Of a DNA stretch of 64,000 nt, positions 1-64,000 are shown piece by piece (within the stretch, counting starts at the first letter, position 1; every line of letters begins with the position of its first letter). The notes under the pieces are model-generated. The model had not been told where the DNA came from, made no database searches, and saw only the letters and a program-made list of their open reading frames with translations. The stretch spans positions 186,001 through 250,000 of the forward strand of contig RDEW01000052.1 of NCBI GenBank assembly GCA_011109175.1, written 5' to 3'. The position numbers and the translations under genes were made by a program. The DNA comes from Dicyema japonicum. Its lineage: Eukaryota > Dicyemida > Rhombozoa > Dicyemidae.

Positions 1-780
1 AATTATCTGCATATATATTTTAAACTGAATTACGTGTCAATTAGATTCTGAGTCGAACAATTAACTGAATCCTCCATTTGCTATGGAATAACACACTCAT
101 CACTTAAACTATCTAAGATATAATATGATATATATGTAAAACCATGAAATATTGAGTTTATTCTCTTTATTCCTCGATATCTTTCGAAAGGAATTTCGTT
201 AGAAAATGAATGGGCAGAAATGTTATTACGTACACAGCATTTTCTAGCTTATCAAGCCACTTTTTTTCACTGTTATGAAGCACTTTCTCGTTATCGTTTG
301 ATTGAATCGTTCGACGATCCCTTGTGTCCGAGGATTGTTAGGCCTGCCGTGAATTCGCTTTTGAAATCAGCGCAAAGTTTTGTTATTTCTCGATTTTTTA
401 ATTCAGACCCATTATCTGACTGAAGATATTTGCATGGCCCATTCAGGTAAAACCATGATCTTAGATTTCACACACTTCTTTTCCAGACTTATTGAGTCGC
501 TTGACAAACGCGAATCTAAAAAAATTGTTTTAAAAAGCCAACCTACTATATATAAAATCAATTTGAAACTTGGATTCACTGTTGAAATTTTTTTCAGATC
601 TCTGAAAACGTTCATTTGGACAAGAAGCTAACACAAGGTGATTTATATCTCCAATCTACAATATAAAGGAATCTTACGTTTAAAGGACGCGAAAATTTTC
701 AAACTTCACAATTTCAAATGACTTTTTTGATAATCTCATTCTTGACAGTAAAGTACTTTGTCGAAATTCATACTCATTTT
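1..780. other. Unit segment downstream of RT-1, no confident gene
   Basis: Short frames on both strands that are not consistent among the three copies (equivalents 17631-18400 and 46291-47030). It may contain the 3' untranslated tail of the minus-strand RT-1 element, because frames near 412-615 continue in that orientation. Nothing else recognised. Confidence 0.4.
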
Positions 781-2010
781 ATTTACTTCTCAGTGTGAAA
801 TTCGTGTAATAATTTCGCCAGGAGCTCCATTTCGGATTCATTCTCCAGGGATATGACTAACTTGGGATCAGTGCATTTAAGATCTGTACATTCATTGTAC
901 ATTTACAATACCTTTCATTGATAAAAGGAAAATTTTCTAACTTCTTGACAGTGCCTCGGAAGATTTTCGGGAAAATTGCTATGCAGGGCATCTTTTAAAA
1001 TTCCATACAGGTACAAACATAGAGTCTATTCAGATTTATTTCATGCAGTCTTTCACAAAACCCTTGTAAGAACCCATTACAAGAAATAATCCAAGCTAAA
1101 TATCACCTTTGGTCGGAGGTGAATAGAGTGGATGTTGATTTTGGAGCCGATACCAAGAGACGGCGCGCTATCAATCGTGGATACAATCCACTTTTTTCTG
1201 TGCGAGTAAGACTGCTTTTTTTTCAATTATGATATCGTCAGCATAAGAAAGCAGTAGGAAGTTCTTTTCAATACCTGCTGGCAGGTCGTGAAGGAAAAGA
1301 TTAAATAGAGTATCCTTAGGGCACTCCGTTTGGCAGTAAACGTGATGACTTCCCACGTCTTCCAGATAAGTTTTTGCGAATTTTTTAAATAAAGATTTTT
1401 CCAACTAAATGTTTTTTCGGTACAGAGTCAAATTCCTTGTTGATCTCAATCGAGACAATTGTTATCCGCAATCTTTTGGGGTAGTGTTCAAACCATTCAC
1501 AATGCGTTGATAAGAGAGTTGTGGTTGATCTTACAGAACGGAATCCGTGTTGGAAATTCGGTTGAGTTAGGGAAGGGGTAAATTCAAATAAGATCAACTT
1601 TTTCAACACTTTTGATATAGTTGAGGTCAATGATATTGGTCTATATGAACTGAGATCATTTTTTGCTTTTCCGGCCTTATGAGTTGGAGTGATAAGCGAG
1701 TTCTTCTATATTTGGGGGATAGTGTTCCAGTTAACAAACAGGTTAAAATTTCCGTAAGGTAGCTAATTGCGTATTTACTAAGGTGTTCTGGGTGAAGTCA
1801 AGATAGTTTGTCTGAGCCGCAGACCCGTGAGTTCTTTAATCCGGCGATGACCTCTGAGACCTGCTTGTCAGAGAATAGTTCTTGGTAAGGTACATTTTTC
1901 GGTTTGCGGACACGTACGTTGATATCCAGTTCTTTAGAGAATTTCTTGAAGGTGATCGCAGAGTACTGTTTCATTAGTAGATTAGGGTGTATATGACAAT
2001 TATGTTCTGG
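780..2010 (-). pseudogene. LINE reverse transcriptase remnant RT-1, copy A
   Basis: Frames read right to left give LINE landmarks in order: a pre-RT region (VSEVIAGLKNSRVCGSDK), SSYRPISLTSTISKVL, QHGFRS..STTTLL, palm motif A as INKEFDSVP, and motif C as SYADDIII (codons 1231-1245). Motif B is destroyed by a 14-bp deletion at about 1310 that shifts frame, and a TAA lies just before it. The layout fits a jockey/CR1-type non-LTR element. It is fragmented into short frames and cannot encode a working enzyme. The remainder down to 780 is probably the thumb and C-terminal part. Confidence 0.75.
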
Positions 2011-2504
2011 AGAAAGGTTACAGGTTAATTGTTGTTCGTAAATTTAATTAAAAAATATGAATTTTTGAAAATTTTTTAATGGATATTTAAATATATAAAT
2101 TTTAATTATTTAATTAACGAATGGCTCTAGTGAGATTATCTCAAGAAAAATTAAATCTGTAACAATTTAAACGTAGCAGGAAACATTTAGTCAACTTGAA
2201 GTATTTCAGCTTAACTCTCTACAAATTTATTTTCGACGAGGAAAAAGCAATATTTGAAGTATTTCGGGATTGTTAGGGAACTGATAGAGCCTGTTATCTC
2301 AAATTGTGAATTTTGTTAAGTAATTTTTGGTTACTATTTTCACAGGAAAGAAATTAATGCCTTTAACACCGATCTTTGCAAGAAGACTAAGGATCGCTAT
2401 ATTGCTCAATGAACCTAAGGAGATACTCCGAAATAAATGATGGATATTCATTGTATGATTTACTGGAACATTGGATGGAGAATAAAGAATATGACTTGAC
2501 GGAA

Positions 2505-2720
2505 TTAAAGTTTTGTTTGTTTTGTCTGTCCTCCTCTTCCCTTCCTATATACTATACTGGCGTCATAGTATTCACCTTGCGCCCAGTGCCAGGTGGCACA
2601 AAAAAAGGATCAATTGCTCTCTCCCACTCTATTGGAGGGGTTTCCACAACTGTAAGGAATGGATGTCTTTTACCTTTTATGCGGGTTCCTGATTTCTTCT
2701 GACAGATCTGCGAACTCCTG
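2505..2720. repeat. Repeat family Y, copy in unit A
   Basis: A GC-richer stretch of about 200 bp containing CGCCCAGTGCCAGGTGGCA and TTGGAGGGGTTTCCACAACTG. It recurs at 20155-20370 and 49890-50110 as unit copies, and in diverged form at 52530-52745. The independent location of the fourth copy shows it is a dispersed repeat, probably a SINE or a LINE end. No terminal structure resolved. Confidence 0.6.
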
Positions 2721-2729
2721 ATTGTCGAT

Positions 2730-3530
2730 TGATTGTAAGTTTTCTCCAACAAAGTTCACTGAATTTTTAACTTTTTGAGAATCAGAAATATAGATGATTC
2801 CATGTTCTGGGAAACAGCTTTTTAAAGTTTCGAGTCAATGTGCGACAGGAAAATCGTAATTTAAGTTAGTTTTGGCACTTTTAAGTTTGACTTTATTGCA
2901 ATATCTGACCTGTATGACACATTTGAATATAGTTCTGATGAATGCAATTTTAATTGACACTGACAATTTATCTTATGTTTTTCAAATTTGACTACGTGGT
3001 GTCATGTAGCGACTTGATGAAAGATTTCTCTTCCTATTGATATTACAAAAAAGAGTAATCCTACAGTTAATTGATCACAAATTTGTCTATTTTTTTATTA
3101 AACAGAAAACTCATTAAATTCACAAGTTGCTTAAAATAGTAGAATTATTAAATAATATATGAAATTCACATCAAAGAGGATTAGCATGTCAAGATTATGC
3201 TGTGAATCATCTTGATTACTTAAAAGAACAAAATCGACCACTATACTCAGAGATCTGTCCACATGGTCCATATTGCTTATTCGAACTAGAAACTTTCAGT
3301 TAAACAATATTTTAAGAATTGAATTTTTCGATCACTTAACTTTAGCCACATTAATCCTAACAACAAATCTTCAAAATTTGGCTTTTTCTAATTTGAAAAC
3401 TAACCTACGTGGTATTTAACGCAATTTCACTCCATCACATGAAAAATTCCGAAATGCAAAAAAATCGATTGCAGACGCTTAGATGGGTAGACTAGTGTAC
3501 AATTTTTTATTTTAGATTACATATAAACCC
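2730..3530. other. AT-rich unit segment, no gene seen
   Basis: Collinear with 20380-21110 in B and 50120-50860 in C. It has no frame that stays open in all three copies and no recognisable repeat ends. Confidence 0.5.
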
Positions 3531-3538
3531 TAATAAAA

Positions 3539-4060
3539 TTAATTTTTAACCACTAAATAAGTGTAACCAGGTCCCATTTTCACAGAAATAGAAGAACCTT
3601 CTAATATCAGAGATAAGTCCATCACAAAACCAATAGAAAAGGAATAGAACATCCTCTCTTGAGTTATGGGAACCTCTCTAATTCGTTCCGAGAACCGACA
3701 CACTTCCTCTATGTACGAGTCATTTTTGGAAATATCTGAGGTGTCAATATGGCTTTCGATCTTTTCATAAGTTTCTCGAATGGAGATGACCTTAGCGGTG
3801 AAGAGGAAAACGGGGAGAAATTTTGTAAACCTTAGTGGATATAAAGAGGGCATGATGTATATGAAAGTCGACGGAGGTGCCACACCGGCAATTTTTGAGT
3901 CTGGCAAATCTCAAGTCCAACTCTGGTGGGGATGCCGATGGAGAAAGTATCGTCGTCAAAGTGGGCCCCGACACTACCAACTCCTTCAGCAAAAAAGTAA
4001 TATAACTCGTTCGCATGGAGGACAATTTATCTTCGAACCAGTGAAAGTCGAAACGACAGG
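3539..4060 (-). pseudogene. Unknown gene fragment (C-terminal part), copy A
   Basis: A minus-strand frame runs from about 3907 to 3539 and ends in a predicted C-terminus (GPGYTYLVVKN). Upstream the homology continues in a shifted frame (ASPPELDLRFARLKN), because A has an extra base near 3890. Compared with copy C this segment is open where C is broken, and the reverse. Base composition is more GC-rich than its surroundings, as expected of exons. I recognise no domain. It may be a host gene fragment copied with the unit. Confidence 0.45.
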
Positions 4061-4239
4061 TATCATTAGAAGCAGGGTACTGACCCTACTAAACGATTGT
4101 TCGCTCAACGCGAAGATGAAAAATTATAAGAACGAAAGGAGCTGGCTCATTGAGCTCATTTCCTTGCAAATCGTCAGTGGAAATGCGTTTTCAACTATGA
4201 GAGCATCACCATTGATAATTGTTTTTTTTGCGTTTAAAT

Positions 4240-4915
4240 AAAGACACTTTTCTTTTTTATTTGTCATCATAAAAATCGTTCTGGTTTTACTCCTAAATGG
4301 ATTCGACAATCTCTCTCAGGAAAAGAAATTTAAGAACAACGACTCGCTTTCACGTTTGTTTTCGGATGTAATCCAGCGCGAAGTTAAACGAGGACCAAGA
4401 AAAACTAATGTGAAGAAAATATGGTGACTTTCCCTATGATATGCCATCGTATGTCAAATTATCGTGTAATGACTTATTCATGAAAAAGTCGTTGTAGAAC
4501 GATCTGCTCTGTAGCCATGTTGAAAATTCAGGCAGTGGTAGAACAAGGGAGATTAACATTAATACAAGCTTCTCCATCACTTTGTTCTTGAAGTGTTAAA
4601 TAAATAAATCTCAGCTTAAACGGAACTCACGTAATTTAAGATGTAAAGAACATTTATACTGTATAATTCAAGGCATCGAAGATGTTCTTAAGTAATTTTC
4701 TTTTTGCTTGGGTATGAATATTTAGAGATTTCGTTACTGAGCGATTAGTAACTAATTATGTAGTTAATCGATTCCAAGCAGCAACGTAGATATTTTGAAT
4801 CTTCGACGAAATAAAGAAGAGCGAGATTCTAACTTGGGACCTTCTGAATTCGGTCAGGCACTCACTAACTGATTCAACAATTGAAACGTGTAATTTTTAA
4901 ATATTTTATTTAATT
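4240..4915. other. Unit segment left of the SINE, no confident gene
   Basis: Its left end is a deletion junction: A jumps from the sequence at C 52033 to that at C 53771. The rest is collinear with 21950-22620 and 53770-54430. A short plus-strand reading (54 codons in B, 22008-22191) needs a 19-nt intron and is not conserved as an open frame. Confidence 0.4.
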
Positions 4916-4923
4916 TTAAATTT

Positions 4924-5138
4924 TTTTTCTAGCCTTTTCACGAGAGCCATAGTATTTATAGCTCCGCATAGGCAGGAAACACACTTTATTTAAGTAAAGA
5001 ACAGTTAATTTTAACTAATCGTAGAACCAAGGAATGATCTTCACTTCTTTTTTTTTTCTTGTGTGAGTGTCCTTTCTAGACAAATCCAGTTCCGCAGTGA
5101 GTATTCACTGATGACGGCGTCACTCGTCAAACCATTTC
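4924..5138 (-). mobile_element. tRNA-derived SINE, 5'-truncated, inserted in copy A
   Basis: Reverse complement of the body and 3' part of the full-length SINE at 30383-30725, without the tRNA head. It is flanked by a 9-bp direct repeat TTTAAATTT (4915-4923 and 5139-5147). Copies B (about 22621) and C (about 54440) have the empty site, with one TTTAAATTT and no insert, so the insertion is younger than the unit duplication. Confidence 0.85.
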
Positions 5139-5194
5139 TTTAAATTTATAATGCGATAGAAATTAAATAAAATCACAATAAATATAAAAAATAA

Positions 5195-6005
5195 ATGTGT
5201 CATTTAGGTTCCTTAATTGAACTAATTTTAGTTTTTTTATTATTTTTTATCACGTTGGCCATGCAATGTGGAAAAAATAATGGAAGCTCAATCCAACTAT
5301 TAAAAATGGATTTCTTACGAGGAGCCGTTTCTCAATAATAATGTAACAGCCATCCTCAGTGGTATAATATCTATCATGTTGTTTTGGAGGTTAATTTTAT
5401 TATTTATTAGAAATCAATTTTTTACAATGACAAAAAATAGTTTTGTCGTTTATAAACAGCCAAACGATTATATAGCGACTTTTGTCAGAGGATATATACA
5501 AGCTTACGTTTATTTATGCCAGGTGGATGAATCGGTTAAAATAACACAAATTTCTGTTTCAGTTAATTATACCGGTAAATATGTGATCTATAGAGATTTG
5601 AAAAAGAATTCAACTATGAACCAGAAATTTGGCATAAAATTGGTGAATATTTCAGTTGTTACAAATCAGGCTTAAAAAAAGCAACGTGGTGTTACAAAAA
5701 GATTTAATTGGTCAGGTTAGTTGTTGAATAATGATCGAATATGAATGCAAATCGAGCAATACAAAAGAATCTATAATGTCGACCATAGGTCGTATAGTGA
5801 ATGGCAAAAATTAATTCATCGGACAGTCAAAAAAAGAGGTATACATGTCGACAATCCGTCGGATATCGAATGGAGCAAATATAAATCATACAGTTTTTCT
5901 AGTGCCAAAGACGATGATTTAGGCTGTGTAATTTCAGCAATTTTGTCATTTCGTTAATTGTATATTTTAAAGTGAAACGAATAAGAGAGAAAGATCACTA
6001 CTTAA
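5195..6005 (+). pseudogene. Membrane glycoprotein gene, broken copy A
   Basis: Counterpart of the open gene at 22680-23542. Several one-base indels (for example in the stretch around 5300-5345 and near 5490) shift frame, and most of the third intron is deleted at about 5690. The first intron is 24 nt here against 27 nt in B. The tail region coding for the membrane span is also shifted. Confidence 0.6.
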
Positions 6006-6109
6006 TTTCAATTCCTTTAAATTAATAATAAATTTATTAATTTTTTATGTCAAATATTAAGACAATCTGTCTTTAATGTGTGAACACAGAGGATTAACTT
6101 TATCTCACA

Positions 6110-7460
6110 TTAAGATGACAGTGAGGATTTTGAAGATGATGAATTCTTCCCTTTCATATGTGCCCGATATATCCCGATATCTTACTATAAACCATGAACA
6201 TATTGCGATTGAATTCAATGCGTTATTTTTAACTATTCAATAAAAATGAAACTGTCTTATATACGGCCAAGTCTATAAGACAGAGAAGCCTAATGACAAA
6301 CCTGCTTTTTTTCGACAATCTTTTTACTATGCATTTTATCAAAATATTGGAAATTGATTTTAATCTAATAATCGTCCTTTCATTTTCATCAAAAAAATGA
6401 ATTCAAATGAGTTATTCCAAATCTACTCACGTCCTTCAACCAATTTATTCTTGAAGGTATTAACAAAATCCTCGCCACCTCAAAACAGTCGTTCTAATCA
6501 ATATACAAAAGGCGATCGACACTGTCTCAAGGAAAATCCTAACCCGGAAATTGTTGGCCTCTCTGTAACCTCATATAAAACTTTGGCTTGCTAACTTCAA
6601 TCAAGAAGACGGCCAGTATACATGTATGAGACCAAATCAGTTTCAAAATTACTACCACAATGGTGTCCCACAAGCTCCTTTGTCACCCCTTAATAAACTA
6701 TGTCTGGTATACCACAACCAGGTAAAAAGACATTTCCTCCTATAATCTTAATTATTCGAATCCTCCGATTGAGATCTTCCTAAGGCATCATAAAGAGTAC
6801 AATAATATTTTCACATATTAGAATTTGGCTAAATTATAATCGATTGATAGATTTACTGAAAATCTCAAATTCTTAATTACCTCAGACAAACGATTTGGAC
6901 AAATGACAGCGGAATATTTATCAACTAGACAAAAATAACTTTCATGAGGAAACTGAAAATCTTGGTGATCACCTTCGACACAAATGTCTTTTTCATATAT
7001 CAACGATGCTTTTGCGTCATGGAAAATCAATTTGTCCTGGACGAACAAACAAAGTATTCGAGACATTCAGCCCTTAACAGCCACTATTATTAGTAATTGG
7101 AAAACTAAAAAACTAATACCCTCATCACTTGAAGACCTTATCTGACAACATAGAAAAAGAATTACTACCTATGCAGACAGTGCAACTCTGAACAATACAC
7201 ATCAATGACGTGTCTTAAGAGAAAAATATGCATCACCCCTATCCAATAGATTCCATTGCTTCTGGTCATTAGATAATTCAAGTATAAATAATTATTCTGC
7301 TCATGAGAATTACGGCTTCTTTTCATCTCTGAATGGACATTCATTTATTCTAAAATTCATTACTACTATCATACTTAGGAAAATGAATGTTTGCGCATTC
7401 GAGCCAACTACTCTACTTAGCTCATTCTTCAAGTGTCAAACAACTGTTTATAATTTTATG
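6110..7460 (+). pseudogene. LINE reverse transcriptase remnant RT-2, copy A
   Basis: Plus-strand fragments show a LINE RT: IRP.FKTGKPKDKPAFFRP (about 6260-6320), a motif-A region around CSI.LQKAIDTVS, a motif-B remnant NGVPQ near 6660, and a later LKILV-type segment (about 6950). Many indels make it a clear pseudogene. It differs from RT-1 and lies in the opposite orientation. Confidence 0.65.
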
Positions 7461-7489
7461 TAGTCAAGGTAAAGAAATCCCTTAATGCA

Positions 7490-8150
7490 TCCAGTAATAA
7501 ATCTCAATTGTCTGTGTCAAATCCTTCGTAGTTTGGTTTCTTGAATCATATCCACGTTGATCTCGTGACATACCACAAATGATCGAATTTTATCCAGGAA
7601 AAAAGTGGACCCTATATGGCGAATGCATGGCTCAATGTATGTTTTTATAAAGTTTTCAAAATAGAGTGATTTCCAATTTTCTATAACCCAAAGAGACATT
7701 TCAACACGTTAGTATTCTCTTAATATTTTGTTACTACTTACCAAAATGGCGCAAGAGTTAGATGTGCATGTCAAAAATTACCCCAGGGATTTTAAGATCA
7801 TTTAAACAGGATAACACTATTGCTTGTTTTTGAATCTAACTCTGTCGACAAGCGGTTCTTCAACAACCATTCGTTAAGACAGTACAGGTTTCGTTGTAAT
7901 CGTTGTGGAAGTCAATTGAGAAAAGTATGTTCTTCAGATGTTTATTCCTGTGTGAAAAACCAAAATGTATACGTTTATCAAGATTGATAGATGGGGTTAA
8001 GTAGACATATCCTGTTTAATATGTGCCGAAATAATCTCCATCCGGTCTTAGTAATAATTATATCCAAGTGATTCGATTTACAAACTGGTCTTTGTTTTTG
8101 ATAAATAGATTTCTCCAGGGTGTGTTTTTACAAAAACATCCAATTGAGGG
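7490..8150 (-). pseudogene. LINE reverse transcriptase remnant RT-3, copy A (palm deleted)
   Basis: Counterpart of 25040-26500. About 0.3 kb carrying motifs A to C is missing at about 7895, where GTAATCGTT runs straight into TGTGGAAGTC. A second 0.5-kb deletion lies near 8012. Only the thumb-like part (FKKQAIVLSCLND-like) and a piece of the upstream region remain. Confidence 0.6.
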
Positions 8151-8755
8151 ACGTCACTACCTCGGTCAATAACTTGAAATATTAAAATATAATTTTTAAA
8201 AATTAAATTAAAATGAAACATTTAGAAAAATAATTTCTACTAAATAATTATTAAATCTAGAATAACTCAGATTATTTTTACGGATTTAAATTAAATCATT
8301 TTAATTGATTTCTGCGTTATTATAAAAATAAATCATATATATTTTCTTACGATGCTTAACAAAAATTTAATTTTTAGGTGGTAGTTCATTTTTTGGCTGA
8401 GCTGGTGACGTAACTAATAAAATATGTATGTAAAACCCAAGAAGCGACTTGCAACTAGCATTACTGTCCTTACGTTCAATGTTAGATGACTATTAAAAAG
8501 TTTGTTAAATAAAAACTCTGTGTGAAGAATTAAAGAAATATAAAGTCGAGATAAAATATTTATTGTAACACACGTGCCTGTAAATATTCTTTATAATTGT
8601 TAAACTATATAACATTAGATTTTTTGATTTTCAAAATCCTGTTCCGAAATGATGAATCACCGTGGACCCTTCATTCGAATTAACAGCAGAGAGACTCAAA
8701 CAAGGAACCTCATGGATTTTTGTCCGGAACTTATCAAACAGCGCTATGCTTTAGA
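7950..8755. other. AT-rich unit segment shortened by deletions, no gene
   Basis: Collinear with 27337-28555 (B) and 58345-59395 (C), but A lacks about 0.5 kb at 8553. B and C contain no shared open frame here. Confidence 0.45.
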
Positions 8756-8756
8756 G

Positions 8757-8960
8757 TTGCTGATAATAATAATAACTACACCAGAGACCACGATCACACA
8801 AACTAACTAATCACGTGATCCCAGCACGCTCTAGCAGGAAACTCATCTTGGCCCAATGCCTTCCTCGTCCCCGCACAAGCACGTAATCGGTCGAGTGACT
8901 AGACCTTCGCAGTCACGACGTCACGATCCGTGGTTCACTCATATCAAGGATTCAAGAAAC
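8757..8960 (-). repeat. Repeat family X, copy in unit A
   Basis: An element of about 200 bp with core CGGTCGAGTGAC and CACACAAACTAACTAAT, ending in an AAT/TTA-repeat tail at its left (3') end (8763-8775). The same element lies in the opposite orientation at 13890-14115. The trinucleotide tail matches the tails of the LINE at 26534 and the SINE at 30383, which suggests shared retrotransposition machinery. Confidence 0.65.
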
Positions 8961-9165
8961 ATTGGTGGCTGGAGTTCTCTAGAAATCTAGCGTTCTGTGA
9001 CTTTGGAGGATCTACAAGACAATCGTCCAAGAGATGAGTAACCCCATATACCGCATTTGGCAAAAATGTTGAAAGGAAAAAAGGAGAAGGGTCACTTGCG
9101 TTATCTGATGGTATGAATGCAATTCTTGCCATATCCGAGAGCGTTGTGGCAGATGACCCAAAAGA

Positions 9166-9893
9166 ATGGGCGAGGCAGGTAGTCCCTGCAGGTACGTAGC
9201 AGGCTATCTCGAATACCCTGAAATGGTTGGCCATACTTGGCGGAGCTCTGCAGTGGAAGATTCAGTACTGCTAATATCTGTGAGTGAACTCAAGAAAATG
9301 GCTGTAGGCAAAGAGGGTACTGGTCTAAAGGGGCAGGGACCAGGTGACCACAACTGTCAAAGAGAGCACCAGAGCTTTGATACGTTGCAACTCAAGCATG
9401 TTTATGAGGTCTTCGCGCAGAATCTCGCTGCAGCGGCACATGTCCCACTTGAGGACCGTAGATTTATCCGCAAAATCCCTCATTGTAAGGTTAACGGAGT
9501 AGTGTTAACCTGTATCAATAAGGCTGTCGCTTATCCGGTGGAGGCTAAGCCAGTAGGGTCACTGGGTGACATCTCCCTAGTGCTGTATGCAGGACAGATC
9601 ATCTATGAGGAATTGACTGACAAGCCCAGACCACTTAGTAAATGAGGGAGCAGATCTGTGCCAAGATTGCTTGGAGACAGACTGAGCTGGAAGCACTGGA
9701 GGAGCATATAAGTAGTGTGGCGAGAGGGGTTAGAGGAAAAGCACCGCCTATAGTAAAGGGGCTAATTAGTAAACTCCGTGTTCCAAAATGGGACCACAAA
9801 AAGTTGAGGAGGACAAAGGTGGTAATTGCGGTTTTGGGCCTGAAGCAAGCACTTTTAATGATTGCTTTCGAGTATCGAATTCTTAGAATTTAA
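9166..9893 (+). pseudogene. LINE N-terminal (pre-RT) region, copy A
   Basis: Two frames, 9166-9645 and 9642-9893, overlap at ATGA. The first ends in LGDISLVLYAGQIIYEELTDK, the second begins with REQICAKIAWRQTELEALEEH. This pairing resembles the segment before the RT in a group of invertebrate retroelements, where a conserved 'IYAGA..V...L..KPR' block is followed by a W/R-rich helical stretch. The element whose C-terminal region lies at 30737-31405 may be of the same kind. The ATGA step is probably a frameshift, since copy C has it too with further breaks. GC-rich against the AT-rich surroundings. Confidence 0.45.
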
Positions 9894-9894
9894 C

Positions 9895-11050
9895 CAAACA
9901 TTCCCATATTTTTTTGAGGTACGCACTTGCACATTTGTCACCCTTTACGACAGCATTATATATGTAAATTTAATCACTTTTCTTTTTACAAATACACTAT
10001 AAATTATTTATTTTAATTATCTTGAGCTCTTTCATGCTCTAATTGTCTGTTATTATTGGTTCTAATCAAATTATAGTGTCTCTCAAAAAAAACGTAAAAG
10101 CACGTGATCAAAAAGTATTTCAAAAGTGAAAAATATTATGTCACGGACGTACGTGGTATCGGCCCACACATGGTTAATGATCTTAATCAGTTAAAAAAAT
10201 AATTATATGTTTTTGTTCGTTATTAGATTAGGATTACAAATATATATTTTTTATTTTAAAATAATCACTTTTTTATTTTTAAAAAAAATAAAATTGAAAA
10301 ATGTGTACAGTATTAAAATACTTAGTTTTTCATTTATAAATTGTTTCTTAATAATAATTAATTTAAATTATTTAAAATTATTCCCCCATAAATGGGACAA
10401 GACAGAGCTAAGATTGTGAAGATTACTTTGTTTAGTCAAGATGGCTTTTATTTAAATAAGTAATCAAATTGAGATTTTTTTCAAAAAGTTTACGAATCCA
10501 TCGATTTAAAGTTTGGTTAAATAATTCCATTTGACCCAGGAACTTTGATCTCGGACGACTAATTTCAGTAGAACATTAAACTCTTTTATAGGGAATTTAT
10601 ACAATCATTTTTAAATTCTGGAAACGATTATAGTTGCCTTTATGGACAAGAGTTTGTTACAAACGTGTCTCGATAATTTGTTCAGAAGTCGTGGTTAAGC
10701 AAATTGTAAGTGCTTTTAAGAAATAACTAACTTTCCAAAAAATTTATAAGTAGTAGAAGCTCGTCAGTAACTCAATTCCCATCTACCTATTTAATCGGTT
10801 CCAACTTAAAAAGGAGACGGTAACTCCATGACCGAAATTCCATACTAAGAAACGATTACTCACTGGCAAAAAGATTCGGCATGGATTTCAGATTTTTGAC
10901 AATATCCTTTGATCACTACTCGGATAATTCTTCTAATTTGAGCCTTCAAAAGCAACCAATTAGTCTTAGTTTAACTCTGATTTAAAGAATAATTTTATCA
11001 ATTTAATTTATTAACTGATTTTTGTTTATTAGTAAAATTATTAATTAACG
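9895..11050. other. AT-rich segment between the LINE block and the ZYG-11-like gene, copy A
   Basis: Very AT-rich and collinear with 30040-30345 plus 31430-32193 (B) and 60780-61898 (C). No conserved frame. It contains the site where B acquired the LINE and SINE. Confidence 0.5.
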
Positions 11051-11052
11051 GA

Positions 11053-12745
11053 TCACTCGATATGAATTGATTTTATTGCCGATTTATATAATTCTATATT
11101 GCACAAAATAACAACATTGTAATTCCTTCGAATAATCTCCGCATATAAATGGATCTTTTTCATATTAGATTGTAAGCACACATTCTCAATTTTCATAATA
11201 ATGTTATTAGAAATAAACATTTCCATAATTTCTGGTTCTATTATAAAATATGATATAACGATATCTGTTTGTAATTTCAGCGCATTCCCACATAACCCAT
11301 AGCCAAATTCGTTCATCTGTGTTCACGTTTAATAAATTTATCTTTGAAGTAATAGTTCTTAATATAGAAATTAGGAAATAACCTAATATCGTAATCAGGT
11401 TCGTCACGCCAAGTAAGATTTTTTATAAAAAGAGCAAATTTATTGAGAATCGGTTCACATGAATTCAAATCGCTAAAATCAGAATTCATAAAAATAGGTA
11501 AAAAATCATTTGGATCACTTAATATCTGGCAGATACAACTCAATATGGAATAGACTACGTCACTAGAACAGTTAGCGTGATCAATGTCCCTTTTCGATAA
11601 AACAACAAATTTACAATATAAAATTTATTAGACCATCAGTTCTTAGTAAATATCTGGAATTTGGGCATTTAGCAATATAATGGATAATTTTAATGACGGG
11701 AACTAATATATAATCGCAATCAGGAGGGGATACAGAATATCTTTCGAAAAAATAATAAATATAATAAATTCCACTATAATCTAAAAACAAATTCATATTT
11801 TTTCATTTTCGTCTAACAAATATATTTCAAATACCTAGAAGAACGCTCAACAAATCAAATTTGATAGCATCACTGAAGTCCTCTGTTTTAAAATGTTCAA
11901 CACATAACTAAAATTATTTTGTTATATGAACTTTGACAAGTCCTTCAGAATAAGCAACATAGGCTAGATGATCCATACTCATATTTTTTACGATTGATTT
12001 AAGATCAGTCGGAATACATTGATAATAGTGATGAGGTTTCATTAACATAATTGTAAGGGCAGGTAGCTAAAATAAGAATTAACAAACAAAAATTGATTTC
12101 TCCCACGGTTTAAAATCATTCAAAAGATAAATAAACGGCTAAAAATCAAATAACAGGTAATAATACATATACTTTATATATATTCGAAAAAATCTCAAGA
12201 AAAATATCAAAAATAAAACTATTTATGAAATATACACATACCAAATATTAGCATAAGAAATCGGTGGCTGTTTGACTATTCTCATTAAAATTTCCCTGAT
12301 GTAAAAATTTTAAAATACATTAATAGATTTTGAAAATCATAATCATAATCTACATACAGATGCACAAACTAAATATATATTTCTAAAATACTTTCAAAAA
12401 TGGTTTTAATAAATGATTCTTTTCTGTTGAAACAATCCTTCTTAGAGTAATATTTGATAAATTTGGATAAACTTGAATCATCTTAACAACGTCCTTAACT
12501 TCAACATCTTCACGAGTCAATTCAATGTAAAAAACGTCTTTCTGAACTACATCCGGAATCCTATATAAATTCGAATGTTGAAGAAATAAATCTTTCTCAT
12601 GTCGTGAAATCAAATATTTCAGTTCACTAAGTATTCTTTTAGAAAACATTTTTTTAGACTTGTTGTTTAATTTTGTATATTTTTGTTCATTAAAGTTTGC
12701 TCGAATATTATTAATGCATAACGCGTATAATGAAGGTGTTTCCAT
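11053..12745 (-). pseudogene. ZYG-11-like gene, short copy A (leucine-rich part deleted)
   Basis: Starts with METPSLYALC as in the intact copy at 39057-41413, but after residue ~110 it jumps into exon 4 (...NHLLKPFLK). This deletes 663 bp (199 codons plus introns 1-3) and keeps the reading frame. The downstream introns are all present at the same sizes: 12369-12391, 12296-12318, 12219-12241, 12139-12172, 12067-12087, 11908-11931, 11813-11834, 11590-11614, and so on. A run of six A's in place of seven just 3' of intron 10 (about 11800) shifts frame and hits TGA, so the copy is probably dead unless that base is an error. Confidence 0.7.
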
Positions 12746-13880
12746 TTAATAAGTTGAATATATTGTATGACCTATAAATTTTATTTATTTTTTTATTTGA
12801 ATTACCTAATTTTTAATAATATTTTTTTATGAAAAAAATAATTATTTGTACTCAGCAATGTTCTATTATTTATATATAATTGCGAAATCACCGTGAAGAT
12901 GACAGGAATGTTCCAATACCTTCTATGACTGATAAGCCAACCTTTCGATTTTAGATGGTGAAGTACTATTATCGCATAGTGGTACTCTCACTGACATGAA
13001 TGACCCTTCGAAACATACGAGAATTACATTCAGTGTGTCAGACCAACTAATTTCTCAGACTTCACGCAGAAATAATGGATATTACGCACGTCAAGAAGGG
13101 TGAGAATGCTAAAAACAGTGCAGGATCATTCTTCATTTTTAGTGCGATATAAGGGAGCCAAGAAAAATCTTGAACAATAATGTTAATTTTCATGTGAGGA
13201 AAGCAGATATCATTGATAGTCGTTTTTCGACATAGCACGTTATGATTATTTTACAAAAAATATTTTCCAATGTCAGAATTGGCAAATTTAGAAACATTAC
13301 TTTATATGGATGACTCGTTTACGTATTTTATATAAAATAAAATATACCATCTACATAAATCATTTGGTAAAATTTACCTTAATAGACTATCTGAAGTCTC
13401 TGAAGTATTTCTCAGATCGTTTATAGATCTACAGGAAACATCTGTTTTAATCATTCTTTTCATCTTCAAAATTAGGTTATAGTCGCTTCTAATGTCATAG
13501 AAGAGAGACAAATTTGTTCTCTCTAACGAAGGAAACAGATTGGGATATCTATGTTGTTGGTTGTTCTGAATCCTGTGCGATGTTATTGTTTTCTAAAAAA
13601 TTATTGATATTCGTCAGTTAATTATCTGCAACAACAGTAAGTTTTTTCTCGCATCTGCGAACTGGCATTTTTTCCGTGGTCATTTAAGGATCTTTCAAAC
13701 TCCCCAGACATCATAAGTCCTCTATTACTATTTTTAGACCTGATGATAAATTTTTATATTGATCCATAATGTGTTTATACTTGGTCATATTTCCCTGTGG
13801 ACAGTAAAAACCAAGTTCATAGTTAGTGGATACAGAATCGATCATTTTTAATTCATACACCTAATCCACTCTACTTTTAT
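12746..13880. other. Upstream flank of the ZYG-11-like gene, copy A
   Basis: The first 560 bp or so are shared with all gene copies (34548-35108, 37981-38541 and 41414-41974), so the promoter was probably duplicated with each gene. The rest (to 13880) is collinear with 41975-42575. No gene seen. Confidence 0.5.
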
Positions 13881-13889
13881 TGTTTTTAT

Positions 13890-14115
13890 TATAATTTGTT
13901 TTGTTTTAGTTCTTGAATTCTTGGTACGAATGAACCATGGAACGCGGTGCCGTGACTACGAAGGTTCTGTCACTCGACCGATATGTTCGTGTGTGGGGTC
14001 GTGGAAGGGGCATCGGTCCAAAATGAGGTCCCTGCTAGATCTGGTTGGGGCCACGTTATTAGTTAGTTTGTGTAACCTTGGTCTTTTTTGTTATTATTAT
14101 TACCTAATTAGTTCA
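13890..14115 (+). repeat. Repeat family X, inverted second copy in unit A
   Basis: Reads as the reverse complement of 8757-8960 with moderate divergence and ends in TTATTATTATTACC (about 14090-14104). A 78-codon frame over it (13921-14157) is not a gene: its end is the repeat tail. Confidence 0.65.
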
Positions 14116-14240
14116 GTTACTATTAGTGACATGGTGGACAGGTTGACATTAAAATAAAGTTGTCATAATTAAACGAATTTTTTACGATAATAAATATTCA
14201 AATTATTTTTCAGTATTTTTTAATTTCGCTATTTTACAAT

Positions 14241-14790
14241 TATGTGTGCTAAAATATTAGACTTTCTCTTCCCGGGGTCATCGTCGACATCCGTCTAGGA
14301 GCTTCTAAGAAGTCCAGAGGAATTCCCTGAGAAATTTCTTACCCCACCTACTCACTCTATTCAAAAAGAATCAGAAATGCAAGAACATCACTTCAGAGGT
14401 TAAACAATGCATTAAGGATAATGAGGTTACTGAAGTAATCGTACTTTCATTGGCTACAACAAATGGAAGTCAATGTCTTATGAACATCTATATTCTTCCT
14501 CCTGTCTCAAACACCAAGGGATATGAGATTCTAAATTTATAAGATTGACTATTTTTGATGAGATCATCATCTGTGGGGACCTGAATGTCAAGCATCCACT
14601 TTGGTTGTCTTCTAAACTCGCCAACAAAACAGAGAAATTACTATTTTCGCAAACAGACAATTTAACGATCTTAAACTATCTTTCCAAAAACACAAGGACT
14701 AGCCTTCTTCACCTGAAGTAACTCTTTTGTGCTTAAATGCATCGATGATTACATTGTTAGTCTAAAGCAATTCGTAATGTGGCAAACTGT
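14241..14790 (+). pseudogene. LINE endonuclease fragment, copy A
   Basis: Counterpart of 42913-43436, with extra indels that break it into short pieces. The GDLN-type segment is recognisable as CGDLNVKHPLWLSSKLAN at about 14574-14627, where the G of GDLN is kept (copy B has E there). Confidence 0.55.
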
Positions 14791-15059
14791 TATGAGGTTT
14801 CACTTTAGAAGACTACACCCAGACAGATGTCAATAGGATGATAAAATTCTACACTAAGATTTCATGCAAAAATTACAAAAAGTTGGATGGGTTCACAGTT
14901 ATCACGAAAGAAGCTGAAAGGGATGTCAGACATTTCTCGGAGTAGGAAGTGAGGGAATCATCTTTTCTCCAGAACATGTTCCAACTGCACGGATAACATC
15001 CTGTTGATTCTGTTAAATAATTGTAGATGGATGAATCACCTTCCTTACGGTTTTCTTAA

Positions 15060-16340
15060 ACTTTTCAGTTAACTAATACGTAACACCATTAAATTGAAAC
15101 CAGACTACATTCGCCCAATTCTCAAACCATGAAACCATAGGTAGGAATTAGCGTCATTTTGACCTGAGTCTCTACTCTGCTCAATATTACAAGGCGCCAA
15201 AGAGCAAGTTGTGATCAATCAGTGTATAAGAGATGTATATGGAATAATTTATTTGCAACATGGCTCGACGTTAAGAAGCATATGATTCAGTCGACCATGA
15301 GGAAATTTCTTGAAGAGTCTAACTACTAAATGGAGAGTAATCTTAAACTTAAACACGGAGAGGATTGGGACAGTTGAATTGAAGCATGGAGTACTGCAAA
15401 GGGACTTTGTCTCCCAAAATTATTTGCTTTTGATAGTTACCTGTCAGTGAACGTATTCAAAAAACATCTGAAGATACTTGCGGAGAAGAGATTGATGATT
15501 ATTTCGATGTTGTTTGTCTCAAGTGATAATATGAAAAGTCAACAACTAATCTTGATCCATGAATGAAGTGAAATGCCTGGATGGACAAGAAAGCTATCGG
15601 TAACTCTGTGTTTTAGAAGACAAATGACGTAATTTCATGAAACATAAAGTCTTGAACAATATTACTGAAAATATGAGAATGAGAACTCTAAACTTGTTGC
15701 ATACAAAACTCAATGCTGTAAGGCTGTTTAAAGCCATAAACGGTTAATATTGAACCAAATGAGTTTGAAAATATATATTCGGATGTTCGACGAGTCAAAG
15801 TATAAAATTCACCTGAAGCACGCAAACAAAGAGAGATTATTTATTACTTGAACTAAATTGGGGAGAGGCCTTACTTCGATTTCCATGAGAGTGAATGTAT
15901 GCTGTATCAGTTTCTGACTGATATGGATAGAAAATCAGATATTTCGCTAAGAAAGGATGGAATCTGCGAGGTCTTGAAGACACAGAAAACGCATATGACC
16001 ACGATTGATAGATTCCTATTTTTCAAGTAGAAGATGGATCTAACTCCAGTTAGGATGAAGACTATCAGAGAAAGTCAGGATAAATTCCTGATTGATTCCA
16101 TTGGGAAAAAGCTGCTAGAGTCTGTTCTGTTAAACATTTACGTTGATATAGCTGGATCTTCGAAGTGGTTAACCAGTAGAATTATTAGCCCGAGATCAGA
16201 GAGAATGTATTATTTGCTTCGGGAAATGAACTCGTTTTGTATACCAATGATTCTGTTTATGGTCAAAAAGTGAAAGAAATTATTGGACCACTTGGCTACA
16301 CGTTTTAGCAAAATTGTCAATAGTGATTACATGACCTGAT
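15060..16340 (+). pseudogene. R4/Dong-like LINE remnant, copy A
   Basis: Plus-strand pieces in order: IRPILKP (about 15105), an AYDSVDHEE motif-A remnant (about 15275), HGVLQRDF for motif B (about 15385), LDGQESYR (about 15580), a helical MRMRTLNLLHTKLNA segment, KERLFIT..TKLGRGLTSI (about 15825-15880), and a frame at 16034-16273 that fits the pre-finger region of R4-type elements. Heavily mutated. Confidence 0.5.
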
Positions 16341-16499
16341 AATAGGCTAAACAAAATATTAATTCTTTTTAAAGAAAACCATTCTTGATAGAGATTCAGA
16401 AATGACTGTATGGGGTTAGTGACTTGTCGACTTCCCGTAGCAGCAACTGCTCCAGCTTTCAATAAAAAATCCACGGAATTGTATTCCCTCCTTATATCA

Positions 16500-16770
16500 C
16501 TCTTCGCTTTCTATAGTTTCGTCTCATTGACCACCAGAGGCTCTAGTAAGTAGTGCTAGTTCATTATTCTTTGTCCCTAAGGATTGGACATTCACTAGAA
16601 CTACCTTGCTTTTTCAAGGTCGCTATCTCCATTAAATCCACCTGCGGAATCGAGCACATATGGTTTAGTTGTGACATAATCTACGATATTTCCGTATATA
16701 CCTTCTTTGATAGATTGGATGGGACTTGATTGAACGTAACTGTCTGTTTTTAACGTTCTCCCAATATGTC
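16500..16770 (-). pseudogene. Start of a LINE endonuclease ORF, minus strand, copy A
   Basis: The minus frame reads VVLVNVQSLGTKNELALLTRA (about 16615-16553), like the 'N-x-R-S-L-x-N-K-x-x-E-L' opening of LINE endonuclease domains. Copy B (45249-45443) lacks about 60 bp of this stretch. Only a short piece remains. Confidence 0.35.
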
Positions 16771-16774
16771 ACAC

Positions 16775-17630
16775 AGGCGAAGCGATTACTATGGGCAGCA
16801 CGTTACATTAACCTTGAACTTAGATTAACCTCAATTAATTTCATTATTGATTTATTAACTACAAAAAATTAATTTAAGTAAAAAAAAATTTCAGTTATAA
16901 TAATATTAGTGAGCGTTTCCGAGGACAAAGGCTATGCCCATTTGTTGCTTCATCCAGACCGCTTCCCGTCTTTCTTTAGATAGCCTAATTCCCCCCGATT
17001 TCCCTCAGGAACGTGGAGGGATTCCTCCCTCAGCAACATGCTTTTTAAATGCCATCAATACTTAAACGAAAGCAGTCTCCGATTACAAAATATTTTTTTA
17101 TCTTAATTTTCTCATCAAAATAGGTTCGATCCAGCAGACTGCGCCGAAGTGAGCATCACTGAGTTAGAAAAAGAATCCACACAAGTTCAGTCCCATACTA
17201 GCAATTTTCTCTCAGAGAACTGAAAGAATGTTAGCCCATCCGGCCTTTTCCCGTCTCCGAAAATAATTTAAGTAACTATTTTAGTCTAGCCATTTCTACA
17301 GTCGATATTTCTCTTTTGATTTATTATCTACTAAATTAAAAAATTTAAAAAAACCTTAACGTATTATTGGATAAAATATTAATATTTTTGCAGCGAGATA
17401 ATATTGACAGTCAACTTTTCCAGTCGCAACCAAGGATTTGTTCCAATATCTTTTTAACTCAAATTATTTATTATTGTTTTTAAATCATATTTATCTCCCA
17501 CACAAAAAATTATACTTACTATTATAGACATGGATTTCCTGTTCATGCCTTGTAATAACTCGAATCTTATTCAATCAGTTTGATTTCGAAGTTGAATCTT
17601 GTCGTATTCGGTATTAAATCGTCTGACGGG
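16775..17630. other. Unit segment left of the repeat start, no gene
   Basis: Collinear with 45450-46290 in B. A GC-richer stretch at 16910-17045 (CCAGACCGCTTCCCG and CCCCCGATTTCCCTCAGGA) may be a further dispersed repeat. No conserved frame. Confidence 0.4.
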
Positions 17631-18399
17631 AATTATCTGCATATATATTTTAAACTGAATTACGTGTCAATAGATTCTGGAGTCGAACAATTAACTGAAT
17701 CCTCCATTTGCTATGGAATAACACACTCATCACTTAAACTATCTAAGATATAATATGATATATATGTAAACCCATGAAATATTGAGTTTTTTCTCTTTAT
17801 TCCTCGATATCTTTCGAAAGGAATTTCGTTAGAAAATGAATGGGCAGAAATGTTATTACGTACACAGCATTTTCTAGCTTATCAAGCCACTTTTTTTCAC
17901 TGATATGCAGCACTTTCTCGTTATCGTTTGATTGAATCGTTCGACGATCCCTTGTGCCCGAGGATAGTTAGGCTTGCCGTGAATTCGCTTTTGAAATCAG
18001 CGCAAAGTTTAGTTATTTCTTGATTTTTGAATTCAGACCCATTGTCTGATTGAAGAAATTTGCATGGTCCATTCAGGTAAAACCATGATCTTAGATTTCA
18101 CACACTTCTTTTCCAGACTTATTAAGAGTTGCTTGACAAACGCGAATCTAAAAAATTGTTTTAAAAAGCCAACCTACTATATATAAAATCAATTTGAAAC
18201 TTGGATTCACTGTTGAAATTTTTTTCAGATGTCTGAAAACGTTCATTTGGACAAGAAGCTAACACAATGTGATTTATATCTCCAATCTACAATATAAAGG
18301 AATCTTACTTTTAAAGGACGCGAAAATTTTTAAACTTCACAATTTCAAATGACTTTTGTGATAATCTCATTCTTGACAGTGAAGTAGTTTGTCGACATT

Positions 18400-19650
18400 C
18401 AAACTCATTTTATTTACTTCTCCGTGTGAAAGTTCGTGTAATGATTTCGCCAGGAGCTCCATTTCGGATTTATTCTCCAGGGATATGACTAACTTGCGAT
18501 AAGTGATTAAGATCTGTACATTCATTGCAGATTTACAATACCTTTCATTGATTAAAGAAAAATTCTCTAACTTCTTGACAGTGCCTCGGAAGATTTTTGG
18601 GAAAATTGCTATGCAAGACATCTTTTAAATTTCCATCCAGGTACAAACATAGAGTCTATTCAGATTTATTTCACGCAGTCTTTCACAAAACCCTTGTAAG
18701 AACCCATTACAACAAAATAATCCAAGCTAAATATCACCTTTGGTCGGAGGTGAATAGAGTGGATGTTGATTTTGGAGCCGATACCAAGAGACGGCGCGCT
18801 ATCAATCGTGGATACAATCCACTTTTTTCTGTGCGAGTAAGACTGCTTCTTTTTCAATTATGATATCGTCAGCATAAGAAAGCAGTAAGAAGTTCTTTTC
18901 AATACCTGCTGGCAGGTCGTGAAGGAAAAGATTGAATAGAGTGGGGGACAAAGGGGATCCTTGGGGCACTCCGTTTGGCAGTAAACGTGATGACTTCCCA
19001 CGTGTTCCAGATAAGTTTTGGCGAATTTTTTAAATAAAGATTTTTCCAATTAAATGTTTCTTCGGTACAGAGTCAAATTCCTTGTTGATGTCAATCGAGA
19101 CAATTGTTATCCGCAATCTTTTGGGGTAGTGTTGAAACTATTCACAATGCGTTGATAAGAGAGTCGTGGTTGATCTTACAGAACGGAATCCGTGTTGGAA
19201 ATTCGGTTGAGTTAGGGAAGGGGTAAATTCAAATAAGATCAACTTTTTCAACACTTTTGATATAGTTGAGGTCAATGATATTGGTCTATATGAACTGAGA
19301 TCATTTTTTGCTTTTCCGGCCTTATGAGTTGGAGTGATGAGCGAGTTCTTCTATATTTGGGAGATAGTGTACCAGTTAACGGACAGAAAAAAATTTCTGT
19401 AAGGTAGCTAATTGAGTATTTACTAAGGTGTTCTGGGTGATGTGAAGATAGTTTGTCTTGACCGCAGACCCGTGAGTTCTTTAATCCGGCGATAACCTCT
19501 GAGACCTGCTTGTCAGGTATTAGTTCTTGGTAATGTACATTTTTCGGTTTGCGGACACGTACTTGATATCCAGTTCATAAGAAAATTTCTTGAAGGTGAT
19601 CGCAGAGTAGTGTTTCATTAGTAGATTAGCGTGTATATGACAAATATGTT
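18400..19650 (-). pseudogene. LINE reverse transcriptase remnant RT-1, copy B
   Basis: Same element as at 780-2010. This copy keeps the 14 bases lost in A and C, so palm motif B reads PNGVPQGSPLSPTLFN at 18930-18978, just upstream of SYADDIII (18862-18876). Frame breaks elsewhere still make it non-functional. It shows what the element encoded before decay and is the best copy for classifying it. Confidence 0.75.
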
Positions 19651-20154
19651 CTGGAGAACGGTTACAGGATAATTGTTGTTCGTAAATTTAATTAAAAATA
19701 TGAATTTTTGAAAATTTTTTAATGGATATTTAAATATATAAATTTTAATTATTTAATTAACGAATGGCTCTAGTGAGATTATCTCAAGAAAAATTAAATC
19801 TGTAACAATTTAAACGTAGCAGGAAACATTAGTCAACTTGAAGTATTTCAGCTTAAGAAACTCTCTACAAATTTATTTTCGACGAGGAAAAAGCAATATT
19901 TGAAGTATTTCGGGATTGTTAGGGAACTGATAGAGCCTGTTATCTCAAATTGTGTATTTTGTTAAGTAATTTTTGCTTATTATTTTCACAGGAAAGAAAT
20001 TAATGCCTTTAACACCGATCTTTGCAAGAAGACTAAGGGATCGCTATATTGCTCAATGAACCTAAGGAGATACTCCGAAATAAATGATGGATATTCATTG
20101 TATGATTTACTGGAACATTTGGATGAAGAAGAAAAAATATGACTTGACGGAATT

Positions 20155-20370
20155 AAAGTTTTTTTGTTTGTTCTGTCTGTTCCTCCTCTTCCCTTCCTAT
20201 ATACTATACTGGCGTCATAGTATTCACCTTGCGCCCAGTGCCAGGTGGCACAAAAAAAGGATCAATTGCTCTCTCTCACTCTATTGGAGGGGTTTCAACA
20301 ACTGTAAGGAATGAATGTCTTTTACCTTTTATGCGGGTTCCTGATTTCCTCTGACAGATCTGCGAACTCC
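20155..20370. repeat. Repeat family Y, copy in unit B
   Basis: Unit-B counterpart of the repeat at 2505-2720, with the same core words and small indels. Confidence 0.6.
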
Positions 20371-22679
20371 TGATTGTCGATTGATTGTAAGGTTTCTCCA
20401 ACAAAGTTCACTGAATTTTTAACTTTTTGAGAATCAGAAATATAGATGATTCCATGTTCTGAAAAACAGCTTTTTAAAGTTTCAAGTCAATGTGCGACGG
20501 GTAAATCGTAATTTAAGTTAGTTTTGGCACTTTTAAGTTCGACCTTATTGCAATATCTGACCTGTATGAAACATTTGAATATAGCTCTGATGAATGCAAT
20601 TTTAATTGACACTGACAATTTATCTTATGTTTTTCAAATTTGACTACGTCGTGGCATGAAGCGATTTGATGAAAGATTTCTCTTCCTATTGATATTACAA
20701 AAAAGAGTAATCCTACAGTTAATTGATCACAAATTTGTCTATTTTTTTATTAAACAGAAAACTCATTAAATTCACAAGTTGCTTAAAATAGTAGAATAAT
20801 TAAATAATATATGAAATTCACATCAAAGAGGAATTAGCATGTCAAGATTATGCTGTGAATCATCTTGATTACTTAAAAGAACAAAATCGACCACTATACT
20901 CAGAGATCTGTCCACATGGTCCATATTGCTTATTCGAACTAGAAACTTTCAGTTAAACAATATTTTAAGAATTGAATTTTTTGATCACTTAACTTTAGCC
21001 ACATTAATCCTAACAACAAATCTTCAAAATTTTGCTTTTTCTAATTTGAAAACTAACCTACGTGGTATTTAACGCAATTTCACTCCATCACATGAAAAAT
21101 TCCGAAATGCAAAATTCGAAATCAATCGAGACAATTGTTATCCGCAATCTTCTGCTGTTTTGTCACACATTATATTATAGGATTTATCAAATAGTGTTGA
21201 AGGCTGCTATCAAAGTGTTTTCGATAAATATTTTGCTAATTCATTGTTTGCTTATCTTCTACACTATTCTGACTAATCAATATATTCAAAATATATCAAT
21301 TTGTCATTCAATACTGAGTATTTCTATATGCGAATTTATTGCATTTATTCACTATTTTATTCAATTTTTTTATTTTGACATCTCAAGACTACGTTAACAC
21401 CAAATACGTGCTCTAGATGAGTTCCATCAAAGTCCTTATCTTCATCCTGTCTACTATCCGGACCGATATTTAATACATTCTCAGCAGTTTATAAAATCTG
21501 AACTTCCTCTTCGACATTTCCTCAATCTTCCTCATATTCGTCTAAATAAATGATATGAAAATTCAAATGACCACGATAACTCAAACTAACTTCTCAAGTA
21601 ACAAGCTCGAATTGAGACTTTTGACTGGGGTTCACAAAAAACCTCAATCATCATGCTTTGTTTCCTTTAACTGTTGAAGACTCACACTTGTCTTCGATCC
21701 AACTGTTGAAGACTTTTTTAGAATTTTGTGGCCAACAATGAACAAAAAAAAGACTTTTTTAAGTTTTAATAAAATAAAATATATTTGCTTTAATAATACT
21801 TGCTTTGTACTTTTTTATTGACGAACTTAGAAAAAATCATGTTATTCCTTTTATAGTTTCCTCTTCCCAAGCGAGAGAAGACTAAATTTTAAACTAGTAG
21901 GAAAAAGTCTATTGGCGATGCTATTTCAGTTAAAGTTTAATATTTTATGGACACTTTTCGTTTTTATTTGTCATCATAAGAATCGTTCTGGTTTTATTCT
22001 TATATGGATGCGACAATCTCTTCTGGAAAAGAAAATTAAGAACAAACGACTCCCTTTCACGTTTGTTTTCGGATGTAATCCAGCGCGAAGTTAAACGAGG
22101 ACCAAGAAAAACTAATGTGAAGAAAATATTGGTGACTTTCCCAATGATTTGCCATCGTATGTCAAATTATCGTGTAATGACTTGTTCATGAAAGAGTCGT
22201 TGTAGAACGATCTGTTCTGTAGCCATGTTGAAATTCAGGCAGTGGTAGAACAAGGGAGATTAACATTAATACAAGCTTCTCCATCACTCTTGTTCTTGAA
22301 GTTTTAAATAAATAAATCTCAGCTTAAACGGAACTAACGTAATTTAAGATGTAAAGAACATTTATACTGTATAATTCAAGGCATCGAAGATGTTCTTAAG
22401 TAATTTTCTTTTTGCTTGAGTATAAATATTTAGAGATTTCGTTACTGAGCGATTAGTAACTAATTACGTAGTTAATCGATTCCAAGCAGCAACGTAGATA
22501 TTTTGAATCTTCGACCGAAATAAAGAAGAGCGAGATTCTAACTTGGGACCATCTGAATTCGGCCAGGCACTCACTAACTGATTCAACAATTGAAACGTGT
22601 AATTTTTAAATATTTTATTTAATTTTAAATTTATAATGCGATTAAAATTAAATAAAATCACAATAAATATAAAAAATAA

Positions 22680-23542
22680 ATGTGTCATTTAGGTTTCCTT
22701 AATGTTGAACTAATTTTAGTTTTTTTATTATTTTTTATCACGTTGGCCATGCAATGTGGAAAAGATAATGGAAGCTCAATCCAACTTATAAAAAATGGAT
22801 TTCTTACGAGGATTGCCTTTCTCAATAATAATGTAACAGCTATCCTCAGTGGTATAATATCTATCATTGTTTTGGAGGTTAATTTTATTATTTATTAGAA
22901 ATCAATTTTTACACTGACAAAAAATAGATTTGTCGTTTATAAACAGCCAAACGATTATGTAGCGACTTTGTCAGAGGATATATACAAGCTTACGTTTATT
23001 TATGCCCAGGTGGATGAATCGGTTAAAATAACACAAATTTCAGTTTCAGTTAATTATACCGGTAAATATGTGATCTATATAGATTTGAAAAAGAATTCAA
23101 CTATGAACCAGAAATTTGGCATAAAATTGGTGAATATTTCAGTTGTTACAAAATCAGGCTTAAAAAAAGCAACGTGGTGTTATTTATGTTCAATCTAAAG
23201 TTACAGTTATTCAGAAATGACAAAATCTTAGATTTAATTGGGTCAGGTTAGTTCGATGAATAATGATTAGCAAATGAATGCAAATCGAACATACAAAAGA
23301 AGTCTATAATGTCGACCATAGGTCGTATAGTGAATGGCAAAAATTATTCATCGGACAGTCAAAAAAAGAGGGTATACATGTCGACAATCCGTCGGATATC
23401 GAATGGAGCAAAATATAAATCATACAGTTTTTCTAGTGCCAACAGACCGATGATTTTAGGCTGCGTAATTTCAGCATTTTTTGTCATTTCGTTAATTGCA
23501 TATTTTAAAGTGAAACGAATAGAGAGAGAGATCACTACTTAA
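22680..23542 (+). CDS. Putative single-pass membrane glycoprotein with tiny introns
   Basis: Exons 22680-22692, 22720-22877, 22899-23187, 23232-23246 and 23271-23542 join to 747 nt (248 residues) with no stop. The GT..AG introns are 27, 21, 44 and 24 nt. Two parts are uncertain: the 27-nt intron is a multiple of three and could be retained, and the 15-nt exon could be skipped (one 83-nt intron), with frame kept either way. The product starts with a hydrophobic leader (FLLFFITLAMQC). It then has a lumenal or extracellular region with N-glycosylation sequons (NVT, NYT, NST, NIS), and one membrane span near the end (PMILGCVISAFFVISLIAYF) followed by a short basic tail: a type I topology. No family recognised. 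Copies in A and C are broken, which makes this open copy notable. Confidence 0.6.
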
Positions 23543-23639
23543 TTTCAATTCCCTTAAATTAATAATAAATTTATTAATTTTTTATGTCAAATATTAAGAC
23601 AATCTGTCTTTAACGTGTGAACACAGAGGATCAACTTTA

Positions 23640-25030
23640 TCTCACATTCAGATGACAGTGAGGGTTTGAAGAGGTTGAATTCTTCCCTTTCATATGTGCC
23701 TGATTCTATCCCTGGTATCTTACTATAAAACTTTGGACATTGCGATTGATTCAATCACAGTTATTTTCAACTATTCAATAAAAATGAAACTGTCCTATAT
23801 ACGGCCAATCTTTAAGACGGGGAAGCCTAAGGACAAACCTGCTTTTTTTCGACCAATCTTTTTACTAAACATTTTATCAAAATATTGGAAATTTGATTCT
23901 TAATCTAATGATCTTGACCTTTCATTTTTCATCAACACAAAATGAATTCAGAATGAGTTATTCCACTTCTACTTAACGTCCTTTAACCAATTTATCCTTG
24001 AATGTATTACACAAATCGCCACAGTCGTTTGCTCAATCGATTTACAAAAAAACGATCGACACTGTCTCAAGGAAAATCCTAACCCGGGAATTGTTTGGCC
24101 TCTCTGTAAACCCCAATATAAAACTTTGGCTTGCTAACTTCATCTATTGAAGAACGGCCGTATATATGTATGAGACCAAATCAGTTTCAAAATTACTACC
24201 CAATGGTGTCCCACAAGGTTTTCCTTTGTCACCCCCTTAATAAACTTATGTCTGGTATACCACAACCAGGTAAAAAGACGATTTCCTCCTATAATATGCT
24301 GAAGCCTTATTATTTGATTCCTCCGATTGAGATCTCAGAAGGGCATCATAAAGAGTACAATAATACCTTCACAATATTAGAATTTGGCTAAATTATAATC
24401 GACTTGATAGATTTACTGAAAATCTTCAAATTCCTTAATTACCTCAGACAAACGATTTGGACAAATGACAGTGGAATATTTATCAACTAGACAAAAATAA
24501 CTTTCACGAGGAAACTGAAAATCTTGGTGATCACCTTCGACACACATGTCCTTATCATATATCAACGATGCATTTGCGTTATTGAAAATCAATTTGTTCT
24601 GGACGAACAAACAAAGTATTCGCGACATTCAGCCCTTAACAGCCACTATTATTAGTAATCTTGGAAAACTAAAAAACTAATACCCTCATCACTTGAAGAC
24701 CTTATCTGACAACATAGAAAAAGAATTACTACCCTATGCAGACAGTGCAACTCTGAACAATACATATCAATGACGTGTCTTAAGAGAAAAATATGCAACA
24801 CCCCTCTCAAATAGATTCCATAGCTTCTGGTCATTAGATAATTCAAGTATAAATAATTATTCTTCCCATGAGAATTACGGCTTCTTTTAATCTCTGAATG
24901 GACATTCAATTATTCTAAAATTCATTACTACTATCATAATTAGGAAAATGAATGTTTGCGCATTCGAGCCAACTACTCTACTTAGCTCATTCTCCAAGTG
25001 TCAAACAACTGTTTATAATTTTATGTAGTC
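23640..25030 (+). pseudogene. LINE reverse transcriptase remnant RT-2, copy B
   Basis: The best N-terminal part of the element: an open frame at 23694-23903 reads through KLSYIRPIFKTGKPKDKP and ends at ILSKYWK, the usual entry into a LINE RT domain. Motif A (SIDLQK) follows at about 24040 and is then frameshifted. A motif-B remnant lies near 24200, and a thumb-like segment at about 24500. Confidence 0.65.
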
Positions 25031-25039
25031 AAGGTAAAG

Positions 25040-26500
25040 AAATCCCTTAATGCATCCAGTAATAAATCTCAATGGTCTGTGTCAAATCCTTCGTAGTTTG
25101 GTTTCTTGAATCATATCCACGTTGATTTCGTGACATACCAAAAATGATCGAATTTTTTTCCAGGAAAAAAATGGACCCTATATGGCGAATGCATGGCTCA
25201 ATGTATTGTTTTTATATAGTTTTCAAAATAGAGTGATTTCCAATTTTCTATAACCCAAAGAGACATTTCAACACGTTAGTATTCTCTTAATATTTTGTTA
25301 CTACATTACCAAAATGGCGCAAGAATGAGATGTGCATGTCAAAAATTACCCCAAAGATTTTAACATCATTTAAACAGGATAACACTATTGCTTGTTTTTT
25401 AAATCTAACTGTGTCTCGACGAGCGTTCTTCAACAACCATTCGTTAAGACAGTACAGGTTTCGTTGCAATCTTTAAGCAACAGTCAGCCTGTATGTCACT
25501 GAAACTATGACGATGTCGTCATAAGTAATAAGAATATCATTTTCGACTTCCGGTGTGGGAATATCGGGCATGATTACTTTAATTAAAAAAGCAAAAGGGA
25601 ATATTGGAACACCATTCGGAAGAAATCACAATATAGATTTTAATTTTCCAATTCAGGTACATTCTCTGTCGACCACTAAAGAGGTTAGCTAAAGTTTAAG
25701 TTTTCAGAAATTCTTGTCTGGAATATTGTACAAGAAATCCCTTATACAGTGAGTCGAAATCTTTGTGGAAGTCAATTGAGAAAAGTATGTTCTTCAGATG
25801 TTTATTCCTGTGTGAAAAACCATAATGTATACGTTTATCAAGATTGATAGATGGAGTTAAGTAGACATATCCTCTTTGAATCCATGCTCTCTTAAGATTT
25901 ATTTGTCATCTTTGTAGCAGTTTTGAAAAAGCAATTAGATTCTTAAAAGCTCTCAAAACTTTAGATTCATATTACACTAGAGGAGTTCCGAAATGGCCAA
26001 TGTGATGCAATTGTCGCTCGGAAAAGATGTGTTTATGACCGTTCGATGTCCCATGGCTCCGTTTCTTTATATCCATTCTCGTGAGGAGTAAGACAATGCT
26101 AGTTATCAGTTATGAAGCTATTATACATTCTGTGCATTCAAGTTGCGTCACCATCTCACCTTTTGTATCGTTCCCATCGCTTGTGCCACCCTCCGGATGA
26201 TCCGCTCTGTTACACTTCTCCATGCTCTCGAGATTGCGATTTTTCGGAAGCTGTCTAGTTAATCTGCTTCTTCTAATGCGATTTTCACATGTTTTAGATC
26301 TATCCCATTGTTCGTGGCTTCCCCAAAAAAGAGGAAGATGATTCCATAATACCGTAAGCAGGAACGGCATGATTAATATGTGCCGAAATAATCTCCATCG
26401 GGTCTTAGTAATAATTATATCCAAGTAATTCGATTTACATACTCTGTATAGGTCTTTGTTTTTGATAAATAGATTTCTCCAGGGTGTGTTTTACAAAAAC
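25040..26500 (-). pseudogene. LINE reverse transcriptase remnant RT-3, copy B
   Basis: Right to left: an upstream frame (26424-26110), IHYGFSHRNKHLKN, motif A as ILFSIDFHKDFDSLYKGFL, motif B as PNGVPIFPFAFLIKVIMPD, and motif C as ITYDDIVIVS (YDD in place of YADD). Then comes a thumb segment with GVIFDMHISFLRHFG (within 25469-25287). This is a third LINE lineage in the unit. It is broken between frames. Confidence 0.65.
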
Positions 26501-26533
26501 ATCCAATTGAGGAACGTCACTACCTCAGTCAAT

Positions 26534-27336
26534 ATTATTATTATTATAAGCACTTATCGCTATGTCATAGGACTTGACAAAGCCATGGTGGCAACAACAC
26601 GAGTTAGCAAATCACTGGTTAGTTTCATCCACTTCCTCCTATTCAAAGCCGCAGCGCGCAACCAGTCCAGATCCTTCCACTTGCAAGATGCCGTCCATTT
26701 CTTTAAGGTCCTCGTCGAGAACGACTGCCAGTGTCGTCCTTGGGGCGACCACGGAAACGGGGGGCCTCCAACATGAATAATCCTCCAGGCTACGTTCGCG
26801 GGGGCATCTAGGTTCCAGTCGCAGAATATGGCCGAAAAGCCTCCATCGTGTATCCAGAATCTCATTAGAAATTTTCTGAGGTCTTCGTCCTCTTATAGAG
26901 AAGATTAGATGACATCCTCGTAATCACTTCTTTCGACATCATATGCCGTAGTTGGTCTCTATGACACGCATTAAGCGCTCTTCAGTTCATTTTTTGAGGC
27001 AGGCCAAGGTACCAGCGTTATATAGTAGTATGGGTTTCACTAGCGAGTTGTATAATCGAGTTTTTTGTTTATAATGTCAAGGCCCTTTTTGTGAAGCCGA
27101 GATGTTCTTTATCTGGAGAGGGTAGTTTGTGCTAGGGTTTTCCTTCTCGTAATTTTCTTTATGGTCTCCTAGGAGGGAGCCAAGCTTTTTGCATTTGCGC
27201 CAGTACTCCTCTGTCCTTGTTTCTTTTTCTCTTGAGTTCGTTACGTCAGTCTTGTCTGGATTTACTGTTAGGAACCATTCGGCTAGTCTTCCAGACACTT
27301 CCCCATCAAGCGGGTGAGCGGTATTTTCATTTGAAG
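26534..27336 (-). mobile_element. 5'-truncated LINE inserted in copy B
   Basis: A GC-rich block absent from A (8165) and C (58340), where GTCAATAACTTG is continuous. Right to left it encodes RT thumb and C-terminal LINE sequence (WFLTVNPDKTD.. and CKKLGSLLGD), then a tail typical of LINE ORF2 ends (DWLRAAALNRRKW). It stops at about 26560 and ends in an ATA/TAA repeat tail at 26527-26545. At most about 3-4 bp of target-site duplication (AAT) is visible. Frames are broken. Inserted after the unit was duplicated. Confidence 0.8.
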
Positions 27337-28554
27337 TAAATAACTTGAAATATTAAAAAGATAATTTTTAAAAAATTACTAAATTAAATTAAAATGAAAC
27401 ATTTAGAAAAATAATTTCTTACTAAATAATTATAATTCTAAATAACTCAGATTATTTTAAGGATTTAAATTAAATCATTTTTATTGATTTCTTCGTTATA
27501 TTAAAATAAATCATATATATTTTCTTGCGATGCTTTAACAAAAAATTTAATTTTTAGGTGGTAGTTCATTTTTTTGGCTGAGCTGGTGTAGTTCAACTAA
27601 TAAAAATATGTATGTAAAACCCAAGAAGCGACTTGCAACTAGCATTACTGTCCTGACGTTCATGTTAGATGACTATTAAAAAGTTTGGTAAATAAAAAAC
27701 TCTGTGTGAAGAATTAAAAAATATAAAGTCGAGATCGGATACATTCCTTAGTATTCAGGTGATCTGAATGTTAAAGTCGCACTCGGATTGCGTGGAGGAA
27801 ACTTTCATAAGAAGGAAGGTACGGTAAAAAAAAGAACATACCAAAAACCTTAATTGCTAAATTCTACAAGGCAAATGATTTATTCATATATAACATTGCC
27901 TGATGCACCTAGTAAACTAACTTGCGACTAGAGCAAAATGGAAGAGGAAATTATTGCTGTAAGTTCTCTATTTACACGTGCCTTTAATGAACCGTGACAA
28001 AAGCGAAAGTTTATTAATAATCTGGTTTACCGACTATATTGCTTGACTTGTTTCAAAACTTAGAACTAATAATTGACCCCTTACAATCTATTACTGGAGA
28101 CCGACTAAGCTAAAAGACGCGGTGGTAGCCTGCTTGCTCCATTACAGAAAGGCCTACATGTGTTAAGAAATATCATAAAGAACATTTTTTGGTGTCCGCA
28201 ATGTTTGTAGAAATTATTGGATATTTAATTGAAACCCAAAAGTTAAATATTTATCGTAACACACGTGCCTGTAAATATTCTTTAATATTGTTAACCTATA
28301 ACAATTATTTTTCGCAATAATTTATTCAATGAATAGCACAAAACTCAAAGCTGAATGACGTAGTCTATTTGTCTGATGAAAAACATACTGTTTTTGTAGT
28401 GTGGATTGACTAAATATATAACATTAGATTTTTTTGATTTTCAAAATCCTGTTCCGAAATGATGAATCACCGTGGACTCTTCAATCGAATTTACAGCAGT
28501 GAGATTCAAACAAGGAACCTCATAGATTTTTGTCCGGAACTTATCAAACAGCGC
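27337..28554. other. AT-rich unit segment in B, no gene seen
   Basis: Matches 58345-59395 in C. I see neither long conserved frames nor repeat ends. Confidence 0.45.
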
Positions 28555-28564
28555 TATACTTTAA

Positions 28565-28765
28565 GAATTGCTTTAATACACACCAGAGACCACGATCACA
28601 CAAACTAACTAATCACGTGATCCCAGCACGCTCTAACAGGGACCTCATCTTGGCCCGATACTCTTCCCTCGTCCCCGCACAAGCACGTATCGGTCGAGTG
28701 ACTAGACCTACGCAGTCACGACGTCACGATCCGTAGTTCACTCTTATCAAAGGTTCAAGAAACAT
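28565..28765 (-). repeat. Repeat family X, copy in unit B (left of RT-4)
   Basis: Counterpart of 8757-8960. The trinucleotide tail is lost (a short deletion near 28570). Its right edge adjoins the point where B diverges from A and C. Confidence 0.6.
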
Positions 28766-28767
28766 TC

Positions 28768-29845
28768 GTCTGAATACAGGGTCTGCTCAGAATTCGGGTC
28801 CTGGCTCAATGCCTTCCCGAACAGGCAGTAGGTACTCTGCTTTGACGTTGCTTTTTGGTTAGACCTTGACGTCTGCTTGGAACACCGATGCCGATGTAAT
28901 TGGATTGTTGTCATTGAAGGACTACACCTGCTGTCATATAGACGGAGCTCCAAGAGATTCCTGCGTCACACGATGTAAAAACTCGACAGTCACGAACGCT
29001 TCAATACATCGAGTTTACTTGTTTTCTCGAACCCGTCGGTCTTGACAGAAGTAATGGCTGATGGTTAAACAACTATGACTAGGAAGTCAAGAAGGTGTCT
29101 TACTTGGGATTTAACGTTTGGATTTAGGTAGACATTCTATAATGTGAATTTTCTAAAATTTGATTCTTCGGGGACTAGGTCCGACGTCAATATAAGTCTT
29201 TTACTATAAATATCCAGTAAAACATGTTTCTCAATTCGGTCAGGGGATTGACATTCGATTAAGGGTAAAACAGATGCAGTGATAAGTTTTCCTTTTGAAG
29301 TAAAAATAATTGTGCTAGACTTCTCAGGAATTGTGTTTAATAGTTTTTCAAGTCAACTATTCAGGTAATCCAGTAAATCTTGTAAATGATACCAGCTGTG
29401 TTAATAACTCTAGTTGCCAACATTATGTAGTCAGCATAAGCGAGTATAAGAGATTTGATGTTGCTATGGTAAAGCATATAGCTCATAAAGAAGCTAAAGA
29501 GAATGTTTGATAGGGGGATCCCTATGGGACCCCATTTGGTAAAACTTAGTCACAGAAAATGTGGATGTGAATTTATTCGTTTTCGTTTTTTAAAAGTTTT
29601 AAACAAATATATATTTTTGGAAAATAGTCAAAAATCTTCGTAGTGAGTAATTTCCTATAGGGAATAATATCATAGAGCACATAGGGACTTTTGATGCCGA
29701 GGTTGGAAACTTAAATCATTCTAATGAATTTCGTTAAGCGTGTGAGGTGAATAGTAAGGTTTAATCTGATCAAGAATAAGTTTTTCCATAATTTTTGAAG
29801 TGGTATACAAAAGATATATTGTTATTAATTAAAGTCAAAATATTA
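28768..29845 (-). pseudogene. LINE reverse transcriptase remnant RT-4 (only in copy B)
   Basis: It replaces the 9.0-9.85-kb block of A and C. Right to left: LPNGVP (about 29545), IPLSNILFSFFMSYMLYH, and motif C as LAYADYIMLA (about 29430), with Y where the second catalytic D should be. Then follows PEKSSTIIFTSKGKLI in the thumb (about 29320). A fourth RT lineage, broken and missing its 5' part. Whether it inserted here or became joined by deletion is unclear. Confidence 0.6.
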
Positions 29846-30382
29846 TAATTGCGGTTTTGGGCCTCAAGTAAGACTTTTAGTTTTAGCAATTTTTGATGGA
29901 TATAAGCATATCATGTGGGGTTAACTTTAAGATAATTTCAGGAACATTCAACTTTAATCATTTCTAAGGATCAATAAAAGATCCCAAAGAGACATAGGGA
30001 CTACTGTTAACAACCCACGTGTTAAAAATAAAAAATTAATTTTTGTATATATGTAAATTTAATCACTCTACTTTTAAAAATACACTATAAATTATTTATT
30101 TTAATCATCCTGAGCTCTTTCATGCCCTAATTGTCAGCTATTATTGGTTCTAATCAAAATAAAAGTGTCTCTCAAAAACGTAAAATCACGTGATCAAAAA
30201 GTATTTCAAAAGTGAAAAATATTATGTCAAGGCCCGTACGTGGTATCGGCCCACACATGGTTAATGATTTTAATCAGTTAAAAAAATAATTATATATTTT
30301 TGTTCGTTATTGGATTAGGATTACAAATATGTATTTTTTATTTTAAAAAAACAAAAATTTTTTTTTTACAATTAAACAAATG

Positions 30383-30725
30383 CCACTAGCCGGGTGGCGT
30401 AGTGGTTAGGTGTCGGGCTTAAGTGGCTTAGGTTACGGGTTCAATTCTCGCTGCTGTTCACCCGGTGGAAGGTTCCACGCATCTACGATGCAGAAATGGT
30501 TTGACGAGTGACGCCGTCATCAGTGAATACTCACTGCGGAACTGGATTTGTCTAGAAAGGACACTCACACAAGAAAAAGAAAAAAAAGAAGTGAAAATCA
30601 TTCCTTGGTTCTACGATTAGTTAAAATTAACTGTTCTTTACTTAAATAAAGTGTGTGTCCTGCTAATGCGGAGCTATAAAATACTATGGCTCTCGTGAAA
30701 AGGCTTTATTATTATTATTATTATT
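30383..30725 (+). mobile_element. Full-length tRNA-derived SINE
   Basis: The 5' end is tRNA-like, with an A box (30395-30405, TGGCGTAGTGG) and a B box (30438-30448, GGTTCAATTCT). A unique body follows, then a TTA-repeat tail (30707-30725). An 8-bp target-site duplication AACAAATG lies at 30375-30382 and 30726-30733. Other members: 4924-5138 (truncated) and 62525-62745 (old, diverged). Confidence 0.88.
30395..30448 (+). promoter_or_regulatory. Internal RNA polymerase III promoter (A and B boxes) of the SINE
   Basis: The A box TGGCGTAGTGG at 30395-30405 fits TRGYNNARNNG. The B box GGTTCAATTCT at 30438-30448 is close to GGTTCRANYCC, with a T for C near the end. The spacing of about 32 bp is normal for tRNA-type promoters. 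Confidence 0.75.
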
Positions 30726-30736
30726 AACAAATGTCA

Positions 30737-31405
30737 GTTGAGGAAGCCTGCTGCGTGGATTGCGAACGAGTTCCCTCGGAGTATGGCTATTCGATCTTTT
30801 GTCTTAGCCATAACCCTTCTCGTTGATCCCTTTTCTTTCTGGCAAGCAATCCTCCGAGTTCTTGCAAGAATTCAGCCGTCATTGGACCAACGGCTCCCGA
30901 TGATTCGGTCGCAACAGGAGTAAATCGGTAGCGATCCCAGAGGCAAGAATATTTCTTGATTTTTAGGTTTTCCGCGGTCGAAGCAGCTGCTCCAGGTGTC
31001 TGAACAGATTTAAAAATGTTCGTGCTTGAGAACGTGTCTATGCAAGTTGCGTCCCAGACCAAAGATCTTCCAGACATGAAGGGGAAAAGGGTCATCCCGT
31101 CAGGACTCTTCCCATCTCATCGATCAAGACCCACTGGTTCAAGCTGTGCTGGGAAGCCTGAAGCCTTCAGAGCTCTGACGATCACATCATTCAGAGCGGC
31201 ATGACGTGGTCCCTTCCGGAGCTTCTTCTGCAGGACAGCCGGTGCAAACCTTTCGCATCGACTGTTTTCCCGCATCGGCATCGTGCTCTTGGCAAACGTC
31301 TAGTCCCAGCCTTTGTCCGATTCCAATCCTCAAAGAATCGTCGTCCAAAAAAGTCCCGAGGTTTGGGCAAGGTATTGCACCAAGCCATGCTCCAAGCCAT
31401 GCTCC
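30737..31405 (-). pseudogene. Retroelement C-terminal region: Cys/His finger plus nuclease-like domain
   Basis: Read right to left: a finger-like [17 protein letters not shown] (about 31290-31240), [17 protein letters not shown], then SPDGMTLFPF, LVWDATCIDTF, a tract ending LQELGGLLA, and IAILRGNSFAIHAAGFLN before a stop at about 30737. The finger followed by PDG...WD fits the C-terminal region of a group of retroelements in sponges, cnidarians and other invertebrates. The PD..D layout is compatible with a PD-(D/E)XK-type (restriction-like) endonuclease, as in R2-type LINEs; that last point is inference. One in-frame TGA (about 31110) and two frameshifts (about 31205 and 30790) make it dead. 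Confidence 0.55.
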
Positions 31406-32193
31406 ATTTTATTTTTTGGAAAAATAAAATTGAAAAATAAGTAAAGTATTAAAATACTTAGTTTTTCATTTATAAATTGTTTCTTAATAATAATTAATTT
31501 AAATTATTTAAAAATTATTCCCCCATAAATGGGACAAGACAGAGCTAAGATTGTGAAGATTACTTTGTTTAGTCAAGATGGCTTTTATTTAAATAAGTAA
31601 TCAAATTGAGATTTTTTTCAAAAAGTTTACGAATCCATCGATTTAAAGTTTGGTTAAATAATTCCATTTGACCCAGGAACTCTTGATCTCGGACGACTAA
31701 TTTCAGTAGAACATTAAACTCTTCATTGGGAATTCATACAATCATTTTTAAATTCTGGAAACGATTATAGTTGCCTTTATGGAAACAAGAGATTGTTACG
31801 AGAACGTGTCTCGATAATTTGTTCAGAAGTCGTGGTTAAGCAAATTGTAAGTGCTTTTAAGAAATAACTAACTTTACAAAAAATTTATAAGTAGTAGAAG
31901 CTCGTCAGTAACTCAATTCCCATCTACCTATTTAATCGGTTCCAACTTAAAAAGGAGACGGTAACTCCATGACCGAAATTCCATACTAAGAAACGATTAC
32001 TCACTGGCAAAAAGATTCGGCATGGATTTCAGATTTTTGACAATATCCTTTGATCACTACTCGGATAATTCTTCTAATTTGAGCCTTCAAAAGCAACCAA
32101 TTAGTCTTAGTTTAACTCTGATTTAAAGAATAATTTTATCAATTTAATTTATTAACTGATCTTTGTTTATTAGTAAAATTATTAATTAACGGA

Positions 32194-34547
32194 TCACTCG
32201 ATATGAATTGATTTTATTGCCGATTTATATAATTCTATATTACAAAAAATAACAACATTGTAATTCCTTCGAATAATCTCCGCATATAAATGGATCTTTT
32301 TCATATTAGATTGTAAGCACACATTCTCAATTTTCATAATAATGTTATTAGAAATAAACATTTCCATAATTTCTGGTTCTATTATAAAATAAGATATAAC
32401 GATATATGTGTGCAAGTTTAGCGCAGTCCCACATAATCCATAGCCAAATTCGTTCATCTATGTTCACGTTTAATAAATTTATCTTAGAAGTAATAGTTCT
32501 TAATATAGAAATTATGAAATAACCTAATATCGTAATCAGGATCGTAACACCAAGGATTAATTGTTATAAAAAGAGCAAATTTATTAAGAATGGGTTCACA
32601 TGGATTCAAATCGCTAAAATCAGAATTCATAAAAATAGGTAAAAAATCATTTGGATCACTTAATATCTGGCAGATACAACTCAATATGGAATAGACTACG
32701 TCACTAGAACAGTTAGCGTGATCAATGTCCCTTTTCGATAAAACAACAAATTTACAATATAAAATTTTATTAGACCATCAGTTCTTAGTAAATATCTGGA
32801 ATTTGGGCATTTAGCAATATAATGGATAATTTTAATGACGGGAACTAATATATAATCGCAATCAGGAGGGGATACAGAATATCTTTCGAAAAAATAATAA
32901 ATATAATAAATTCCACTATAATCTAAAAACAAATTCATATTTTTTCATTTTCGTCTAACAAATATATTTCAAATACCTAGAAGAACGCTCAACAAATCAA
33001 ATTTGATAGCATCACTGAAGTCCTCTGTTTTAAAATGTTCAACACATAACTAAAATAATATTGGTATATGAACTTTGATAAGTCCTTCAGAATAGGCAAC
33101 ATAGGCTAGAAAATCCATACTCATATTTTTTACGATTGATTTAATATCAATCGGAATATATTGATAATGGTGATGAGGTTTCATTAACAGAATTGTAAGG
33201 GCAGGTAGCTAAAATAATAATTAACAAACAAAAATTGATATCTCCCACGGTTTAAAATCATTCAAAAGATAAACAATCGGCTAAAAATCAGATATCAGAT
33301 AGTAATACATATACTTTATATATATTCGAAAAAATCTCAAGAAAAGTATCAAAAATAAAACTATTGATGAAATATACTCATACCAAATATTAAAATAAGA
33401 ATTCGGAGCCTGATTGACTATTCTCATTAAAATCTCCCTCGTGTAAAAATATTAAAATACATTAAATGATATTGAAAATCAAAATCATAATCTACATACA
33501 GATGCATAAACAAAATAATTATTTCTAAAAAACTTTCAAAAATGTTTTTATTAAATTTTCATTCAATTTGCATTTATTTTACAAATGTAATCAATGGTGT
33601 TTCTCAATAGTTTGTCCTTATTATCGAAATGTAAGACAGAAATAACATAATTATTCATAATTGATTGCTCGTCATTCTGCATTATTTAGAAAATATACAG
33701 AATCGCTAATATTTTTACTGAAATGTAAAATTTTACGATAGTGAAATTTTTTAAATCCAATTTTTTTGATTTGGCTAGAATTATTCAAATCAATAACTTT
33801 ATTAACTTTTTTAGTATTTTTCTTTTAATTAAATATCCAGATAAATTCACGTAAGTAAGATTCTTGGCTTTTTCGAAAAGAGAAATGAAATTACAATCAT
33901 ATCCATATATTTCTCCATCACTTGTATGTATGAAATGTCTAAATTTGAGATAAAATCAACCTTCAAAGAATCTGGATTGTTTAAGTTTGTAATAAATTTA
34001 TTAAAATTTGGAATTATGACGTCGTGAAAATTTATGCGTTCCAGTTTTTCTATTATATTTAGTGTTCTGTTATAAATAGTCGTTGTGCTATTGACTCCAA
34101 GAAGGGAGATAAACTTCAATTTTTTAAATCCAGTAATGAATAGTTGATGCAGCAAATCTGGGTCATCATAAAACCAGAGTGAAAATGATTTGACCTCATT
34201 CTGTAAAAATGGCAGTAAAAGATTCTTTTCTGATGAAACAATCCTTTTTAGTGTGATATTTGATAAATTTGGATAAACTTGAATCATCTTAACAACGTCC
34301 TTAACTTCAACATCTTCACGAGTCAATTCAATGTAAAAAACGTTTTTCTGAATTACATCTAGAATCCTATATAAACTCGAATGTTGAAGAAATAAATCTT
34401 TCTCATGTCGTGAAATCAAATATTTCAGTTCACTAAGGATTCTTTTAGAAAACATTTTTTTAGACTTGTTTAATTTTGTAATTTTTGTTCATTAAAGTTT
34501 GCTCGAATATTATTAATGCATAACGCGTATAATGAAGGTGTTTCCAT
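32194..34547 (-). pseudogene. ZYG-11-like gene, copy B1 (degenerate)
   Basis: Full length in layout but broken. Bases are lost near 34470-34490, shifting frame after about 20 codons. An extra G sits at the intron 1 donor (about 33963), the A run after intron 10 is one short (about 32940), and there is an extra T near 32763. Introns 1-4 remain recognisable (GT..AG, 21-23 nt). More diverged from the two neighbouring copies than they are from each other. Confidence 0.7.
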
Positions 34548-35111
34548 TTAATAAGTTGAATATATTGTATGACCTATAAATTTTATTTATTTTTTTATTT
34601 GAATTACATAATTTTTAATAATATTTTTTTATGAAAAAAATAATTATTTGTACTCAGCAATGTTCTATTATTTATATATAAGTGCGAAATCACCGTGAAA
34701 TGTCAGGAATGTTCCAATACCTTCTATGATTGATAAGCCAACCTTTCGATTTTAGATGTGAAAGTACGATTATCGCATAGTGGTCCTCTCACTGACATGA
34801 ATGACCCTTCGAAACATACGAGAATTACATTCAGTGGGTCAGACCAACTAATTTCTCAGACTTCACGCAGAAATAATGGATAGTACGCACGTCAAGAAGG
34901 GTGAGAATGCTAAAAACATTGCAGGATCATTCTTCATTTTTAGTGCGATATAAAGGAGCCAAGAAAAATCTTGAACAATAATGTTAATTTTCATGTGAGA
35001 AAGCAGATATCATTGATAGTCGTTTTTCGACATAACACGTTATGATTATTTTACAAAAAATATTTTCCAATGTCAGAATTGGCAAATTTAGAAACATTAC
35101 TTTATATGGAT

Positions 35112-35291
35112 GTTTTTGAATAACACTACCATCTTCTCGTTCTAGATCAATCAATCCTGTGGCAGATAATTCTTTAACATGATATGTGAATGTATCAATG
35201 TGTACGTTTAAGCAACTTTTTCGTGTTTTTTTATTATTATCAAGATAGACCTTTATAAAAACTCGACCACCGAATACTGGACAGAATTATA
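35112..35291 (-). pseudogene. Exon-like fragment at the 3.43-kb junction, first copy
   Basis: Right to left, an open frame of about 60 codons reads ...GGRVFIKVYLDNN.., ..VHIDTFTYHVKELSATGL.. and ends ..EDGSVIQKH at the repeat junction. A possible splice acceptor (TTCTGTCCAG) precedes it. It is absent from units A and C. Amino-acid content looks like real coding sequence (perhaps a ubiquitin- or RA-like fold, unproven), but no start or neighbouring exon is present. Confidence 0.45.
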
Positions 35292-35623
35292 GGAACTTGT
35301 AATTTCTTGAATTATGTACATCCATTTGAAATTCAAATTTTTAAAATTATGTCTTTATTGCACTTGACATCTGCGTTGCCGATTTACTCTTTAGAGATCT
35401 TGTCCAGCAAAATTTGGAAAAGGCATACAACCTAACCAAAAGCGAGCAAAAATTTTATTTCAGTATTTGGACAATATTCATCGATCACTACTCGGATACT
35501 TGTTCATTTTGAGCCTTCAGAACCAACCAATTAGTCTTAGTTTAACTCTGATTTAACGAATAATTTTATCAATTTAATTTATTAATTGATCTTTGTTTAT
35601 TAGTAAAATTATTAATTAACTAA

Positions 35624-37980
35624 TCACTCGATATGAATTGATTTTATTGCCGATTTATATAATTCTATGCTACAAAAAATAACAACATTGTATTTCCTTC
35701 GAATAATCTCCGCATATAAATGGATCTTTTTCATATTAGATTGTAAGCACACATTCTCAATTTTCATAATAATGTTATTAGAAATAAACATTTCCATAAT
35801 TTCTGGTTCTATTATAAAATAAAATATAACGATATATGTGTGCAAGTTTAGCGCAGTCCCACATAATCCATAGCCAAATTCGTTCATCTATGTTCACGTT
35901 TAATAAATTTATCTTAGAAGTAATAGTTCTTAATATAGAAATTATGAAATAACCTAATATCGTAATCAGGATCGTAACACCAAGGATTAATTGTTATAAA
36001 AAGAGCAAATTTATTAAGAATGGGTTCACATGGATTCAAATCGCTAAAATCAGAATTCATAAAAATAGGTAAAAAATCATTTGGATCACTTAATATCTGG
36101 CAGATACAACTCAATATGGAATAGACTACGTCACTAGAACAGTTAGCGTGATCAATGTCCCTTTTCGATAAAACAACAAATTTACAATATAAAATTTATT
36201 AGACCATCAGTTCTTAGTAAATATCTGGAATTTGGGCATTTAGCAATATAATGGATAATTTTAATGACGGGAACTAATATATAATCGCAATCAGGAGGGG
36301 ATACAGAATATCTTTCGAAAAAATAATAAATATAATAAATTCCACTATAATCTAAAAACAAATTCATATTTTTTTCATTTTCGTCTAACAAATATATTTC
36401 AAATACCTAGAAGAACGCTCAACAAATCAAATTTGATAGCATCACTGAAGTCCTCTGTTTTAAAATGTTCAACACATAACTAAAATTATTTTGTTATATG
36501 AACTTTGACAAGTCCTTCAGAATAAGCAACATAGGCTAGATGATCCATACTCATATTTTTTACGATTGATTTAAGATCAGTCGGAATACATTGATAATAG
36601 TGATGAGGTTTCATTAACATAATTGTAAGGGCAGGTAGCTAAAATAAGAATTAACAAACAAAAATTGATTTCTCCCACGGTTTAAAATCATTCAAAAGAT
36701 AAATAAACGGCTAAAAATCAAAATAACAGGTAATAATACATATACTTTTATATATTTCGAAAAAATCTCAAGAAAAATATCAAAAATAAAACTATTTATG
36801 AAATATACACATACCAAATATTAGCATAAGAAATCGGTGGCTGTTTGACTATTCTCATTAAAATTTCCCTGATGTAAAAATTTTAAAATACATTAATAGA
36901 TTTTGAAAATCATAATCATAATCTACATACAGATGCACAAACTAAATATATATTTCTAAAATACTTTCAAAAATGGTTTTAATAAATTTTCATTCAGTTT
37001 GCATTTTATATAACGAATGTAAGTAATTGCGTTTCCCAATAGTTTGTCTTTATTATCGAAATGTAAAACAGAAATAACATAATTATTAATAATTGATTGA
37101 TCATCATTCTAAATTTTTATAAAATATACAGATTCGCTTATATTTTTACTGAAATGTAAAATTTGACGATGTTGAAATTTTTTAAATCCCATTTTTCTGA
37201 TTTGGCTTGAATTATTCAAATCAATTACTTTGTTAACTTTTTTAGTATTTTTCTTTCAATTAAATATCCAGATAAATTAACGTAAGTAAGATTCTTGGCT
37301 TTTTCGAAAAGAGAAATGAAATTACAATCATATCCATTTATTTCTCCATCACTTGTATGTATGAAATGTCTAAATTTAAGATAAAATCAACTTCAAAGAC
37401 TCTGGATTGTTTATGTTTTTAATAAATTCTTTAAAATTTGAAATTATGACGTCGTGAAAATTTATGCGTTCCAGTTTTTCTATTATATTTAGTGTTCTGT
37501 TGTAAATAGTCGTTGTTCTATTGACTCCAAGGAGGGAGATAAACTTCAATTTTTTAAATCCAGTCATGAATAGTTATGTAGCAAATCTGGGTCATCATAA
37601 AACCAGAGTGAAAATGATTTGACCTCATTCTGTGAAAATGGCAGTAAAGGATTCTCTTCTGATGAAACAATCCTTCTTAGTGTAATATTTGATAAATTTG
37701 GATAAACTTGAATCATCTTAACAACGTCCTTAACTTCAACATTTTCACGAGTTAATTCAATGTAAAAAACGTCTTTCTGAACTACATCCGGAATCCTATA
37801 TAAATTCGAATGTTGAAGAAATAAATCTTTCTCATGTCGTAAAATCAAATATTTCAGTTCATTAAGTATTCTTTTAGAAAACATTTTTTTAGACTTGTTG
37901 TTTAATTTTGTAAATTTTTGTTCATTAAAGTTTGCTCGAATATTATTAATGCATAACGCGTATAATGAAGGTGTTTCCAT
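35624..37980 (-). pseudogene. ZYG-11-like gene, copy B2 (single frameshift)
   Basis: Almost identical to 39057-41413 at a constant offset of 3433 bp. One T is missing at about 37573 in exon 1, which ends the frame at ...DDPDLLHNYS (37564). One extra base lies in intron 7 (35 nt), and a small rearrangement in exon 7 changes SNIYK to SKYIK. All other exons stay open. Functional status depends on whether the lost T is real. Confidence 0.7.
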
Positions 37981-38544
37981 TTAATAAGTTGAATATATTG
38001 TATGACCTATAAATTTTATTTATTTTTTTATTTGAATTACATAATTTTTAATAATATTTTTTTATGAAAAAAATAATTATTTGTACTCAGCAATGTTCTA
38101 TTATTTATATATAAGTGCGAAATCACCGTGAAAATGTCAGGAATGTTCCAATACCTTCTATGATTGATAAGCCAACCTTTCGATTTTAGATGAAAGTACG
38201 ATTATCGCATAGTGGTCCTCTCACTGACATGAATGACCCTTCGAAACATACGAGAATTACATTCAGTGGGTCAGACCAACTAATTTCTCAGACTTCACGC
38301 AGAAATAATGGATAGTACGCACGTCAAGAAGGGTGAGAATGCTAAAAACATTGCAGGATCATTCTTCATTTTTAGTGCGATATAAGGAAGCCAAGAAAAA
38401 TCTTGAACAATAATGTTAATTTTCATGTGAGGAAAGCAGATATCATTGATAGTCGTTTTTCGACATAACACGTTATGATTATTTTACAAAAAATATTTTC
38501 CAATGTCAGAATTGGCAAATTTAGAAACATTACTTTATATGGAT

Positions 38545-38724
38545 GTTTTTGAATAACACTACCATCTTCTCGTTCTAGATCAATCAATCCTGTGGCAGAT
38601 AATTCTTTAACATGATATGTGAATGTATCAATGTGTACGTTTAAGCAACTTTTTCGTGTTTTTTTATTATTATCAAGATAGACCTTTATAAAAACTCGAC
38701 CACCGAATACTGGACAGAATTATA
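38545..38724 (-). pseudogene. Exon-like fragment at the 3.43-kb junction, second copy
   Basis: Identical in frame to the fragment at 35112-35291. Confidence 0.45.
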
Positions 38725-39056
38725 GGAACTTGTAATTTCTTGAATTATGTACATCCATTTGAAATTCAAATTTTTAAAATTATGTCTTTATTGCACTTGA
38801 CATCTGCGTTGCCGATTTACTCTTTAGAGATCTTGTCCAGCAAAATTTGGAAAAGGCATACAACCTAACCAAAAGCGAGCAAAAATTTTATTTCAGTATT
38901 TGGACAATATTCATCGATCACTACTCGGATACTTGTTCATTTTGAGCCTTCAGAACCAACCAATTAGTCTTAGTTTAACTCTGATTTAACGAATAATTTT
39001 ATCAATTTAATTTATTAATTGATCTTTGTTTATTAGTAAAATTATTAATTAACTAA

Positions 39057-41413
39057 TCACTCGATATGAATTGATTTTATTGCCGATTTATATAATTCTA
39101 TGCTACAAAAAATAACAACATTGTATTTCCTTCGAATAATCTCCGCATATAAATGGATCTTTTTCATATTAGATTGTAAGCACACATTCTCAATTTTCAT
39201 AATAATGTTATTAGAAATAAACATTTCCATAATTTCTGGTTCTATTATAAAATAAAATATAACGATATATGTGTGCAAGTTTAGCGCAGTCCCACATAAT
39301 CCATAGCCAAATTCGTTCATCTATGTTCACGTTTAATAAATTTATCTTAGAAGTAATAGTTCTTAATATAGAAATTATGAAATAACCTAATATCGTAATC
39401 AGGATCGTAACACCAAGGATTAATTGTTATAAAAAGAGCAAATTTATTAAGAATGGGTTCACATGGATTCAAATCGCTAAAATCAGAATTCATAAAAATA
39501 GGTAAAAAATCATTTGGATCACTTAATATCTGGCAGATACAACTCAATATGGAATAGACTACGTCACTAGAACAGTTAGCGTGATCAATGTCCCTTTTCG
39601 ATAAAACAACAAATTTACAATATAAAATTTATTAGACCATCAGTTCTTAGTAAATATCTGGAATTTGGGCATTTAGCAATATAATGGATAATTTTAATGA
39701 CGGGAACTAATATATAATCGCAATCAGGAGGGGATACAGAATATCTTTCGAAAAAATAATAAATATAATAAATTCCACTATAATCTAAAAACAAATTCAT
39801 ATTTTTTTCATTTTCGTCTAACAAATATATTTCAAATACCTAGAAGAACGCTCAACAAATCAAATTTGATAGCATCACTGAAGTCCTCTGTTTTAAAATG
39901 TTCAACACATAACTAAAATTATTTTGTTATATGAACTTTGACAAGTCCTTCAGAATAAGCAACATAGGCTAGATGATCCATACTCATATTTTTTACGATT
40001 GATTTAAGATCAGTCGGAATACATTGATAATAGTGATGAGGTTTCATTAACATAATTGTAAGGGCAGGTAGCTAAAATAAGAATTAACAAACAAAAATTG
40101 ATTTCTCCCACGGTTTAAAATCATTCAAAAGATAAATAAACGGCTAAAAATCAAATAACAGGTAATAATACATATACTTTATATATATTCGAAAAAATCT
40201 CAAGAAAAATATCAAAAATAAAACTATTTATGAAATATACACATACCAAATATTAGCATAAGAAATCGGTGGCTGTTTGACTATTCTCATTAAAATTTCC
40301 CTGATGTAAAAATTTTAAAATACATTAATAGATTTTGAAAATCATAATCATAATCTACATACAGATGCACAAACTAAATATATATTTCTAAAATACTTTC
40401 AAAAATGGTTTTAATAAATTTTCATTCAGTTTGCATTTTATATAACGAATGTAAGTAATTGCGTTTCCCAATAGTTTGTCTTTATTATCGAAATGTAAAA
40501 CAGAAATAACATAATTATTAATAATTGATTGATCATCATTCTAAATTTTTATAAAATATACAGATTCGCTTATATTTTTACTGAAATGTAAAATTTGACG
40601 ATGTTGAAATTTTTTAAATCCCATTTTTCTGATTTGGCTTGAATTATTCAAATCAATTACTTTGTTAACTTTTTTAGTATTTTTCTTTCAATTAAATATC
40701 CAGATAAATTAACGTAAGTAAGATTCTTGGCTTTTTCGAAAAGAGAAATGAAATTACAATCATATCCATTTATTTCTCCATCACTTGTATGTATGAAATG
40801 TCTAAATTTAAGATAAAATCAACTTCAAAGACTCTGGATTGTTTATGTTTTTAATAAATTCTTTAAAATTTGAAATTATGACGTCGTGAAAATTTATGCG
40901 TTCCAGTTTTTCTATTATATTTAGTGTTCTGTTGTAAATAGTCGTTGTTCTATTGACTCCAAGGAGGGAGATAAACTTCAATTTTTTAAATCCAGTCATG
41001 AATAGTTTATGTAGCAAATCTGGGTCATCATAAAACCAGAGTGAAAATGATTTGACCTCATTCTGTGAAAATGGCAGTAAAGGATTCTCTTCTGATGAAA
41101 CAATCCTTCTTAGTGTAATATTTGATAAATTTGGATAAACTTGAATCATCTTAACAACGTCCTTAACTTCAACATTTTCACGAGTTAATTCAATGTAAAA
41201 AACGTCTTTCTGAACTACATCCGGAATCCTATATAAATTCGAATGTTGAAGAAATAAATCTTTCTCATGTCGTAAAATCAAATATTTCAGTTCATTAAGT
41301 ATTCTTTTAGAAAACATTTTTTTAGACTTGTTGTTTAATTTTGTAAATTTTTGTTCATTAAAGTTTGCTCGAATATTATTAATGCATAACGCGTATAATG
41401 AAGGTGTTTCCAT
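39057..41413 (-). CDS. Divergent ZYG-11/ZER-1-like protein, intact, 13 micro-introns
   Basis: ATG at 41413, TGA at 39059-39057. Introns (GT..AG): 40802-40823, 40638-40660, 40541-40561, 40374-40396, 40301-40323, 40224-40246, 40144-40177, 40072-40092, 39913-39936, 39818-39839, 39594-39618, 39362-39386 and 39189-39222, sizes 21-34 nt. Removing them leaves 2037 nt, 678 residues, no internal stop; without splicing every frame stops. The N-terminus (PSLYALCINNIRANF) looks like a cullin-box helix. Leucine-rich segments (LSNITLRRI, LKFISLLGV, LTYVNLSGYL) span about residues 90-235. The rest is helical and ARM-like, with SRYLLRTDGLINFIL (~505-520) and DERIWLWIMWDCAKL (~603-617), which recall the ZYG-11/ZER-1 ARM region. 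Length is near the family's ~750. Family members are CUL2 ubiquitin-ligase substrate receptors that bind N-terminal glycine degrons. Gene structure is well supported; the family call is moderate. Confidence 0.72.
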
Positions 41414-42574
41414 TTAATAAGTTGAATATATTGTATGACCTATAAATTTTATTTATTTTTTTATTTGAATTACATAATTTTTAATAATATTTTTTTATGA
41501 AAAAAATAATTATTTGTACTCAGCAGCAATGTTCTATTATTTATATATAAGTGCGAAATCACCGTGAAAATGTCAGGAATGTTCCAATACCTTCTATGAT
41601 TGATAAGCCAACCTTTCGATTTTAGATGTGAAAGTACGATTATCGCATAGTGGTCCTCTCACTGACATGAATGACCCTTCGAAACATACGAGAATTACAT
41701 TCAGTGGGTCAGACCAACTAATTTCTCAGACTTCACGCAGAAATAATGGATAGTACGCACGTCAAGAAGGGTGAGAATGCTAAAAACATTGCAGGATCAT
41801 TCTTCATTTTTAGTGCGATATAAGGAGCCAAGAAAAATCTTGAACAATAATGTTAATTTTCATGTGAGGAAAGCAGATATCATTGATAGTCGTTTTTCGA
41901 CATAACACGTTATGATTATTTTACAAAAAATATTTTCCAATGTCAGAATTAGCAAATTTAGTAACATTACTTTATATGATGACTCATTAACGTATTTTAT
42001 ATAAAATAAATATACCATTACATAAATCACTTGGTAAATTTACCTTAATAGACTATCTGAAGTCTCTGAAGTATTTCTCAGATCGTTTATTAGATCTACG
42101 GGAAACAACCTGTTTTAATCATTTTTTTCATCTTAAAAATTATGTCATAGTCGTTTTTAATGTCATAGAAAATAGACAAATTTGTTCTCTCTAACGAAAG
42201 AAACAGATTGGATATCTATGTTGTTGGTTGTTCTGAGGTCCTGTGAGATGTTATTGTTTTCTAAAAAATTATTGATATTCGTCAGTTAATCTATCTGCAA
42301 CAACAGTAAGTTTTTCTCGCATCTGAGAACGGGCATTTTTTCTCTTCATGTTAGGGTTTCTTCAAACTCCCCACACTTCAAAAGTCCTTTATTACTATTT
42401 TCGGACCGTGATGATAAATTTTTATATTGATCCATAATGTGCTTATATTTGGTCATATTTCCCTGTGGACACTGTAAAAACCAAGTTCCATAGTTAGTGT
42501 ATACGGAATCGAGGATTTTTAATTCATACACTAATCCACTCTGCTTTTATTTTTTATTATTATAATTTGTTTTG
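41414..42574. other. Upstream flank of the intact ZYG-11-like gene
   Basis: Holds the 5' flank shared by every gene copy, then unit sequence equal to 13310-13890. A minus-strand frame at 42531-42346 is not kept in A. I cannot place a promoter. Confidence 0.45.
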
Positions 42575-42785
42575 TTTTAGTTCTTGAATCCTTGGTACGA
42601 ATGAACCATGGAACGAGGTGCCGTGACTGCTAACGTTCTGTCACTCGACCTATTCGTTCGTGTGTGGGGTCGTGGGAGGGGCATCAGGCCAAAATGAGGT
42701 CTTTGCTAGATCTGGTTGCGGCCACGTTATTAGTTAGTTTGTGTAACTTTGGTCTTTTTTGTTATTATTATTACCTAATTAGTTC
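42575..42785 (+). repeat. Repeat family X, inverted second copy in unit B
   Basis: Unit-B counterpart of 13890-14115, with the same TTATTATTATTACC tail. Confidence 0.65.
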
Positions 42786-42912
42786 AGTTACTATTAGTGA
42801 CATGGTGGACAGGTTGCCATTAAAATAAAGTTGTCATAATTAAACGAATTTTTTACGATAATAAATATTCAAATTATTTTTCAGTATTTCTTAATTTCGC
42901 TATTTTACGATT

Positions 42913-43436
42913 ATGTGTGCTCAAATATTAGACTTTCTCTTCGCGGGGTCATCGTCGACATCCGTCGAGGTGCTTCTAAGAAGTCCAGAGGAATTCCCTG
43001 AGAATTCCTTACCCCACCTACTCACTCTATTCAGAATGAATCAGAAATGCACGAACATCACTTCAGAGGTTAAACAATGCATTAAGGATAATGAGGTTAC
43101 TGAAGTAATCGTACTTTCATTGGCTACAACAAATGGAAGTCAATGTCTTATGAACATCTATATTCTTCTTCCTGTCTCAAAAACCAAGGGATATGAGATT
43201 CTAAATTTATAAGATTGACTACCTTCGATGAGATCATCATCTGTGAAGACCTGAATGCCAATCATCCACTTTGGTTGTCTTCTCAACTAGCCGACAAAAG
43301 AGGAAAATTACCACTTTCGCAAACAGACACTTTAACCATTTTAAACGATCCTTCAAAAAACACAAAGGACCAGCCTTCTTCACCTGACGTAACTCTGTCA
43401 TGCGTAAATGCATCGATGATTACATTGTCAGTCTAA
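42913..43436 (+). pseudogene. LINE endonuclease fragment (apurinic-endonuclease type), copy B
   Basis: Two frames, 42913-43212 and 43215-43436. The second has the late signature of the LINE endonuclease/exonuclease/phosphatase domain: EIIICEDLNANHPLWLSS, a KRGK step, LTILND, and SSPDVTLS. The catalytic-region G of GDLN is E here. The first frame supplies the preceding strands. It lies upstream of an R4-like RT with a different type of C-terminus, so the two probably come from different elements. Confidence 0.6.
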
Positions 43437-43699
43437 AGAAATTCGTAATGTGGCAAAGGGTTATGAGGTTTCACTTTAAGACTACACTCAGAGAGATGTC
43501 AATAGGATGATAAAATTCTACACCAAGATTTCATGCAAAAATTACAAAAAGTTAAATGGTTCACAGTTATCACGAAGGAAGCTGAAAAGAGGTCTGACAA
43601 TTCTCGGAGAAGGAAGTGAGGGAATCATCTTTTCTCCAGAACATGTTCCAACTACACGGATTACATTCTGTTAATTCTGTTAAATACTTATAGATGGAT

Positions 43700-45080
43700 G
43701 AATCACCTTCCTTACGGCCATCTTAAACTTTTCATTTAATCAATACGTAACACCATTAAATTGGAACCAGGCTACATTCGCCCAATTCTCAAACCATGAA
43801 ACCATAGGTAGGACTAGCGTCATTTTGACCTGATCCCACTCTGATCAATATGACAAGGCGCCAAAAAGCAAGTTGTGATCAATTAGTGTATAAGAGATGT
43901 ATATGGAATAATTTATTTGCAACATGGCTCGACATTAGGAAGCATATGATTCAGTCGACCATGAGGAAATTTCTTGAAGAGTCTAACTACTAAATGGAGA
44001 GTAATCTTAAACTTAAACACATAGAGGATTGGGACAGTTGAATTGAAGCATGGAGTACTGAAAGGGACTTTGTCTCCCAAAATTTTTGTTTTAGAACTGG
44101 ATCAGTTGAGCAAAATCCTAACAATAGGTTTTCAAAATTATTTACTTTTGATAGTTACCTGTCAGTGAACGTATTCAAAAAACATCTGAAGATACTTGCG
44201 GAGAAAAGATTGATGATTATTTCGATGTTGTTTGTCTCAAGTGATAATTTGAAAAGTCAACACTAATCTTGAATCCATGAATGAAGTGAAATGCCTGGAT
44301 GGACAAGAAAGCTATCGGTAACTCTGTGTTTTAGAAGACAAATGACGTAATTTCATAAAGCATAAAGTCTTGAACAATATTACTGAAAATATGAGAATGA
44401 GGACTCTAAACTTGTTGCATACAAAACTCAATGCTGTAAGGCTGTTTAAAGCTATAAATGGTTAATATTGAACCAAAGGAGTTTGAAAATGTAGATTTGG
44501 ATATTCGATGTGTCAGAGTATAAAATTCATGTGAAGCCCGCAAACAAGGAGAAATTATATATTAGTCGAACTAAATTAGGGAGGGGCCTTACTTCGATTA
44601 TCCATGAGTGAATGTATACTGTACCAGTTTCTGACTGATGTGGATAGAAAATCGAATATTTCGCTAAGAAAGAATGGAATCTGCAAGGTCTTGAAAACAA
44701 AGAAAATGCATGTGACCACGATCGATAGATTCCTACTTTTCAAGTAAAAGATGGATCTAACTCAAGTTGACATGAAGACTATCAGAGAAAATTAGGAGAA
44801 ATTCCTGATTGATTCCATTGGGAAAAAGCCGCTATACCCTATGCTGTTTAACAGTTACGTTGATATGGCAGGATCTTTGGAGTGGTTAATCAATGGAAAT
44901 AATAGCCCGAGATCGGAGGGAATGTATTATTTGCTTCGGGATAGGAACTTGTTTTTTATACCAATGATTCAGTTTATAGTCAAAAGTGCAAGAAATCATT
45001 GGACCATTTGGCTACACGTTGTAGCAAAATTGTCAATAGTGATTACATGAGAATTAACCTCCTGATAATAGGCTAAACAA
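43700..45080 (+). pseudogene. R4/Dong-like LINE remnant, copy B
   Basis: Same element, with the clearest C-terminus: a frame at 44841-45050 with SLEWLINGN then EGMYYLL, and in a neighbouring frame CKKSLDHLATRCSKIV..DYM (about 44987-45050). That is the C-x2-C...H-x4-C finger-like pattern that precedes the restriction-like nuclease in R4/Dong/NeSL-type LINEs. LDGQESYR lies near 44303. An extra stretch near 44090-44130, missing in A, restores motif-B context. Confidence 0.5.
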
Positions 45081-47029
45081 AATAATGAGTCTCCTTAGAG
45101 AATACCATTCTTGATAGAGATTCAGATGTGACTGTATGAGATTTGTGACTTGTCGACTTCCCGTAGCAGCAACTGCTCCAGCTTTCAATAGAAACGTCCA
45201 CGAATTATATTCCTCATTATATTACTATTCGCTTTCTATAGTTTGGTATCATTGACCACCAGAGGCCCTCGTAAGTAGTGCTAGGTCGCTATCTCCATTA
45301 AATCCAGCTGCGGAATCGCGCACATATGGTTTAGCTGTGACATAATCTCCGATATTCCGTATATACCTTCTGATAGATTGGATGGACTTGATTGAACGTA
45401 ACTGTCTTTTTTTACACGTTCTCCAATATGTCACACAGGCCAAGCGATTACTATGGGCGTTACATTAACCTTGAACTTAGATTAACCTCAATTAATTTCA
45501 TTATTGATTTATTAACTACAAAAAATAATTAATTTAAGTAAAAAAATTTTAGTTATAATAATATTAGTAAGCGTTTCCGAGGACAAAAGAAATGCTTATT
45601 TGTTGCTTCATCCAGACCGCTTCCCGCACGTCTTTCTTTGATAGCTAATTCCCCCGATTTCTCTCAGGAACGAGGCAGGGATTCCTCCCTCAGCACCATG
45701 CGTTTTAAATGCCATCAATACTTAAACGAAAGCAGTCTCCGATTACAAAATATTTTTTATCTTAATTTTCTCATCAAAATAGGTTCGAACCAACAGACTG
45801 CGCCGAAGTGAGCATCACTGAGTTAGAAAAAAGAATCCACACAAGTGCAGTCCCATACTAGCAATTTTCCTCAGAGAACTGAAACAATGTTAGCCCATCC
45901 GGCCTTTTCCCGTCTCCGAAAATAATTTAAGTAACTATTTTAGTCTAGCCATTTCTACAGTCGATATTTCTCCTTTTGAATTTATTATCTACTAAATTAA
46001 AAAATTTAAAAAAACCTTAACGTATTATTGGATAAAATATTAATATTTTTGCAGCGAGATAATATTGACAGTCAACTTTTCCAGTCGCAACCAAGGATTT
46101 GTTCCAATATCTTTTTAACTCAAATTATTTATTATTGTTTTTAAATCATATTTATCTCCCACACAAAAAATTATACTTACTATTATAGACATGGATTTTC
46201 TGTTCATAGCCTTGTAATAACTCGAATCTTATTCAATCGGATTGATTTTGAAGTTGAATCTTGTCGTATTCGGTATCAAATCGTCTGACGGGAATTATCT
46301 GTATATATATTTTAAACTGAATTACGTGTCAATAGATTCTGGAGTCGAACAATTAACTGAATCCTCCATTTGCTATGGAATAACACACTCATCACTTAAA
46401 CTATCTAAGATATAATATATATATATGTAAAACCATGAAATATTGAGTTTATTCTTTTATTCCTCGATATTTTTCGAAAGGAATTTCGTTAGAAAATGAA
46501 TGGGCAGAAATGTTATTACGTACACAGAATTTTCTAGCTTATCAAGCCACTTTTTTTCACTGTTATGCAGCACTTTCTCGTTTTCGTTTGATTGAATCGT
46601 TCGACGATCCCTTGTGTCCGAGGATAGTTAGGCCTGCCGTGAATTCGCTTTTGAAATCAAAGCAAAGTTTTGTTATTTCTTGATTTCTTAATTCAGACCC
46701 ATTGTCTGACTGAAGAAAATTGCATGGTCCATTCAGGTAAAACCATGATCTTAGATTTCACACACTTCATTTCCAGACTTATTGAGTCGCTTGAGAAACG
46801 CGAATCTAAAAAATTGTTTTAAAAAGCCAACCTACTATATATAAAATCAATTTGAAACTTGGATTCACTTTGAAATTTTTTTCAGATCTCTGAAAACCTT
46901 CATTTGGACAAGAAGCTAACACAAGGTGATTTATATCTCCAATCTACAATTAAAAGGAATCTTTCGTTTAAAGGACGCGAAAATTTTCAAACTTTACAAT
47001 TTCAAATGACTTTTTTGATAATCTCATTC

Positions 47030-48270
47030 TTGACAGTGAAGTAGTTTGTCGACATTCAAACTCAATTTTATTTACTTCTCCGTGTGAAAGTTCGTGTAAT
47101 GATTTCGCCAGAAGTTCCATTTCGGATTCATTCTCCAGGGATATGAGTAACTTGGGATCAGTGAAATTAAGATCTGTACATTCATTGCACATTTACAATA
47201 CCTTTCATTGATTAAAGAAAATTCTCTAACTTCTTGACAGTGCCTCGGAAGATTTTCGGGAAAATTGCTATGCAAGGCATCTTTTAAATTTCCATCCAGG
47301 TACAAACATAGAGTCTATACAGATTTATTTCATGCAGTCTTTCACAAAACCCTTGTAAGAACCCATTACAACAAAATAATCCAAGCTAAATATCACCTTT
47401 GGTCGGAGGTGAATAGAGTGGATGTTGATTTTGGAGCCGATACCGAGAGACGGTGAGCTATCAATCGTGGATACAATCCACTTTTTTCTGTGCAAGTAAG
47501 ACTGCTTCTTGTTTCAATGATGATATCGTCAGCATAAGAAAGCAGTAGGAAGTTCTTTTCAATACCTGCTGGCAGGTCGTGAAGGAAAAGATTAAATAGA
47601 GTATCCTTGGGGCACTCCGTTTGGCAGTAAACGTGATGACTTCCCACGTCTTCCAGATAAGTTTTGGCGAATTTTTTAAATAAAGATTTTTCCAATTAAA
47701 TGTTTCTCGGTACAGAGTCAAATTACTTGTTGATGTCAATCGAGACAATTGTTATCCGCAATCTTTTGGGGTAGTGTTCAAACCATTCACAATGCGTTGA
47801 TAAGAGAGTCATCACACAGAACGGAATCCGTGTTGGAAATTCGGTTGAGTTAGGGAAGAGGTAAATTCAAAAAAGATCAACTTTTTCAACACTTTTGATA
47901 TAGTTGAGGTCAATGATATTGGTCTATATGAACTGAGATCATTTTTTGCTTTTCCGGCCTTATGAGTTGGAGTGATGAGCGAGTTCTTCTATATTTGGGG
48001 GATAGTGTTCCAGTTAACAAACAGGTTAAAATTTCCGTAAGGTAGCTAATTGCGTATTTACTAAGGTGTTCTGGGTGAAGTCAAGATAGTTTGTCTGAGC
48101 CGCAGACCCGTGAGTTCTTTAATCCTGGCGATGACCTCTGAGACCTGCTTGTCAGAGAATAGTTCTTGGTAAGGTACATTTTTCGGTTTGCGGACACGTA
48201 CGTTGATATCCAGTTCTTTAGAGAATTTCTTGAAGTGATCGCAGAGTACTGTTTCATTAGTAGATTAGGG
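47030..48270 (-). pseudogene. LINE reverse transcriptase remnant RT-1, copy C
   Basis: Same landmarks as in A and B: motif A with FDSVP, and SYADDIII at 47522-47536. The 14-bp deletion in motif B (about 47601) is the same one as in A. A further small deletion near 47810 removes part of the region before motif A. Confidence 0.75.
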
Positions 48271-48746
48271 TGTATATGACAATTATGTTCTGGAGAAAGG
48301 TTACAGGTTAATTGTTGTTCGTAAATTTAATTAAAAATATGAATATTTGAAAATTTTTTAATGGATATTTAAATATATAAATTTTAATTATTTAATTAAC
48401 GAATGGCTCTAGTGAGATTATCTCAAGAAAAATTAAATCTGTAACAATTTAAATGTAGCAGGAAACATTAGTCAACTTGAAGTATTTCAGCTTAAGAAAC
48501 TCTCTACAAATTTATTTTCGACGAGGAAAAAGCAATATTTGAAGTATTTCGGGATTGTTAGGGAACTGATAGGGCCTGTTATCTCAAATTGTGTATTTTG
48601 TTAAGTAATTTTTGCTTACTATTTCCACAGGAAAGAAATTAATGCCTTTAACACCGATCTTTGCAAGAAGACTAAGGGATCGCTATATTGCTCAATGAAC
48701 CTAAGGAGATACTCCGAAATAAATGATGGATATTCATTGTATGAAT

Positions 48747-49838
48747 TTACTAATATTAAAGTGTGATAGATATATATAGAAAGTTTTAATCATTGATTCT
48801 TGTATCGGTGGGTTCGATAATCTTGTACTCCCTTACATGATTCTAGATTTTGAAAAATGTTTGGTCAAGAACTCGAAAATTAAGTTGAATTCTGATCACA
48901 GAAATTTGGAGAATCGTCATTAAAAGAGGAATCTGTAGGGTGACTCTGACTTTTTTTACTTTCTAGCTGCTGGACTTAACGAAACGTTCAAAGCTTTGAC
49001 TAATGTGCTTAGCCATGGGATCTGGAGTTAGTTAATTTAATGATTGGGTGGAAATCTATACTTTTGAGTGCTAGAGAATAAAAATGCAACATTTATTTAA
49101 AAACAAGTGAATTCAATATATGATGATGTTAATAAGAGGATCGACAGCCTGACAAATACAATATTGAACTCGATCGTAAATGCACATGCTTTAATTTGGC
49201 TCTTAGAAACTTAATGGCAAAGTGTGGGTGTATGTTAAACAGCGACTAACTAGGAAGGATGAGGTGGCTAAATGGATACATCTATGCCTCTGTCGGCTCT
49301 AAGGAATTAAGAAGACTAAAAGACTCAGGACACAATCCGTCTACTTTATTGTTGCTAATAAGTTTTTGTACATTCTCGTGGATACGACTGGTTGAAAATT
49401 GGTGGTGTTGAAGAAAAAAAGCTGCTGCTAGCAAATTGTTATTAATTTAAAATTCTAAAGAAAACGTGGTAGCAATAGTAATAATATGAGATCGTTTTGC
49501 GAGCAAATTCTATAAACACCATCAATTCACACTCAAAGGAATGATGCTCTAAGAGCATATTTAGAGTATGCAGGTAGTTTCTTAATCTTGGTTAGTCACA
49601 GCGGAGGTTGTGGGAGACAAATAGATATTAGTTGAAAGTGAAAACTCTACTCCTACAATAAAGTTAACAAAATGGTATACTCTTTCGTGATTTGCTATTA
49701 ATAAATATTAATTAAAAGATTTTAGGGTCCGGGAAGTGCACAGTATATCATTTTCCTTGAACTCTTATCAGCTGTTGATAAGATGAATCTTCGACGTCCA
49801 ACGTAATCGTCAGAGATCGGGTGAAGGAGACTGCTGGA
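48747..49838. mobile_element. Private 1.09-kb insertion in copy C, unidentified
   Basis: A (about 2463) and B (about 20108) read GATTTACTGGAAC without interruption; in C that site is split by 1.09 kb. A 4-bp TACT flanks the insert on both sides and could be a target duplication. There is no terminal inverted repeat, poly-A tail or long frame. It may be a retroelement fragment too old to name. Confidence 0.5.
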
Positions 49839-49889
49839 TACTGGAACATTTGGATAGAGAAGAAAAAATATGACTTTACGGAATTACAA

Positions 49890-50110
49890 GTTTTTTTGTT
49901 TGTTTTGTTTTTCCTCCTCTTCCTTCCTACTATACTATACTGGCGTCATTGTATTCACCTAGCGCCCAGTGCCAGGTGAGACAAAAAAAGGATCAATTGC
50001 TCTCTCCACTCTATTGGAGGGGTTTCCACAACTGTAAGGAATGGACGTCTTTTACCTTTTATGCGGGTTCCTGATTTCCTCTGACAGATCTGCGATCTCC
50101 TGATTGTCGA
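49890..50110. repeat. Repeat family Y, copy in unit C
   Basis: Unit-C counterpart of the repeat at 2505-2720. It lies just right of the private insertion 48747-49838. Confidence 0.6.
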
Positions 50111-50889
50111 TTGATTGTATGCTTTCTCCAACAAGTTCACTGAATTTTTAACTTTTTGAGAATCAAAAATATAGATGATTCAATGTTCTGGGAAACAGCT
50201 TTTTAAAGTTTCGAGTCAATGTGCGAAGGAAATCGTAATTTAAGTTAGTTTTGGCACTTTTAAGTTTGACTTATTGCAATATCTGACCTGGTATGAACAC
50301 ATTTGAATATAGCTCTGATGAATGTAATTTTAATTAACACTGACAATTATGTTTTTCAAATTTGACTACGTAGTGTCATGTAGCGATGAAAGATTTCTCT
50401 TCCTATTAATATTACAAAAAAGAGTAATCCTACAGTTAATTGATCACAAATTTGTCTATTTTTTTATTAAACAGAAAACTTATTAAATTCACAAGTTGCT
50501 TAAAATAGTAGAATTATCAAATAATATATGAAATTCACATCAAAGAGGAATTAGCATGTCAAGATTATGCTGTGAATCATCTTGATTACTTAAAAGAACA
50601 AAATCGACCACTATACTCAGAGATCTGTCCACATGGTCCATATTGCTTATTCGAACTAGAAACTTTCAGTTAAACAATATTTTAAGAATTGAATTTTTCG
50701 ATCACTTAACTTTAGCCACATTAATCCTAACAACAAATCTTCAAAATTTTGCTTATTCTAATTTGAAACTAACCTACGTGGTATTTAACGCAATTTCACT
50801 CCATCACATGAAAAATTCCGAAATGAAAAAAATCGATTGCAGACGGGTAGACAAGTGTACAATTTTTTTATTTTAGATTACATATAAAC

Positions 50890-51745
50890 CCTAATAAAAT
50901 TAACTTTTAACCAGTAAATAAGTGTACCCAGGTCCCATTTTCACAGAAATAGAAGAACCTTCTAATATCAGAGATAAGTCCATCCAAAACCAATAGAAGA
51001 GGAATAAAACATCCTGTCTTGAGTTATGGGAACCTCTCCAATAAATCATTTAATGGAGAGGTTTAGAAAATTGACAAAAATAATCAAAAGTAGTTGCTAT
51101 GGTAGATCCTCAAACAGAGTTATTTTAAACCAAGAATCACCGACAAATTAAAAGGGAATATATGGCCGTCATGTGATCCCCGTGTTCTTAAGCAGCCGGT
51201 TTTCGTTCCGAGAACCGACACACTTCCTCTATGTACGAGTCATTTTTGGGAATATCGGAGGTGTCAATATGGCTCCCGATCTCTTCATAAGTTCTCGATA
51301 GGAGTTGATCTTAGCGGTGAGAGGAAAACGGGAGAAAATTTGTAACCATAGTGGATATAAAGAGGGCATGGTGTTCATGAGAGTCGACGGAAGTGCCACA
51401 CCGGCATTTTTGAGTCTGGCAAATCTCAAGTCCAACTCTGGTGGAGATGCGATGGAGACAGTATCGTCGTCAAAGTGGGCCCCGACACTACCAACTCCTT
51501 CAGCAAAAAAGTAATATAACTCGTTCAGCAATCTTCGAGACAACAGGTCTTCACGTTCTTTCCTGCCGAATGAGTGGCACTTGAGGCTGCCGATTTCTTG
51601 ACTAATTGGAGCCGCTTGGAATTGCTCAAGCCAACCAAAGACAGTTTCGGAAACACTCTCTTCCCGTTGGTGAGTGTAAATACCTTGCCTGAGACGCCAC
51701 CTGTGTCGATAGCCTCTCTAACTCTAACTTTCAATGACAGCAACT
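50890..51745 (-). pseudogene. Unknown gene fragment with a possible 26-nt intron, copy C
   Basis: Two minus-strand frames (51743-51680 and about 51650-51400) join if a GT..AG stretch of 26 nt (intron starting after ...GGVSGK) is removed, giving one open reading of over 110 codons with ...SETVFGWLEQF... and ...YYFFAEGVGSVGAHF. The short string IDTGGVS recalls the GEEGVDxGG-type motif of HECT-like ligases, but that is a weak hint. Further 3', indels and a 160-bp insertion at about 51040-51205 interrupt the part that is open in copy A. Probably a dead copy of a real spliced gene. Confidence 0.4.
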
Positions 51746-52529
51746 AACCCCAGAATCTGATGCGGAGAAGGCTGAGACCACTACTGATAATAAAATACGC
51801 ATGTAGGACAATTCATCTTCGAACCAGTAAAAATCAAAACGACAGTAATCATTAGAAGCAGGGTACTGACTTTACTAAACGCAATCTGTTCGCTCAGCGC
51901 GAAGATGAAAAACTATAGGAATGAAAGGAGCGGGCTAAGTGAGCTCATTTCCTTGCAAATCGTCAGTGGAAATGCGTTTTCAATTATGAGAGCAGCCACC
52001 GTTGCTAATTGTTAGTTTTTGCGTTTAAATAAAATTTGGAAAGCAGCCATTTTTCTTCTCAACCTTGCTGAATGGTGCGCCAACAGTAAAAAAATCTACA
52101 AAAAAACTTTCTTTGAATGGGGACAAATTATAGAAAAACAGAAGCATTACGCCGAATCATTTGTTTGTTTCATTTTCTATTAGATGTCATAAATCATTGG
52201 CCCACAAGCTGACAATCTAGTCTGTCAGATCGACTCAATGATCTAAAGGGTCAACGCGGATCCAGGATAGACTGGATGACTTGAAGAAAGTATAAATAGT
52301 TATCGTCAGAAAAAACAATAAGACCAGTAGAGCTCCCTCACTATTAACATTTTTTTTGATTAGTTAATTAATTTAATGAAAATTCAATAATTCAAATTTT
52401 TAGATCTCTGCGCACGTACGATAAGAACATAGACACGTCAAATTTTGACTAATTTAAATTAATTTAATACTTATTTCAGTCTGATTTATCCGCGTGGCGC
52501 CATGTGGTGCTGCGTGGTTAATTGGTTTA

Positions 52530-52745
52530 AAATTTCTGCTTGCTTGTCTGTTCCTCCTCTCTCTTCCTAATAGAGTGGCGTCATGTGATCCACCTGTCTA
52601 GGTGACGCCCAGTGCCAGGCCGGCATGAAAAAGGATCATTTGCACTTCCCCACTCCACTGGAGGGGTTTCCACAACTGCATGTAATGGACGTCTTACCCT
52701 TTATGCTGATTCCGGATGGACTCTGTTTCTGTAATAGTGGAAACT
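52530..52745. repeat. Repeat family Y, diverged dispersed copy
   Basis: Shares GTGGCGTCATGTGATCC, CGCCCAGTGCCAGG, GGAGGGGTTTCCACAACTG and ATGGACGTCTTACC-like words with the copy at 49890-50110, but the flanks are unrelated. It sits in the block present only in copy C. A short GC-rich leader to its left (52490-52530) may belong to the element. Confidence 0.6.
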
Positions 52746-52949
52746 GGATACACTTAATTAATTGTTTACTTTAACTTCTTTCTCGGTGTATCCGGGGTTA
52801 ATAAATAAATTTAAAAAAAAATAAATATTTATTAAAATAATTTTTCAATATGGCGAACCTATAATTAAATTTATATATTATTCGGCATGCGTTGCCACTT
52901 TCTTGTGGTCGGCTGTTTGTATTTATTTTGTTGCATATTTTGTATTTTT

Positions 52950-54430
52950 CTGCTGTTTTGTCACACATTATATTATAGGATTTATCAAATAGTGTTGAAG
53001 GCTGCTATCAAAGTGTTTTCGATAAATATTTTGCTAATTCATTGTTTGCTTATCTTCTACACTATTCTGACTAATCAATATATTCAAGATATATCAATGT
53101 CATTCAATATTGAGTTTTTCTATATGCGAATTTATTACATTTATTCACTATTTCATTCAATTTTTTTATTTTGACATCTCAAGACCAAGTTGAAACCAAA
53201 CACGTGCTCTAGATGAGTTCCATCAGAGTATTTGTCTTCATCCTGTCTACTATCCGGACCGATATTTAATACATTCTCTGCAGTTTATAAAATCTGAACT
53301 TCCTTTTTGACATTTCCTCAATGCTTCTCATATTCGTCTAAATAAATGATATGAAAATTCAAATGACCACGATAACTCAAACTAACTTCTCAAGTGACAA
53401 GCTCGAATTAAGACTTTTGACTGGGGTCCACAAAAAACCTCAATCATCATGCCTTTGTTTCCTTTAACTGTTGAAGACTCACACGTGTCTTCGATCCAAC
53501 TGTTGAAGACTTCTTTAAAATTTTGTGGCAACAATAAACAAAGATGCTTTTATGTCTTAAATGAACAAAAAAAGACTTTTTTAAGTTTTAATAAAATAAA
53601 ATTATATTTGCTTTAATAATACTTGCTTTGTACTTTTATATTGACGAACTTAGAAAAAATCATGTTATTCCTTTTATAGTTTCTCTTCCCAAGCGAGAAA
53701 AGACTAAATTTTAAACTAGTACGAAAAAGTCTGTTGGCGATGCTATTTCAGTTAAAGTTTAATATTTGATGGACACTTTTCTTTTTATTTGTCATCATTA
53801 AGAATCGTTTGCTTTTACTATCTTATATAGATGCGACAATCTCTCAGGAAAAGAAAATTAAGAACAAACGACTCCCTTTCACGTTTGTTTTCGGATGTAT
53901 CCAGCGCGAAGTTAAACGAGGACCAAGAAAAACTAATGTGAAGAAAATATTGGTGACTTTCCCAATGATTTGCCATCGTATGTCAAATTATCGTGTAATG
54001 ACTTGTTCATGAAAGAATCGTTGTAGAACGATCTGCACTGTAGCCATGTTGAAATTCAGGCAGTGGTAGAACAAGGGAGATTAACATTAATACAAGCTTC
54101 TCCATCACTCTTGTTCTTGAAGTTTTAAATAAATAAATCTCAGCTTAAACGGAACTCACGTAATTTAAGATGTGAAGAACATTTATACTGTATAATTCAA
54201 GGCATCGAAAATGTTCTTAAGTAATTTTCTTTTTGCTTAAGTATAAATATTTAGAGATTTCGTTACTGAGCGATTAGTAACTAATTACGTAGTTAATCGA
54301 TTCCAAGCAGCAACTTAGATATTTTGAATCTTCGACCGAAATAAAGAAGAGCGAGATTCTAACTTGGGACCATCTGAATTCGGTCAGGCACTCACTAACT
54401 GATTCAACAATTGAAACGTGTAATTTTTAA
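52950..54430. other. Unit segment with hydrophobic short frames, no confident gene
   Basis: A plus frame at 52887-53174 (and 21062-21397 in B) encodes hydrophobic sequence such as AAIKVFSINILLIHCLLIFYT. The T-rich composition alone would give that, the frame is not extended the same way in both copies, and A has lost the region. Confidence 0.35.
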
Positions 54431-54499
54431 TATTTTATTTAATTTTAAATTTATAATGCGATTAAAATCAAATAAAATCACAACAAATATAAAAAATAA

Positions 54500-55360
54500 A
54501 TGTGTCATTTAGGTTTCCTTAATGTTGAACTAATTTTAGTTTTTTTATTATTTTTTATCACGTTGGCCATGCAATGTGGAAAAGATAATGGAAGCTCAAT
54601 TCAACTTCTAAAAAATGGATTTCTTACGAGGATTGCCTTTCTCAATAATAATGTAACAGCATCCTCAGTGGTATAATATCTATCATTGTTTTGGAGGTTA
54701 ATTTTATTATTTATTAGAAATCAATTTTTACACTGACAAAAAATAGATTTGTCGTTTATAAACAGCCGAACGATTATGTAGCGACTTTGTCAGAGGATAT
54801 ATACAAGCTTACGTTTATTTATGCCCAGGTGGATGAATCGGTTAAAATAACACAAATTTCAGTTTCAGTTAATTATACCGGTAAATATGTGATCTATATA
54901 GATTTGAAAAAGAATTCAACTATGAACCAGAAATTTGGCATAAAATTGGTGAATATTTCAGTTGTTACAAAATCAGGCTTAAAAAAAGCAATGTGGTGTT
55001 ACTTATGTTCAATCTAAAGTTACAGTTATTCAGAAATGACAAAATCTTAGATTTAATTGGGTCAGGTTAGTTCGTTGAATAATGATTAGCAAATGAATGC
55101 AAATCGAACATACAAAAAACGTCTATAATGTCGACCATAGGTCGTATAGTGAATGGCAAAAATTATTCATCGGAGAGTCAAAAAAAGAGGGTAAACATGT
55201 CGACAATCGGTCGGATATCGAATGGAGCAAAATATAAATCATAAAGTTTTTCTAGTGCCAACAGACCGATGATTTTAGGCTGCGTAATTTCAGCATTTTT
55301 GTCATTTCGTTAATTGCATATTTTAAAGTGAAACGAATAGAGAGAGAGATCACTACTTAA
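54500..55360 (+). pseudogene. Membrane glycoprotein gene, broken copy C
   Basis: Nearly identical to 22680-23542 but disabled. One base is lost near 54660 (after the NVTA codons), which shifts frame. A TAA replaces a TAC codon near 55243, and one T is lost in the run coding for the membrane span near 55300. All splice sites are still recognisable. Confidence 0.65.
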
Positions 55361-55449
55361 TTTCAATTCCCTTAAATTAATAATAAATTTATTTAATTTT
55401 TTATGTCAAATATTAAGACAATCTGTCTTTAACGTGTGAACACAGAGGA

Positions 55450-56860
55450 TCAACTTTATCTCACATTCAGATGACAGTGAGGGTTTGAAGAGGTTGATTT
55501 CTTCCCTTTCATATGTGCCTGATTCTATCCCTGGTATCTTACTATAAAACTTTGGACATTGCGATTAATTCAATTACAAGTTATTTTTCAATAATTCAAT
55601 AAAAATGAAACTGGCCTATATACGGCCAATCTATAAGACGGAGAAGCCTAAGGACAAACCTGCTTTTTTTCGACCAATCTTTTTACTATACATTTTATCA
55701 AAATATTGGAAAATTGATTCTTAATCTAATGATCTTGTCCTTTCATTTTTCATCAACACAAAATGAATTCAGAATGAGTTATTCCACTTCTACTAACGTC
55801 CTTAACCAATTTATCTGAAGGTATTAACAAAAATCTTCGCCACCTCAAAACAGTCGTTTGCTCAATCAATTTACAAAAGGCGATCGACACTGTCTCAAGG
55901 AAAATCCTAACCCGGAAATTGTTTGGCCTCTCAGTCAACCCCAATATAAAACTTTGGCTTGCTAACTTCATCAATTGGAAGAACGGCCAGTATACATGTA
56001 TGAGACCAAATCAGTTTCAAAATTACTACCCAATGGTGTCCCACAAAGTTCTCCTTTGTCACCCCCCTTAATAAACTTATGTCTGGTATACCACAACCAG
56101 GTAAAAAGACGATTTCCTCCTATAATATGCTGATGCCTTATTATTGATCCTCCGATTGAGATCTCTTAAGGGCATCATAAAGAGTACAATAATATTTTCA
56201 CAATATTAGAATTTGGCTAAATTATAATCGTCTTAAAAGATTTACTGAAAATCTTCAAATTCCTTAATTACCTCAGACAAACGATTTGGACAAATGACAG
56301 TGGAATATTTATCAACTAGACAAAAATAACTTTCATTAGGAAACTAAAAATCTTGGTGATCACCTTCGACACACATGTCCTAATCATATATCAGCGATGC
56401 ATTTGCGTCATTGAAAATCAATTTGTCCTGGACGGACAAACAAAGTATTCGCGACATTCAGCCCTTAACAGCCACTATTATTAGTAATCTTGGAAAACTA
56501 AGAGACTAATACCCTCATCACTTGAAGACCTTATCTGACAACAGAAAAACAATTACTACCTTATGCAGACAGTGCAACTCTGAACAATACACATCAATGA
56601 CGTGTCTTAAGAGAAAAATATGCATCACCCCTATCCAATAGATTCCATAGCTTCTGGTCATTAGATAATTCAAGTATAAATAATTATTCTGCCCATGAGA
56701 ATTACGGCTTCTTTTAATTCTGAATGGACATTCAATTATTCTAAAATTAATTACTACGATCATACTTAGGAAAATGAATGTTTGCGCATTCGAGGCAACT
56801 ACTCTACTAGCTCATTCTCCAAGTGTCAAACAACTGTTTATAATTTTATGTAATCAAGGT
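55450..56860 (+). pseudogene. LINE reverse transcriptase remnant RT-2, copy C
   Basis: Here motif A reads SINLQKAIDTVSRKIL (about 55860-55905), with the first acidic residue changed to N. It is followed by LPNGVPQSSPLSPPLINL (about 56028-56082) for motif B. A later frame contains LKILVITFDTHVLIIY. The order is right for a LINE RT, but frame is lost several times. Confidence 0.65.
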
Positions 56861-56869
56861 AAAAAAATC

Positions 56870-58320
56870 CCTTAATGCATCCAGTAATAAATCTCAATGG
56901 TCTGTGTCAAATCCTTCGTAGTTCGGTTTCTTGAATCATATCCACGTTGATTTCGTGACATACCAAAAATGATCGAATTTTTTTCCAGGAAAAAAATGGA
57001 CCCTATATGGCGAATGCATGGCTCAATGTATTGTTTTTATATAGTTTTCAAAATAGAGTGATTTCCAATTTTCTATAACCCAAAGAGACATTTCAACACG
57101 TTAGTATTCTCTTCATATTTTGTTACTACTTTACCAAAATGGCGCAAGAGTTAGATGTGCATGTCAAAAATTACCCCAGGATTTTAAGATCATTTAAACA
57201 GGATAACACTATTGCTTGTTTTTGAATCTAACTCTCTGTCGACAAGCAGTTCTTCAACAACCATTCGTTAAGACAGTACAGGTTTTCGTTGTAATCGTTA
57301 AGCAACAGTCAGCCTGTATGTCACTGAAACTATGACGATGTCGTCATAAGTAATAAGAATATCATTTTCGACATCCGGTGTGGGAATATCGGGCATGATT
57401 ACTTTAATTAAAAAAGCAAAGGGGAATATTGGAACACCATTCGGAAGAAATCACAATATAGATTTTAATTTTCCAATTCAGGTACATTCTCTGTCGACCA
57501 CTAAAGAGGTTAGCTAAAGCTTAAGTTTTCTGAAATTCTTGTCTGGAATATTGTACAAGAAACCCCTTATACAGTGAGTCGAAATCTTTGTGGAAGTCAA
57601 TTGAGAAAAGTATGTTTTTCAGATGTTCATTCCTGTGTGAAAAACCATAATGTATACGTTATTCAAGAATGATAGATGGGTTAAGTAGACCTATCCTCTT
57701 TGAATCCATGCTCTCTTAAGATTTATTTCTTACCTTTGTAGCAGTTTTGACAAAAGCAATTAGATTCTCAAAAACTTTAGATTCATATTACACTAGAGGA
57801 GTTCCGTAATGGCCAATGTGATGGAATTTTCGCTCGGAAAAGATGTGTCTTATGACAGTTCGATGTCCCATGGCTCCGTTTCTTTATCCATTCTCGTAAG
57901 GAGTAAGACATTGCCATTTATCAGTTATGAAGCTATTATACATTCTGTGCATTCAAGTTGCGTCACCATCTCACCTTTTGTATCGTTCCCATCGCATGTG
58001 CCACCCTCCGGATGATCCGCTCTGTTACACTTCTCCATGCTCTCGAGATTGCGATTTTTCGGAAGATGTCTAGTTAATCTGCTTCTTCTAATGGGATTTT
58101 CACATATTTTAGATCTATCCCATTGTTCGTGGCTTCCCCTAAAAGAGAGAGAATATGATTCCATAATACCGTAAGCAGGAACGGCATGATTAATATGTGC
58201 CGAAATAGTCTCTATCGGGTCTTAGTAATAATTTTATATCCAAGTAATTCGATTTACAAACTCTGGTCTTTGTTTTTGATAAATAGATTTCTCCAGGGTG
58301 TGTTTTACAAAAACATCCAA
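56870..58320 (-). pseudogene. LINE reverse transcriptase remnant RT-3, copy C
   Basis: Same motif order as at 25040-26500: motif A about 57590, motif C with YDD about 57330, thumb 57230-57000, and an upstream frame at 58164-57925. Small indels differ from those in B. Confidence 0.65.
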
Positions 58321-59394
58321 TTGGGGACGTCAGTCAGTCAATAACTTGAAATATTATAGTTAATTTTTTAAAAATTACTAAATTAAATTAAAATGAAACA
58401 TTTAGAAAAATAATTTCTACTAAATAATTAATAATTCTATAATAACTAAGATTATTTTTAAGGATTTAAATTAAATCATTTTTATTGAAATTTAATTTTT
58501 AGGTGGTAGTTCATTTTTTGGCTGAGCTGGTGACGTAACTAATAAAAATATGTATGTAAAACCCAAAAAGCGATTTGCAACTAGCATTACTGTCCTTACG
58601 TACAATTTTAGATGACTATTAAAAAGTTTGGTAAATTAAAACTCTGTGTAAAGAATTAAAGAAATATAAAGTCGAGATCGGATACATTCCTAGTATTTAG
58701 GAGATCTGAATGTTAAAGTCGCACTCGGATTGCGTGGAGGAAACTTTCATAAGAAGGAAGGTACGGTAAAAAAAAACATACCAAAAACCTTAATTGCTAA
58801 ATTCTTCAAGGCAAATGATTTATTCATCTATAACATTGCCTGATGCACCAAGTGGACTACTTGCGACTAGAGCAAATGGAAGAGGAAACACTGCTGTAAG
58901 TTTCTCTATTTACACGTGCCTTTAATGACCGTGACAAAGCGAAAGTTTATTAATAATCTGGTTTACCGACTATATTGCTTGACTTGTTTCAAAACTTAGA
59001 ACTAATAATTGACCTTACAATCTTATTACTGGGGACTGACTAAGCTAAAAGACGTTGGTGGTAGCCTACTTGCTCCTATACAGAAAGGCCTACATGTGTA
59101 GAAATATCATTAAGAACATTTTTAGGTGTCCGCAATATTGTAAGAAATTATTGGATATTTAATTGAAACCCAAAAGTTAAAAATATTTATCGTAACACAC
59201 GTGCCTGTAAATATTCTTTATAATTGTTAACCTATATAACATTAGATTTTTTTGATTTTCAAAATTCCTGTTCTGAAATGATGAATCACCGTGGACCCTT
59301 CATTCGAAATTAACAGCAGAGAGACTCAAACCTGGAACCTCATGGATTTTTGTCCGGAACTTATCAAACAGCGCTATGCTTTAGAGTTGCTGAT

Positions 59395-59590
59395 AATAAT
59401 AATAACTACACGAGAGATCACGATCACACAAACTAACTAATCACGTTATCCCAGCACGCTCTAGCAGGGACATCATTTTGGCCCGATGCTCCTTCCTCGT
59501 CCCCGCACAAGCACGTATCGGTCGAGTGACTAGACCTACGCAGTCACGACGTCACGATCCGTAGTTCACTCTTATCAAAGGTTCAAGAAA
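59395..59590 (-). repeat. Repeat family X, copy in unit C
   Basis: Counterpart of 8757-8960, with the AAT-repeat tail kept. Confidence 0.6.
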
Positions 59591-59789
59591 CATTGGTGGC
59601 TGGGGTTCTCCAGAAATCTAGCGTTCCGTGACTTTGGAGAATCTTCAATACATTCGTCCAAGAGATGAGTAAACTCCATATAGCGCATTTGGCAAAAATG
59701 TTGAAAGGAAAAAAGGAGAAAAAGTAAACTTGCGTTACCTGATGGTATGAATGCAATTTGCCATATCCGAGAGCGTTGTGGCAGATGAC

Positions 59790-60530
59790 CCAAAAGAATG
59801 GGCGAGGCAGGTAGTCCTGCAGGTACGTAGCAGGCTATCTCGAATACCTTGAAATGGTTGGCCATACTTGGCGGAGCTCTGCAGTGAAGATTCAGTACTG
59901 CTATATCTGTGAGTGAACTCAAGAAAAATGGCTGTAGGCAAAAAGGGTACTGGTCTAAAGGGCAGGGACCAGTGACCACAACTGTCAAAGAGAGCACCAG
60001 AGCTGTGATACGTTGCAACTCAAGCATGTTTATGAGGTCTTCGCGCAGAATCTCGCTGCAGCGGCACATGTCCCACTTGAGGACCGTAGATTTACCCGCA
60101 AATCCCTCATTGTAAGTTAACGGAGTAGTGTTAACCTGTATCAATAAGGCTGTCGCTTATCAGATGGAGGCTAAGCCAGTAGGGTCACTGGGTGACATCT
60201 CCCTAGTGCTGTATGCAGGACAGATCATCTATGAGGAATTGACTGACAAGCCCAGACCACTCAGTAAATGAGGGAGCAGATCTGTGCCAAAATTGCTTGG
60301 AGACAGACTGAGCTGGAAGCACTGGTGGAGCACATAAGTAGTGTGGCGAGAGGGTTAGAGGAAAAACACCGCCTATAGTAAAGGGGCTAATTAGTAAACT
60401 CCGTGTTCCAAAATGGGACCACAAAAAGTTGAGGAGGACAAAGGTGGTAATTGCGGTTTTGGGCCTAAAGCAAGCACTTTTAATGATTGCTTTCGAGTAT
60501 CGAATTTTTAGAATTTAACCAAACATTCCC
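59790..60530 (+). pseudogene. LINE N-terminal (pre-RT) region, copy C
   Basis: Counterpart of 9166-9893, broken by more one-base losses (for example near 59815, 59905, 59970 and 60115). A long frame on the other strand (60144-59575) is a shadow created by those losses. Confidence 0.45.
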
Positions 60531-62524
60531 ATATTTTTTTGAGGTACGCACTTGCACATTTGTTACCCTTTACGACAGCATTTACGTCTGGACCTCAGGT
60601 TTTCCAGGGACCAGATAATAAGACTTTTAGTTTTAGCAATTTTTGATGGATATTAAGCATATCTTGTGGTGTGAACTTTAATGATAATTTCCGGAACTAT
60701 AAACTTTAATCATTTCTAAGGATTAATTAAAGATCCCAGAGAGACATAGGGACAACTATTGACAAGCCTCGTGTTTAAAATTAAAAAATTATTTTTTTAT
60801 ATATGTTTAATCACTTTTCTTTTACAAATACACTATAAATTATTTATTTTAATTATCCTGAGCTCTTTCATGCTCTAATTGTCTGTTATTATTGGTTCTA
60901 ATCAAATTATAAGTGTCTCTCAAAAAAAAATGTAAAAGCACGTGATCAAAAAGTATTTCAAAAGTGAAAAATATTATGTCACGGACGTACGTGGTATCGG
61001 CCCACACATGGTTAATGATCTTAATCAGTTAAAAAATAATTATTATATTTTTGTTCGTTATTAGATTAGGATTACAAATATATATTTTTTAATTTAAAAT
61101 AATCACTTTTTTAATTTTTTGGAAAAATAAAATTGAAAAATGTGTACAGTATTAAAATACTTAGTTTTTCATTTATAAATTGTTTCTTAATAATAAATTA
61201 ATTTAAATTATTTAAAATTATTCCCCCATAAATGGGACAAGACAGAGCTAAGATTGTGAAGATTACTTTGTTTGTTAAGATGGTTATTATCTAAATAAGT
61301 AATCAAATTGAGATTTTTTTAAAAAAGTTTCCGAATCCATCGATTTAAAGTTTGGTTATTAATTCCATTTGACCCAGGCACTTTTGATCTCGGACGACTA
61401 ATTTCAGTAGAACATTAAACTCTCTTCATAGGAAATTTATACAATCATTTTTAAATCTGGAAACGATTATAGTTGCCTTTATGGAAACAAGAGTTTGTTA
61501 GAAGAACGTGTCTCGATAATTTGTTCAGAAGTCCTAGTTAAGCAAATTGTAAGTGCTTTTAAGAAATAACTAACTTTCCAAAAAATTTATAAGTAGTAGA
61601 AGATCGTCAGTAACTCAATTCCCATCTACCTATTTAATCGGTTCCAACTTAAAAAGGAAACGGTAACTCCATGACCGAAATTCCATACTAAGAAACGATT
61701 AGTCACTGGCAAAAAGTTTCGGCATGGATTTCAGTTTTTGGACAATATCCATAGATCACTACTTGGATAATTGTTCACTTTGAGCCTTCAAAAGCAACCA
61801 ATTAGTCTTAGTTTAACTCTGATTTAACGAATAATTTTATCAATTTATTTATTAATTGATCTTTGTTTATTAGTAAAATTATTAATTAACGGATCACTAA
61901 TCTGTGAGATTTACAATCAGAATAACAGATTTTTATGTCTCTTTAATTTTGAAGGTTTGATGGAGTTGTTTTCCAATATATTGAGCATTTTCGTAATCAT
62001 CATTATTGGAAATGTCTTGTAAATCTAAATTTGACATGAGAATTAGACCAAAAACGTTAATTAGAATCCGACACGAAACACGCCCACAATAATTTATTAT
62101 GAAAAAATAATAATCAAATTTTAATAAACATTATTTTATTTTTAAATTTAAAATAAACGGCACGTAATGGATTTTAGTCAGGACATCTTGAGAACGCTGT
62201 TTTATAATCAAACTACATTTTCCAGCCTTAAAATGACTAAAAAAAGTTTTTTTCCGTACTTATTTTTTGGTAGATATACTCTCTCCTTAAAAGCTGGGCT
62301 GTTATAATTTTTTACTTCATCATAACTTTCCGACTTGCACGAAGTCTTAATCAAATATGAGGCTATAGAGGATTCTAACGTTCAATCATTTAATGTCAGA
62401 GGATTGAAACATAATCTAACCACTATTGAAAGTTGGATTTTTTTCTCTTAATTAGAATATTTGAAATTTGTTTGTTTCTGTGATAATAATACTGGACTTT
62501 AAGTATAACATATTACCTACGGGT

Positions 62525-62745
62525 CCACCCAGTCAAGGCACACATTTTATATAATAAAGGACAGTTATGATGATTAATCGTAGAGGGAGAAACAAGAATG
62601 CCCTTCACTTCTTTTTCTTTTTGTTGATGAATCTTTATGGTCGATACAGTTCCGTAGTGAAATGTCACTGAGGACAGTATCACTTGTCAAGCCATAATAT
62701 TTCCTGTGGTAGTGCTAATAATATCTGTAGCTATCAGACAACTTG
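62525..62745 (-). mobile_element. Old diverged SINE copy
   Basis: The reverse complement shares the body of the SINE at 30383-30725: ACAGTTATGATGATTAATCGTAG against its ACAGTTA...ACTAATCGTAG, CCTTCACTTCTTTTTC, CAGTTCCG.AGTGA and CACT.GTCAA. Many substitutions show it is older than the other two. tRNA head absent. Confidence 0.65.
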
Positions 62746-63025
62746 GCAATATTTCTACGCGATAACTAGGGCAACCACCAGTATGACCTAAATATGATTG
62801 AAATATTACCTTAAAAATATAACTTTTAAGACCTTAAAAATTAAATATGAATTAATTTTGTGCAGTAATGTTTTTAACTTAATTTTATTAAAATTTATTG
62901 AAATGAACTTTCGGTGCTCTATGAATGCCAAGTGAAGATTATTCAGTGGATTTGACATGGGATGGAGTAGTCTCAAGATGCTTCAAAAATCATATGGATA
63001 AATTATCTATTTAAGAATCAACGAG

Positions 63026-63230
63026 ACTTACATCTGTTCTGTTCTGAAGAGAACGGTCGAAAGTATGCTCATTGAACATAAGCATGGGATGAAGGTATAC
63101 GATGAAGAGTATGCCTCTGCTACCTCTCAACTTGTGCAACTGGCATGCCGTGAGGACAGCCCTCTGGACTCTGACGGAGATATTTTGACTGATCTGATGT
63201 GGAGATGGAGAGTAACAGGGAGTTTATGAC
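63026..63230 (+). other. Possible exon, GC-richer open stretch
   Basis: About 67 codons open: ETYICSVLKRTVESMLIEHK, then a run containing YASATSQLVQLACRED and ending in a stop at about 63230. The first ATG is at 63064. Composition is less AT-rich than the flanks, and the string is polar and mixed, unlike random AT-rich frames. No family recognised; it could equally be a retroelement piece. Confidence 0.3.
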
Positions 63231-64000
63231 AGACTCTTCTTTTAAGAGAAGAGGGATTACCAACAATCTGGATCAAAATCCGCCTAATTAGTTAACTTAC
63301 TCGTTATAAAAAATATAAAATTTATTATTTGAAATTAAGCATCAAAAAACTTTTAACGTGTTCACCATTAAAGTTTCTATCCCTTTCGAGCATTTTATTT
63401 AACATGGAAAAAATTAATAAAAGTAACTCATAAAAGCGTAAGTTACAGAGATCTGCGAGGTGCTACAGCGATAAATATACACGATGTCGAGTCTTTCTAT
63501 TGATCTTTACCAAAGTTAGATGGAAACTCGAGTTATACAAGAAATATTAACAAACTAATAATAACTTCTTTTCCCTCCAATTGTCTTATGATTGATCGAG
63601 TATTTCTTTCATCATTTGTATACGCGTGGTTCTATCAGCCATCTCACTGTCGGCTGTCTCAACTCTTTCTGGTATCACTGATCCGCTATCAATGATATAA
63701 TATCACGTGGTTTTTAACTAATGAACGTACTAACCATTACGGATATATTGCCTAGCCTTGGCTCACTTCATGAAGCTATCTCCGCTTGCAGGGTCTCAGA
63801 GCTGTGCAGTGATTGCGTTTCAGATATCAGCATTTAGCCAAAGTCGCACGTATCAAGAAGGTTCAATGTTAATTAAGACGAATCGAAATCAATCTCTAAG
63901 AGCTAAGATTTCTTAGTTTCTTCAGTAAGTCAATATTTGGATGCTCTTGTTGGTAGATGATGCTGATGAAGCAAGCGTATATTAAGATGTATCTATTCTG

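Follow-up and report, generated by a model that had tools for sequence, protein, structure and literature searches.

The window, by which we mean the whole 64,000-nt stretch of Dicyema japonicum DNA analysed here, carries on its minus strand a predicted gene, copy W1, interrupted by thirteen very short introns. A sequence-only reading had proposed 14 exons, separated by 13 GT-AG introns of stated sizes and joined in a single frame of 678 codons, and had noted that every unspliced frame stops within about 200 codons. Using a constrained search from position 41413 down to 39057, we recovered an open frame with exactly these thirteen sizes; the size sum and the phases also agree, the product is 678 aa long, and the longest unspliced frame in the span is 201 aa. 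Threading with the proposed sizes has two solutions that differ at intron 12 alone; in W1 the frame likewise stays open with an alternative 25-nt intron 12 at 39387-39411. Twelve of the thirteen introns stand unchanged in our corrected model, introns 5 and 7 being the less supported, and the sequence taken for the thirteenth is coding. The corrected gene has a CDS of 2049 nt, with no stop and no frameshift over its 682 codons. Table 1 lists its features together with those of the related copies.

Table 1. Coordinates of the gene, its introns and related features. Positions are those of the window, except for L065. Fractions give the modelled loci sharing an intron of up to 60 nt at the site and phase; some loci do not span every site.
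Feature	Position	Strand	Description
Gene copy W1	39057..41413	-	ATG at 41413, stop ends at 39057; 14 exons, 13 introns, 682 aa (corrected)
BC-box-like motif	41372..41401	-	SLYALCINNI, residues 5-14
Intron 1	40802..40823	-	22 nt; site 196, phase 2; 21/24 loci
Intron 2	40638..40660	-	23 nt; site 243, phase 2; 22/24 loci
Intron 3	40541..40561	-	21 nt; site 269, phase 0; 22/24 loci, and L065
Intron 4	40374..40396	-	23 nt; site 317, phase 0; 21/24 loci
Intron 5	40301..40323	-	23 nt; site 333, phase 2; 8/24 loci, less widely shared
Intron 6	40224..40246	-	23 nt; site 351, phase 2; 23/24 loci
Intron 7	40144..40177	-	34 nt; site 367, phase 0; 10/24 loci (27-35 nt); the only long one, less certain
Intron 8	40072..40092	-	21 nt; site 384, phase 0; 23/24 loci, and L065
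Intron 9	39913..39936	-	24 nt; site 429, phase 0; 22/24 loci
Intron 10	39818..39839	-	22 nt; site 453, phase 1; 20/24 loci, and L065
Intron 11	39594..39618	-	25 nt; site 519, phase 2; 20/24 loci, and L065
Intron 12	39362..39386	-	25 nt; site 588, phase 2; 15/24 loci at 587/588 phase 2, and L065
Intron 13 (corrected)	39242..39263	-	22 nt, GTTATATTTTATTTTATAATAG; site 621, phase 1; 16/24 loci, and L065
Intron 13 of the sequence-only reading	39189..39222	-	34 nt; coding sequence FISNNIIMKIE
Tandem copy W2	35627..37980	-	99.7% DNA identity to W1; 0 mismatches, 6 gap openings; one frameshift in model
Tandem copy W3	32197..34547	-	95% DNA identity to W1; 6 frameshifts in model
Copy W4	11056..12745	-	gene middle missing (about residues 116-308)
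Fragment similar to the gene's 3' flank	61728..61898	-	93.6% over 172 bases
L065	G000:C137:1896400-1899700		separate ZER1/ZYG11-like gene with full degron pocket

Several observations support the relocation of intron 13. The peptide encoded by the 34-nt segment is exonic in the paralogs L041, L045 and L050. Eighteen fetched paralog loci align past residue 600, and in 16 of them the relocated intron gave a higher alignment score, even though the intron penalty had been increased from 10 to 12. Scores dropped in L040, in L044 and in the near-identical window copies W2-W4, as well as in L036 and L042, neither of which reaches the intron 13 site. At the corrected site and phase, the divergent homolog L065 also carries an intron, of 23 nt. 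Furthermore, the corrected protein gains a match to the Pfam family ZER1-like_2nd (E 1.6e-4, residues 410-648) that runs across the new junction, a family not listed in the scan of the first 678-aa model. Judged from these alignments, the earlier intron 13 is wrong and the 22-nt intron is the real one.

We modelled 24 loci of the gene family, of which 20 were fetched from elsewhere in the genome (52-84% identity to the window protein) and four, W1-W4, lie in the window. Altogether they contain 161 distinct introns with a median length of 23 nt. The positions of these introns depend on their GT-AG ends: when the 20 fetched loci are aligned, 197 introns land at a reference site and phase with GT-AG, against 0-5 for eight decoy pairs with both dinucleotides changed and 15-102 for six decoy pairs keeping one of them. 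In one group of loci (L045, L046, L047 and L050), variable columns number 7/250 in introns vs 115/2020 in exons, and the flanks are far more variable than either (128/435 and 67/384 columns). Introns evolving more slowly than exons were suspected in this group; W1 and W3 show the opposite, with 16/202 intron differences (0.079) vs a pS of 0.054. Since this comparison reverses the pattern, we make no claim of slower intron evolution.

The relationship of the family to known proteins became visible through corrected models and a bridging gene. Searched with the first 678-aa model, a collection of 5.8 billion proteins gave no match at E <= 0.001 (7993 candidates scored), Pfam gave three weak unrelated families only and the PDB none, and NCBIfam gave weak matches to bacterial families only (best E 0.0043). 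The sequence-only reading had guessed at ZYG11/ZER1, and the guess holds up: ZER1-like_2nd matches both the corrected W1 and L045, and L065 bridges the distance. A Pfam scan of five family members (group A1: W1, L036, L040, L041 and L045) found this family in three, of which L045 (E 1.5e-9) exceeds the curated cut-off and W1 and L040 (E 1.5e-4 in the latter) fall below it; no match was found in L041 or in the partial L036. The ARM part of L065 matches ZER1-like_2nd at E 1.1e-42 and ZER1 in the PDB at E 1.1e-25. This same part aligns with the family profile at a probability of 99.2 (E 1.3e-19), and the first 207 aa of L065 align with the W1 protein at E 1e-31 and 38% identity. With the W1 protein as guide, 6 of 11 introns placed in L065 fall at W1 sites and phases (269/0, 384/0, 453/1, 519/2, 588/2 and 621/1). 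The length of the intron at 453 depends on the guide: 43 nt with W1, 22 nt with ZER1. Alignment of L065 to the ZER1 chain gives introns of 21-25 nt.

These sequence matches and the six introns common in site and phase make it most likely that a single ZYG11/ZER1-like gene, already bearing the six introns, gave rise to both the family and L065. Direct alignment to the ZER1 ARM chain beats the best of eight shuffled chains in 3 of 7 family loci, W1 not among them; the link to this protein family rests on Pfam, on profiles and on L065. In the LRR region we obtained sub-threshold matches alone (LRR_4 at E 0.058 in L041, LRR_Zer-1 at E 0.034 in L065), and we take the middle part of the family protein to be LRR-like.

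The gene is amplified. With the first model we obtained 84 matches in the genome. They form 53 clusters spread over 27 contigs; since two of the clusters, on C118, are one gene, we count about 52 loci, a lower bound with 65 of 365 candidates scored. Frameshifts or stops occur in 19 of the 24 locus models and five are clean; the clean models running past residue 630 are those of W1, L040 and L041. The defective copies may be pseudogenes or may reflect assembly errors. As to the differences between W1 and its neighbour W2, six gaps with no substitution, they suggest either indel error or a copy made very recently. The dN/dS ratio has a median of 0.61 over 267 pairs and ranges from 0.58 to 1.43 in the ten youngest pairs, so that many copies may be decaying; along the protein, it rises from a minimum of 0.50 over codons 1-60 to a maximum of 0.78 over codons 270-430.

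These observations raise the question of whether W1 itself could be a recently duplicated pseudogene, its exon structure being a fossil of a functional ancestor. The nearly identical neighbours W2 and W3, with their frameshifts, lend this view some weight, as do the frequency of defects across the modelled loci and the ratios of the youngest pairs. However, W1 has kept its 682 codons free of stops and frameshifts, and the family-wide median dN/dS also argues against this interpretation, which we consider unlikely but worth keeping in mind.

The surroundings of the gene are themselves repetitive. The window consists largely of segmental repeats, with the receptor gene inside them and offsets of about 28-32 kb recurring. 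Repeated pairs include 1-3461 and 17631-21114 (96%), 21150-26519 and 52948-58332 (95%), 12410-15431 and 41078-44092 (94%), and 32026-38545 and 35457-41981 (98%). A further pair, 8553-9957 and 59180-60582 (95%), contains ORFs of 162 aa (9157-9645, plus strand) and 193 aa (59575-60156, minus strand), neither of which has a Pfam match at E 0.1.

To place the introns of W1 in the context of the genome, we aligned conserved genes, with splicing, to chains of solved structure (62-84% identity, introns of 10-300 nt allowed). In thymidylate synthase (TS), CCT2, CCT5 and Prp8, the last as two parts covering 849 aa of the protein, all 34 placed introns measure 22-26 nt (mean 23.4, SD 1.0), and in every one of these genes four decoy end pairs score below GT-AG. 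The models retain a single frameshift each in CCT5, CCT2 and Prp8a, and the CCT2 model also has a stop. In Elongin C there is one intron, of 26 nt. Two PAX genes, read by eye, share an intron position in the paired domain, with lengths of 24 and 25 nt; PAX gave eight matches at four places, all eight over the cut-off. By its own terms, the sequence-only reading would be refuted if the smallest introns genome-wide were much larger; our gene sample (the four conserved genes, Elongin C and the two PAX introns), with sizes within 22-26 nt, does not refute it. As the introns of these genes are equally short, shortness seems to belong to the genome as a whole and not to W1 in particular.

The best of 11 U1 candidates scores 69.0 bits, just under the Rfam cut-off of 69.5, which none of the 11 exceeds, and this copy carries the canonical 5' end ACUUACCUG. 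Of 25 U2 matches, 22 are over the cut-off of 46 bits; the best (155.1 bits) carries the canonical branch-site-pairing sequence GUAGUA. Six of the 22 are located on C115 of G000. Donors are weak, GT being followed mostly by A or T, and acceptors in the conserved genes are TAG (47%), CAG (29%) or AAG (24%). Over 36 introns, the best match to TACTAAC averages 4.0 of 7 positions vs 3.75 in shuffles, 42 of 1000 being as high, a weak signal that yields no firm branch-point consensus. We infer that the introns are removed from RNA by intron definition. If they are spliced as modelled, a 5' site, a branch point and a 3' site would all fit within about 21-25 nt, and this genome would let one probe how short an intron can be for intron definition to work in an animal. 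A practical corollary is that such genes would be broken up into small ORFs by gene finders adjusted to introns of usual length.

We may also hypothesize that the short elements are excised from somatic DNA by programmed DNA elimination, and not from RNA. Rearrangement and chromatin elimination have been reported in dicyemid somatic cells (PMC6543705), and the assembly could be a germline form. Against this mechanism, the conserved genes are fitted better with GT...AG ends than with the four decoy pairs, both U1 and U2 are canonical, and 16 short introns were identified in Dicyema by comparison of cDNA with genomic sequence (PMC2222250). Excision from DNA is thus very improbable as the origin of the gaps, and we retain splicing of the RNA in what follows.

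Finally, long open frames could in principle arise by chance in AT-rich DNA if GT-AG gaps are freely chosen. Single gaps of this kind are easy to place, as the misplaced intron 13 illustrates. When introns of 18-40 nt are allowed, threading the W1 span is possible and takes no fewer than 13 introns; with the start frame fixed, end-to-end threading succeeds in 0 of 200 dinucleotide shuffles of the span and in 0 of 84 window segments of the same size. With a start at any ATG, the longest chain in a 3.5-kb region measures 2412 nt and begins exactly at 41413, whereas for 200 shuffles of this region the median is 494 nt and the longest chain 1512 nt. The DNA of the window itself is a stricter control: among 70 tiles drawn from both strands, that of the gene among them, the median chain is 1080 nt, and one tile besides the gene's (1751-5250, minus strand) reaches 2544 nt through a chain at 2110-4653 with GT-AG gaps of 18-40 nt, which is longer than W1. 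Length therefore carries less of the case than the paralogs do. With decoy dinucleotides failing, and with the Pfam and L065 matches running over joined exons, chance threading is refuted by the paralog comparison, and we see next to no room for it.

Our preferred reading, to which we assign a probability of about 0.85, is that W1 is a real protein-coding animal gene, that a U1/U2 spliceosome with canonical RNAs would remove introns of about 21-26 nt in this genome as a rule, and that the product belongs to an amplified receptor family related to ZYG11/ZER1. The genome contains an Elongin C gene, found with a protein query, and cullin matches at five places; a search with the Skp1_POZ family gave one place, which we read as SKP1. 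Within the BC-box-like motif at the N-terminus, the pattern is kept across the modelled loci, with S5 in 22/22, L6 in 22/23, C10 in 23/23 and I14 in 23/23 of those loci, among the 24, that have any residue at the position. ZYG11B binds Elongin C through its BC box (PMC13201589). We thus describe the family as putative Cullin-2 receptors with changed targets: the N-terminal BC box would dock on Elongin C, and the middle, putatively LRR-like part would, together with the ARM part, present substrates to the Cullin-2 ubiquitin ligase.

The change of targets is suggested by the degron pocket. In ZER1, the degron is bound by W552, N553, D556, N597 and E600; replacing W552 or E600 with Ala abolished peptide binding, and replacing N553 with Ala reduced it (PMC9741652). 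We mapped these residues by alignment, with ZER1 residue numbers placed by counting along the chain. Among family loci with a residue at the position, W552 is found in 0/23, N553 in 0/23 and E600 in 0/22, whereas D556 is found in 17/23 (Glu in five) and N597 in 15/21 (Tyr in the window copies). L065 has all five. With W552, N553 and E600 gone, the copies probably read other substrates than ZER1 and ZYG11B do. We propose, tentatively and at somewhat less than even odds, a wider scenario in which a ZYG11/ZER1-type receptor was amplified to some 52 or more loci, keeping its docking end and rebuilding its degron pocket so that the copies became new degron readers, and in which the main intron class, at about 23 nt, may be shorter than that of any other animal. 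Other animals have large F-box or BTB sets. If this scenario is true, a near-minimal animal would possess a set of new degron readers peculiar to its lineage. The family also raises the question of how E3 receptors change targets after losing residues that define a known degron. We found no paper on a dicyemid ZYG11 in the open-licence literature, and the words "ubiquitin" and "leucine-rich" are absent from the main text of PMC6736024.

Several known systems help to situate these results. The family is like ZYG11B and ZER1 in its BC-box-like start and in an ARM domain with a ZER1-like_2nd match; unlike these receptors of Gly/N-degrons, it has lost three of the five pocket residues and occupies about 52 loci in a single genome. 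As to the introns, the ciliate Stentor coeruleus has even smaller ones, of 15-16 nt. It resembles the genome described here in having exceptionally small spliceosomal introns, and all snRNAs are present in Stentor (PMC9505925). There is also a likeness with the dicyemids Dicyema acuticephalum, D. japonicum and Dicyema sp., in which the main intron class also lies in the twenties of nt, and which the sequence-only reading had named among the bearers of introns this short: published sizes are 26.2 +/- 1.9 nt (n = 16; PMC2222250) and a median of 27 nt, the orthonectid median being 57 (PMC6543705). Also as in dicyemids, we observe an intron inside the PAX paired domain, and animal developmental genes in a genome of some 65 Mb; for D. 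japonicum, 67.5 Mb, 36.7% GC and a mean intron size of 38.2 have been reported (PMC6736024), and the genome we searched comprises 64.7 Mb, with a GC content of 26-39% in 2-kb bins of the window. The introns of the four conserved genes, at 22-26 nt (mean 23.4), are shorter than the published 26.2 +/- 1.9 nt and median of 27 nt, and the mean of 38.2 is larger still. Taken by themselves, the PAX genes mark the genome as an animal's, and its size and intron class fit a dicyemid; another animal lineage that arrived independently at mini-introns is unlikely. Trichinella, with a genome of about 64 Mb, was dropped as a candidate since tiny introns occur in all conserved genes inspected and its thymidylate synthase chain (5by6, 386 bits) scores below the best match (424 bits). 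Dicyemid mini-introns are already in print, and what is newer here is the amplified receptor gene family.
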